DNA of 50,028 nt from assembly GCA_009602725.1 (NCBI GenBank), contig WELB01000153.1, positions 90,514 to 140,541 of the forward strand, written 5' to 3'. The stretch comes from Spirogloea muscicola. Its lineage: Eukaryota; Streptophyta; Zygnematophyceae; Spirogloeales; Spirogloeaceae. The notes beneath the pieces were generated by a model that was given only the letters and a program-made list of their open reading frames with translations, was not told where the DNA came from and did not search any database. How positions within the stretch are numbered: position 1 is the first letter of the stretch; every line of letters begins with the position of its first letter. Positions 1-50,028 of the stretch are shown here, one piece after another. Position numbers and translations under genes: made by a program.

Positions 1-129
1 AGGATAGGGGCTGGACAAGCCAGCCCAAAAAAGAATGAACAAAGAACGAGAAGGGGGCCAGAGGAAGCCAGAGGAAGCGCTAAGAAACCAAAGCACACAA
101 AGAAAGAAAGCAGCTACAAATTACTCAGG
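1..129 (-). repeat. 3' UTR-only copy of family A non-LTR element
   Basis: Reverse complement of the sequence that follows the stop codon of the RT gene at 25662-29561. The hairpin arms are at 8-14 and 20-26 with a five-base loop, followed on the plus strand by an A-run and a purine-rich stretch. The copy is cut almost exactly at the stop codon, so it is 3' UTR alone. Its 3' terminus lies at or beyond the window edge, so no target duplication can be read. Confidence 0.8.
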
Positions 130-490
130 TTCCAGGCGCCTCTCCCGCCGCCACACCAACCGGCACGGCCCCCCACCAGCCATGCCTCCCGCGGCCGCCC
201 CCACTGGCCTCCCACTTCCCGCTGCAGGCGCCGCCTTGTGCATTCCTCTGGGCTGGCCTCTCCCAGACACCAGTTGATATGGCCGCGCTTTTCTCTTTGC
301 TGCAGGCGCCGCCACCGGCAACAGGCCAAATCGGACCTCGTCCCCTTCCTTCGGGCTGGCTTGTCGAGCCCTCGCACGCTCTGGATGAGCTGTGGGACAA
401 CTATGTGGTACAGCCCCTTGTTCAGCAGCCAGGTGCTTTACAGAATCACTCAGCAACCGCTGCTGCAAAAGCAGCCGCAGATCAGAGGGG
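130..490. repeat. Mosaic of degenerate hairpin modules and an inverted RT-tail scrap
   Basis: Two plus-strand GGGCTGGC modules are visible, one near 244-275 (weak) and one at 332-376, the latter with the usual CGGACC lead-in and TTCGGGCTGGC core. At 443-488 the minus strand matches the last codons and stop region of family A RT (AGCAGCCGCAGATCAGAG on the plus strand). No gene can be supported here, although open frames run through it because of high GC. Confidence 0.5.
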
Positions 491-720
491 CGGTCGCGGG
501 AGGCTCGTCCGGAAACGGCCGGACAAGGGTTGTCAGGCAGGTGCCGGAAAGCGGCGGAGGGGGGCGGGGCGATATTCGCGGGGCACCTGGGGAGGGGGCC
601 CCCACTGGGCGCGCGCCCGACAGAGCCGGGCCGTCCAGGGTGTGGCGGCGCGCCTTGGCCCCGTCCTGCCGCCTGGCCGGGGTTGGCGTCCCTCCCACCG
701 GCTCCCCCCGCGCCGCCGCC

Positions 721-1939
721 ATGGCCAGCGCCGTCGCGCCCTCCGGTGAGCGCCCCGCGCCGCAGCCCCCTCCGACCTGCCTGCCCGGGGGCCTGCCTCC
801 GCTCCCCGCGCTGACGGCGACTCCATCGGGAAGCGACGCAGGAGTCACCTCGGGGCTCGCCTCCCCCTCACCTCCCCCGCCTCGCCTCGTCGCAGGCGAC
901 TTGGACCTGGAGACGGGCGGGCGCGCCCGCGCCGCGCCTGCCCCCGCCGGCGCTCTCCCGGGCCGCGCGCTCGGCTCCGGCCTCTTCGCCTCCGCCCCGC
1001 CGGAGCCCGGCCCCCCGCCCCGGCGCCGCCAGAGCTGGCGCTCTCGCTCCTCCATCTGCCTCAAGCTGGCGCTCTTCGTCAGCATCCTGGTGCTCGTCAC
1101 CTCCGGCACCCTGGCCCTCACCGTCTGGAAGTACTCGCGCGACGACCTCGAGTCCGACATCCGCCTCAGGCTCGACACCGTCGCCACCTTCAAGCAGCAG
1201 CAGGCAAGCCAGGACCGCAGGCCGGGCAGGACGCCACATTCTCCTCCATGCTTGCTGTGGTGCCTCGGTATCTGGGCGCGGAAGGCTGGGCCTCCGATCT
1301 CCTGATGTGAAGCGAAGCGGCCGGGCGCCTCTACTCCTGCTCGCTGCCGCACTGCTGCGGCTGGGGTCCGACGGCTGAGCCCGACGACATGGCCGCACTG
1401 CGCAGGTGCGGCAGTACCTGACCGAGGAGGAGGACAAGGTGCGCCTCAATGCGGCGCGGAACTACGTCCGCAACCTCACCAGCCGCTACTCTGACTTGGA
1501 GGGCCCATCACCGATGCCGCCACCCTTGCGAGTCTCGAGCAGTCACAAGTGAGGAGAACAGGCCTCCCCCCCCTTGGCTCAGCGCCGCAGTAGCACCCTT
1601 TGACTCACGGGTGCAGGGTGCCCCGTCTGGCCTCCCGGCTGGCTGACAGAGGAGCAGCGTCCTCACGACGCTGGGTGCAGAGCACCTGCATCACTCCAGG
1701 AGCCTGTCATTTTGTCTTGTCACACACATTCAAGCTCATTCCCTGGAGGTTTGGTGTTTGCTCGTCAGCCGGCTTGAGCGTGGACCCTTTGATGGTGCAG
1801 ACCTGAGCCCTTGCCTGGTACCCTTCTCTCGTGCAGAAATACCTTGTAAGCAGCCTGAGCATTGTCCAGGAGTTTCTGTCGCTGGCCGTGTACAACAAGG
1901 AGGGCTTGCTGCTGATGAAAGTGCGGCAGAATGCTACAG
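721..1939 (+). CDS. Membrane sensor-like protein, 5' exons only, one frameshift
   Basis: Proposed exons: 721-745, 896-1203, 1406-1548 and 1837-1939. The donors at 746 (GTGAG), 1549 (GTGAGG) and 1940 (GTGAGG) and the acceptors before 896, 1406 and 1837 all look reasonable; the donor at 1204 would be GC. All later junctions are phase 0. Exon 2 encodes a Pro/Arg-rich cytoplasmic stretch, one transmembrane helix (core LALFVSILVLVTSGTLAL) and then WKYSRDDLESDIRLRLDTV, the start of an extracytoplasmic helical region. Exons 3 and 4 continue it (RQYLTEEEDKVRLNAARNY, then EFLSLAVYNKEGLLLMKVR). This layout resembles the sensor half of membrane histidine kinases or nucleotide cyclases, which is inference; no catalytic domain is in the window. 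Around 1500 the frame breaks: one extra base would restore an ITDAATLASLEQSQ-like reading that meets the next donor exactly. The frame of intron 1 is also open, so it may be retained. Beyond 1940 the locus runs into a hairpin repeat and gypsy DNA, so the gene may be truncated. Confidence 0.45.
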
Positions 1940-2044
1940 GTGAGGCCTGCTGCAACATGGCGTCCTCGTGTGGGTGCGTCTCGCTTTGGCCTGCAGCGGC
2001 AGGAAAGCACCTCAGTGGATGCACCTGCACCACGAGACCAATTT

Positions 2045-2117
2045 TGCGTTTTGTGCATTCTTTTTGGGCTGGCTTTTCGCAGCCCTTGCCCCCATTGGGA
2101 GTGCCACTTCTTCTGGG
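2045..2117 (+). repeat. GGGCTGGC hairpin module
   Basis: Core TTTTTGGGCTGGC, short loop, CGCAGCCC, then CCCCCATTGGGAG and a T-rich end. It lies just downstream of the last sensor exon, possibly in its intron. Confidence 0.6.
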
Positions 2118-2570
2118 AGGTGGTGGCAGGTGGAGCGCCACAAGTGGTGGGCTGAGGCCACACTCAGCGGTCAGACCAGTGATGACGCCCCGACAGAAGG
2201 GCACAGCCATGCCTGCTGCCGCGGCGCCGCCGCAGCTCTGCTGCTGCCGCCCGCTCCACAGCCCGCCGCCGCAGCTCGACGCCGCGGGCCTCACCGGCTC
2301 TCCTCGAATGCCATGGCTGCGCCCCCTGTGGGGACAGGTACGAAGCTGCTGACCCTTACCCTTAGTGGAGTCGACCTCCTTCTGGCCGGTGCCTCGGGGT
2401 AAGACGTCCGCTGCGCTGCGTGCGCGTGTATGCGCTGTGTACGCTGAATCTGTCTCCTTTCTGTAGGAGGGTTTGTCTCAGAAACTTTCTATGTCCGGAT
2501 CCCAAACAGGATGCTCTGACCCTGGCTGTGTACAGGGATCGGTTCTTTACTTTGGGGTTGCAAGACGCTC

Positions 2571-2935
2571 CGCGGATACATCGCGAAAGTGAGGCGCGCC
2601 AGCTCCATGAGACGCTCCAGAGTGTCCACGGGCTTGAAGGTCACAGCATCCAATCGGGCCAGCAAAGCCACATGCTCCGGGGCCCCGGCCTTGAAACGTT
2701 GGCATTGGTCGGCGTTGTCCATTGGCTTGGAGTTGGGCAGCAGCATATGAAAGCGTCGGACGTAGTCCTCGAAGTCGTTGTTACCCATACGATCTACGTC
2801 AGACTCGTTGCGGGCGTTGAGTTCGGCATACACTTTGCCGGACATACTCGTCAAATATATCATAAATGGGTTTTCTTTGTACAATTGTTGACGAGCATGT
2901 ACGACAAAGTGCACGCCGAACATAAAAGCCCGCAA
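2571..2935 (-). pseudogene. Ty3/gypsy gag fragment, unit 1, minus arm
   Basis: Minus-strand reading contains FEDYVRRFHMLLPNSKPMD, then QRFKAGAPEHVALLARLDA and LERLMELARLTFAMYPR, a helical retrotransposon-gag segment. The same amino acid pattern recurs in the opposite orientation from 2890. The arm stops at the CGCGGATACAT motif that also ends the plus arm. It lacks the zinc knuckle. Confidence 0.7.
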
Positions 2936-3395
2936 TCAGTCGGACGTGATTCGTACTTGTAAAGAAGACTCTGAGGACTACGTCCGCCGCTTTCAGATGC
3001 TGCTTTCCAATCGCGACTCCAAGCCAGTGGACAATGCCGACCAATGACAACGGTTTAAGGCTGGGCTTCCGGAGCCTTTGGCTTTGCTGGCTCAGATTAC
3101 AGCTCATTGGATGCTGCAACCTTTAAGCCCGCAGACACGCTGGAGCGTCTCATCGCGCAGGCGCGTCTCCCTTTTACGACGTATCCGCGGAAGCATCCAC
3201 TGGCTGAGGCCGTTGTTGACCCAGCTGCACCTTTGACCTCGAAGCGCAGGCCAAGTAGTACGCCTGGTGGTAGTGCCAAGCCCCATGTTGTAAGGCAACG
3301 GCGCCCATCCTCAGCGGTGGCCTCCGTCCCCGAGGGAGATTGAGCTTGCTATCGCTGCGGCCAGAAGGGCCATCGCATCCGGGACTGTACGCAGG
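2890..3395 (+). pseudogene. Ty3/gypsy gag fragment with zinc knuckle, unit 1, plus arm
   Basis: Homologous to the minus arm (EDYVRRFQMLLSN, then DAATFKPADTLERLIAQAR) with stops and frameshifts. An intact CCHC knuckle CYRCGQKGHRIRDC (C-x2-C-x4-H-x4-C) is at 3347-3388, a nucleic-acid-binding motif typical of the gag C-terminus. Confidence 0.7.
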
Positions 3396-3899
3396 CTCCA
3401 AAGCCACCCCTCATCGAGCAAGCCTGCTCCGACAGGCCCCAAAGGGCAGAATAGAGGCAAGGGCAAACGTGAGTGACTCTCCTTTGACTCCAGTGTAGGG
3501 TCTTTGATTGCATAATGTGAATGTGCTGTAAGTTTTGGACATGCTTGTCCGCATTTTCCTATCCCAGTAGTACGCCCCCTGCAGAAGCTAATGCAGGCTT
3601 TGGTGCACGGTGGTCCCCTTGTGGTTGGGTTCGCTGCAACCAATTGCAAGCAGCTGCTTAGATGTACCTGAGTCGGGTGAATCATTATGGGGCTGACGAC
3701 CCTGTGTTTACATCGCACCATGCAGGCGAGGGTTGAAGCCTCCACCACCACCGGGGTTGTCCCCGCTCTGTCGTCGCACGGCAGGTCATCATCCCTGTTG
3801 TACCTGGTGTTGGAGGTGCACCTCGGCATCCTGGAAACTGCTCATCTACGTAGCCTGTCTTGCTTCTGTAGGCGACTTGGCACTCTGTGCTTCAACGCA

Positions 3900-3965
3900 G
3901 GTATGCTATTTACAGGACTGGCGGCTGGTCACCCAACCCAGAACTCGTAGACACCGGTTCTTGGT
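3900..3965 (+). pseudogene. Gypsy protease start, unit 1 (broken)
   Basis: Reads MLFTGLAAGHPTQ, matching the lead-in of the unit 3 protease at 7383, but a stop replaces the ILVDTGA active-site region and the sequence then switches into unit 2. Confidence 0.55.
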
Positions 3966-4230
3966 ATCTGGTGTTCTGCGAGTGCTTTGGCTGCGCCCCA
4001 TGTCAGGTACGGAGCAGCTGACCCTCAGTGGAGTCGACCGCCTTCTGGCGGTGCCTCAGGGTGAGACGCCCGCTGCGCTGTGTGTGTGTGTATGAGCTGT
4101 GTGCGCCAGCGCTCCACTCTGTAGGAGGGTTTGCGACCTTAGAGACCCCCCCATGTCCGGACCCCAGACAGGACGCTCTGACCCTGGCTGTGTGTACAGG
4201 GATCGGTCCCATCACATTGGTGTCGGAGGA

Positions 4231-4660
4231 CGCTTCTGCAGATACATCGCGAAAGTGAGACGCGCCTAATCAATCAGACTCCAGCGTGTGCATGGGCTGA
4301 AAGGTCACAACGTCCAATCGGGCCAGCAAAGCCACATGCTCCGGGGGCCCAGCCTTGAAGCGTTGACATTGGTCGGCGGAGTCTATTGGCTTGGAGTTGA
4401 ACAGCAGCATCTGAAAGCGCCGGACGTAGTCCTCGAAGTCGTTGTTACCCATACGATTTACGTCCAACTCGTTGCGGGCGTTGAGTTCGGCGTGCACTTC
4501 GCCATACATACTCGTCATAGATATCCCATTTATCGTATACTTTCGGGGTGGAGGACTTCCTGACACTGTCCCACACTGGCCACACTGCACAAACCTGGCC
4601 AACATCTAGGTGAGCCAGGCGTTGAGGCAGTGGCAGAAAACTCTCCACCCCGGGGGTTTA
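4231..4660 (-). pseudogene. Ty3/gypsy gag fragment, unit 2, minus arm
   Basis: Same gag segment as unit 1 (FEDYVRRFQMLLFNSKPID, then FKAGPPEHVALLARLDV). It reaches further toward the N-terminus, with an acidic/aromatic stretch KVYDKWDIYDEYV and an upstream MESFLPLPQRLAHLDV, so it preserves the likely gag start. The inverted arm on the plus strand begins at 4691. Confidence 0.65.
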
Positions 4661-4669
4661 CAATAAATG

Positions 4670-5265
4670 GCATATCTTCGTACGATTATTGACGAGCATG
4701 TGCGGCAAAGTGCACGCCGAATTAAAGCCCGCAATCAGTTGGACGTAATTCGTACTTGTGTAAGAAGTACTTTGAGGTCTACATCCGCCGCTTTCAAGTG
4801 CTGCTTTCAAGTGCTTTCCAAACTCGACTCCAAGCCAGTGGACAACGCCGACCAACGTCAACGATTCAAGGCTGGGCTTCCGGGGCTTTTGGCTTTGCTG
4901 GCTCAGATCACAGCTCATTGGATGCTGCAACCTTTAAGCCCGTGGACAAGCTGGAGCGTCTCCTCGGGCAGGCGCGTCTCACTTTCGCAATGTATCCGCG
5001 GAAGCGTCCATTGGCTGAGGCCGTTGTCGACCCAGCTGCGCCTTTGTCCTCGAAGGGCAGGCCAAGTAGTGAGCCTGGTGGTATTGCCAAGCCCCATGGT
5101 GTGGGGCAACGGCGCCCATCCACGGCGGTGGCCTTTGTCCCTGAATGGGATCGGGCTTGCTACCGTCGCGGCCAGAAGGGCCACCGCATCCGGGACTGTA
5201 CACAGGCTTCAAAGCCACCCCTCATCGAGCAAGTCTGCTCCGACAGGCCCCAAAGGGCAGAATAG
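4670..5265 (+). pseudogene. Ty3/gypsy gag fragment, unit 2, plus arm
   Basis: The longest open piece, 4756-5265, covers DAATFKPVDKLERLLGQAR, a Pro-rich linker and a knuckle at about 5157-5200. There the second cysteine is replaced by Arg (CYRRGQKGHRIRDC), so the finger is inactive. The upstream half is frameshifted. Confidence 0.65.
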
Positions 5266-5721
5266 AGGCAAGGGCAAACGTGAGTGCCTCTCCTTTGACT
5301 CCTGTGTGGGGTCTTCGACTGCATGATGTGAATGTGCTGTTTCGTGCTGGACATGCTTGTCCGCAGTTTCCTATCCCAGTAGTACGCCCCCTGCAGAAGC
5401 TAATGCAGGCTTTGGTGCACGGTGGTCCCGTTGTGGTTGGGCACTCTGCAACCCATTGCATCCAGCTGCTTTTATGTACCTGAGTCGGGTAAATCATCAC
5501 GGGGCTGGCGACCCTGTGTTCTTCATTGTACCGTGCAGGCGAGGACTGAATTCTCCACTACTACCGGGGCTGTCCCTGCTCTGTCGTCGCACGGCAGGTC
5601 ATCACCACGTAGTACCTGGTGTTGAAGGTTCACCTCGGCATCCTGGAAACTGCTCATCTACGTAGCCTGCAAATGCAGTCTTGCTTCTGTAGGCGACTTG
5701 GCGCTCTGTGCTTCGACGCAG

Positions 5722-5800
5722 GTATGCTATTGACAGCACTGGCGGCTGGTCACCCAGCCCAGATCCACGTAGACACCGGTGCTTGGTATCTGGTGTTCTG
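5722..5800 (+). pseudogene. Gypsy protease start, unit 2 (broken)
   Basis: Reads MLLTALAAGHPAQIHVDTGA, keeping the DTGA active-site signature of retropepsins, then leaves the protease frame and enters the start of unit 3. Confidence 0.55.
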
Positions 5801-6044
5801 TGACTGCTATGACCGAGCCCCATGTCAGCTATGGAGCCGCTGACCCCCAGTGGAGTCGACCACCTTCTGGCGGTGCCTCAGGGTAAGACGTTCGCTGCGC
5901 TGTGTGCGCGTGTGTGCGCTAGCGCTCCACTCTGTAGGAGGGTTTGCCTCAGAAACCCCCCATGTCCGGGCCCCAGACAGGACGCTCTGACCCTGGCTGT
6001 GTGTACAGGTATCGGCTCATTACATTGGTGTTGCAGGACGCTTC

Positions 6045-6340
6045 TGCGGATACATCGCGAAAGTGAGGCGCGCCAGCTCCATGATACTCTCCAGTGTGTC
6101 CACGGGCTCAGAGGTCACAAGCATCCAATCGGGCCAGCAAAGCCACATGCTCCGGGTCCCCAGCCTTGAACCTTTGGCATTGGTCCACGTTGTCCATTGG
6201 CTTGAGGTTGGGCAGCAGCATATGAAAGCGTCGGACATTGTCCTCGAAGTCGTTGTTACGCATACGATTTACGTCCAACTTGTTGCGGGCGTTGAGTTCG
6301 GCGTGCACTTTGCCATACATACTCGTCGAAGACATCATCA
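6045..6340 (-). pseudogene. Ty3/gypsy gag fragment, unit 3, minus arm
   Basis: Carries FEDNVRRFHMLLPNLKPMD and QRFKAGDPEHVALLARLDA. The bases at 6296-6327 and 6367-6398 are a 32-bp inverted pair with three mismatches, which marks the palindrome centre of this unit. Confidence 0.65.
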
Positions 6341-6359
6341 GATGTGGTTTCTTTGTAAC

Positions 6360-6990
6360 AATTGTTGACGAGCATATACGGCAAAGTGCACGCCGAACTT
6401 AAAAGCCCGCAATCAGTCGGACGTGATTCGTACTTGTAACGAAGACTTTGAGGACTACGTCCGCCCCTTTCAGATGCTGCCTTCCAAACTCGACTCCAAG
6501 CCAGTGGACAATGCTGACCAATGTCAGAGATTCAAGGCTGGGCCTTTGGCTTTGCTGGCTCAGATCACATCATGGATGCTGCAACCTTTAAGCCCGTGGA
6601 CAGGCTGGAGCGTCTAATCTGGCAGGCGCGTCTCATTTTCGCGACGTATCCGCGGAAGTTTCCATTGGCTGAGGCCGTTGTCGACCCAGCTGCGCCTTCT
6701 TCCTCAAAGTGCAGGCCAAGTAGTGAGCCTGGTGGTATTGCCAAGCCCCATGTGTGGGGCAATGGCGCCCATCCTCAGCGGTGGCCTTTGTCCCTGAGGT
6801 GGATCGAGCTTGCTACCGGTGTGGCCAGAAGGACTGTCACATCCAGGACTGTACACAGGCTGCAAGTCACCCCTCATCGAGCAAGTCTGCTCCAACCGGC
6901 CCATGGGGCAGCATAAAGGCAAGGGCGAATGTGAGTGCGTGCCTCTTTCTAACTCCTGTGTGGGGTGTTGACTGCATCATATGAAAGTGC
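6360..6990 (+). pseudogene. Ty3/gypsy gag fragment, unit 3, plus arm
   Basis: Frameshifted gag (FEDYVRPFQMLPSKLDSKPVD, DAATFKPVDRLERLIWQAR) followed by a damaged knuckle, CYRCGQKDCHIQDC, at about 6812-6855, in which the His ligand position is shifted. This arm leads without a further switch to the protease at 7383. Confidence 0.65.
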
Positions 6991-7382
6991 TGTTTGATTG
7001 TGTTGGACATGCTTCTACGCAGTTCCTATCACAGTAGTACGCCCCCCCTGCATGAGCTAATGCAAGCTTTGGTGCACGGTGGTCCCCTTGTGATGTGGAA
7101 TTCCTGCCGCCAATCGCAACCAGCTGCTCAGATACACCCGAGTCGGGTGAAGCATCATGGGGCTGGCGACCCAGTGTTTTTCATCACAGCAAGCAGGCGA
7201 GAATTGACTACTCCCCCACCACTGGGGCTGTCCCTGCTCTGTCATTAGATGGCAGGTCATCCCCACGTAGTACCTGGTGTTGAAGAATCGATTTCAGCAC
7301 CTTGGAAACTGCTCAGTAATGTAGCCCGCAAAGTAAGTCTGGCTTCTGCAGGCGACTGGCCCTCTGTGCTTCAACGGCAAGT

Positions 7383-7634
7383 ATGCTATTCACAGGACTG
7401 ACGGCTGGTCACCCAGCCCAGATCCTCGTAGACACGGGTGCTTTGGTATCATGTGTTTGTAAGACTGTGGTGAGTTACAATGGCTTGCCCGTGCAACCCA
7501 TCAATTGTACAGCAAGCTACATTGGCAGATTGGCCAAGGTATTGAAGATTTGGGCCTCTCTAAATTTCCCCTTGCATCCAAAGCTACACGACGACTGTGT
7601 CTTGCCATGTTATATATTTGGCAATTGCCCTTGA
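7383..7634 (+). CDS. Ty3/gypsy aspartic protease fragment
   Basis: An 83-codon open stretch. MLFTGLTAGHPAQILVDTGALVSCV contains the VDTGA catalytic signature at about 7425-7442 and is followed by VVSYNGLPVQPINC, as in gypsy retropepsins. It is the best-preserved protease of the array and lies between the third gag copy and pol. The usual ILG near the C-terminal end is only recoverable in another frame (about 7635), so the enzyme is probably dead. Confidence 0.65.
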   Translation: MLFTGLTAGHPAQILVDTGALVSCVCKTVVSYNGLPVQPINCTASYIGRLAKVLKIWASLNFPLHPKLHDDCVLPCYIFGNCP

Positions 7635-8400
7635 TGTGATCTTAGGCGATGTTTGCTGTGTGCCATTGCGGCTGTGCTTGACTGTAAGCAGCGCACTTGC
7701 ACCAGTATACGTGGTATTCGTCATTTCATAATGCACAACGACGACGTCTCCTGTGTATCACCACCCATGCAAGGCTTTTCTCTGCTGTTTCGTTCAGATG
7801 ACAAAGCTCCTCGGCACGGAACCAGCTCTAATTGCGTATCTGGGTGTAGTGATGAATAGTGTGTCTCCCCCTGACTCTGATGTGAGTACTGTGGCCTCAC
7901 GTAGTAAGGCTTGACAAGCTGTTGGCAGAGTATTGGGATGTGTTCCCCGGTGCTCTCGATGTGCATCGAGTACCGAGCTCTGAACCAGCTCACTGTCGAG
8001 AACCAGTACTCCTTGCCTCGTATAGTTGGTCCGTTCCATCGTCTTACGGGAGCTACTGTACCAAGCTCCCTCGATTCATCTGCAAAGTGGATATCACCAG
8101 ATTTGTCTCTCTTGAGGACGCTAAAAAAAAAGCCAGCGCTCCGTACGCCGGTCGGACACGTCCAGTTTTAGGTGCTGAACTCTGGCTTGACCAACGCACC
8201 TGCTAGCACCTGCCACGTTTCGGGCTGTACAGACGAAGGTCTTTGGTGGCCCCCTACTGTATGTCCATGTGCTGGTTTACTTGGATGACATACTGGTGTG
8301 CAGTAAAACGCCTGAGGATTATGCACGATGCCTGCGGCAAATTCTGCAGCTGCCACGTGAGAATCATCTGTCTGCCAAGACCTCCGAGTGTGTAGTCAAC
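7635..8400 (+). pseudogene. Ty3/gypsy reverse transcriptase, frameshifted
   Basis: Three frames together give the standard gypsy order: LLAEYWDVFPGALD near 7917-7961, EYRALNQLTVENQYSLPRI near 7970-8022, FICKVDITRFVSLEDA near 8076, and the polymerase box YLDDIL at 8278-8295, then TPEDYARCLRQILQ. At least two frameshifts separate these blocks, so no RT can be made. Confidence 0.75.
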
Positions 8401-8860
8401 CAGTCCGAATGCACATGCCTGGTTGCCTCACGGGCATAGTCCATGACTGCATTGTCCTTGCACGCTGTGCGCAAAGACGCGGTGCGCGTCGATCCCCAAG
8501 AAGACTGCAGTAGTGAAGGGACTGCCCGTTGCAATGGCGGCGGCCTGACGGCCGCGGGTCGGCGGCCGGAGAGCGGGGCAACGCTGAAGGCTGTATTGCA
8601 GCGTCTGCCGAGTGTGTCTGGCTGGGAGCCGGGGCAGGCCTTGTAGGGGCGAGCCCGGGGCAGGAGCCACAGAGGCCGCCCCGCCAGGCCCGCCATGACC
8701 GGCATGCCCGCCATAGCCAGCATGCCCAGAGCATGGCATGCTGCCGGCCGTGCCGCTGCCGGCACGTGCCCTTCTAAGTGCCTGCTAAGCTAGCCCGTCG
8801 TCTCTACAGTCAAGTCTGGCTGACTGACGATCAGGCTAACTGACTACACTAAGTGACGGT
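8401..8860. other. End of gypsy RT and GC-rich low-complexity stretch
   Basis: The first ~120 bases still resemble the gypsy post-RT segment (VHDC, then VRVDPQEDC). From about 8530 the sequence is GC-rich with recurring GGCATGC/GCCGGC words and no supported gene; the open frames on both strands are compositional. Confidence 0.4.
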
Positions 8861-8867
8861 ATCCGTC

Positions 8868-9090
8868 ACACCGGTGCCGCGGAACGCGACGCACTTGCGT
8901 TCCTTTCTGGGACGCGCACACCATGTCCGTGACATCCTTCGAGAACACGGAAGCATGGCATCTCCTCTGACGAAGTTTACTTCGTGAGGACGATACTGGG
9001 GGTGGACGGCCGAATGCCAGAAGGCGTCTGAGGACATAAGGCGGGTCCTAGTATTCCCACCCGTTTCGGCTTTGCCTCGAGAAGCCGTGC
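8868..9090 (+). pseudogene. Gypsy RT connection / RNase H start
   Basis: Reads VPRNATHLRSFLGRAHHVRD, then EHGSMASPLTKFT, then AECQKASEDIRRVL and PVSALPREAV. This is the usual gypsy thumb/connection pattern (LRSFLG, APLT, W.EECQ.AFE.LK..L). One stop is present. It confirms that the element continues past the GC-rich stretch. Nothing recognisable as integrase follows. Confidence 0.6.
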
Positions 9091-11900
9091 GATTTGTCAC
9101 ACCAGTCCGGGGGTCGCAGTGGAAGCGAGACCACAGAGCTGCATCGCAGCTGCCGGTGTCGGCTACGTGGACTGGCTTACTGATGACAGACCTGCCCACA
9201 TACTCTAAAGTTGCAGACGCCGGAGACTGGAAGACCGAGGGTCGCTGCCGCGCAGGAGGTCCAGGACCTGCAAAGCCATCCGCGTCGTGCTGGGACCACA
9301 CAGGGGCGGCGCCATCAACGTCGCCGCCAAGCAGCTCAAGGTGCGCTGTCGCTGTAAGTGCCAGCCCATCACCTACTGCCCGGCTGGGCTTGCATGCTGC
9401 TGTTGGCAGCGCCCTTTGGCAATGCTGGTTTGCCGCACTCCCCGCCCCAGCGCAGCTCCGCTGATGAACGCTCTAGTGGCCGGTTATTGTCACTTCCATG
9501 CAGAGCAGGTGCGGATGGAGGATGCAGGCGAGGTGAATCTGCTGTGGTGTCGTGAGGCTGACCAAGTAAGCTGCAGCAAGCAGCGGGTCCTGAGGTTAAT
9601 GCACTGCTCGACGGCATGCTACAGATGTTGGCGAATGTATGAAGGGATCGAGGTTGACAGCCACCGTGTTCGAACCACCGTGTTCGAGCTGGAGCTCGAG
9701 GTGGCTGTGAAATGTCTTGAGGTGCATCCACTGCATGCACTACCAGGACTGACCGCTCTTGGGAAGCAGACCTTCTGAGGTGGCGCGTTTCCTCATACAG
9801 TACAAGAGTCGCCAGCTGAGGAGAAAGTGCCGCCGTCTGGCCTGTCATCGAAATTCTCACACTGGCGGCTGTGTCCTGTCACAGGAGCGCGATGACGAAA
9901 CGTGGAAGGCGCTTGTTACCGAGATCAAGGCTGGTATGGGCCAACGACGAGGTCATACAAGCCACCAGTCGGCTGTTGCTTTCATGCGCATAGTTCGTGG
10001 CCACACCTGTCTGTGGTTTGCATTTGTCGTACAGTACTCATTTTTCGAAAAATTGAAGCATTCCACACCAATCACTTGAGAGTTGAGTTCAGCGTGATTG
10101 TGGCCGACAGCACGTGCTCGACAAACTCTGTCTCATGTCAGCAAAGCCCACAACTCAGAATGCCCATAATTTGTGCAGGAGGAGAGCAAGACCTCCGTGG
10201 TCACCCTTTCTGTGGACTGCGAGGCCAAGCGTTGGCTGGAGTCAAGTATGTCGAGAGCCTGTGCATGTGTGAACAAGTCATCAGACATTCAGATGTACAC
10301 GTTTACTGAGAAATGTCAGGAGCATGCGGAGTAGGTCAATGCACAGTCTGTTGCTCTGCCAGAGGATCTGTAGCTTGTCTCGCCCAATTGATGAGAGTCT
10401 GCCACCATCTTGGCATGTACTCAACTGATAGTAGGCCACAAGGCTGACTATCTATGTGTATCTTCCAATCGGCAGGAGCTTCCTTCGCTGTCACTGTCAA
10501 GGCAATTGGAGTCAAGGAAAAGCTTGTCGAGGACGAGCGGTCGCAAGGAGATCAGCGATAGGAAGCAGACTATATCCAGCCCGATGATTGGATGTGGTCA
10601 CAGCCACACTTTACGTTATGCGGTGCAAGCAGCAGGACCTGAAACTTTGTCGTTACTCTGAAGAATTCACCGTAGCGTACGGTGCCCACATTGCTGCGCA
10701 GCTAGGGGGCTCCGCCAAGCGTGTTGCAAGCGATGAGGGTGGCGACGCCAAAGCCCGGAATCGGCTGCTGGCATCTCCTTCTGAAGCTGATGCCGACAAG
10801 GTGGGCATCCCCTGTGCTAATCAGCACTCACGTCTTGCCATTGATCACCCGCGTTGGCGACAAGAGCGCAAGGCAAGAGCTTGGAGTGGTTGTCGTTCTT
10901 TGAGCTTGATGCTTCTCATGTAAGAAACCGCTGGTCACCATCTCGACATGTACCAGCTGCGTGAAACACAGGAGTCTCTTGTCATGCTAGCAGGTTGCCG
11001 CATCTGTCACAGGGGCCAACTTTGGGGAGAAGTCGCCGGAGGCCCTCAAGTGGAGCATACTGCAGGAGGAGGTCTGCTCTCGGAATCATGGTGTCAAGGG
11101 TCTCATTTCTGAAGGGTATTCATAGGAGTATGGCAACTGCCGGCAGGTGGCGGCTCTGGATTACTGGCCTTCACACAGTCGAACAGCAGATGGCACATGC
11201 ACTTGATCTGTGCAGGTTGCTAGGGTGGAGGCATCCCCTTCCACACGGTCCAGGCCTTTCTTAGGGCACAGGCAGACACCGCGTGGACCTAGCTCAGAGT
11301 GGGTCTTGCTTTCCTGGTCCAACTTACTTCAGAGCGGGCCTTGTATGCCCGGCATTGCCCAGTCAATCTTGCACTACTTTGCACGGCACAACAACTACCA
11401 GCGGTCCAGCCGGCAAACGGCTCGCCCTTGCTGGCACCAACCGACTTCAGCAGCAGCTCACGTAGGTGGCCCTTTACTGAAACCGGGCGTGTCACTGAAG
11501 AGGCCGTGATGCCTGACCCTGACGGTGACTAGCAAACCAAGAGCTTGCACGCCATTGACTGCGTGTGTGAGGAGGAGGTTTTGCACCAGGGAGCCGAGCG
11601 AGCCTCAGCTGGTGGCACACGAGCATGTCATCGGCCGTCCGGAATTTGGGCATCAGTGTGATTGCTTGTGTACGAATTGGTACTTTTAAGCTTAGAAAAA
11701 CGTACAAATCCCAGCTACTCAGACCACTCGCAGTTTTGGGGAAGCTCTTTCTGCAAGGTGGTCTTGTTGCCCATAGGAAATCCTTCGAGGACGTCATGAA
11801 GCCTCGATATACACAATGAGTGTGCTTGCTATTGCATCTTAGAAATCTGGAGTAAGATGTGGCATAGCTCCACCAGCAATTTCCTCTGCCCTTACTGTAC
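9091..11900 (+). other. Decayed coding-like sequence, unassigned
   Basis: No intact gene. Several exon-like islands are bounded by AG/GT: about 9283-9353 (GPHRGGAINVAAKQLKVRC), about 10180-10370 (SVVTLSVDCEAKRWLESS, one internal stop), about 10472-10560 (SFAVTVKAIGVKEKLVEDE) and about 10996-11110 (VTGANFGEKSPEALKWSIL). I do not recognise them; they could be a decayed host gene on the plus strand or the remainder of the gypsy element. No order of domains can be proposed. Confidence 0.25.
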
Positions 11901-11961
11901 TCCAATCCTGGCAATGGCCGCCGCCTGTCCAGAATCAGCCCTGTCAGCATCCTCTCTCTCG

Positions 11962-12070
11962 GCAACCTCGTGGTTTCTGAGCCGGTCGGCTCAGCAGCAG
12001 GTGACGTACTGTCAATGCACTTGCCTTCGTACTCGGCCGCTCAGGCCCTCTCAACACTCCGTTTCCCTCG
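11962..12070 (+). repeat. Family B non-LTR 3' UTR remnant
   Basis: TGGTTTCTGAGCCGGTCGG, the CAGCAGCAGGTGACGTAC block and the TCAATGCACTTGCCTTCGTA block match the sequence after the stop codon of family B RT tails (compare 48955-49030 and 15450-15540). No RT tail remains upstream. Confidence 0.6.
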
Positions 12071-12129
12071 TCCATGCGCCGTGTGCTGGTATGTTCATAG
12101 CCAAGCTCGGCCAGTAGCCGGGAACGCAT

Positions 12130-12151
12130 CCGCGCGGATCGCTCCGCGCGG
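12130..12151. promoter_or_regulatory. Perfect 9-bp inverted repeat upstream of tRNA-Leu
   Basis: CCGCGCGGA at 12130-12138 and TCCGCGCGG at 12143-12151 with a TCGC loop, ending 7 bases before the mature tRNA 5' end. It could fold in the 5' leader; its role is unknown. Confidence 0.5.
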
Positions 12152-12158
12152 CGGCCCC

Positions 12159-12239
12159 GATCATTTGGCCGAGTTGGTCTAAGGCGCCAGTTTCAGGTAC
12201 TGGTCCGAAAGGGCGTGGGTTCGAATCCCACAGTGGTCA
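12159..12239 (+). tRNA. tRNA-Leu (CAG)
   Basis: Class II cloverleaf without intron. Acceptor arms GATCATT (12159-12165) and AGTGGTC (12232-12238) pair with two G-T pairs; A at 12239 is the discriminator, as usual for tRNA-Leu. The anticodon stem CCAGT/ACTGG encloses TTCAGGT, with anticodon CAG at 12194-12196. The variable arm is 12204-12214 and the T arm is GTGGG-TTCGAAT-CCCAC (12215-12231). Internal A-box (TGGCCGAGTTGGT) and B-box (GGTTCGAATCC) sequences are intact. CCA is not encoded, as in eukaryotes. Confidence 0.93.
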
Positions 12240-12249
12240 TCAATCTGAA

Positions 12250-12480
12250 CCGTCCGATCGACTTCCAGCGCTTTTTGTCGTTCGATTGAGATCGATTGAA
12301 TGTGAGTCCTCCGATCACGAGCATCGGACGGCAATCGAAGCAGAAAAGGCTTGTGAAAAAGTTCAAGTCTGAGTGAGCCCTCCGATCACGAGCATCGAGC
12401 GGCTAGTTAGGACTTAGGTCCGATCGGGCGGTCCAGTCCGTCCCGTTAGCGCTCAAATGGGTACTAGGGCTTAGGAATTC
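12250..12480. repeat. tRNA 3' flank with two copies of a 16-17 bp near-palindrome
   Basis: CCGATCACGAGCATCGG occurs at 12311-12327, and its first 16 bases recur at 12382-12397, each preceded by GAGT/GAGC and CCT. No run of T typical of a Pol III terminator is obvious immediately after the tRNA; TTTTTG occurs at about 12273. No gene was seen. Confidence 0.4.
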
Positions 12481-12499
12481 GGGTTTAAGGGGGCCCCCG

Positions 12500-12600
12500 C
12501 TCGCGGTGATCACCCACTCCAGCCACGTGGCAGCTTCTGGCGGCTTCGAGTGCCCCGAGGGAGCAGGATAGGAAAGGCGCGCGCGCGCACTTGGAAATTG
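12500..12600 (+). repeat. Copy of CGGCGGCCTCGAG-type dispersed repeat
   Basis: Matches segments near 16860-16990, 20560-20625 and 21345-21435: a GGTGGTC.CC lead, GTGGCAG...GGCGGC.TCGAG, then GAGGGAG.AGGA and GAAATTG. Elsewhere this block leads into an RT-like tail (LHFLTRG). Confidence 0.45.
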
Positions 12601-12698
12601 TCAGACGAAAGTACGCTTTCAGGAGACGGGCGGTGGGTTTGAGAGGCCAGCCCATAATGGACTACAAACCCAAAAGTGGAGATCAGACTTCTGTCACG

Positions 12699-12780
12699 CA
12701 GCAATTCACGCAGCAATTCACGCAGCAATTCACGCAGCAATTCACGCAGCAATTCACGCAGCAATTCACGCAGCAATTCA
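12699..12780 (+). repeat. 12-bp minisatellite, ~7 copies
   Basis: The unit CAGCAATTCACG is repeated without variation six times plus a partial seventh copy. It lies in an open frame (12591-12881) where it would read QQFT repeats, but the flanking reading has no other protein-like character, so coding is doubtful. Confidence 0.85.
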
Positions 12781-12864
12781 ATCCATTGAGCGCCCGCTCG
12801 CAGAAATCACGGAGAAAATGTTTCGTGATTTTGGCGCCTTCCATTCTGTTCAGGCCTTATATGT

Positions 12865-12990
12865 GGGCTGCCCTCCCATAGCCCTAGTAACACCTTTTGG
12901 GGCCGGCTGATCACAGCCCTCGCACCCTTGGCCACACATGGCCTCCCCATCTCTTAATATACACGCATTTTCTTGGGATTGCCACTTTTA
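12865..12990 (+). repeat. Degenerate hairpin module plus a block repeated inverted at 43225-43275
   Basis: A GGGGCCGGCTGATCACAGCCC core resembles the hairpin family. The next ~50 bases (CTTGGCCACACATGGCCTCC, then CATCTCTTAATATACACGC) recur as the reverse complement at 43225-43275, where they abut a family B 3' UTR. Confidence 0.5.
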
Positions 12991-13040
12991 ACTTCTCACA
13001 GCCACGGCCCGGGTGGTGCAGGCCGCCACCTATCACGACG

Positions 13041-13042
<2 letters not shown>

Positions 13043-13082
<40 letters not shown>
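13043..13082 (+). repeat. (GGC)13 microsatellite
   Basis: About 40 bases of uninterrupted GGC directly before the YLTDGLED plus copy. In one frame it would be a poly-Gly or poly-Ala lead. Confidence 0.9.
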
Positions 13083-13084
<2 letters not shown>

Positions 13085-13095
13085 CTGGGGCCATG

Positions 13096-13335
13096 CTGGA
13101 CACAGGGTGCTGGGCGCGGACGCGTTCGAATGGGCCATGAGCGCTCTGCTGGAGTACCTCACGGACGGCCTGGGGGACCACCACGGGGCGTTTGAGGCGT
13201 GGCTGGCGGCCTGGCCCGGCGCCCTCGGCCTGGCCGACTTCGTGACCTTCGTCCCGTGGCTGCGCAACGTGCAGAGCTACTCCCACATCGTGCAAGCCCT
13301 CACTGCAGGGTTGCCCGGTGCGAGTATCTCTGCAC
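13096..13335 (+). pseudogene. YLTDGLED-family fragment, plus copy of inverted pair 1
   Basis: Open reading contains VLGADAFEWAMSALLEYLTD, then HHGAFEAWLAAWPGALGLAD and FVPWLRNVQSYSH. The product is unknown; it is acidic and helical, with no signal or membrane segment. Sequences with the same pattern occur at 13300-13530 (-), 31776-32074 (+) and 32780-33100 (-), so this is a real family in the genome. No start codon or complete gene is evident. Confidence 0.5.
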
Positions 13336-13626
13336 GTCGCAGAGCGACCTGACGAAGGCCGCGAATTCCACCAGGCCGAGTGCGCCTGGCCAGGCGACCA
13401 GCCACTCGTCAAATGCCTCGTCGTCGTCCTCCAGGCCCCCCGTCAGGAACTCTATCAGGGAGCTCATCGCCCACTCGAAGGCCTCCGCGCCCAGCACCCC
13501 GTGCTCGCCCCTCACGTTCAGCATGCCCCTAGGGCGCCCCCGCCGCGCTGCTTGCCGCCGCCGCCGTCGCAAAGGGGTGGCGGCCTCGACCACCAGGCAG
13601 TGGCTGTGAGAGGGTAGCCAAACCAC
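13300..13626 (-). pseudogene. YLTDGLED-family fragment, minus copy of inverted pair 1
   Basis: Minus reading includes EHGVLGAEAFEWAMSSLIEF, then LEDDDEAFDEWLVAWPGALG and FVRSLCDVQRYSH. It is collinear with, and roughly 75-80% identical by eye to, the plus copy that starts just to its left; the two meet tail to tail near 13310. Upstream on the minus strand comes repeat R1, so this may be the last exon of an R1 gene. Confidence 0.5.
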
Positions 13627-14859
13627 TCGACAAGTGCTTTAAGCGCCAACAACAAAATATGCTTTCCGTGACTTCTGAGAGTGGGCGCTCAATGTAATTC
13701 TAGTCACCAAGTGCTAGGAGTTCCCTGCTAAGCTACCAGAATACAGGTACGAACTAGGTTCACACCCACGTGATGCACTAGCCATCTCTTGGATGCGTCT
13801 TCTTCTAGTGATCTTTATCTCGTCTATTGTCGAGGCTACTAAAATGAGTAGCGCACCTTAATATTTGCGGGGTGGTCGACCAAGTAGATGTCCATGTACT
13901 GTGTCCGGCAGGCGGGCAAATGCAATTCGTGGTAAACTCCTTAAATAGGAGCACGCTTTGAGAGATGCAGACTCCGCAGGTTAGCCACGTGCCTGCACAC
14001 CTCCTCCAGCTCTTGGATGACATCCATTTGTAGTAGATGGAGTCAGTTGTGAGCGCCATTGATAAGTGGGAGAAGTTTTTGAAATGATGATATTTCTTGC
14101 ATCGCTTTGACTTGGCCTCTGTTGTGTCCGACATCTTGAACATGTCATTACATTTCTGCACGTCATTGAGCCAGGCCTCCTGACAAGGGGCTTTGAGCTA
14201 GTCGACAGGTGTGCTTCAAAATCATTCAGCTCTCCTCCATCGAGTCCCTTCCTTCACACGACTCAGCAGCTACTTTGGCTGTTGCAGGTGCATAGAGCTA
14301 GCACGAATCCCCCAGAATGGCAGATACCTCTGGCCTTATTGCAGACAAAAGCTGGAGGTAGCTATGACCGTGTCCACTGTGGAGCACCTGAAGCACCCGG
14401 TGTGCACTCCTAGTCTAATCTCAGGATTAGGCTTTGCGAATGCTGACCTGACTATATCGCTATACTTGTCTTGTTACCAGCTGCTTGGCAAAGTGATTCT
14501 ATAAGGCGACGGTTGGCGGTGGAGATTTGAGCCTGCTGCCTCGGCCCGCATGAAGTGGTGCCAGTACTGCGGAATTTTCTGCAGTCTACTATAGGCTTTA
14601 CATCTACTGTCGCCTCTTGTATCAGTGCGGTGACCTCACCGTGATTAGAATGACGATGCATATCAAAGCAAGAAGTAGAGAAAGCCATCGCTCGTAAAGA
14701 GTCTGATGAGTCTTTTCACAAGATTCTGATTTTGTTCCTTAATCTCATACTCCCTATGCCCTTGACGTCGATTGGCAACCGGCTGTAAGACTTAGACTCC
14801 ACGAACACAATGATAAGCAACACCTGTGTACTTTTCCTGACTTTATCACAGTGATCTTA

Positions 14860-15075
14860 GCGTCTTCCGGCCCTTAGACCTTGTCCAATCTTTTCGGGCT
14901 GGCTTTCCATTCTCCTCGCCCCCTTTGGGAAGGCCTTACGTATGCTACAAGCCGAGATGGGCAAGCGGGAAGCAATGTTTGTTCCTTTTGCGACGTCATT
15001 TGTCAGCCTGTTTGCAGCGAGCTCAGGCTCATGCTTTGCACCAAAAAGCTGGTCGAGCTCTAGCTGGTGGTACAC
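14860..15075 (+). mobile_element. Hairpin fused to family B RT tail, truncated copy
   Basis: The hairpin module at 14860-14935 (TTTTCGGGCTGGCTTTCCA, then CTCGCCCCC) runs directly into CTACAAGCCGAGATGGGCAAGC and a reading RRHLSACLQRAQAHALHQK. The latter is the conserved C-terminal part of the family B RT seen at 48700-48950. The copy stops before the stop codon and the next composite starts about 90 bases on. Confidence 0.65.
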
Positions 15076-15164
15076 GGACTAAACGGACTAAACCTTTGGC
15101 TCCACCAATACACGGACACAATGTAGGCAACACCTGTTAACTCTTCCCTGGGTTTAGTGCGATG

Positions 15165-15540
15165 GTCTTAGCGTCTTCCAGCCCTTTGCACCTTGTCCGA
15201 TTGATTCGGGCTGGCTTGCCACACTTCTCGCCTCCTTTGGAAGGGCGTACTTATGCTTCAAGTCGAGATGGGCATGCGGGAACCTATGATTATTGTCTTT
15301 GCAACGTCATCTGTCACTCTGTTTGCAGCGAGCTCAGGCTCATGCTTTGCACCAGAAAGCTGGTCGAGATCTAGCTGGTGGTAAAAGGCCTTGTCATCTG
15401 CCGTCCCGTATGTGGCCATCAGTTTGTGACCTCTACGTGCTGACGCGTGGTTACTGAGCGGGTCAGCTCAGCAGCAGGTGATGTACATCTGTTGATAGGT
15501 TTGCCTTTGTACTTAAGACCACTCAGGCCCTCTATCAGGC
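15165..15540 (+). mobile_element. Hairpin fused to family B RT tail with 3' UTR
   Basis: Module 15165-15245, then RT tail 15246-15455 ending SVCDLYVLTRGY and TGA, then the family B 3' UTR (GCGGGTCAGCTCAGCAGCAG, TTGCCTTTGTACTT). It has the same hairpin-to-tail junction as at 19605 and 34590. The 5' lead-in (CACAATG...CAACACCTGT...GGTCTTAGCGTCTTCC) is also shared. Confidence 0.7.
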
Positions 15541-15740
15541 AAGGGGGTGGACATTGCGAAAGCCTCTTGTGCCGACGCCGCCGCCGCCGCCGGTGCCGCC
15601 GCTGCGTGGTGGGTGTCGTGCTCGCGTCCCCGACAGTGCCGAGACGGCGCGGGCGGGGCCACCTGGCGGACCAGTCGGGAGCCTACTCCGAGAAGCTGCG
15701 CATTCGCTCGCGTGAGACCGGCTCGCACTCGGTTCGCCAC
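15540..15740 (+). repeat. GCC-rich segment of R repeats
   Basis: A GCCGCC run at about 15570-15605, then GTGGTGGGTGTCGTGCTCGC and GGGGCCACCTGGCGGACCAG. It is present in all three R copies (19925-20035, 34900-35010), so it is part of the repeat rather than a random microsatellite. Confidence 0.55.
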
Positions 15741-15905
15741 GAAGATTGTGAAACTTGTGTGAGTCAGTGCAAGTATCGAAAATCGTCTCGAGCTGCTCAG
15801 AGGCTGTTGCATATTGCTGCTTCAGCGATGTTTGTGTGCTATATTTCTCGACTTCGTCCCGGACACTGATCGTGTGCGTATGGCTCGTTTCATAACCCCT
15901 TCACT

Positions 15906-16600
15906 GTAGCGTTCGGACCTAAACAGGAATGCGTCCTTATTGGATTGAGTGCTTGGGAATTTAGGGACAACCACCCGCCACGAGGAAGCACTCCGACACA
16001 CGGAAGACTTGCCCTGTGGTGCTGCCACTAAACAGCGGCTTCACCCACGGGCACACGCTGTAGCCTTACCTCCCGCAGGACGCCGCCAAGGTCCGCAAGA
16101 GCAGCCGGCAAGGAGCCGCGCGGGGCAGCGGTCTACAGCAGCAGGCAGCCGCAGGGCTGCGCGCCTCTCCGAGCGTCACTGAGTCCCCAGCCCCCAAGGT
16201 CGGGTCTCTCTCTGCTCGTGCAATAGTCAGTGCTTCTCCGTGCCACCCCCCCTCCAGGGTGTATGGGGGTCGCCCCAAGGCTCGCCCACGAGGAGCGTGC
16301 CTGACGAGGGAACCATGAGCTGTCTCCAGCAGGCGCCATGGCGCCGAGCATGGCCGCGGCGGGCATGGCGCCGAGCATGGCCGCGGGCGGCCATGCCGCT
16401 GGGGGCGTCCGGGCCCACGCATGCCGCCGAGCGTGTCTGGGCCGAGCATGACGGGAGCATGCGAGGCCACCCGGACGAACGTGGACGGAACGACGACGGC
16501 ACGAGTGCTAGGGCGGTTCGTGCACGTCCGGCACAAACGGCCAAATGAACACCAGGTAAGCGTTAACAACACTGTTAGGCGCTCACAAACCTGGGAACGT
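15906..16600. other. No supported gene; short internal repeats
   Basis: Between R1 and the next block. ATGGCGCCGAGCATGGCCGC occurs twice in tandem at about 16337-16384. The rest is GC-rich and open in several frames without protein-like features. Confidence 0.4.
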
Positions 16601-16609
16601 TACATTAAC

Positions 16610-17105
16610 TGTGGAAGTCGACAAATCCAACGATGTCATCTGTCACTACTTTGCCGATATCCCTGCGCCAGCTTATTTTCGGGCTTGGTTTTTGTTGTTC
16701 TGCCTGCCACGTAGAACCCGACACGTCACGTCGTAAAGCGATCGACGTCCTGTGGCATGACACTTGGCAAACTTCTGACGCGTGGTCCCACCGGCAATGC
16801 TGAGGGGCCGCGTGGCCGCCTGCAGCCGGTGGGGAGGCCCGCTGGCCACGCGGCTCACGCGGCCGGGGAGGACCCACGCGCGGTGGTCCCGCAGGTTCGG
16901 CACATGGCAGTCCCTGGCGGCCTCGAGAGTGCCTCGAGGGAGAAGAAAGGCGCTCGCAGTTCACTCTCAATCTGACAAAGAATCTGGTAGAAAGAAGAAA
17001 AGCTCCCAATCTCTCCATTTGCGGGTTCTGGAAGCGTCTCTCTTCCTTGGAGGGCGTCCTGTGAGGATTTTACTTTTATCCTGCATTTCCTGACTGGAGG
17101 TGGTT
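16610..17105 (+). repeat. D block, copy 1
   Basis: Starts GTCGACAAATCCAA and runs through CTGTTCTGCCTGCCACGTAG-like sequence, TGGCATGACACTTGGCAA and the GGCGGCCTCGAGAGTGCC block. It is collinear with 20257-20625, and its beginning with 35262-35350. It always follows an R repeat, so R and D were probably one unit. The right end (TTCCTGACTGGAGGTGGTTGAGC) looks like a decayed RT C-terminus. Confidence 0.55.
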
Positions 17106-17510
17106 GAGCGGCAAATTACCGGCAAACGCACCGCTTCCTCCCACGACCCAGCCGACCAGCGCCCGCGTCCCGTGTCCCTGTGATTGCACCCCGTCTTCTT
17201 GTTATCATCGATTACGTTTGTCTCATTTCTGAATTGCCGCAGCGGCGACCAATTTTCATTCAATTTTCATTAGCGCCCCCGGCCCCCGCCCCTCCGCCTG
17301 CAGTTGTGCATGCACCCGCCCTTCCCTCCCCCTCACTTTATCAGCATCCACTTCCCAGCGCGCCGCACCATCCGAGGACGACCTCGTCGGCGCCCCGCTC
17401 ATTGCACCCTGCGACTCAAGTATGCTCTGACACTTTCCTGCCCCCTTCGGACTTCATCCAATCTCTTTTCTTCTGGCCGATTCCAGCCATTGCCCTCTGT
17501 TGAATGAGTC
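17106..17510 (+). repeat. Shared 5' leader with embedded hairpin module
   Basis: CACCGCTTCCTCC, GCAGCGGCGACCAATTT and CTGCAGTTGTGCATGCACCC recur at 21555-21730 and 47130-47300. In all three cases a protein-family copy follows, so this may be a promoter/leader. A hairpin module sits at 17440-17505 and its equivalent at 21920-21985. Confidence 0.5.
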
Positions 17511-17915
17511 TTACTTTCTTTCCTTTGCACCTGGTGGCGGCAGGCGGACTGCGACTGCCACCCTCACCGTCGTGCGACCGCGGGCCGCCAGGCTCCTTGC
17601 GGCTCTTGAGCGGCCGGCCGTTTACCCGCTCCACTTATTGTCCTGGCTGCACTGGCTGCGCAGGCCAAGGAGGAGGACGGGATGGGGTACATACACGTAC
17701 TGCTGCACTGCATGTATGGAGCCTTGGCGTACTTGGAAGGCGTGGAGGGCGCCCGCCCGGCAGCTCCGTGGCACTGGGAGCGGCGATGCGGCAGGTCACC
17801 AAGCCAGCGGTCAAGGAGCTCAACGGGCTCTATCGGTGCGACCGACCATTCCGCAAGCAGGCGGCCCTGCTCCCGTCGATCACGCGCATGGTCGCGGCCT
17901 GTGACCCGCGCTCCG
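17510..17915 (+). pseudogene. KELNGLY-family fragment, plus arm of palindrome 2
   Basis: Three frames give RTATATLTVVRPRAARLLAA, HCMYGALAYLEGVEGARP and KELNGLYRCDRPFRKQAALL, then SITRMVAACDPRS. Frameshifts make it non-functional. The family also occurs at 17920-18420 (-), 22010-22650 (+) and 23400-24036 (-). The function is unknown; the fragment is basic and helical, with no catalytic motif recognised. Confidence 0.5.
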
Positions 17916-17919
17916 TGCT

Positions 17920-18420
17920 CGGGTCACAGGCCGCAACCATGCGCGTGATCGACGGGAGCAGCGCCGCCTGCTTGCGGAATGGTCGGTCGCACCGACAGAG
18001 GCCTTTGAGCTCCTTGACCTTGGCTTCACGGCTTGCCGCAGCGCCGCCATGCCCCCCACCACCACGGGATTGTCGGGGCGGGCGTCTTCCAGGCATTCCA
18101 AGTACGCCAGGGCTCCGTACATGTGGTTCTGACGGTGCCGAACAGCACGGCGGCCGCGTCGTGGCCCCTCTGCCGCACCATGGTGGTCGCCGCCTAGGCG
18201 CCGAGGGTGAGAATATCCACGAGGGCCTTGAATCGCCGCAGCTCCCGGCACTCCCGCAGGCGCGCCTCGCTGGCCAGGAGCCCGGCGGCCTGGCTGCGCG
18301 CATCCTCCGCCTTTGCGCCAGAAATGAACAAGGGCTGGAAGGGATGGTAGGCGCCAACACACAATTCCTCTCCGTAACTTCTGCGAGTGGGCGCTCAATG
18401 AACTCTAGCACCAGTTGATT
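17920..18420 (-). pseudogene. KELNGLY-family copy, minus arm of palindrome 2
   Basis: Minus reading begins LEFIERPLAEVTERNCVLAP (18411 leftward). It has an N-terminal block ending FKALVDILTLGA in another frame, then NHMYGALAYLECLEDARP and KELKGLCRCDRPFRKQAALL, so it is longer than the plus arm and includes the putative N-terminus. Repeat R2 lies immediately upstream on the same strand. Arms 17713-17908 and 17920-18123 are inverted copies. Confidence 0.5.
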
Positions 18421-20255
18421 TGAGTTCCTGATGAAATCACCATCAAGCAGGTTCGAGATAGGTTCACAATCACGTGGTAGAGTAGCCGATTCTTCGACTC
18501 TCTTCTTTTAGTGATCCTTACCTCATCTGGTGTCGAGTCTACTTGTATGAGTAGCGCACCTTAGAATAGATGCGGTGTGGTTGACCAAGTAGATGTCCAA
18601 TTACTCTATTCGGCAGGCGGGCAAAGGCTACTTCGTGGTGAAAACTTGAATACGAGCACGCTGTGGAGACGCAGACTCTGCAGGTTAGCCACGTGCCTGC
18701 ACATCTTCTCCAGCTCTTGGATGATATCCACTTGTATTAGAGTGAGTCATTTGTATGTGACATCAATAAGTAGCTGTATGCTCTTGCATCATTGTAACTT
18801 GGCCGCTGTTGTGTCACTCGATTGTGCACATGTTGTGACTTTTCTGGAGGTCATCGAGCCAGGTCTCCTGTAAAGGGGCTCTGAGCTAGTCGACAGGTGT
18901 CCTTCAATATCATTGAGCTCTCCTCCATCGAGTCCTTTCCTTCAGACAAGTCAGCACTACTTCGGCTCTTGCAGGTGCAACAAACTAGCACGAATTTCTT
19001 CAGATGGCAGACCCCCTTGGCCCTATTGCGTAAAAAAACTGGAGTAACTATGACGTGTCCATTGTGGAGCACCTGAAGCACCCTCTGTGCATTCCTATTC
19101 ATTACCTCGACTTTAGGTCTGCGCATGCGGACCTGACGCTATCGCTTTACTTTCTTCTGAGTGCTGCTTGGCAAAGTACTCCTGCAAGGAGAAAATTGGC
19201 TTGAGAGTATGAGCTTGCTGTGTCGGCACAATTGAGTGGTGCCAGAAATGCGGAACTTCCTGCAATCTACTAGAGGCTTCACATACATTTTCGCCTCTTG
19301 TGTCCGATGACCTCACCGTGATTAGCATAATGATGCAATATTGATGCAAGAAGAAGGTGAAGCCATCGCTCATCAAGAGATTGATTTATTTTCCACAAGA
19401 TTTGTTGATGTTCTTTATTTACATACTCCCTACGCCCTTGACGTCGATTGGGTACCCCCTGTATTTCGTGAACACTACGATAAGCAATATTTGTGCACTT
19501 GTCCCTGGCTTTATTACGGTGGTCTTAGCGTCTTCCGGCTCTTTCAACCTTGTTTACTCTTTTTGGGCTCGCTTGCCACACTCCTAGCCCCCTTTGAAAG
19601 GGCTTACTTATGCCTCAAGCCGAGATGGGCAAGCCCAAGCAATGTTTGTTGTTTTTGCGACGTCATTGGTCAGCCAGTTGCAGCGAGCTTAGGCTCATGG
19701 TTCGCACCAGAAAGCTGGTCTAGCTATAGCTGGTGGCGGAAGGGCTTGTCATTTGAGCGTCCAGTGATTGGGCATCAGTTTGCGACCTCTACGCGCTGAT
19801 CGTGGTTACTGAGCGGGTCAGCTTAGCAGCAGGTGATGTAACACCTGTTGATGGGTTTGCCTTTGTACTTGAACACTCAGACCGTCTATCAGAAAAGGGC
19901 GCGGACATTGCGAAAAGCCCCTTGTGCCGCAGCGCCGCCGCCGCCGCCTCCGCCGCCAGCGTAGTGGGTGTCGTACGCGCGTTTCAGACAGTGCCGAGAG
20001 GGCGCGAGGCGATCCACCTGACGGACCAGTCGAGAGCCTAATCCGAGAAGCTGCGCATTCGCTCGCGTAAGACCCGCTCGGACTCGGTATGCCACGAAGA
20101 TCGTGAACTTGTCGTGTCGGTGCAATTAACCGGACATCGTCCCGAGCTGCTTAGAGGCTGTTGCAAAATATTGCCTCAATGATACTTGTGTGCCATATTT
20201 CTCGACTTCGTTCCGGACACTGGTCGTGTGCGTGTGGCTTGTCTCATAACCCCTT
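18350..20255 (-). repeat. Repeat R2
   Basis: Collinear with R1 and R3. The minus strand again shows an LRR-like stretch (HVANLQSLRLH, near 18680-18710); the plus strand has DVSIVEHLKHPLCIPIHYLD near 19055-19110. It carries a hairpin/RT-tail composite at 19525-19860 and the GCC-rich segment at 19925-20035. Confidence 0.55.
19525..19870 (+). mobile_element. Hairpin fused to family B RT tail with 3' UTR
   Basis: Module 19525-19605 (TTTTTGGGCTCGCTTGCCA, with one change in the core), then ACTTATGCCTCAAGCCGAGA and a decayed RT tail to about 19810, then the family B 3' UTR block GCGGGTCAGCTTAGCAGCAG. Confidence 0.65.
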
Positions 20256-20256
20256 C

Positions 20257-20625
20257 TGTGGGGAGTCGACAAATCCAATCACCAGTTATACGTTTGCCAC
20301 CTCCATGTCATCTGTCACTACCTTGCCAATATCACTGCGCTACTCTGGTTCGGGCTTGCATTGGACTGTTCTGCCTGCCACGTAGACCCTGACACGTCAC
20401 TCCTCTGTACTGCAATCTGACCCATCGACGTCGTATGGTGATTGACGTTCTTTGGCATGACACTTGGCAATACTTGACGTGTGGTCCGCCCGCAATCTCG
20501 AGGGACGCGCGTGCCGTCTGCAGCCGGAAGCCCGCTGGCCACGCGGCAAGCGCGGCCGGGGGGGCTTCACCCCGCGGTGGTCCCTATCGTCCGGCACGTG
20601 GCTGGCCCGGGCGGCCTCGAGAGTG
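20257..20625 (+). repeat. D block, copy 2, interrupted by a family A RT tail
   Basis: Collinear with 16610-16930 as far as GGCGGCCTCGAGAGTGCC, where an RT tail begins. The continuation of the block (GAGGGAG.AGGAA) appears only after another family member at 21380-21430. Confidence 0.55.
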
Positions 20626-20629
20626 CCCT

Positions 20630-21146
20630 GGGTATGCGGTCGCCTGCGCCGCTCGGGCAAAAGAGATCAAGTACGCCGACCATCCGCGGAAGACGAGTTC
20701 TTCCCGTTGGCAATTGACATCCATGGGGCACTGGGCGCTCGGTGGCTTGAGCTACTTAACCAGCTCGCCCGCCACGCAATCGCCCGTCGCTTCCATGGTG
20801 AACCGGTAGGACTTTCCTGCAGCCGGGTCGCTGGCGCAAGTGTATCGCATGCGCTTGGCCGTCTCGCTGCAGAGTTCCATGGCCCGTGCGCTGCACCTTC
20901 GTGCCGGACGAGCCCTCGCTGCTGCCTCTGGCTCTGTCCAGGGGACCCACTTCCAGGACCCTAGCCTCTCTGATTTGCGGCTGCTTAGCAGGGGTTACTG
21001 AGTACTTTGTAGCTGCTTTCTTTCTTTGTGTGCTTTGGTTTCTTAGCGCTTCCTCTGGCTTCCTCTGGCCCCCTTCTCGTTCTTTGTTCATTCTTTTTTG
21101 GGCTGGCTTGTCCAGCCCCTATCCTCAATGGGCGAGCCCTTTCTTT
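20630..21146 (+). mobile_element. 5'-truncated family A non-LTR copy with 3' UTR
   Basis: Homology starts sharply at the codons for GYAVACAARAKEIKYADHP, the Lys/Tyr motif of the restriction-like endonuclease, and runs to SLSDLRLLSRGY and TGA at 20999-21001. At least two frameshifts lie between. The 3' UTR follows, with hairpin GGGCTGGC-TTGTCCAGCCC and the end AATGGGCGAGCCCTTTC. Confidence 0.85.
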
Positions 21147-21149
21147 CCT

Positions 21150-21548
21150 GGGAGATGCAGGAAAATGGCGCTCGCGGTGCACTTTCTGAAACCTGTACAA
21201 CGAACTCCTGATTTCTTTACAAGCGGCGTCCTGTGGCAATTTGGACTTCCGGCTGCACTTGCCCTTTCTTCTGTCCAGAGGTGATGAAGCGCCCACCCGC
21301 ACAAGGTGCGCAGGAATTGGATTCGTTTGCGAAAAGAATTGGCGCCTTTCCGGCGCGGTGGTCCCTCCGGCCCGGCAGGTGGCAGGCCCGGGCGGCCTCG
21401 AGGGAGCAGGAAGGGACTTTGAAATTGATATGGATTTGATAAAGAGCTCCAATTTTCTCCATTCGCGGCGTTCTGGAAGCGTCTCTTTTTGGAGGGCGTC
21501 ATGTGAGGGGTTGAACTTCGACCTGCATTTCCTGACTAGAGGTGATTG
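21150..21548 (+). repeat. Decayed RT-like tail (family G) and GGCGGCCTCGAG block
   Basis: Contains GCGGTGCACTTTC (also at 45370), the GGCGGCCTCGAG block and a reading ending LNFDLHFLTRGD then TGA at about 21546. The ending matches the SDL..LTRGY-stop pattern of the other RT families, so I interpret it as a further, highly diverged non-LTR tail. Similar ends are at 17085-17105 and 47095-47117. Confidence 0.45.
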
Positions 21549-22015
21549 AGCGGCAATTTACCGGCAAATGCACCGCTTCCTCCAACGACCCAGCCGATCA
21601 GCGCCTGCGGCCCAGCATTTCCCTCGATATCAGCCACCGCGTTCGTTTTACTCAGATCTCCCGCAGCGGCGACCAATTTCATCAGCGCTCACCGCCCTGC
21701 GCCCCTCCGCCTGCAGTTGTGCATGCACCCCCCCCTGCCTCCCCATCCCCCCGCCCCCTCCGCGGCAGTTGCACATCGACCCCGCGGCCTCCTGCCTGTC
21801 AGTGCCCCGCCCCCTCCGCCGCCGCTTCCGCCGGCAGCTGCGCCGCACCAATTAGGGACGACCTCGTGGGCACCCCGCTCCTTGCACCCTGCGACTTAAG
21901 GTTGCTCTAACGCATCTCTGGCCCCTTCGGACTCTGTTCAATATTTCTTCTGGGCTGGCCAATCACAATCATCACCTTCTGCTGAACGAGTGTCACTTTC
22001 TCTCTATTGCACCGT
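21549..22015 (+). repeat. Shared 5' leader, copy 2, with hairpin module at 21920-21985
   Basis: Collinear with 17106-17510 and 47117-47310. The module has CCCCTTCGGACTCTGTTCAA, TTCTGGGCTGGCCAATCACA and TCACC. Its identical position in copies 1 and 2 means the insertion is older than the duplication. Confidence 0.5.
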
Positions 22016-22690
22016 GGTGGCGGCAGGCGGACTGCGACTGCGACCCTTACGGTCGTGCGGCCGTGGGCCATCAGGCTCCTGGTCGCCGACGCGCGCCTGC
22101 GACAGAAGCTGCCGGACATCCAGGCCGTCGTGGACTACCTCACCCTCGGCGCCTGCACGGCGACCACTGCCACGGCGGCAGATGGGCCGCGGTGGAGCCT
22201 TGGCGCTGCCCGTGTTCCTGAGGGACGCCGATCCCGCCAGCCTCCGGGCGGCTCTCGAGCGGCAGGCTGGGGCCATGTTCCCTGTCCATCCCCTCCGATT
22301 ACTCTCCTGTATGTGGGCTGCGCAGGCCATTCGAGGATGACGGGATGGGGTACACATACACGTCCTGCCAGCACGGCATGGATGGAGCCTTAGCGTACCT
22401 GGAATGCAAGGGCGCCGGGGCTCTGCAGCTGCGTGATGGTGGGAGGCGTGGCGGTACTGTGCAGGTGGTCAAGGTCAAGGTCAAGGAGCTGAACGGCCTC
22501 TACAAGCGCGACCAACCGTTCCGCAAGCAGGCGGCCCAGCTCCCGCTCCTCACCTGCATGGTGGCGGCCTGTGACTTGCGCACGGAGCGCGGGTTGTGTG
22601 ACGCCCTCCTAGTCCTTCTCGGCTTCGGCGCCAGGTTTCGGCCCAGATACGTGGCACACCTCCGCCTGCGGTGTTTCCAGTTCACGATGA
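22016..22690 (+). pseudogene. KELNGLY-family gene, plus arm of palindrome 3, N-terminal half
   Basis: Best-preserved member. Readings in two frames: RTATATLTVVRPWAIRLLVA, then LPDIQAVVDYLTLGA, FLRDADPASLRAALERQAGA, YLECKGAGALQLRDGG, KELNGLYKRDQPFRKQAAQL and CDALLVLLGFGARFRP. No start was chosen because the first Met candidates lie in different frames. It continues into the IYDPK segment at 22700-23050. Confidence 0.5.
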
Positions 22691-22699
22691 GGTGGCCCG

Positions 22700-23050
22700 A
22701 GGCGGGGCCAAGTGGCGGAGGCCGGAGCAGCGGGCGGCGGGGCTGGCGAAGACGCGCCGCCGCTGCAGGTGGGAATGATCGTCAACATCTACGACCCAAA
22801 GCAAGCCGGGCAGCGGGAGCGGGCCGTCGTACTGGTGAATTTCGCGGAGGTGATCCCCTGGGGCCTCTGCGCATCCTTCTGGTGCTCGCACTCCTCATCA
22901 TATGGAACGTGTGGGGAGGAGGCGATGTCTGGCAGTCCCTTCGCCAACGTCGCCTGCAGGTGGACGCTGAGCGCTTTGGCACCCCGTACCTCCTGCCCGA
23001 GTTCCGCAGCGTCAAGCCCAATCGGAGCTGTGCGTGCGAGCCGCGCCCTT
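22700..23050 (+). pseudogene. IYDPK/transmembrane segment, plus arm of palindrome 3
   Basis: VGMIVNIYDPKQAGQRERAV, then VLVNFAEVIPWGLCASF in one frame and, after a frameshift, LVLALLIIWNVWGGGDVWQS and LRQRRLQVDAERFGTPYLLP. The order YDPK - short strand - hydrophobic helix resembles DUF3592-type small membrane proteins; this is a resemblance only. It appears to be the C-terminal part of the KELNGLY gene or its neighbour. Confidence 0.4.
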
Positions 23051-23073
23051 GTGGGAGGGGCCCGGTCACTGGC

Positions 23074-23402
23074 TCAGTACGATTGGGCTTGCCGTTGTGG
23101 GACTGGGGCACGAGGTATAGGTCGCCAAAGCGCCTGGCGTCCACCTCCAGGCGACCCTGGCGAAGTGACTGCCAGAAGTCGCTGCCTCTCCACACGTTCC
23201 ATTTCGTGAGCAGTGCCAGCACCCAGAAGGTTGCGCAGAGGCCCCAGGGGACCACCTCCGTGAACCTCACCGGCACGACAGCCGGCTGCCGCTGCTCGGT
23301 GCACTTTGGATCGTATATGTTCACGGTCCTCCACCCGAGGCGGCGGCAGGTCTCCGCCCCGCCGCCCCGCCGCCCGCCGCTCCCGCCTCCGCCGCCCCTC
23401 AC
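23074..23402 (-). pseudogene. IYDPK/transmembrane segment, minus arm of palindrome 3
   Basis: Open over the whole segment: WRTVNIYDPKCTEQRQPAVV, VRFTEVVPWGLCATFWVLAL and LTKWNVWRGSDFWQSLRQGR, then ARRFGDLYLVPQSHNGKPNR. Unlike the plus arm it has no frameshift in the helix, so it may be the source copy. The arms meet near 23068. Confidence 0.45.
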
Positions 23403-24036
23403 CCCGCTTCAGGCCACGCCCCTGTGGCCTGGAAGCACCACAGGCGGAGGCGCCACGCATCCGGGCCGCATCCTGGCCCCAGTCGAGCAGGATGAGAAGG
23501 GCGTCACACGCCCCGCGTCCGTGCGCGCGTTGCACGCCGTCCACCATGCGGATGATGAGGAAGAGCAGGGGCGCCTGCTTCCTGTACGGCTGATCGCACT
23601 GGTACAGGTCGTCCAGCCCCTTGGTACAGACAGTCCAGCCCCTTGACCTTGACCTTGGAGACCTGCCGCAGCGCCGCCACGCTTCCCACCACCACGGAGC
23701 TGCCGGGGGCGGGCGCTCTCCAGGCTTTCCAAGTACGTCAGGGCTCCGTACATGTGGTTATGGCAGTACGTATAGGTGTAGCCCATCCCGACCTCCTCCT
23801 CTGGCATCTGCAGCCAGTAGAGCTACGAGAGGAACTGGAGGGGGTGAATGGGGACAACACCACAGCCGGCCGCTCAAGAGCTGCCCAGGCCGCACGAGCA
23901 CGCACGCCTGTCTCTCACGCTCCCATGCGTGCCCCTGGTTCGCCAGCTCGCGCGCAGATGACTGCTGAAGAGGCCCACGACTCCTGGCGACGGCTGCAAA
24001 CCTCGCCGACAGCGCCGCGACATCGGCAGAGGGCAA
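23403..24036 (-). pseudogene. KELNGLY-family gene, minus arm of palindrome 3
   Basis: From right to left: ADVAALSARFAAVARSRG, SARELANQGHAWERERQACV, YTYTYCHNHMYGALTYLESL and CDALLILLDWGQDAARMRGA, in more than one frame. It has the same block order as the plus arm, but the N-terminal ~90 residues (23758-24036) differ from the plus arm, so the palindrome ends near 23790. Confidence 0.45.
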
Positions 24037-24541
24037 GTGCAGGTACTCCTTGCAAAGCGCTGTCTCTGGTAGGGCCTATTTGACCAACGACTCTTGGGCG
24101 CACGGGGACGGGGCCCGAGGCTACGACGGCCTCGTCAACCTGGTGATCAATCGATATCTCAGCCACGTGCGAGTGGACCTGCTCAACCTGCAGGCGTGCG
24201 CGCAGCCGCAGGTCCTGGGGGAGGTTCTGGACCGGCCGTGCGGGTGCGGCGGCAACGGCGGCGGCGGCGGCGGCGGCCGCCCTTTGCTTGTCGTCGTGCT
24301 GCCGAGGATGGAGGCTGCAACTCCTCACCTGAAGGTCATCGAGGCCCTCCAGCCCGGCGGCGACGGCGACCGCGAGGAGGTCGGCGGCGGCGGCAGTGGC
24401 GACGGCGGACGGCGGCTGCGCGGCGGCTCCACAGGGGAAGAGCTGGAGGCCGTGGCCCCTGGGCTGCAGCAGCAGGCTGTCGAGGTGTAGGCGCCGATGG
24501 CGGCACGTCGCCGGGCCCGCGCTGAGGTCGCCGTGCTGGCT

Positions 24542-24880
24542 GTTTAGAAAGGGTGTACTGTGTTAACTCCTGACTGTTAGCTTCAAGCGGTCTAGGTCCA
24601 GTTGCTCTGTGTGGAGCAGCGCTGTGACGCTTTGTGAGGCTCACGTGGACAGCAGTAGACGAGGCCTGGGGCCTCAGACCCAGACATTTGGTTGGAAAGA
24701 AAGAAGCAGCACTTCCAATACAAGGCATGGCTCTGGGATGCCAGCCCAAAGGAATGTACAAGGGTGGAGCCAGCGAGGGGGGGCTGAGCTGAGTCGGCCA
24801 GGCTGGCAGATGAGCTGCTGACCTGGCAGCCAGCGTGGAGGACCCATGCCATCCAAGGTGGAGGACTTTGCGGGCCAGGG
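24542..24880 (-). repeat. Insertion with minus-strand hairpin module
   Basis: The minus strand reads CATTCCTTTGGGCTGGCATC, then CAGAGCCATGCC and CCAATACAAGG further left; the module is at about 24689-24772. The insertion splits the coiled-coil ORF. Its ends were not resolved and no clear target duplication was seen. Confidence 0.5.
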
Positions 24881-25044
24881 CCAACGAGGTTCTGGGGGGC
24901 GTGGACGAGGCGACGGGCCAGGGTGGAGGAGGCCGAGCGGAAGCTGGAGGAGCCTCAATGGCGCCGTGCGCAGGCCGACGCTGGGCTGGCAGCGGAGCGC
25001 GAGGGGCTCCTCCGGCTGCAGCGGACCCCGCCTCGCGGCGACGT

Positions 25045-25105
25045 GCCCTAACTCTGGACCCTAGACCTCAAACCTGAACTCTGAACCTCAACCCCGAAAT
25101 CCGAC
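25045..25105 (+). repeat. Degenerate telomere-like tract
   Basis: CCCTAACTCTGGACCCTAGA, then CCTCAAACCTGAACTCTGAA and CCTCAACCCCGAAAT: spaced CCCTAA/CCTCAA/CCTGAA words. Comparable tracts end the repeats at 29790 and 47930. Confidence 0.4.
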
Positions 25106-25155
25106 ACTTCAAAGCAGCGGCTCGGAGTCGGCGGGAGGAGGAGGTGGTGGTACAG

Positions 25156-25299
25156 AGAGGGGGCTCGCCCATTGAGGATAGGGGCTGGAAAAGAAAGAAT
25201 GAACAAAGTACGAGAAAGGGGGGGGGGCAGAGGAAGCGCTAAGAAAAGAAAGCACACAGAGAAGAAAGCAGCTGCAAATCACTCAGTAACCCCTGCTAA
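25156..25299 (-). mobile_element. 144-bp family A 3' end with 13-bp target duplication
   Basis: The minus strand runs from TTAGCAGGGGTTACTGAGTG (last two codons and stop of RT) through the 3' UTR to AATGGGCGAGCCCCCTCT. GGTGGTGGTACAG is present exactly on both sides (25143-25155 and 25300-25312). The hairpin is reduced (its left arm is partly lost), so this copy is probably dead. Confidence 0.88.
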
Positions 25300-25505
25300 G
25301 GTGGTGGTACAGGACTCGGAGGAGGAGGAGCTGTGCGGCACTGGGGGGGGCCGGAGGAGACGACGGGGCCCTCCGCCGGCGTGCTCGTGGCTCCTGAGCT
25401 GGCTGTGGCCCTCGGCCCGCACCTGTGGCAGCATATCGCCGCGCTCGCCGAGCTGCAGGGCTAGGCGCTGCGCGCGGCGGCGGCAGCGGCGGAGGGTACC
25501 GGAGG

Positions 25506-25535
25506 GCTTAGCGCTTCCTCTGGCTTCCTCTGGCG
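25506..25535 (+). repeat. Scrap of plus-strand family A 3' UTR
   Basis: GCTTAGCGCTTCCTCTGGCT and the following CTCTGGC match the early 3' UTR of family A on the plus strand, then break off where the minus-strand element ends. The two are therefore opposed tail to tail. Confidence 0.5.
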
Positions 25536-25545
25536 AAAGAAGAAA

Positions 25546-25661
25546 GTGCTCGCCCATTGAGAATAGGGGCTGGAACAACCAGCCCGAAAAAGAATGAACA
25601 GAGTACGAGAAGGGGGCCAGGGGAAGCGCTAAGTAACAGAAACAAAGCTGCTACGAGACAC
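25546..25661 (-). mobile_element. 3' UTR and terminal hairpin of the full-length family A element
   Basis: Directly follows the RT stop. On the minus strand: a purine/pyrimidine-mixed ~60 bases, CATTCTTTTTCGGGCTGGTT, GTTCCAGCCCC, TATTCTCAATGGGCGAGC. GGGCTGG and CCAGCCC form a 7-bp stem. This is the reference copy for the hairpin modules listed elsewhere. In R2-type elements the 3' UTR structure is what the RT binds to start target-primed synthesis; that role is inferred here. Confidence 0.8.
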
Positions 25662-28600
25662 TCAGTAACCCCTGCTAAGCAGCCGCAGATCAGAGATGCT
25701 GGGCTCCTGGAAGTGGGTCCCCTGGCCAGAGCCAGAGGCAGCAGCGAGGGCTCTGCCGGCACGAAGGTGCAGCGCCCGGGCCATGGACCTCTGCAGCGAG
25801 ACGGCCAGGCGCATTCGATACACTTGCGCCAGCGACCCGGCTGCAGGGAAGTCAACCGGCTCCCCATGGAAGCGCCGGGCGATGGTGTGGCGGGCGAGCT
25901 GGGTGAGCAGCTCGAGCCACCGAGCGCCCAGCGCCCCATGTGTGTCGATGGCCAACGGGAAGAACTCGTCTTCCCGCGGATGATCCGCGTACTTCAGCTC
26001 TTTGGCCCGAGCAGCGCAGGCGACCGCATACCCAGCCGTGGTGGCACATTTGGCTGGGTGTGAGCGGTCATAGGCATCAGTAGTCACCACGTCCAGGAGA
26101 AGACGTGGCCCGCCGGCCTGTCGGGTGGCCACCAGGTCTACACGCCTGGCATGGAGACCGTCGGCCCTGTGCTGGATTGGCATGATTCCGGAGTGCTCTG
26201 CTGCCACGGAGAAACCAGCCTCCAACAGGATGCCATGCATTACGTCGCGGAGGCGGTCGTGGGCCGCTGTCCGCTCTCCGCCGTGGGAACAGCGCAGAAC
26301 ATGAGCAGCCAGCTCTCCAGGCTCGGTCCCGCGCTCGCCACACTCACATTGACGCACACCCTGGAGACATGGCGGCAGTAGGCCCAGGAGCCGGTGGACG
26401 GCACTTCGGAATACCTCGTCCGGGAGGGTGAGGGCGTCGTAGAGGGGGAGGGCCTGGAGCCACGCCGCAGCCCCCGGGGAAGAGGCCGAGTGGAGTCTCG
26501 CGCGCCCGCGCAAGTCGGCCTCGGGGAGCTGGAGCACGGCGGTGGTGTAGGCGGCCTTGTCGACCACTGCCGCGATGCGCGCTTGGACGCGCAAGTCGGC
26601 GGTGTGCGCGAGGTGCGCAAAGGATACCGCCTGGCCGGCCAGGTCCGGGTGCGCCGCGAGCAGCTCCTGGTGGGCGGAGCGAAGCGACACCTGGAACGGC
26701 AGCGGGCCCATGTCGACCTCCGCCACCGCCTGCTCCAGTGCCCGCCGGCCGTGGACCAAGAAGCGCTGGGCCACGGAGGCGGCAGTCTGCGCCCAGCTGC
26801 CGAGGTATGCCGCCCGGCAAGAACGAGCGAGCGGGCGCAGGCCGAGACCACCGTGGCTGAGGGGTGGCGCCGCCTGGTGGATAGCTGCTGGCGACTGGAG
26901 GAAGCCCTGGTGGCGGACCAGGGCCGCCAAGCTCGCCACCATGCTTGCATCGAAATCTGCATACGCTGCCAACGCCCCAGGGGACGGCGGAGTGGCCCGC
27001 GTCAGGTACTGGGGCCGCTGCCCAATGGCCCTGGTCAACATGGCCAGCGATAGTTGCATGTCGTCCAGCTCGGGAAGCCGGGCCGCAGGCTGAAGGTGCT
27101 CCGCCAGGCGGGCTCGCAGCTGCCCCTCCACGAAGGACGGCGCGCCGATGGGGACCCCCAGCAGGGTGAAGCCATCTGCTGGAGTTTGGCAGCCGGTGGG
27201 CAGCGTCAGGTTGGGTGGGAGGCCGCTGGGAGACCAGGCCGCGCACTTTGACGCCCGGGTGGACAGGCCGAGGGTGGCCAGCTGCAGCTCAAGGGTGATG
27301 AAGGCCGCCGCCACGTCTTCCGGAGGGCCGACGATGGTGGTGTCGTCCGCGAAGGAGGGGAGTAGGACTCCTGGGTGTGCCGCGGCGGTTGCCTGCAGGG
27401 CCCGGTGGTGAGCGAGCGCAAAGTAGAAGCCGGCGAGGGGGTCTCCTTGCCGCGTGCCCGCTTGGGACTGCAGGACCTCCACTTGATCTCCCCCTGTCCG
27501 CCAGAGGAGGTCGCTGGGCTGACCGTACCCCAAGCGGAAAAAGGGTACCAGGGAGGGGAAGGATGCCCGGAGCTCCTCCGCAATGCTGGCGCGCTCCACA
27601 GTGTTGAAGGCATTCTTCACGTCAACGGCCAGCACCAGCCACCCCGGGTGCTGGTCCAAGGTCGCACGAACCCCATGGACGACGGCCTCGCCCCCACTCC
27701 GCAGCCCCGCGCCGTACTGGTGTGGCGCCATGTGCACCTGCGCCGGCCCCGCATGCTGCTGCCAGAGTACGCGGCTCACCAGGCGGTACAGGACCTCCCC
27801 AATGGCAATGGGCCTGACTCCCCCGCTCGGCTTGTCGAGGGCGAGCAGCGTGCTGGTGCACAGTACGCCGCGGATGCTGGCCGGCACATTGTCGCGGGCC
27901 ATATGCTGGCAGATCTGCAGCAGCGCGTTGAAGTCTGTTGCCTCACCCTCAAGGAAGATCTCCCGCAGGTGCTCAGTTAGCATGCGGGAGGGGCCGCCGG
28001 CGGCTGCGCGACGGCTGGTCTGGAGAGCCTTCATGAGGGCGTCGGCGTCCAAGACCACCTCCTCCGGCGGGGCGAACGCGGCCAACCACGGTGGCAGGGG
28101 GGAGCTGGACGGGGGGTGGAGGGAGTCCAGAGCCGCCCGGGTTGCCGCATTGGTCGGCGCCAGCATCGCATCGTCCAGGGCCTGCACAGCCCGGGAGAGC
28201 TCGCCCGCGTGGCCGTAGCGAAGAGCCCTGCGGACGCTGGCGGCCCGGTCGTGTGTTGCCCCTCGACCACCACGGTTGGCTTCGGATGCCGCCACGGCTG
28301 CGTCGTGCCTCGCCAGGAGCTCCTCCCAGTGCCCGCTCTCGAACAACTGGACGCGTTCCAAGAGGGGCTGCTGGCCCTGCTTGCGGCTGTCGAGAGAGAC
28401 CCGCCCGAGCAACAGCCGGGGGAAGAGGATGAACAGCTTCCACGCCGCCTCGTCTCTGTGGTCCACGACGATCCGCTGTGTCACCGGGCGGAGCGCGCGG
28501 CGGAGGTGTGGGCGTGCCCAGCGTGGAACATGGCGTAGGAGCGGCAGGGCCGCCTGGCGGTGAACTGCGGCCAGGTCAAGGTCGGCCAGCCACTGCCAGT

Positions 28601-29561
28601 GGTGAGGCGTGGGCGGGGACGGCGCGGGAGGCCTGCCTGGTCTGCCCCGACGACCACCCGCCGCCGCTGCGCTCCGCGCCTGCTCCGCACGGTTGATGTT
28701 GCCCGCGCAAGTTCGCTGGTGGTTGGACCGGCCGGACCGCGTGGTGAAGGTCCTCTGGCAAAGCTGGCACCGAGGCGGGTCGGGCGAGGGAGGAGAGGGC
28801 GACGGCGGTGGAGCCGGCTCGCTCGGCGGGGGTGGAGGCGGCGGAGATGGGGGGGGCGTCGATGGCGCCGACTGTGGAAGGCTGGGCGGCTCGAGAGGCG
28901 GGATGGCGGATGATCGGGAAGGCGGCGTCGGAGGAGGTGGGGGCGGTGGGGACGTCGGCGGCTGTGGTGACGACGGCTCGGCGGGCGGTAGCGGCTGCCG
29001 CACCACTGTCGCCGGAGAAGCACACTCAGGGGCGTCAGGGCCGAGCACATGGGACATGGTACCCTGAGGATGGAGGAGCGTGGTCACCTCGTGGGTCCCC
29101 TCGCTTCTCAGGGGTGGAGGCGATAACGTTGGTGCCCGACACTTCTCTCGGGCGGGAGGCGATAGAGTAGTGGCCTCCGTGGAATGCTCCGTGGAATGCT
29201 CCGTGGAATGCTCCGCCCGAGTGGATGCCAGGGCCTGGACGATGGGGCTGCAAGCCGCGACGGCCGCTGCGGGCGGCGGGCCGGTGGGGCTGGCATGCCC
29301 CTTGCAGTGTCGCCGATGCACAGAGACACCATGGGGAGTTGCGAAATCCCGCGGGCAGGTGGGGCACGGCGCGCGCGGGGGCTTCGCAGGCGAGGGTGGC
29401 GACGGCGGAAGAAGGGGGGGCTGCGGCGGAGGTGGCGTGGTGGCGGCATGGAAGGCGGCGAGGGTGAGAAACCGCTGCGCCCACGCGAACTTGGCCGGGG
29501 GAAGTTCGGGACTCCGGCTCCGAGGGCGGCGCCGAGAGCTGCACGCCGCCGCGGACCCCAT
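25662..29561 (-). CDS. Non-LTR retrotransposon protein: zinc fingers, RT, restriction-like endonuclease
   Basis: Intact 1299-codon frame. Residues 66-86 form a C2H2 finger (C66, C69, H82, H85/C86) and 265-285 a second finger (C265, C268, H281, C285), separated by a Pro/Ser-rich linker that includes three TEHS repeats near 116-129. RT: PSGGVRPIAIGE (578-589), first catalytic Asp in LAVDVKNAFN (D647), RQGDPLAG (704-711), FADD (D739, D740), then TLLGVPIG. C-terminal part: CECG-x12-H-x3-C knuckle (C1072, C1074, H1087, C1091), RRVDLVA (D1142), LLLDVVTTD (D1157) and ARAKELKYAD (K1187, K1190, Y1191), i.e. the PD-(D/E)XK-like endonuclease of R2/NeSL/CRE-type elements, which nicks the target and primes reverse transcription. 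There is no N-terminal AP endonuclease. Two N-terminal fingers argue for the R2-like group; the exact clade is uncertain. No rDNA flanks it. The start is the first Met; the 5' UTR is short and abuts an opposed 3' UTR at 29617. All catalytic residues I can see are intact, so it is the likely driver of the related copies here. Confidence 0.92.
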   Translation of the reverse strand: MGSAAACSSRRRPRSRSPELPPAKFAWAQRFLTLAAFHAATTPPPPQPPLLPPSPPSPAKPPRAPCPTCPRDFATPHGVSVHRRHCKGHASPTGPPPAAAVAACSPIVQALASTRAEHSTEHSTEHSTEATTLSPPAREKCRAPTLSPPPLRSEGTHEVTTLLHPQGTMSHVLGPDAPECASPATVVRQPLPPAEPSSPQPPTSPPPPPPPTPPSRSSAIPPLEPPSLPQSAPSTPPPSPPPPPPPSEPAPPPSPSPPSPDPPRCQLCQRTFTTRSGRSNHQRTCAGNINRAEQARSAAAAGGRRGRPGRPPAPSPPTPHHWQWLADLDLAAVHRQAALPLLRHVPRWARPHLRRALRPVTQRIVVDHRDEAAWKLFILFPRLLLGRVSLDSRKQGQQPLLERVQLFESGHWEELLARHDAAVAASEANRGGRGATHDRAASVRRALRYGHAGELSRAVQALDDAMLAPTNAATRAALDSLHPPSSSPLPPWLAAFAPPEEVVLDADALMKALQTSRRAAAGGPSRMLTEHLREIFLEGEATDFNALLQICQHMARDNVPASIRGVLCTSTLLALDKPSGGVRPIAIGEVLYRLVSRVLWQQHAGPAQVHMAPHQYGAGLRSGGEAVVHGVRATLDQHPGWLVLAVDVKNAFNTVERASIAEELRASFPSLVPFFRLGYGQPSDLLWRTGGDQVEVLQSQAGTRQGDPLAGFYFALAHHRALQATAAAHPGVLLPSFADDTTIVGPPEDVAAAFITLELQLATLGLSTRASKCAAWSPSGLPPNLTLPTGCQTPADGFTLLGVPIGAPSFVEGQLRARLAEHLQPAARLPELDDMQLSLAMLTRAIGQRPQYLTRATPPSPGALAAYADFDASMVASLAALVRHQGFLQSPAAIHQAAPPLSHGGLGLRPLARSCRAAYLGSWAQTAASVAQRFLVHGRRALEQAVAEVDMGPLPFQVSLRSAHQELLAAHPDLAGQAVSFAHLAHTADLRVQARIAAVVDKAAYTTAVLQLPEADLRGRARLHSASSPGAAAWLQALPLYDALTLPDEVFRSAVHRLLGLLPPCLQGVRQCECGERGTEPGELAAHVLRCSHGGERTAAHDRLRDVMHGILLEAGFSVAAEHSGIMPIQHRADGLHARRVDLVATRQAGGPRLLLDVVTTDAYDRSHPAKCATTAGYAVACAARAKELKYADHPREDEFFPLAIDTHGALGARWLELLTQLARHTIARRFHGEPVDFPAAGSLAQVYRMRLAVSLQRSMARALHLRAGRALAAASGSGQGTHFQEPSISDLRLLSRGY
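29179..29214. repeat. 12-bp triplicate inside the RT gene
   Basis: GTGGAATGCTCC three times without change. On the coding (minus) strand it gives repeated EHST, in the disordered linker between the two zinc fingers. Confidence 0.85.
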
Positions 29562-29616
29562 GGCAGGCGCCGCCGGCGACGGCGCCGGCGGCGGCCCGGG
29601 GTTTAAGAGGGGTGGC

Positions 29617-29693
29617 GGCCCCTTCTCGTTCTTTGTTCATTCTTTTTTGGGCTGGCTTGTCCAGCCCTTATCCTCAATGGGCGAGCCCTTTCC
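29617..29693 (+). mobile_element. Family A 3' end opposed to the RT gene 5' end
   Basis: CCCCTTCTCGTTCTTTGTTC, TTTTTTGGGCTGGCTTGTCC, AGCCC and the AATGGGCGAGCCCTTTCC end, on the plus strand. Together with 25546-25661 it places the element between inverted 3' ends. No RT codons precede it, so it is UTR only. Confidence 0.8.
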
Positions 29694-29695
29694 TT

Positions 29696-29830
29696 TACCC
29701 TGGCGGGCGCTCCGGGCGTTGCGCCCTGAACCCCGGCGGTGCTGGCGGGCGCTCGCGCGTTCAGCAGCGTCGCGCGCTTTCGGGATGTGTACCCTAAATC
29801 GTGAACCCTACATCGTAGATATTTAGAGGT
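29696..29830 (+). repeat. GGGCGTTGCGCCC repeat with telomere-like end
   Basis: Shares GGGCGTTGCGCCCTGA, CAGCGTCGC, TTTCG and GTACCCTAA with 47865-47955. It then reads AACCCTACATCGTAGATATT and an AGAGGTTACTGAGT that resembles an RT C-terminus and stop. Confidence 0.5.
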
Positions 29831-29889
29831 TACTGAGTCCTTACTCTGAAAAGCGGGGTAGGGGAAAACCCTAAGATAGGAAGGTGAAA

Positions 29890-29970
29890 GCGCTTTTTGG
29901 CCCCTCCGGACCTTGCCAACTCCTTTTCGGGCTGGCTGTTTACTGCCATCGCCCCCCCCGGGAATTTTCG
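29890..29970 (+). repeat. Hairpin module
   Basis: GGCCCCTCCGGACCTTGCCA, then TTTTCGGGCTGGCTGTTTAC, TGCCATCGCCCC. The right stem arm is degraded. Confidence 0.6.
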
Positions 29971-29989
29971 TATATTTGAAACAAACAAA

Positions 29990-30075
29990 GGCCAAATGGC
30001 CAAGTACCTGGCAAGCACAGTCAGAGACGCACATCACCTACCGCAGATTGACCCGCTCAATAACCACGGGTCAAA
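29990..30075 (-). repeat. Family B 3' UTR, minus strand
   Basis: The minus strand reads TATTGAGCGGGTCAA, then AGGTGATGTGCG and GCTTGCCAGGTACTTGGCCA, matching the 3' UTR after family B RT tails. No RT tail remains upstream. Confidence 0.5.
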
Positions 30076-30204
30076 CAAAGGTTGCTAATCGATGCCTGCA
30101 TACTAGATGACAAATACGAAGCACTTCATTTGCCACCAACTAGAGCTCGCCCAGCTTCTCGGGAGAGAGCCACTTTCCCCTTTCTCCCGGAGGGAAAAGA
30201 CTTT

Positions 30205-30365
30205 CTTTCAAGCGGCTACTCTTTCCGACTTGCGGCTGCTAAGTAGAATTTACTTAGACATAATTCGCCATGGTACATGCGTACTTTTGTATGTCAGCGC
30301 TGTTCGGCCACTTCGGACCTTGTCAACCCTTTTTCGGGCTGGCTTTATGGTTACCACGGGGAGCA
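30205..30365 (+). mobile_element. RT C-terminal scrap followed by hairpin module
   Basis: ATLSDLRLLSRIY codons at 30217-30255, CCATGGTACATGCGTA, then the module 30296-30365 (TTTTTCGGGCTGGCTTTATG). The same order and the CCATGGTACAYGCGTA word recur at 49040-49208, so this is a distinct family (D). Confidence 0.6.
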
Positions 30366-30583
30366 GGCGGAATCTACCCAGCAGGCTCTCTGGCGTGTAT
30401 CGCATGCGCCTGTCAGTCTTGCTGCAGCGGTCAATGGCACGCGGGTTGCACCTGCGTGCTGGTTGGCATTGGCTGCCGCCTCTGAAATGGACGCTTACAG
30501 GAGAGGGGCCCTGGCCAGGGTACTCGCTATTGGAAACTAGATTCTCCTCCGTCCTGCGGCTGCTTAACAGGGGTTACTGAGTG
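30366..30583 (+). mobile_element. RT tail fused downstream of a hairpin module
   Basis: Codons for VYRMRLSVLLQRSMARGLHL, then ... FSSVLRLLNRGY and TGA. The tail starts about 40 bases after the preceding hairpin, in the same orientation. A normal 3' UTR with the next module (30635-30705) follows. Confidence 0.7.
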
Positions 30584-30634
30584 CTTTCGTGGCTCCTTGG
30601 TTCCCTGTGTGCTTAAGCGCTTATCTGGCTCCTT

Positions 30635-30905
30635 CGAATTTGGCTCTTTCAATTTCTGGGCTGGCCTCTCACAGCCACCGCCCTCTCCTGGAAGCGTCTT
30701 CTCATGAAAGCCGGTCCCTTCAATACTAGTATCCTATCTGTTGCGCCATCCGGCCCTTTCAGATCTTGTCCATTACTTTGGTCTGGCCTCTCACAGCCAT
30801 TGCTGTCAATCTGGAAGAGCTACTTCTTATTTCAGACCTTGTCCATTCCTTCGGGCTGGCCTCTCACAGCCATTGCTGTGTATTCGGAGAGCTGTCTTCG
30901 AGAAA
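30635..30905 (+). repeat. Three hairpin modules in a row
   Basis: Cores at about 30657 (TTTCTGGGCTGGCCTCTCAC), 30780 (GGTCTGGCCTCTCACAGCCA) and 30853 (TTCGGGCTGGCCTCTCACAG), each followed by AGCCA(C/T)(C/T)GC and a GGA/GAG-rich end. No RT tail separates them, so 3' ends are stacked head to tail. Confidence 0.65.
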
Positions 30906-30906
30906 G

Positions 30907-31075
30907 AAGGATCTCTACGAAGAGGGCAATGGCTGTGACTGGCCAGCCCAGACAAAGAAAGAATAGTTGTCGTAGGGGCAAGGAAAAGAGAAGTTGCTCT
31001 TCTGAAGGAGGCAGGGCTGTAAACAGCCAGCCCGGAAAGAATTGACAAGATCCGTAGGGGCCAAAAGCACTGTCT
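30907..31075 (-). repeat. Two hairpin modules, minus strand
   Basis: The minus strand gives CTGGGCTGGCCAGTCACAGC (30925-30955) and TTCCGGGCTGGCTGTTTACA (31015-31050). The left one mirrors the plus module at 30830-30905 across a centre near 30903. The right one is the 3' UTR of the RT copy at 31085. Confidence 0.65.
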
Positions 31076-31084
31076 CAGAGCTTT

Positions 31085-31740
31085 GGTGGGATTGATCACT
31101 TGGTAACTACGAGTGAGGAGTCGCAAATCGACATACCAGCGGCCGGAAAGCAACCCCCCTGAAGAAAGCCAGAGGCTGCAGCTAAAGCACGGCCAGCACG
31201 CGGTGCAAGGCCTGGGCCATGGACCGCTGGAGGAAGATAGAGAGGCGGATCCGACAGACCTAAGCTGGCGAGCCAGCGGCGCTGAAGTCAGCCAGCTCAC
31301 CTTGCCTGCGGGACACAGCGGGGCGCGCAAACCGGGCCAACAGGTCGAGCGACTGGGAGCCGAAAGCCCCGCGCACATCCATGGCCAGGGGTACAAACTC
31401 GTCCCCTGCCGGGTGGTCTGCATAGTTCGTCGCCTTGCTGCGAGCGGTTGTGCCGCAGCATGGCCAGCCCTCGAGGCAGGAATCCCGAATTGGAACGGTC
31501 CACCACAACAGCGGCGATGACGGGCGAACCGGCCTCCCAGCGTAATGGCCACAAGTCGACGCGCCTGTGTGCAGTCAATCCGCCTTCTGCAAGATAGGCA
31601 TCATGGACGTATTCTCCAGCGCCAGAGTGTACCCAGCCTCCAGGAGAATGCCGAACATGGCACATTCCTGAGGAAATCATGGGCAGCAGTGCGCCCGCCT
31701 CCAGTTGCGCACCTCGGGAAGCGCGAGACCGCCTGCTGCC
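31085..31740 (-). pseudogene. 5'-truncated family C non-LTR RT copy
   Basis: Minus-strand frames give AGYTLALENTSMMPILQKAD, HRRVDL, ADHPAGDEFVPLAMDVRGAF and SQSLDLLARFARPAVSRRQG, then the SLQRSMA-type tail. It is the endonuclease half, homologous to 44379-45203. Frameshifts and stops are present; the tail lacks a clean LLTR-Y ending. Confidence 0.7.
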
Positions 31741-31775
31741 CGAGGGGGAAAAGGAAGACCGAAACACCCTGGGGC

Positions 31776-32090
31776 CCGTGCTGGACGCGGGGGACGAGCA
31801 CGGGGTGCTGGGCGCGGAGGCGGAGGCCGTGAGCGCCCTGCTGGAGTACCTCGGGGACGGCCTGGAGGACGACCGCGGCGCGTTCGAGGCGTGGCTGGCC
31901 GCCTGGCCCGGCGCCTTCGGCCCTGGCCGACCTCGTGTGCGTCGTCGGGTGGCTGCGCAACGTGCAGGGCTACTCCCACCGGGCAACCCTACACATCGTC
32001 CAAGCACTGTCAACGTACGCGGAAGGCTTCCTCGCCGACGGCAGCGTTCCCTGGTACCGGCAGGCCGCCTGTAACGAATTTACATGGCTG
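31776..32090 (+). pseudogene. YLTDGLED-family copy, plus member of inverted pair 4
   Basis: VSALLEYLGDGLEDDRGAFE, AWLAAWPGAFG, then in another frame WLRNVQGYSHRATLHIVQAL and AEGFLADGSVPWYRQAA. This is the most complete C-terminal reading of the family. One frameshift lies near 31920. Confidence 0.5.
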
Positions 32091-32640
32091 GAATGTCAAT
32101 GCAGCTGTAATGTATTGACAGATGCCTGGAGATTAGATACCTCATCCGGCTGATAAATAAATTGACTGTCAGTGCCGCAGGAAAGGCTTGACAGATGCCT
32201 GGAGACGGACAATTTCACCAGGCTGGGCAGCGTGGCTTTGATATAGAGCTGAGAGCGGCGCAACCCGGAGTCGTGACACGCGAGACAGCATGGTGCTGGC
32301 GCTGGAACGGCGACGGGAGGTGGCAGCGCTGTAGACTGCCTTGACGGCATTGTTAGCCGTTAGTATTGACGGGGATGATAGACGGCTGACGATAGCCTGG
32401 GGGTAGTGACTGTCAGCTGCGAGTGACGGGTAGATTGTCGGTGGTAGCCGTTGTTAGCCGTCGACAGGTCGTGGACGGGTCATCAACGAGAGACTGGGTG
32501 CCGAATATCCCACCCGGGCCCGTATAGCCGGGCTCGCAGTCCGTCGGGCTATAAAGGGGGCACCCGAGATGGGAGAGGGGGTGAGTTCTTCACCCAACCT
32601 CGGACCCCTGGACCCTTGCCCCTGCAGTAACCGTTTGTCA
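32091..32640. other. Spacer between inverted YLTDGLED copies; possible promoter
   Basis: Contains GACAGATGCCTGGAGA twice (about 32118 and 32190), several TTAGCCGT(T/C) words at 32350-32460, and a TATAAAG at 32550-32556 followed by GC-rich sequence. No gene was seen. Confidence 0.35.
32550..32556 (+). promoter_or_regulatory. Possible TATA box
   Basis: GGGCTATAAAGGGGGC in an otherwise GC-rich context. No downstream gene with a clear start is present, so activity is speculative. Confidence 0.25.
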
Positions 32641-32779
32641 ATTTTACCGTTGCGGCCCCATCCCAATGCCTCCCGCTTCTCCTTGCGCCGCCGGCAGCCC
32701 GGGCTTGGCGATCCACAGCATTCGTTACACCGCCAACGTCCCTCGTGCGCCCGAGGCTGCGCTCCGCGTCCTTGCGTCG

Positions 32780-33105
32780 CGACGTTGGCGGCCTACCGGT
32801 ACTGGCGGACGCTGCCGTCGGCAAAGAAGCCGAGGCCGCGCTCCGCTTATGTCGATAGCGCTTGGACGATGTGGAGGGTAGCCTGGTGGGAGTAGCCCTG
32901 CTCATCCCGCAGCCATCGTACGAAGGCCACGAAGTCGCCCAAGCCGAGGGCGCTGGGCTAGCGGCCAGCCACACCTCGAAGGTGCCGCGGTAGTCCTCGA
33001 GGCCGTCGGTGAGATACTCTAGCAGGGCGCTTATTGCCCACTCGAACGCCTCCGCTGCCGGCACCCCGTGCTCGTCCGACTCGGCCAGCATGGCATCCAA
33101 GGCTT
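32780..33105 (-). pseudogene. YLTDGLED-family copy, minus member of inverted pair 4
   Basis: MLAESDEHGVPAAEAFEWAI, SALLEYLTDGLEDYRGTFEV and WLAASPA, then in a second frame VQALST, FFADGSVRQYR. It lies directly downstream (minus strand) of repeat R3, as the 13300-13626 copy does of R1. Confidence 0.5.
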
Positions 33106-33109
33106 GGGA

Positions 33110-35260
33110 AGAAGTTCACAACCACATGATGAACTAGCCATCTCTTGTACTTCCTCTTCTTCTAGTGATCATCTCACGTCTAGTGTCGAGGCTACTTGTA
33201 TGAGTAGCGCGAACATAAGCGGTGTGATTGGCCAGTTTGATGATCATTTACTGTGTCCGACAGGCGGGCAAATGCAACTTCGTGGTGAAGATTCTGGTCA
33301 GGAGCACGCTGTGGGAGTTGCAGACTCCGCAGGTTAGCCACGTGCCTGCACACCTTCTCCAGCCCTTGGATGACATCCATTTGTATCCGAGGGAATCATT
33401 TGTATGCAACATTGAGGTGGCTGTAATTCTATAGCATCGTAGTGACTTGGTCTCTGTTGTGTCACTAGATTGTGCACATGTTGTTACTTCTCTGCAGGTC
33501 ATCGAGCCAGGTCTCCTGAGAAAGGGCTTCGAGCTAGTCGACAGGTGTGCTCCAAGGTCATACAGCTCTCCTCCCTCGAGTCCCTTCACACAACTCACCA
33601 ACTACTTAGGCTGTTGCAGGTGCAACAAGCTAGCACGAGATTCTTCAGAATGGCAGACCTCTTCGGCCTTATCGCAGAAAAAAGCTGGAGGAGCGGTGAC
33701 GTGTCCATTGCGGAGCACCTGAAGCACCCGGTGTGCATTCCCATTCCATGTCAAGGTTAGGCTCTACACATGCGGACCTGGCACTATCGCTATACTTCAT
33801 TCATACCAGCTGCTTGGCAAAGTAATCCTGACGGTTGACGGTGAAATTCTGAGGTGGCTGCGGCGGCACTGACTGAGTGGCACGGTGCTGAACTTCCTGC
33901 ACTCTACTATAGGCTTTACATTCACTATTGCTTTATTTACTTAGTGCGATGACCTCACCGTGATTGGCATACAGATGCAACATAAAGCAAGAAGAAGAGA
34001 AAGTCAGGCACACGAAGAGATTGATGAGCTTTTTCATGAGATTCTTATCTGTTTCTTAGTCCCATACTCCCTACGGCCCTTGACGTCAATTGGCTACCCG
34101 CTGTAAGAGTTAAACTCCACGATCTTAATCAATCAAGTAACAAAACAAAACTTCCAAATAATAACCAAACCTGTAACATTTTCCCTGGTTTTAGCACGCT
34201 GGTCTTAGCGTCTTCCGGCCCTTTGGACCTTGTCCAATCTTTTCGGGCTGGCTTTCCACACTCCTCGCCTTGGAAAAATTTCGATGCAACATAAAGCAAG
34301 AAGAAGAGAAAGTCAGGCACACGAAGAGATTGATGAGCTTTTTCATGAGATTCTTATCTGTTTCGTAGTCCCATACTCCCTACGGCCCTTGACGTCAATT
34401 GGCTACCCGCTGTAAGAGTTGAACTCCACGATCTTAATCAATCAAGTAAACTAAACTTCCAAACAATGACAACACCTGTAACATTTTCCCTGGTTTTAGC
34501 ACGGTGGTCTTAGCATCTTCCGGCCCTTTGGACCTTGTCCAATCTTTTCGGGCTGGCTTTTGACACTCCTCGCCCCTTTTGGAAGGGCTTACTTATGCTT
34601 CAAGCCAAATGGGCAAGCCGCAAACAACAACTGTTCTCTTCTCGATGTCATTTGCCAACCTGCTTGCAGCGGCTCAGGCTCATGCTTTGCACCAGAAATC
34701 TGGTCGAGCTCTTGCTGGTGGCAGAACGGCTTGTCACTTGCCGTCCAGCATTCGGGAGTCAGTTTGCGACCATTACGTGCTGACGCGTGGTTACTGAGCG
34801 GATCAGCTTAGCAGCAGGTAATGTACGGATGTTATGCGCTTGCCTGGTACTTGACCACTCAGGCCTTCTTTCAGGAAAGGCGGCGGAGATTGGCAAAATC
34901 CCTTGTGCCGCCGCAGCAGCCGCTGCCGCCGCTGGGTGGTGGATGTCTTGCGCACGCCTCAGACTGTGCCAGAGGGCACGGGTTGGGCCACCTGGCGGAC
35001 TAGTCGCTAGAGAGCATACTCCGAGAAGCTCCGCATCCGGTCGCGTGAGACCGCTCGTACTCGGCACACCTCGAAGATAGTGACAAAAGTGAACAAAGTT
35101 CTTCATTGTATGTGTCAGCACACTTATCGGACTTTGTCTTAAGCTGCTCGGAGGCTGTTGCTAATTACCGCTTCACCGATACTTGTGTGCGGGATTTCTC
35201 GACTTCGTTCTGGACCGTGCTCCTGTGCGTGTGACTTGTCGCACAATCCCTTCTCATTAA
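33110..35260 (-). repeat. Repeat R3, with a 305-309 bp internal tandem duplication
   Basis: Collinear with R1/R2. The minus strand has DVIQGLEKVCRHVANLRSLQ near 33310-33380; the plus strand has RMADLFGLIAEKSWRSGDVS near 33650-33710. The segment starting GATGCAACATAAAGCAAGAA is present at 33974 and again at 34283 and includes one hairpin module each time (34205-34278, 34510-34590). Confidence 0.6.
34490..34880 (+). mobile_element. Hairpin fused to family B RT tail with 3' UTR
   Basis: Module 34510-34590, then ACTTATGCTTCAAGCCAAAT, tail codons to LTRGY and TGA at about 34797, then GCGGATCAGCTTAGCAGCAG. Same junction as the composites in R1 and R2. Confidence 0.68.
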
Positions 35261-35261
35261 A

Positions 35262-35352
35262 AAGTCGACAATCCAATCCTTCACAATTTCCTGGATCTGC
35301 ACCACCAAGTCATCTTTTTACTACTTTTGCTGTATTACTGGGCTACTCTGGA
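35262..35352 (+). repeat. Start of D block, copy 3, cut by copia
   Basis: GTCGACAATCCAATCC and CTGTATTACTGGGCTACTCT match 20262-20350. Copia sequence begins immediately after. Confidence 0.5.
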
Positions 35353-35354
35353 CT

Positions 35355-37800
35355 CGACTTGTGGTCGATCCACAGGGTTGCAAGATCTTCAGTGAAGATG
35401 GAGAGGTGGCTGCCGTGGGGGAGAGGAGTGGTGGACTCTGCTGGCTTGTGGCTGAGGCCTTGATGTTGGGAAGTCAATGCAACGTGGCGGTGGCAAACAA
35501 GAACGACAACCTGCAGCTGTGGCATCGCAGGCTGGGACATCTGCATGGTAATACTATCAACGAGATGGTCAAACAAACAGCTGTGAGTGGGTTGGCGCTT
35601 GGAGTTGATGGTCATGCTTAAGTTTTGTGAAGGGTGTGTGCTTGGGAAGCAGCATCGAAGTCCCTTTTCTGCAGGGGGAGGCAAGAGAGCAAGCAGTCTT
35701 TTGGAGTTGGTGCACACAGATGTATGGGGTCCAGCGCCAGTTCCATCACTTGGAGGTGGGAAGTACTTTGTGACCTTCATTGACGACATGTCACGGAAAT
35801 GTTGGTGCTACATACTCAAGGAGAGGTCGAGTGTGTTCCAAATCTTCCAGAGGTGGCGGGCTGGAGTAAAAAAGCAGTCGGAAGATCGGTGAAGGTGCTT
35901 CGCTCCGAAAATGGTAGGGAGTACGTGTCCAACGAGTTCGAGACCTTACTGGCTTGAGAGGGGCATCAAGCATCAGCGGACGGTACCATGTACTCCCAAA
36001 CAGAATGGCGTTGCTGAGATCATGAACAGGACCTTGCTAGAGGCTGCGAGGTATATGCTTCAGGAGAGTAGACGACCTAATAGTTATTGGGGTGAAGCTG
36101 TGTGTACGGCAGCGTATCTGCGAGCAAGATGTCCAACAAGGGCAGTGCTGGGGAGAACGCCGGAAGAACTGTGGACGGGTAGAAAGCCAGATATCTCACA
36201 TCTGAGAGTCTTCGGGTGAAATGTATATGTGCACAAGCCCATAGAGTTGCGTAACAAACTGGATCCCAAGAGCACCAGGCCATCTTCGTGGCGTACGATG
36301 CAGACATGAAGGGGTACAGAATGTTGGATCCTGCAAGCAAGCGCATTGTGCTTAGCAGAGATGTCATCTTTGATGAAAGTGTCATCTTTGATGAAAGTTG
36401 GCGTAGAAGTGAGAATGCTGCAGCAGAGTAGAGGATCACATTGCAGTTGGAGCTAAGGCCTACTATGCTTGACTCTAAAGAGCCTGTCTTGTGTGAGATG
36501 AAGATGAAGACTCGGAGGATGTCGATAGGCAAGAGCAGTCACTGATACCGTCGCAGAACTTCGAGGAGGAGGAGGGGCGCAGCAACAGCAGATTGGAGAG
36601 GAAGAACAGCTAGAAGAAGAGCAGCCACATCCGCAGCCACAGCAGCAGCTTAGAAGGAGCACAAGAACGAGACAGGTTAGGGAGGACCCTGCATACTTCT
36701 TTGGTTTTGCAGCTACCGTAGACCAACCGCTGACCACGGCGTAGGCAAGGCAGAGGGTGGATGCTGCGCAGTGGGAGTTAGCCGCGGCTGAAGAGATGCG
36801 TTCCATTGAAGAAAACAAGACGTGGGAAATTGTTGACTTGCCACCAGGGAGGAGGGCGATTGGATGCAAGTGGGTGCTTCGGCAGAAGCGAGGCGCAGAT
36901 GGGGAGGTTGTAAGATATAAGGCAAGGCTGGTCGCAAAAGGTTTTCACAGGTCGCAGGGATCGACTATGAAGAGACCTTTGCACCGGTGGCCAAGTACAC
37001 TTCCACTAGTGTTGTTGAGCTTAGCTGCAGTCACGAAGTTTTCAGATGGATGTAAAGACAGCCTTTCTGAATGGAGACTTGGAGGAGGAGATCTTCATGC
37101 AGCAGCCGGAGGGATTCATTGACAATTAGCAGCCAAGCAAGGTCTATCATCTGAAGAAGCCTCTGTACGGGTTGAAGCAAGCTCCACGAATGTGGAACCA
37201 CAAGATTATTGGCGTGCTAAAGGAGGCAGGATTTGTGAGATGCGCTAGCGATACGAGCATATACGTCTTGCAGAAGCCAGCACAGCCTGTGGTGCTGTTG
37301 GCTTTGTATTCTGATGATCTGCTCATACTCAGCCCTACTCTGGAGAGTGTCGATAGGGTGAAGGGGTTGCTGTGCAGCAAATTCAAGATGTCAGACCTTG
37401 GGGAGGTGTCCAACCTGCTGGGCATGCAGGTGGTGAGGGATAGAAGGCAAAGGACTATCAAATTGGGACAGGTCAACTTTGCTGAGCAGGTGCTGCAACA
37501 CTTTGGGATGGAGACAAGCAAGCCAGTTTCTACCTCTATGGAGCTCAAGCAGGCCTTATCAAAGGAACAAGAGCCACAAACAGTGCCGGAGGAGGAGGAG
37601 ATGGCAGGGAGTCCATACCAGCAAGCAGTGGGGAGTCTTATGTATCTCATGACAGGAACCAGGCCAGATCTTGCGGCAGCAGTGGGAGCAGTGAGCCAGT
37701 TCTTTCAGCGGCCTGGGTTGGCTCATTGGCAAGCAGTCAAACGGATCTTCAGGTACTTGGCCGGGACAACCAATACATGGCTCGCGTTGTCGCGTTCGGC
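35355..37800 (+). pseudogene. Ty1/copia pol, plus-strand copy, 5'-truncated
   Basis: Domain order: GAG pre-integrase (LQLWHRRLGHLHG, FCEGC; 35500-35640), integrase core (HTDVWGPAPVP near 35715, FIDDMSRKCWCYI), integrase C-terminal linker (NRTLLEAARYMLQ, 36020-36220), Gln/Glu-rich spacer, RVT_2 RT (GCKWVLRQKRGADGEVVRYK near 36860; LYSDDLLIL near 37304-37330, where YVDD has become YSDD) and the RNase H lead-in (GSLMYLMTGTRPDLAAAVGA). Several stops and frameshifts. gag and protease are missing at the left end, and RNase H is cut at a palindrome centre near 37810. Confidence 0.85.
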
Positions 37801-37814
37801 GGAGAGAGTGATCT

Positions 37815-38566
37815 GCTGCAACGCTCTCCAGCGACCAAAAGAACGCGAGCCATGTATTGGTTGTCTCGGCCAAGTACCTGAAGATCCGTTTGACTGCTTG
37901 CCAATGAGCCAACCCAGGCCGCTGCATGAACTGGCTCACTGCTCCCACTGCTGCCGCAAAATCTGGCCTGGTTCCTGTCATGAGATACATAAGACTCCCC
38001 ACTGCTTGCTGGTATGGAACCCCTGCCATCTCTTGCGGCAGCTGGGAGCAGTGAGCCAGTTCATGCAGCGGATGAAGAAGCATATGAAGCAGCCAGAATA
38101 GATGGCATAGAACGAGACGACCTGGGAGGCCCCTATCCTGTGAGAGAGTCGGGGCCCAGTTTCCATTCGAAGCTGATGCAGAAGCAGATGAGGCAGTCAG
38201 AGCAGGTGGCATGGAACGAGACGACCTGGGAGGGCCCCTATCCTTTGGGAGGGAGTTCAGGGCCCGCGTTCTTTCGGTCGCTGGAGAGTGTGGCAGCAGA
38301 TCACTCTTTTCGCCGAACGCGAGCCAGGTATTCGTTGTTCCAGCCAAGTACCTGAAGATCCGTTTGACTGCTTTCCAGTAAGGCACCCCAGGCCGCTGCA
38401 TAAACTGGCTTACTGCTCCCACTGCTGCTGCAAGGTCAGGCCTTGTTCCTGTCATAAGATACATCAGGCTTCCCACAGCCTGTTGATATGGAACCCCTGC
38501 CATCTCCTCCTCTTCCTTCACAGTTTGTGGCTCTTGCTCCTTTGACAAGACCTGCTTGAATTCCAT
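37815..38566 (-). pseudogene. Copia RNase H lead-in, rearranged minus copies
   Basis: The minus strand carries GSLMYLMTGTRPD twice (near 38490 and near 37990), each followed by AAAVGAVSQFMQRPG and KRIFRYLAGTTNTWLAF or its variant. Short plus-strand pieces of the same region lie between (38010-38340). The segment is a set of small alternating inversions of one ~250-bp region. Confidence 0.65.
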
Positions 38567-40179
38567 TGGGGTTGAAATTGGGTTGGGTTCTCCATCCCAA
38601 AGCGTTGCAGCACCTGCTCAGCGAATTTAACCTGTCCCAATTTGATGCTCCTCCGCCTTCTGTCCCTAACCACCTGCATACCCAGCAGATAGGACACCTC
38701 CCCAAGGTCTGACATCTTGAACTTGCTGCACAGCAAACCCTTCACCCTGTCGACAGTCTCCAGACTAGGACTGAGTTTGAGCATATCATCCACGTAGAGG
38801 GCCAACAGCACCACAGGCTGTGCTGGCTCCCGCAGCACATAAACGCTGGTGTCGCTGGTGCATCGGGCGAATCCTGCCTCCTTCAACATGTCATTGATCT
38901 TGTGGTTCCACATGCGAGGGGCCTGCTTCAATCAATACAGAGATTTCTTCACAAGACAGACCTTGCTTGGCTGCTGATTGTCAATGAATCCCTCCGGCTG
39001 CTGCATGAATATCTCCTCCTCCAAGTCGCCATTCAGAAAGGCCGTCTTTACATCCACTTGGTGAACTTCGAAGTCCTGGCTCGCAGCTAAGCTGAGTAAC
39101 ACTCGAATAGAGGTGAACTTGGCGACCGGTGCGAAGGTCTCGTCATAGTCAATTCCTGTGACCTGTGAAATTCCCTTTGCCACCAACGATACTTTATATC
39201 TGACAACCTCCCCATCTGCACCTCGCTTCTGCCGAAGTACCCACTTGCACCCAATTGCCTGTCTCCCTGGTGGCAAGTCAACAAGTTCCCACGTCTTGTT
39301 CTCTTCAATGGACCGCATCTCTTCAGCTGCGGCTAACTCCCACTGCGCAGCATCCATCCTCTGCCTTGCCTGCGCCATGGCCAGAGGTTCGTCTACGGTA
39401 GCTGCAAAACCAAAGACGTATGCAGGGTCCTCCCTGACCTGTCTCGTTCTTGTGCTCCTTCTAAGCTGCTGCTGCGGTTGCAGTTGTGGCTGCTCTTCTT
39501 CTTCACCCTGCTGTTGCTGCACCTCATCCTCCTCTTCGTCCTCGATATTCTGCGATGGCATCTGTGACTGCTCTTGCCTATCGATATCCTCCTTGTCTTC
39601 ATCTTCATCTCCGCACAAGACAAGCTCTTCAGAGTCAAGCATAGCAGGCCTTTGCTCCCACTGCAATATGATCCTCTCCTCTGCTGCAGCATTTTCACTT
39701 CCACGCCAACTTTCATTGAAGATGACATCTCGGCTAAGTACAATGAGCTGGCTTGCAGGATCAAACATTCTATACCCCTTTGTATCAGCATCATAACCTA
39801 CAAAGATGGCCTTGGTCTTCTTGGGTTCTAATTTGTTGCGCAACTCTATGGGCTTGTGCACATACGCGGTACAACCAAAGACTCTCAAATGTGAAATGTC
39901 TGGCTTCCCCCCCGTCCACAGTTCTTCTGGCGTTGTCCCCTGCACTGCCCTCGTTGGGCACCTGGCTCGCAGATACGCCGCCGTGCAAACAGCTTCACCC
40001 CAATAGCTATCAGGTCGTCTACTCTCCTGAAGCATACATCTTGCAGCCTCCAGCAAGGTCCTGTTCATGCGCTCAGTCAGCCACGCCATTCTGCTGCGGG
40101 GTATACGGTACCGTCCGCTGATGCTGGATGCCTTCTCAAGCCAGAAAGTTCTCAAACTCATTGGACACGTACTCGCCAC
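38518..40179 (-). CDS. Ty1/copia integrase end and reverse transcriptase, minus-strand element
   Basis: Two nearly continuous frames. 38932-40179 holds the integrase C-terminal region (MNRTLLEAARCMLQESRRPD, PTRAVQGTTPEELW), an acidic/Gln-rich linker and the RVT_2 start (GCKWVLRQKRGADGEVVRYK, DYDETFAPVAKFTSIRVLLS, first catalytic Asp in [10 protein letters not shown]). A single TGA at the usual LYG-LKQ position separates it from 38518-38931, which continues LKQAPRMWNH to LYVDDML (canonical YVDD) and LLGMQVV. A frameshift near 38575 follows. This is the better-preserved copia pol but is not functional as read. Confidence 0.85.
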
Positions 40180-41040
40180 CGTTGTCAGAGCGAAGCACCT
40201 TCACCAGTCTTCCCGCTTGCTTTTCTACTCCAGCACGCCATCTCTGGAAAATCTGAAATACACTCGACCTCTCCTTGAGTATGTAGCACCAACATTTCCG
40301 TGACATGTCGTCGATGAAGGTCACAAAGTACCTCCCACCTCCAAGTGATGGAACTGGCGCTGGCCCCCAGACATCTGTGTGCACCAACTCCAAAAGACTG
40401 CTTGCTCTCTTGCCTCCCCCTGCAGGAAAGGACTTCGATGCTGCTTTCCAAGCACACACCCTTCACAAAATCTAAGCTGACCATCAACTCCAAGCGTCAA
40501 GCCACTCACAAGCTGTTCTTTGACCATCTCCTTGAGAGCTTCACCATTCAGATGTCCCAGCCTGCGATGCCACAGCTGCAGGTTGTCGTTCTTGTTCGCC
40601 ACTGCCACATTCCATTGACTTCCCGACATCAAAGCCTCACCCACAAGCCAGCAGAGTCCACCACTCCTCTCCCCCACGGCAGCCACCTCTCCAGCTCTAC
40701 TGAGGATCGTGCAGCCCTGTGGATCGAACACCAGTCGAAGCTTCTGACTGTTGAGGCTGTTCTCAGACAAGAGATTTCTAGCCAAACGAGGAACATGGAG
40801 GACATCCTGCAAAGGGATCTTCAAAGTCTTGCCAGCAACTTGAGCAACTATGTCCACCGAGTCCTTCCACACAGCAACTGTGGCAGTATTGTTTCCAAAC
40901 AAGACACGGCAATTCTTGACCTTGACCTTATACTCTCGTAACCACTCCCTTCTGCAAGTCATGTGTGCACTTGCTCCTGAGTCAACCAGCCATGAGTGGT
41001 ATCCACGAGTTTCTGAACATGTTTCACCTGTTGCTGCGGA
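40136..41040 (-). CDS. Copia protease, GAG pre-integrase and integrase core, minus-strand element
   Basis: From right to left: protease signature SWLVDSGASAHMTC (about 40965-41005), a long beta-rich segment, GAG pre-integrase (LWHRRLGHLNGEALKEMV, FCEGCVLGKQHRSPF) in the frame 40321-40962, and after a frameshift near 40430 the integrase core HTDVWGPAPVPSLGGGRYFV and RSDNGGEY. Together with 38518-40179 and 41690-42460 it forms one element, interrupted by an inverted insert at 41049-41669. Confidence 0.82.
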
Positions 41041-41058
41041 GTAGAAAGTGCTGGTGTG

Positions 41059-41659
41059 TGGTGGACTCTGCTTTCTTGTGGGTGAGCCTTTGATGTCGGG
41101 AAGTCAATGCAATGTGGCGGTGGCGAACAAGAACGACAACCTGCAGCTGTGGCATCGCAGGCTGGGACATCTGAATGGTGAAGCTCTCAAGGAGATGGTC
41201 AAAGAACAGCTTGTGAGTGGCTTGACGCTTGGAGTTGATGGTCAGCTTAGTTTTTGTGAAGGATGTGTGCTTCAAAAGCAGCATCGAAGTCCCTTTCCTG
41301 CAGGGGGAGGCAAGAGATCAAGCAGTCTTTCGGAGTTGGTGCACACAGATGTCTGGGGGCCAGCGCCAGTTCCATCACTTGGAGGGGGGAGGTACTTTGT
41401 GACCTTCATCGACGACATGTCACGGAAATGTTGGTGCTACATACTCAAGGAGAGGTCGAGTGTATTTCAGATTTTCCAGAGATGGCGTGCTGGAGTAGAA
41501 AAGCAAGCGGGAAGACCGGTGAAGGTGCTTCGCTCTGACAACGGTGGCGAGTACGTGTCCAATGGGTTTGAGAGCTTTCTGGCTCGAGAAGGCATCCAGC
41601 ATCAGCGGACGGTACCGTATACCCCGCAGCAGAATGGCGTGGCTGAGCGCATAGGAAAT
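41059..41659 (+). pseudogene. Inverted copia pre-integrase/integrase segment inserted in copia
   Basis: Open from GGLCFLVGEPLMSGSQCNVA through LWHRRLGHLNGEALKEMVKE, FCEGC and HTDVWGPAPVPSLGGGRYFV to RSDNGGEYVSN and PQQNGVAERI. It opposes the host element. The flanks share TGCTGGTGTGT (41049-41059 and 41659-41669; 14 of 16 bases over a wider span). The host gene reads smoothly from zinc knuckle to protease if the segment and one flank are removed. Confidence 0.78.
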
Positions 41660-41664
41660 GCTGG

Positions 41665-42460
41665 TGTGTTCCCCTTGCACAGCTTGGGACCGGTCCCTCT
41701 GCAACTTCGCTTGTAGAGCTGGACACTGAGCCTTCCAATGACCCTGCTTTCTGCAGAAATGACAACACCTCTGCTCGCACGAGCAGCTCCCTGTCCTCCG
41801 TCCTGGCCCTGAAAGCCCGGCCTGTGACCCATGCCTATGTCCACTCGGCCCAGCATTGCCGATGCCTTGGCCTCGGTCTCCTCTGCTCTCTCTTGGGCCT
41901 TCTTCTCCTCCTGCAATAATCTTCCTCGCACGTACTCCAGGCTGCGCTTCTCGTCCTCCACACTGTCCAGAAGAGTGATAACAGTGTCAAACCTGGGAAT
42001 GTGCTTCAAGCTATTGATGAGGATCGCCACCTGAAAGCTCTTCAAGGTCGACTCCGTACTTGCTCCAAGCGCCTCCATCTCATCTATGAGTCGCTTGTAC
42101 TCGGTAAGATGCTCTGTCAGCTTTGCTCCCTCCTGCATTCTGGAATTGAGAAGCCTTTGCTGCACGGCCAGCATCTTCTGCTGCCCTGTCGGTTCACAAT
42201 ACGCCACAAGCTTCTTTCCAAGCTTCCGCTCTGGCTGCTGGCACAATCTGTGTTTTGTGGTGTGTATCAAGGCTATTCATCAGAAAAGCCACCACGACGG
42301 CATTGTTCTCCTCCCACTCTTGAAGAACTTTCTCCGACGCATCGGATGCCGGCCCTTCTCCTTGCACGACGTTCCAGAGTCGGTTGGCACGGAGCGTCAT
42401 CTCGACCTGCAACCGCCACATCCGCCAGTCCTTTCCTTCGTACCGCTCGACTCCGGCCAT
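41665..42460 (-). CDS. Ty1/copia gag, minus-strand element
   Basis: Start chosen at 42460 (MAGVERYEGKDWRMWRLQVE) because the primer-binding site lies just upstream. Continues ... QQRLLNSRMQEGAKLTEHLT, EYKRLIDEMEALGAS (UBN2-type gag), a charged coiled region (EKRSLEYVRGRLLQEEKKAQ) and a CCHC knuckle CHFCRKQGHWKAQC near 41720-41765, the latter in another frame. A frameshift lies near 42190 and another before the knuckle. Confidence 0.78.
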
Positions 42461-42468
42461 CAAAACAC

Positions 42469-42479
42469 CTCTGATACCA
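42469..42479 (-). other. Copia primer-binding site
   Basis: The minus strand reads TGGTATCAGAG, complementary to the 3' end of plant-type initiator tRNA-Met, as in many plant Ty1/copia elements. The bases just before it on that strand end in CA, as an LTR should. It lies 8 bases upstream of the gag ATG. Confidence 0.75.
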
Positions 42480-42755
42480 TGAAAGACTATATTCTCTGCC
42501 ATCTCTGATGAATTTCAAAGACGAAGCGCACAGGGAATTCCTGCAAGCCGCAGCCGCCACTGTCACGCCTTGCGGGGTTTTGCTGCGGCTCCCGCGTGGA
42601 GCCGCTGCCGCCGCCGCTGCCGCTGCTGCCGCTGTGGCTGCTGCTGGCAACCTCACTAAGCGACCCCCGTGCTGCCGCGCTTGCAGTGCGCTCTGCTGGG
42701 CCGGCGGGGATCGGCGGCGTTCGCCCTAGTGAGTGCAATTGGGCAAGAAGTAAGA
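42480..42755. other. Putative remnant of copia 5' LTR and CAG/CCG-rich sequence
   Basis: By position the first part should be the 5' LTR. No second copy of it was found at the other end of the element (near 37815), so the LTR pair cannot be confirmed. GCCGCTGCC-type repeats at 42600-42650. No gene was seen. Confidence 0.35.
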
Positions 42756-43104
42756 GCTCGGCCATTGAGGATAGGGGCTGGAACAGCCAGCCCAAAAAAG
42801 AATGAGCAGAGTACAAGAAGCCCAAGAAGAAGGGGGCCAGGCGAAGCACTAAGGCGAAGCACTAAGAAAGAAGCACACACGAAGAAACAAAGCAGCTACT
42901 AACTACTCAGTAACCCCTGCTAAGCAGTCGCAGGTCAGAGAGGCTATGTTCCTCCTTGGCTTCCTCTGGCCCCCTTCTCGTTCTTTGTTCATTCTTTTTT
43001 GGGCTGGCTTGTCCAGCCCCTATCCTCAATGGGCGAGCCCTTTCTTCTATGTTCCTGGAAGGACGTCCCCTGGCCAGAGCCAGAGGCAAGCCCCTCCAGC
43101 CCCT
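42756..43104 (-). mobile_element. Family A tail and 3' UTR, split by a 93-bp insertion
   Basis: Minus strand: RT codons LASGSGQGTSFQ (43104-43057), interruption, then SLSDLRLLSRGY and TGA (42943-42908), then the 3' UTR with hairpin to 42756 (AATGGCCGAGC). Apart from the insertion the tail is in frame. Confidence 0.82.
42954..43046 (+). mobile_element. 93-bp family A 3' end with exact 10-bp target duplication
   Basis: CCTTGGCTTCCTCTGGCCCC through TTTTTTGGGCTGGCTTGTCC to AATGGGCGAGCCCTTTCTT. Flanked by CTATGTTCCT at 42944-42953 and 43047-43056. It contains no protein-coding sequence at all and defines the exact 3' terminus of family A RNA. Confidence 0.9.
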
Positions 43105-43264
43105 CAAACCCTGAACCCGGCGGTTCGGCCTAGCGCCACCAGCCTGGGTCTCAAGGGTCGGCACTAACCCCGACGGTGGTTATCCAATCGACCCACCAAC
43201 CGCTGGGACCACCGGACTCCCTAGCTCAGGAAAATGCGTGTGTATTAAGAGATGGGGAGGCCAT

Positions 43265-43612
43265 GTGTGGCCAAGTACAAAGGCAAGCACATTGGACAAA
43301 TGTACGTCACCTGCTGCTAAGCTGACCCGCTCAGTAACCACGAGTCAGCACATAGAGGTCGCTAGCTGACGCTCGAATACCGGACGGCAATTGACTAGCT
43401 CTTGTGCCAGCAGCTAAGGCTCGACCAGCTTTCTGATGCAGAGCATACGCCTGAGCTCGTTGCAGACAGGTTGACACTCGACGTCGCAGAAATGATAGAT
43501 AGGCTGCCGGTATACCCATCTGGGCTCAGGGACAGAAGAATGTGCTCGCCCATAGAGAAGAGTGGCTGGCAAAGCCAGCCCAAAAAGAATGGACAACAAC
43601 CCAAGCCAAAGA
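43265..43612 (-). mobile_element. Hairpin fused to family B RT tail with 3' UTR, minus strand
   Basis: On the minus strand: hairpin 43612-43538 (TTTTTGGGCTGGCTTTGCCA, then GGGCGAGCACATTCTTC), then the tail MGIPAAYLSFLRRRVSTCLQ, RAQAYALHQKAGRALAAGTR and ASDLYVLTRGY with TGA at 43331, then GCGGGTCAGCTTAGCAGCAG. It has the same architecture as the composites in R1-R3, but with a family-A-like hairpin. Confidence 0.75.
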
Positions 43613-43624
43613 AAGAGGAGCCGA

Positions 43625-43870
43625 GAAAGGAAGAGCTCTCCCATTGAGGATTGGGGCTGGAACAGCCAGCCCAAAAAAGAATGGACAAAGTACGAGAAGG
43701 GAGCCAGGGGAGCGCTAAGAAAAACAAGCACAAGAAGAAACAAAGCAGCTACGAATGACTGAGTAATTCCTGCTGAGCAGCCGCAGTTCAGAGATGCTAG
43801 GGTCCTGGAAGTGGGTCCCCTGGACAAAGCCAGAGGCAGCAGCTAGGGCTCTTCCGGCACGAAGGTGCAG
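43625..43870 (-). mobile_element. 5'-truncated family A tail with 3' UTR
   Basis: The tail begins at codons for LHLRAGRALA(A) near 43865 and ends near 43766 with a changed end (the reading is QQE instead of SRGY). The 3' UTR hairpin is at 43650-43680. It abuts the composite at 43612 head to tail. Confidence 0.75.
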
Positions 43871-43936
43871 AAGAACTACACTACATTGCATGCCTTCGGA
43901 CTAGGACGAAGACATCAGCCAGAGGACGCTCAGTAA

Positions 43937-44035
43937 CCTCTAGTCAGGAGATGCAAGTAGGAGTAGCTAGCCGGGGGAAAGATGTCGCCCTGGCGGAAGC
44001 CGGAGGCCGCCGCCAAAGCTCGGCTCGGATAAACC
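43937..44035 (-). mobile_element. Short RT tail, family F
   Basis: Minus-strand reading RALAAASGFRQGDIFPPA, then SYLHLLTRGY and TGA. It is related to family C (SGFRQGDSFPAASLSDLRLL) but diverged. No hairpin was found within the next 50 bases downstream. Confidence 0.55.
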
Positions 44036-44235
44036 CTGAGCCCCTCAGTACCCCGCCGACACTCCACTGTGTGTGGGCCTCATAATGCGCGCATGGAGGT
44101 GGTACCGCGCGGCTCCACACACAGTCCTAGAACCTAGATCATACGAGCCAGCAAGAGCAAGAGTCTCACAGACTTCTCACAACAAGAACAGGGGGGAGGA
44201 TGGCAGACACGAAGCCCTTCTGCCACCAACTAGAG

Positions 44236-44378
44236 AGAAGTGGCACTCCCAATGGGGGCAAGGGCTGCGAAATGCCAGCCCAAAAAGAATTCACAAAGGT
44301 TCAGAGGGGCCTAAGAGCGGTGAGCAGCTACAAAGGGGCCTGAGGATGCTATAGTAAAACAGGGGGAGGATGGATCAG
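44236..44378 (-). repeat. 3' UTR and hairpin of family C RT copy
   Basis: Follows the stop at 44379. The minus strand gives TTTTTGGGCTGGCATTTCGC, AGCCCTTGCCCCCATTGGGA and GTGCC, almost the same end as the module at 2045-2117. Confidence 0.72.
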
Positions 44379-45203
44379 TCAGTAATTACGAGTGAGGAGT
44401 CTCAGATCCGACAGACTAGCTGCCGGGAAGCTATCACCCTGACGAAAGCCAGAGCCCGCAGCGAGAGCACGGCCAGCTCGCAGATGCAGAGCGTGGGCCA
44501 TGGAGCACTGCAGGGATACAGAGAGGCGCATCCGGTAGACCTGAGCCCACGAGCCAGCGGCGTTGAAGTCGGCTGGCTCGCCGCGTCTGCGGGACACAGC
44601 CCGCCGCGCAAGCCTAGCCAGCAAGTCAAGCCACTGGGACCCAAGAGCCCCGTGTACGTCCACCGCCAAGGGGACGAACTCGTCGGCAGGTGGGTGGTCG
44701 GAGTGCTTGGCCGCCTTGCAGCGAGCGGCCTTCGAGGCAGCGTGGCTTGCCCGCGAGGCAGAGAGCCCCAGGTTGGAGCGGTCGACCACATCGGTGGTGA
44801 CTACATCGGCTATGATCCGCGCGCCACCTCCCGGCGTGGACGCCACCAGGTCAACACGACGCGTATGGTGTCCGTCAGCCCTCTCGAGGATGGGCATGAC
44901 CGAGGCGTTCTCCTTCGCCACCGTGTAGCCCGCCTCCTGAAAGATCCCGAACATAGCATCACGCAAGAGGTCGTGCGCAGCTGTTCGTTCGCCTCTAGTG
45001 GCGCAGCGGAGGAGATGCGCCGCCAGCTCCGCCGGGTCCGTCGACCGCTCCCCACATTTGCACTGCAGCACGCCCAGCACGCAGGGCGGGGGGAGGCCCA
45101 GCACGCGATGCGTGGCCGTGCGGAACAGCTCGTCCGGCAGCCTGAGCGCATCATACAGTGGGAGCGCAGAGAGCCAGGCTGCCGCGCCGGGGGAGGCGGC
45201 CGA
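44379..45203 (-). pseudogene. 5'-truncated family C non-LTR RT copy, endonuclease half open
   Basis: Frame open from the N at 45204 to SLSDLRLLTRNY and TAA/TGA at 44379. CKCG-x12-H-x3-C knuckle, HHTRRVDLVASTPGGGARII, ADVVTTDVVDRS, KAAKHSDHPPADEFVPLAVD: the same endonuclease layout as family A (about 60% identical by eye). Only the C-terminal ~270 residues are present, without RT. The left part is intact, which suggests recent arrival or an assembly break at the N. Confidence 0.78.
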
Positions 45204-45204
45204 N
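45204..45204. other. Ambiguous base (N) at a repeat junction
   Basis: The N sits exactly where the family C copy stops and a second copy of its own 3' end begins. Confidence 0.95.
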
Positions 45205-45326
45205 AATTACGAGTGAGGAGCCTCAGATCCGACAGACTAGCTGCCGGGAAGCTATCACCCTGACGAAAGCCAGAGCCCGCAGCGAGAGCACGGCCAGCTC
45301 GCAGATGCAGAGCGTGGGCCATGGAC
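45205..45326 (-). repeat. Second copy of family C tail end
   Basis: 122 bases matching 44382-44503 with essentially one change (GCCT against GTCT). Covers MAHALHLRAGRALAAGSGFR to LLTRN. Homology stops at the CCATGGA word. Confidence 0.85.
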
Positions 45327-45448
45327 CGCTGCAGAGTCCTCAAGAGTCCCCGAGGCAGCACGGAAGGCAGCGCGCGGTGCACTTTCAAAACGCTCTGGAG
45401 GAAGAGCTCCTGATTTCTCAACTGGCAGCGCTCTGGAGGGCGTTCTGT

Positions 45449-45509
45449 GGCCCCCTATTCTTTTTTGGGCTGGCTTTTCCAGCCCCTATCCTCAATGGGC
45501 GAGCCCTTC
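45449..45509 (+). repeat. Family A hairpin end fused upstream of a truncated RT copy
   Basis: CCCCCTATTCTTTTTTGGGC, TGGCTTTTCCAGCCCC and AATGGGCGAGCCCTTC, then RT codons start at once. The preceding ~80 bases resemble the family G block (GCGGTGCACTTTC). Confidence 0.82.
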
Positions 45510-46916
45510 TTGGACGATATGCAGCTGTCATTGGCCATGTTGACCAAGGCTATCGGGCAGCGGCCCCAGTACTTGACGCGGGCCACCCCGCCGTCCCCAG
45601 AGGCGTTGGCGGTGTACAAGGCCTTCGACGCCGGCATGGTGGCGAGCTTGGCGGCCCTGGTCCGCCACCTGGGCTTCCTACGGTCGCCAGCCGCTATCCA
45701 CCAGGCGGCGCTACCCCTCAGCCACGGCGGTCTCGGCCTGCGCCCGCTCGTCCGCTCTTGCAGGGCTGCATATCTCGGCAGCTGGGCGCAGACTGCCGCC
45801 TCCGTGGCCCAGCGCTTCATCGTCCACGGCCGGCGTGCACTGGAGCAGGCGGTGGTGGAGGTTGACACGGGCGCGCTGCCGTTCCAGGAGTCGCTTCGCA
45901 CCGCCCACCAGGAGCTGATCGCGGCGCACCCGGACCTGGCCGGCCAGGCGGTCTCCTTTGCGCACCTCGCGCACACCGCTGACCTGCGGGTCCAAGCGCG
46001 CTTCGCGGCCGTGGTCGACAAGGCCGCTTACACCACCGCCGTGCTGCAGCTCCCCGAGGCCGACCTGCGCGGGCGCGCGAGACTCCACTCGGCCGCTTCC
46101 CCCGGGGCAGCGGCGTGGCTCCAGGCCCTCCCACTCAACGACGCCCTCGCCCTCCCGGACGAGGTATTCCGGAGTGCCGTCCACAGGCTCCTCGGCCTGC
46201 CGCCGCCATGCCTCCAGGGCGTGCGTCAATGTGAGTGTGGTGAGCGCGGGGCCGAGCAGGGGGAGCTGGTCGCTCACGTTCTGCGCTGCTCGCACGGCGG
46301 AGAGCGGACAGCGGCCCATGACCGCCTCCGGGACGCAATGCACGGCATCCTGGTGGAGGCTGGCTTCTCTGTGGCAGCGGAGCACTCTGGGATCATGCCG
46401 CTCCAGGACAGGGCCGACGGTCTCCACGCCCGTCGTGTGGACCTGGTGGCCACCCCACAGGTCGGCGGGCCACGTCTCCTCCTGGACGTGGTGACTACCG
46501 ACGCATTCGACCGATCCCACCCAGCCCAGTGTGCAACCAAGCCTGGGTATGCGGTCGCCTGCGCCGCTCGTGCCGAAGAACTCAAGTACGCAGACCATCC
46601 GCCAGCTGACGAGTTCTTCCCGCTGGCCATCGACACACACGGGGCGTTGGGTGCTCGGTGGCTCGAACTGCTCCACCAGCTTGCCCGTCACGCCGTCGCC
46701 CGCCGCTTCCATGGGGAGCCGGTGGACTTCCCTGCAGCTGGGTCGCTCGCCCAGGTGTACCGCATGCGCCTGGCCGTCTCGCTGCAGAGGTCAATGGCCC
46801 GTGCGCTGCACCTGCGTGCCGGCCAAGCCCTCGCTGCTGCCTCTGGCTCTGGCCAGGGGACATACTTCCAGGAGCACAGTCTCTCTGACCTGCGACTGCT
46901 TAGCAGGGGTTACTGA
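45510..46916 (+). pseudogene. 5'-truncated family A RT copy, open C-terminal half
   Basis: Aligns with residues ~833-1299 of the intact protein with roughly 90% identity and no frameshift: LDDMQLSLAMLTKAIGQRPQ, CECG...H...C knuckle, ARRVDLVA, LLLDVVTTDAF, AARAEELKYAD (Lys1187 is Glu here), to SLSDLRLLSRGY and TGA. An in-frame ATG inside the hairpin part (45447) keeps the whole 489 codons open. It could express an endonuclease domain without RT, but the lost Lys would need testing. Confidence 0.85.
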
Positions 46917-47073
46917 GTGATTAGTAGCTGCTTTGTTTCTTCTTGTGTGCTTGTCTTTCTTAGTGCTTCACCTAAGTGCTTCGATTAGCCCCCTTCTTGA
47001 ACTGTGTTCATTCTTTTTCTTGGGCTGGCTGTTCCAGCCCATGTCCTCAATGGGCGAGCCCTTTCTTTCTTCT
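46917..47073 (+). mobile_element. 3' UTR of the 45510-46916 copy
   Basis: CTTGGGCTGGCTGTTCCAGC, CC and AATGGGCGAGCCCTTTCTTT. Same length and order as the reference 3' UTR. Confidence 0.82.
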
Positions 47074-47079
47074 GTGGGT

Positions 47080-47314
47080 TTCCAGATTCCGATCTGCACT
47101 GCCTGACTAGAGGTGTTTGAGCAGCCATTCACCTGCACCGCTTCCTCCTGCGACCCAGACGATCAGCGCCTGCGAGCCCGCGCCCCAGCAATTGCACCCC
47201 ACTGCCTCATTATCAGCCATAGAGTTCTTATCTCGATTTCCCGCAGCGGCGACCAATTTCATCAGCGCCCCCGCCCCCCGCCTCTCCGCCTGCAGTTGTG
47301 CGCCCCCCCCCTCG
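47080..47314 (+). repeat. Decayed RT end and shared leader, copy 3
   Basis: CTGCCTGACTAGAGGTGTTTGA resembles the LTRG-stop of other tails; CACCGCTTCCTCC, GCAGCGGCGACCAATTTC and GCCTGCAGTTGTG match 17106-17300 and 21555-21730. It ends at the ATG of the coiled-coil ORF. Confidence 0.5.
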
Positions 47315-47333
47315 ATGGCCCTCCAGCCCGGCC

Positions 47334-47365
<32 letters not shown>

Positions 47366-47956
47366 AGTGGCGGGCGGCGGCGGCGCGGTGGTCCAACCCG
47401 TGAGGAGCTGGAGTCTGTGGCCCCTGGGCTGCAGCTGCACGCCGTCGAGAAGCAGGCGGCAATGGCCGCACGCCGCCGGGCCCGTGGCGACGTCGCCGTG
47501 CATGCCATGCGTGTCAGGGTCGCCGAGGAGCTGGGAGGCGTGGACGAGGCGCGCGCCGGGCTGGAGGAGGCCGAGCGGAAGCTGGAGGAGGCGCAGGGCG
47601 CCGTGCGCATGGCCAACGCAGGGCTGGCAGCGGAGCACAAGCGGCTCCTCCAGCTGCGGCGGACGCAGCCTCGCGGCGACGTGGTGCAGGAGCCGAAGGA
47701 GGAGGAGGCGGGGCTTGCTGCCGGCACGGTCGGACCGGAGCTTGCCGTGGCCCTCAGCCCGCACGTGAGGCAGCAGGTTGACGCGCTCGCCGAGCTGCGG
47801 GACGAGTCGCTGAGGGCGGCGGCGGCACCAGCGGTGGTGGGCCTGGAGGACCTCCACCCTGGGTGGGCGCGCCGGGCGTTGCGCCCTGACCCCCCGCGGC
47901 GCGCGCAGCGTCGCCCGATTTCGTATTTTCCGTACCCTAACCGTAACCCTAATTAG
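47315..47956 (+). CDS. Coiled-coil protein of unknown function
   Basis: 213 codons from MALQPGRGGGG at 47315; the frame is open further upstream, but only this Met follows the shared leader. The Gly run is encoded by (CGG)n at 47334-47365. Then EELESVAPGLQLHAVEKQAA, a basic RRRAR and a long heptad-like region (EARAGLEEAERKLEEAQGAV, LAAEHKRLLQLR), an acidic EPKEEEAG linker and a second helix pair (PELAVALSPHVRQQVDALAE). There is no catalytic motif, signal or membrane segment. The last codons run into a telomere-like tract. A broken homologue at 24050-25500 shows the family is duplicated. It could be an ORF1/gag-like nucleic-acid chaperone of a mobile element or a host gene; I cannot tell. Confidence 0.5.
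47865..47955 (+). repeat. GGGCGTTGCGCCC repeat with telomere-like end, copy 2
   Basis: GGGCGTTGCGCCCTGA, CAGCGTCGCCCGATTTCG, GTACCCTAACCGTAACCCTA. Overlaps the 3' end of the coiled-coil ORF. Confidence 0.55.
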
Positions 47957-48000
47957 AGGCAAGTGCTCATCTTACAGGGACAGCTTTTGGCACTGCGCTT

Positions 48001-48085
48001 CTCGGCCCCTTCGGACCTTGTCAATTGTTTCCGGGCTGGCTGTGTACAGCCCTCGCCCGCGTTGGGGGAGCCATTTTCTTTCCGG
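48001..48085 (+). repeat. Hairpin module fused upstream of a family B RT copy
   Basis: CGGCCCCTTCGGACCTTGTC, TTTCCGGGCTGGCTGTGTAC, AGCCCTCGCCC, GTTGGGGGAGCC, TTTTCTTTCC, then RT-homologous sequence. Confidence 0.72.
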
Positions 48086-48955
48086 CAGCTGTAGTCTTTC
48101 TGACCAATCCAAGGAGTCTGGCATGCCTCACATCGCTCGCAACACCTGGAGCAACAGACTGGCTCACAACTCCTGCAATCCACAACGCTTTCAAAATCAG
48201 CCCCGACGCGTATTGGACGCTCCTCCAGCTATTTCTGAGCCTGTCTCCCACCTGCCTGATCGGACCTGCCGAAATCAGTGTGAGTGCGGCTTCCGTGCCG
48301 AGGGCGGAGACCGTGCTACCCACATGCTGCGCTGTCCTACAGGCCCTGAAGTGATGGGCGTTCACAATCTCTTTCGGGACGCCCTGGCGGACTTGATGAG
48401 CGACGCCGGCTACCGCGCCGTTGTGGACGTGAGCAATCTAATGCCCATCACCACGGGTTTTCAGGGATGCCATCGCCGTTGCACCCTCGACATTGTGGAT
48501 GTACAGCCCGGCGGTGGCCCGGGAGCATTGGTGATGTGGTTGTGATGGAGGCGTTCAAGAGTTCAGCATCGGCTCACGATGCTGGCCACGCAGTCGGCGG
48601 TGCAGAGCAGAGAAAGCTCCTACGCTACTCTGACTACCCCCGGGGTGCTCACCTTCTACCAGCCGCCATTGACACCTTCGGCTGCATGGGTCCTCGCTTC
48701 CATACCTTCTTGAAGAACATCGCGAGTATGGGATATGCACGACGTGATAACATGCTTCCAGCTCAGATGGGCATGCCGGCAACCTACTTGTCATCTTTGC
48801 GATGCCGAGTGTCAGCCTGTCTGCAGCGAGCTCAGGCTCATGCTCTGCATCAGAAAGCTGGTCGAGCCTTAGCTGGTGGCACAAGAGCTTGTCGATTGCC
48901 GTCCGGTGTTCGGGCATCGGTTAGCGACCTCTATGTGCTGACTCTTTGTCACTGA
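48086..48955 (+). pseudogene. 5'-truncated family B RT copy, endonuclease half
   Basis: CECGFRAEGGDRATHMLRC (knuckle CxC-H-C), RDALADLMSDAGYRAVVDVS, RRCTLDIVDVQPGGG, then after one frameshift near 48530 VVVMEAF, EQRKLLRYSDYPRGAHLLPA and AIDTFGCMGPRFHTFLK, ending SVSDLYVLTLCH with TGA. It is the longest family B copy here and serves as the reference for the short composites. Confidence 0.78.
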
Positions 48956-49030
48956 GCGGGTCAGCTTGCAGCAGGTGATGTACATTTGTCAATGTGCTTG
49001 CCTTTGTACTTGGCCACACAGGCCCTCGAT
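48956..49030 (+). repeat. Family B 3' UTR
   Basis: GCGGGTCAGCTTGCAGCAGG, TGATGTACATTTGTCAATGT and GCTTGCCTTTGTACTTGGCC. No GGGCTGGC hairpin follows within it; family B ends differently from A. Confidence 0.6.
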
Positions 49031-49208
49031 CACTGTATACACACTCTTATTCCAATAGTCTTTCTGACTTGCGGCTGCTAAGAGTCACTAAGTATATATC
49101 CACCATGGTACACGCGTAAATATGTGTTTAAGAGCTCTTTTGACCTTCTCCAATCTTCTTGGGCTGGCCTTTCACAGCCACTGCCTCAAATTGGACAAGC
49201 TGTTCTTT
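49031..49208 (+). mobile_element. Family D RT scrap, 3' UTR and hairpin module
   Basis: SLSDLRLL codons at 49057-49080, CCATGGTACACGCGTA, then the module 49126-49208 (TTCTTGGGCTGGCCTTTCAC, AGCCACTGCCTC, AATTGGACAAGC). Same order as 30205-30365. Confidence 0.62.
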
Positions 49209-49269
49209 GGAGGAGTTCACTTTCCCGGTCACGTCCATCGCCAGTGCCACACAATCGCAGTGCTCAGGC

Positions 49270-49590
49270 GAGCAGAAAGAAGAAAGCTCGCCCAATTCAA
49301 GAATGCGGCTGGGAAAGGCCAGCCTAATATAATGGACAAGGTTCAACGAGCCAAGAGCCGAAAGGCGCTTAAACGACACAGCTGCGCACAAGACGACAGC
49401 GGAGGGGAGCTTATTAGTAGCCCCGGGGTAACAGCAGCACATCGGAGTATTTTGAGCCTGGATAAGAAGCACCGCAACGAGACCCAGAGGCAGCAGCAGT
49501 AGCACGGCCGGCCCGCAAGTGCACGGCGTGAGCTTGGGAGCGTTGGAAGGAGACAAATAGCCGCATGCGGAGCAGAAAACACGTGGGTTG
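49270..49590 (-). mobile_element. 5'-truncated RT tail (family E) with 3' UTR and hairpin
   Basis: Minus strand: MRLFVSFQRSQAHAVHLRAG, RATAAASGSRCGASYPGSKY, SDVLLLPRGY, stop at 49414, then the 3' UTR with TTAGGCTGGCCTTTCCCAGC and GGGCGAGC. The tail begins about 30-40 bases from the tRNA-Ser 3' end and has the same orientation as the tRNA. Confidence 0.72.
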
Positions 49591-49619
49591 AAAACACAGG
49601 GGGGGGCGGCTGGAAACGA

Positions 49620-49701
49620 CGTGGTCGGCAGGATTCGAACCTGCGCGGGCAGAGCCCATATGATTTCTAGTCATACCCGATAACCACTCCGGCACGACCA
49701 C
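49620..49701 (-). tRNA. tRNA-Ser (AGA)
   Basis: Class II cloverleaf without intron. Acceptor GTGGTCG (49701-49695) pairs perfectly with CGACCAC (49627-49621); G at 49620 is the discriminator, as is usual for eukaryotic tRNA-Ser. Anticodon stem TATGA/TCATA encloses CTAGAAA with AGA at 49668-49666. Long variable arm GGGCTCTGCCC. T arm GCAGG-TTCGAAT-CCTGC. Confidence 0.93.
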
Positions 49702-49709
49702 CCAAAGGC

Positions 49710-49980
49710 CGTCTGGTGCTCAAGCCTGAGCCTCTGCAAACTATGACGCGTAGAGATGGGGGGGCCGTCGTCTGGAGACACCCGGAAGCGTCTCGGCGGG
49801 CGGCGCCACGTCGCCCGCCCCCTGCTGACTTGTCCTCGGGGACACCCTCCCTCGCTTGCTATTACATAAAACTCTCGTCTGGGCTGAAATGGCTCACCGT
49901 CTGCTCCTGTTAGGTTTTCACGTCTCTTTCGGCCCTTCTGGACCATCTCCATTCACAGGCCCCCTCATAGCTCACTTGCC
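49710..49980. other. No supported gene
   Basis: Upstream flank of tRNA-Ser on the minus strand. A possible very degenerate module (TTTCGGCCCTTCTGGACCAT) starts near 49928. Nothing else is recognised. Confidence 0.35.
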
Positions 49981-49981
49981 T

Positions 49982-49983
<2 letters not shown>

Positions 49984-50028
<45 letters not shown>
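49984..50028 (+). repeat. (GCC)n microsatellite at the window edge
   Basis: About 15 GCC repeats running off the right end; the true length is unknown. Confidence 0.9.

Follow-up and report, generated by a model that had tools for sequence, protein, structure and literature searches.

A module of about 60 nt, recurring throughout a 50,028-nt stretch of Spirogloea muscicola DNA (the window, by which the whole of that stretch is meant), is very probably the 3'-terminal recognition tail of R2-like LINEs of the restriction-like endonuclease (RLE) type, inherited with these elements and occasionally swapped among them. The sequence-only reading of the window had described the module as a 3' hairpin shared by several retrotransposon families. 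This observation is confirmed, and the parts of its interpretation that concern a common tail and exchange between families hold as well; the covariation that it named as a check and the SINE/LINE system to which it likened the case are not supported. The case is one of stringent-type, RLE-type LINEs, whose parts follow known LINE biology and whose traits are combined in one genome.

With thousands of exact tails, reverse transcriptase (RT) lineages from 100% down to ~35% identity, readable boundaries of hundreds of young insertions, and mosaic copies, the genome amounts to a natural experiment, one that bears on how an R2-like RT chooses its template: how stringent it is about the tail, where its cDNA stops, and whether it copies across families. 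R2-type enzymes also attract attention as tools for inserting genes, where a start signal that is short and defined by its sequence would be useful.

Element A and its R2-like protein

The index copy of the module, at the place 25546-25661 singled out by the sequence-only reading, lies in the 3' UTR of element A and is its tail (Table 1). The terminus of this element, GAGCACTTTCTTC, is the same in other family-A copies that reach that end, and the element as a whole is inserted into an older, oppositely oriented module of the A' type. The N-terminus of its protein is proline-rich and contains CCHH/CCHC-like fingers; reverse transcriptase occupies aa 576-804 (PF00078, E 7.9e-16). The closest PDB relatives of the RT are three R2 proteins, at E about 1e-6 with phmmer and 3e-8 with a profile, the R2-like sequence similarity being confined to the RT core. 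Closer to the C-terminus, residues C1072, C1074, H1087, C1091, D1142, D1157 and K1187 are invariant in five copies, and this CxC...HxxxC plus D-D-K arrangement resembles the motifs of a restriction-like endonuclease. A predicted model of the C-terminal region has low confidence (mean pLDDT 45); its seven best PDB matches are all R2 proteins, with E values from 0.002 to 0.45 and none at or below 0.001.

Judged by its sequence, element A is an RLE-type LINE of the R2 group in the broad sense, with a putative endonuclease. It is not R2 proper. It is not filed there because single-site specificity was tested and was not found: rather than occupying a single 28S rDNA site, 100 young tails among the matches listed are spread along contigs C1-C10, and young tails have differing flanks and target duplications. 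With R2 (9nl3, 9nl2, 9dou, 8gh6, 8ibz) the elements have in common an RT domain and a C-terminal endonuclease-like region within one ORF, N-terminal zinc-finger-like motifs, and 5' truncation; unlike R2, which is tied to one rDNA site, they show dispersed insertions with short target duplications. Other RLE clades, each with its targets, are NeSL, Utopia, R4, HERO and CRE, HERO being mostly non-specific according to the part of PMC4640811 used here. The present elements share the RLE type with these clades (PMC4640811, same part) and are classified at the level of the type, not of a clade.

The modules of the window

An iterated nucleotide HMM, started from five copies, finds 35 modules in the window, laid out as a lead-in, GGGCTGGC...CAGCC and then a GGGNGAGC end, and it finds none in ten first-order Markov copies of the window. 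The earlier estimate of more than 30 copies in 50 kb is thus borne out, and all 16 of the places that had been named lie within 25 nt of an HMM module. The GGGCTGGC arm is present 36 times, compared with a mean of 5.8 and a largest count of 13 in 100 shuffles. A covariance model built from 28 window modules returns 33 matches at E<=1, of which the weakest (49914-49976, E 0.32) is unconvincing. The stem had been ascribed to every named copy. Among these copies the CAGCC arm is absent, with GGGCTGGC present, from five modules of the D type (14873, 15185, 19542, 34221 and 34526), module 21925 has CAATC in place of CAGCC, and module 30311 is a half copy. Because the five D-type copies and 21925 have no matching 3' arm, the named stem cannot form there, and the word hairpin is inapplicable to them. 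(The DNA downstream of the D-type modules was considered as a separate target sequence, a candidate that was dropped when this DNA proved to be an RT C-terminus.)

Table 1. Element A, its surroundings and representative modules of the window
Feature	Position	Strand
Free module; upstream DNA without RT or A/B 3' UTR similarity	2050..2104	+
D-type module without CAGCC arm; the D repeat also contains an RT C-terminus, 15311-15454	14873..14934	+
A'-type module behind RT relic 20597-20998(+)	21077..21137	+
Left part (cttagcgcttcctctggcttcctctgg) of the older module split by element A; placed by eye	25507..25533	+
Element A 3' UTR and tail; terminus ...GAGCACTTTCTTC, then unrelated flank	25540..25661	-
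Index module, element A 3' tail; GGGCTGGTTGTTCCAGCCC gives a 7-bp stem and 5-nt loop	25548..25608	-
Element A ORF, single, 1,299 aa	25662..29561	-
Element A 5' UTR, truncated, abutting the older module; placed by eye against other copies	29562..29618	-
Older A'-type module, right part, orientation opposite to element A	29619..29694	+
Module behind RT relic 30386-30577(+); more modules after it at 30758 and 30831	30633..30694	+
Module behind broken RT relic 31108-31714(-), the main piece of which is about 46% identical to A	30996..31055	-
A'-type module, no RT code directly upstream; 90 nt identical to 21056-21145	42978..43038	+
Module behind RT relic 43763-43822(-)	43635..43695	-
Module behind RT relic 44382-45176(-), 65% identical to A	44243..44302	-
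Module with truncated RT copy 45504-46913(+) directly after it	45457..45504	+
Module behind 5'-truncated RT copy 45504-46913(+), 90% to A	46997..47059	+
Module behind RT relic 48112-48943(+), about 35% identical to A	49138..49199	+
Module behind RT relic 49417-49569(-), 63% identical to A across 51 aa	49286..49346	-

Sense code for an RT C-terminus lies within 700 nt upstream of 17 of the 35 modules; 3 have antisense RT code only, and the other 15 have none that is detectable in either orientation within 700 nt. For 13 of the 35, sense RT code is also found on the downstream side within 700 nt, because the copies are nested. With RT code on both sides, it is the typical spacing between stop codon and module, often 50-100 nt, that carries the argument and not mere proximity.

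Conservation of the tail across RT lineages

The RT C-termini that bear the tail span 100% to ~35% identity (those preceding modules in the window are 90%, 65%, about 46% and about 35% identical to that of A), and the C-terminal 260 residues of A, B and the copies C115, C411 and C295 are 59-89% identical to those of A or among one another. Across 255 distinct modules, a set that leaves out the exact young A and B tails, the columns of the stem are 94-99% one letter, with the partner in the outermost pair at 67%, and the columns neighbouring the stem are mostly 44-96% conserved. These comparisons uphold two earlier claims, namely that the module follows the stop codons of several RT families and that the RTs have diverged far more than the module has.

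A conserved 3'-terminal stem-loop sequence common to several elements is the feature of stringent-type LINEs, and it is found here. As described in the part of PMC4176376 used here, the RT of such LINEs recognises a 3' stem-loop common to the LINE and its partner SINEs, and R2Bm and R2Dm are counted among the LINEs that need their 3' UTR. The present elements resemble UnaL2 and ZfL2-1/2 in that the members of a group have at their 3' end a common, conserved stem-loop sequence of the kind thought to be the start signal for the RT (PMC4176376, same part). They differ from UnaL2 and ZfL2-1/2, which are of the CR1/L2 type and often have partner SINEs (PMC4176376, same part), in that the RT, which would recognise the tail, is R2-like and in that no partner SINE was found among the 279 modules whose upstream DNA was clustered.

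The check on compensatory changes that the sequence-only reading had proposed gives a negative answer, as covariation is seen neither in the inner stem, whether in the 28 window modules or in the 255 distinct modules, nor in an outer stem. For the six core pairs of the inner stem, the 255 modules contain 2 both-sided changes, where independence would predict about 3.2; all six pairs are intact in 129 modules and at least five in 216. The outer stem, which the folded A tail suggests and which would join the lead-in to the AATGGG end, is 71.4% paired versus 71.4% expected, and RNAalifold predicts no pair on A1. Because there is little variation in the arms, and because most of the copies are dead, the missing covariation is weak evidence either way. 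The A tail (101 nt, z -2.39) and the B tail (141 nt, z -2.44) fold better than their shuffled versions; four other tails do not (z -0.51, +0.99, +0.70 and -0.51). What is conserved, then, is the tail sequence, and its action as a folded RNA structure is plausible.

Abundance in the genome

The genome searched comprises 153.1 Mb in 471 contigs; high GC and the presence of CCCTAAA-like stretches may point to a green alga. Exact matches to GGGCTGGCN5CAGCC number 9,161, versus 1 for the control, with the proviso that forms having a TTTG or AAAG loop may count on both strands; TTCTTTTTNGGGCTGGC occurs exactly 3,582 times and its reversed control 0 times. There are 1,230 exact young-A tails, 118 B tails and 596 A' tails. 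A search with the RT gave 39 matches, from the best 36 of 30,197 candidates scored, and among the matches listed are 12 copies at 100% (10 of them over the whole protein), one group at ~90%, six copies at 68% (family B) and one at 64%. The tails behind these genome-wide RT ORFs read the same as those of the window. A profile search with PF00078 yielded at least 150 scored matches, and the related-locus search found no relatives in viral or prokaryote contigs.

The density of modules in the window is ordinary, not special: 29 arbitrary stretches elsewhere hold 28 modules in 46,973 non-N bases (0.60/kb), compared with 0.70/kb in the window. Since these 28 modules are confined to 9 of the 29 stretches, of which only 21 have more than 500 readable bases and many are partly or wholly N, a genome total of about 10^5 copies would be a rough extrapolation.

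Structure of young insertions

Insertions were delimited in two sets. Set 1 consists of 60 stretches around young A and B tails, with 63 insertions (43 A, 20 B), of which 52 were resolved, 4 being dropped for a 5' end outside the stretch and 7 for N; set 2 consists of 40 further stretches around A tails, with 45 insertions, 38 resolved and 7 dropped. Both are the first places listed, mainly on contigs C1-C18, and so are a non-random sample.

The insertions have a common 3' boundary, with a T/C-rich end (TTCTTC), and variable 5' ends, which in young copies vary continuously; a fixed 3' end together with 5' truncation is the signature of target-primed reverse transcription. The 75 resolved insertions of family A are 31-476 nt long, 14 of them at most 60 nt and 58 at most 200 nt, with a median of 127 nt that is biased downward because eight A insertions whose 5' end lies outside the fetched stretch were left out. 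In the same vein, the 1,230 exact young-A tails stand against only 12 copies that are 100% identical and full length or nearly so, among the best 36 of the 30,197 candidates.

Under a strict rule, target duplications of at least 5 bp (range 5-17 bp) flank 19 of 52 insertions in set 1 and 14 of 38 in set 2, whereas mismatched flanks in set 1 give a mean of 3.2 per 52 and a maximum of 10 in 300 trials. About two thirds of the insertion sites have no clear target duplication. A C precedes the duplication in 17 of 19 cases and a T begins it in 15 of 19 (set 1), the corresponding counts in set 2 being 11 and 12 of 14; mismatched flanks already have 52% C and 61% T at these positions, so the excess of this target motif is moderate. 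A preference for A/T at the next target base, seen in 19/19 cases of set 1, was discarded when it was not repeated in set 2 (7/14).

The free modules resemble insertions of these same LINEs with extreme 5' truncation, and target-primed insertion with very early arrest would produce them without any SINE. A pathway can be proposed on this basis. The RT-endonuclease would bind the tail in the RNA and nick the DNA, frequently at a CT identical to the final letters of the tail; target-primed reverse transcription would then start at the nick, and synthesis would usually stop within a few hundred nt, leaving stumps of 31-480 nt that resemble the free modules. The families would retain the tail because their RTs need it, and the tail would thus change far less than the protein.

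Exchange of tails between lineages

The proposed pathway would also have RT bodies gain, now and then, the 3' end of another lineage, whether through DNA recombination or through a switch of template once synthesis has started. Eight divergent RT-bearing copies were examined (L044, L166-L172), and two of them are clear mosaics. Copy C135 matches A at 100% for about 2 kb and at 80-93% from there to its end, and B-like modules are the closest match to its last ~86 nt (94%); it reads as an A body joined to the 3' half of another lineage, B-like in those last ~86 nt. Copy C295 is 100% identical to copy C18 up to a point about 150 nt short of the stop, after which identity runs 95, 93, 83 and 67% per 60 columns (the hairpin itself is at 92%); the final 200 nt of C295 are 95% identical to the window module region 43627-43824. 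This copy reads as a C18-identical body carrying the last ~250 nt of another lineage. The exchange between families that had been suggested earlier has therefore occurred at least twice. A third copy, C71 (L168), may also be a mosaic, as it is about 97% identical to C295 up to its last ~1.2 kb, where identity drops to about 85%.

The mosaics would fit either recombination at the DNA level or a template switch made once synthesis had begun on another RNA. A bolder version, less likely than not, treats the module as a common currency: any of these RTs would start on the RNA of any family via the common module, the cDNA would then jump to the RNA of another family, and RT bodies and 3' ends would assort freely. 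Were this true, C135 and C295 would be direct products of the process, and the 3' end of each would mark the RNA that was primed first.

A precedent for part of this behaviour is BLAG of the German cockroach, which is R2-like, non-site-specific and randomly dispersed, with a recombination event reported (PMC7650587, in the part used here). The present elements are likewise R2-like and dispersed and include mosaic copies; BLAG differs in having an animal host, and its abstract mentions no tail common to several families (PMC7650587). A literature search in which all terms were required jointly gave no match for the system described here, which is no proof that it is unpublished.

Alternative origins of the nested and free modules

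The nesting of copies could reflect an enzyme that prefers the tail DNA of older copies as its target, in the manner of Zepp, and in this way builds nested arrays of high density. This explanation, which is unlikely, was initially favoured. Element A of the window sits inside an older module, single insertions into the hairpin loop are seen (L068, L080), and in set 1 a module lies within 40 bp of 26 of the 52 insertions, versus 12.4 expected when points offset by 120-420 bp within these loci are taken instead (0 of 5,000 trials reached 26). However, at that radius, fixed beforehand for replication, set 2 gives 12 of 38 versus 10.2 expected (p 0.30); a radius of 20 gives 6 versus 7.4, and only a radius of 60 reached p 0.04 (18 versus 12.9). 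Moreover, the copies are dispersed along whole contigs. Because the replication failed, self-targeting is not claimed. Nesting and 5'-truncated arrays are described for Zepp (PMC8226300, in the part used here), and like Zepp and the Zepp-like LINEs of green algae the present copies are nested, mostly 3'-end fragments and frequently 5' truncated. Unlike Zepp, which is L1-type and centromere-clustered, they are R2-like and dispersed, and their preference for existing copies was not replicated (for both comparisons, PMC8226300 and PMC3446292, in the parts used here).

The sequence-only reading had likened the case to a SINE/LINE tail-sharing system; in such a system, short non-autonomous elements with 5' heads of their own would be moved by the RT of A or B. 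This is decidedly improbable. The 15 of 35 window modules that lack RT code of either orientation within 700 nt would suit such a system, as would the unrelated upstream DNA of 43 of 279 modules (singletons) when the upstream sequences are clustered. In the same 279 modules, though, 192 have RT code or an A/B 3' UTR upstream, and there is no upstream cluster of at least three loci lacking similarity to RT or an A/B 3' UTR. The abundant A' tail (596 exact copies) also terminates the RT-bearing copy C18, and the continuous variation of young-copy 5' ends likewise speaks against separate elements with heads of their own. The absence of a recurrent non-RT family with the tail applies to a sample of loci centred mostly on young A/B tails and to single-linkage clustering that placed 221 modules in one cluster, a bias and a coarseness by which a small SINE family could be hidden.

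That the module is a host sequence (a structural RNA, a satellite or some other target) into or beside which unrelated elements insert can be dismissed, since nothing beyond abundance favours it, no Rfam family besides two tRNAs is found in the window, the module follows RT stop codons and lies inside each insertion with the target duplications outside it, and young insertions bring the module to sites that had none.

Other features of the copies and of the window

A few further observations concern the flanks of the copies and the surrounding DNA. Three A copies (C66, C453 and C135, with 5' flanks L026, L028 and L030) have a common upstream stretch, which consists of the 3' end of another A copy and a spacer of about 230 nt, and are divergent further upstream; the pattern is suggestive of 5' transduction, with retrotransposition of transcripts that read through a tandem pair. 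The copies C20 and C338 have 5' flanks (L021, L024) that are alike over the whole ~700 nt and 3' flanks (L001, L004) that differ, a pattern attributable to recombination, duplication or transduction.

Within the window, nested fragments of the Copia type (RVT_2) occupy 35354-41646 in both orientations, with large inverted repeats, and three long direct repeats, 62-90% alike and spaced about 1.65-1.8 kb apart, lie in 2615-6865. The two tRNA genes, the window's sole Rfam families, are a tRNA-Leu (CAG) at 12159-12239(+) and a tRNA-Ser (AGA) at 49620-49701(-). Degenerate short stretches of the telomere type, resembling CCCTAAA, occur near modules at 29785-29830 and just upstream of 48009.
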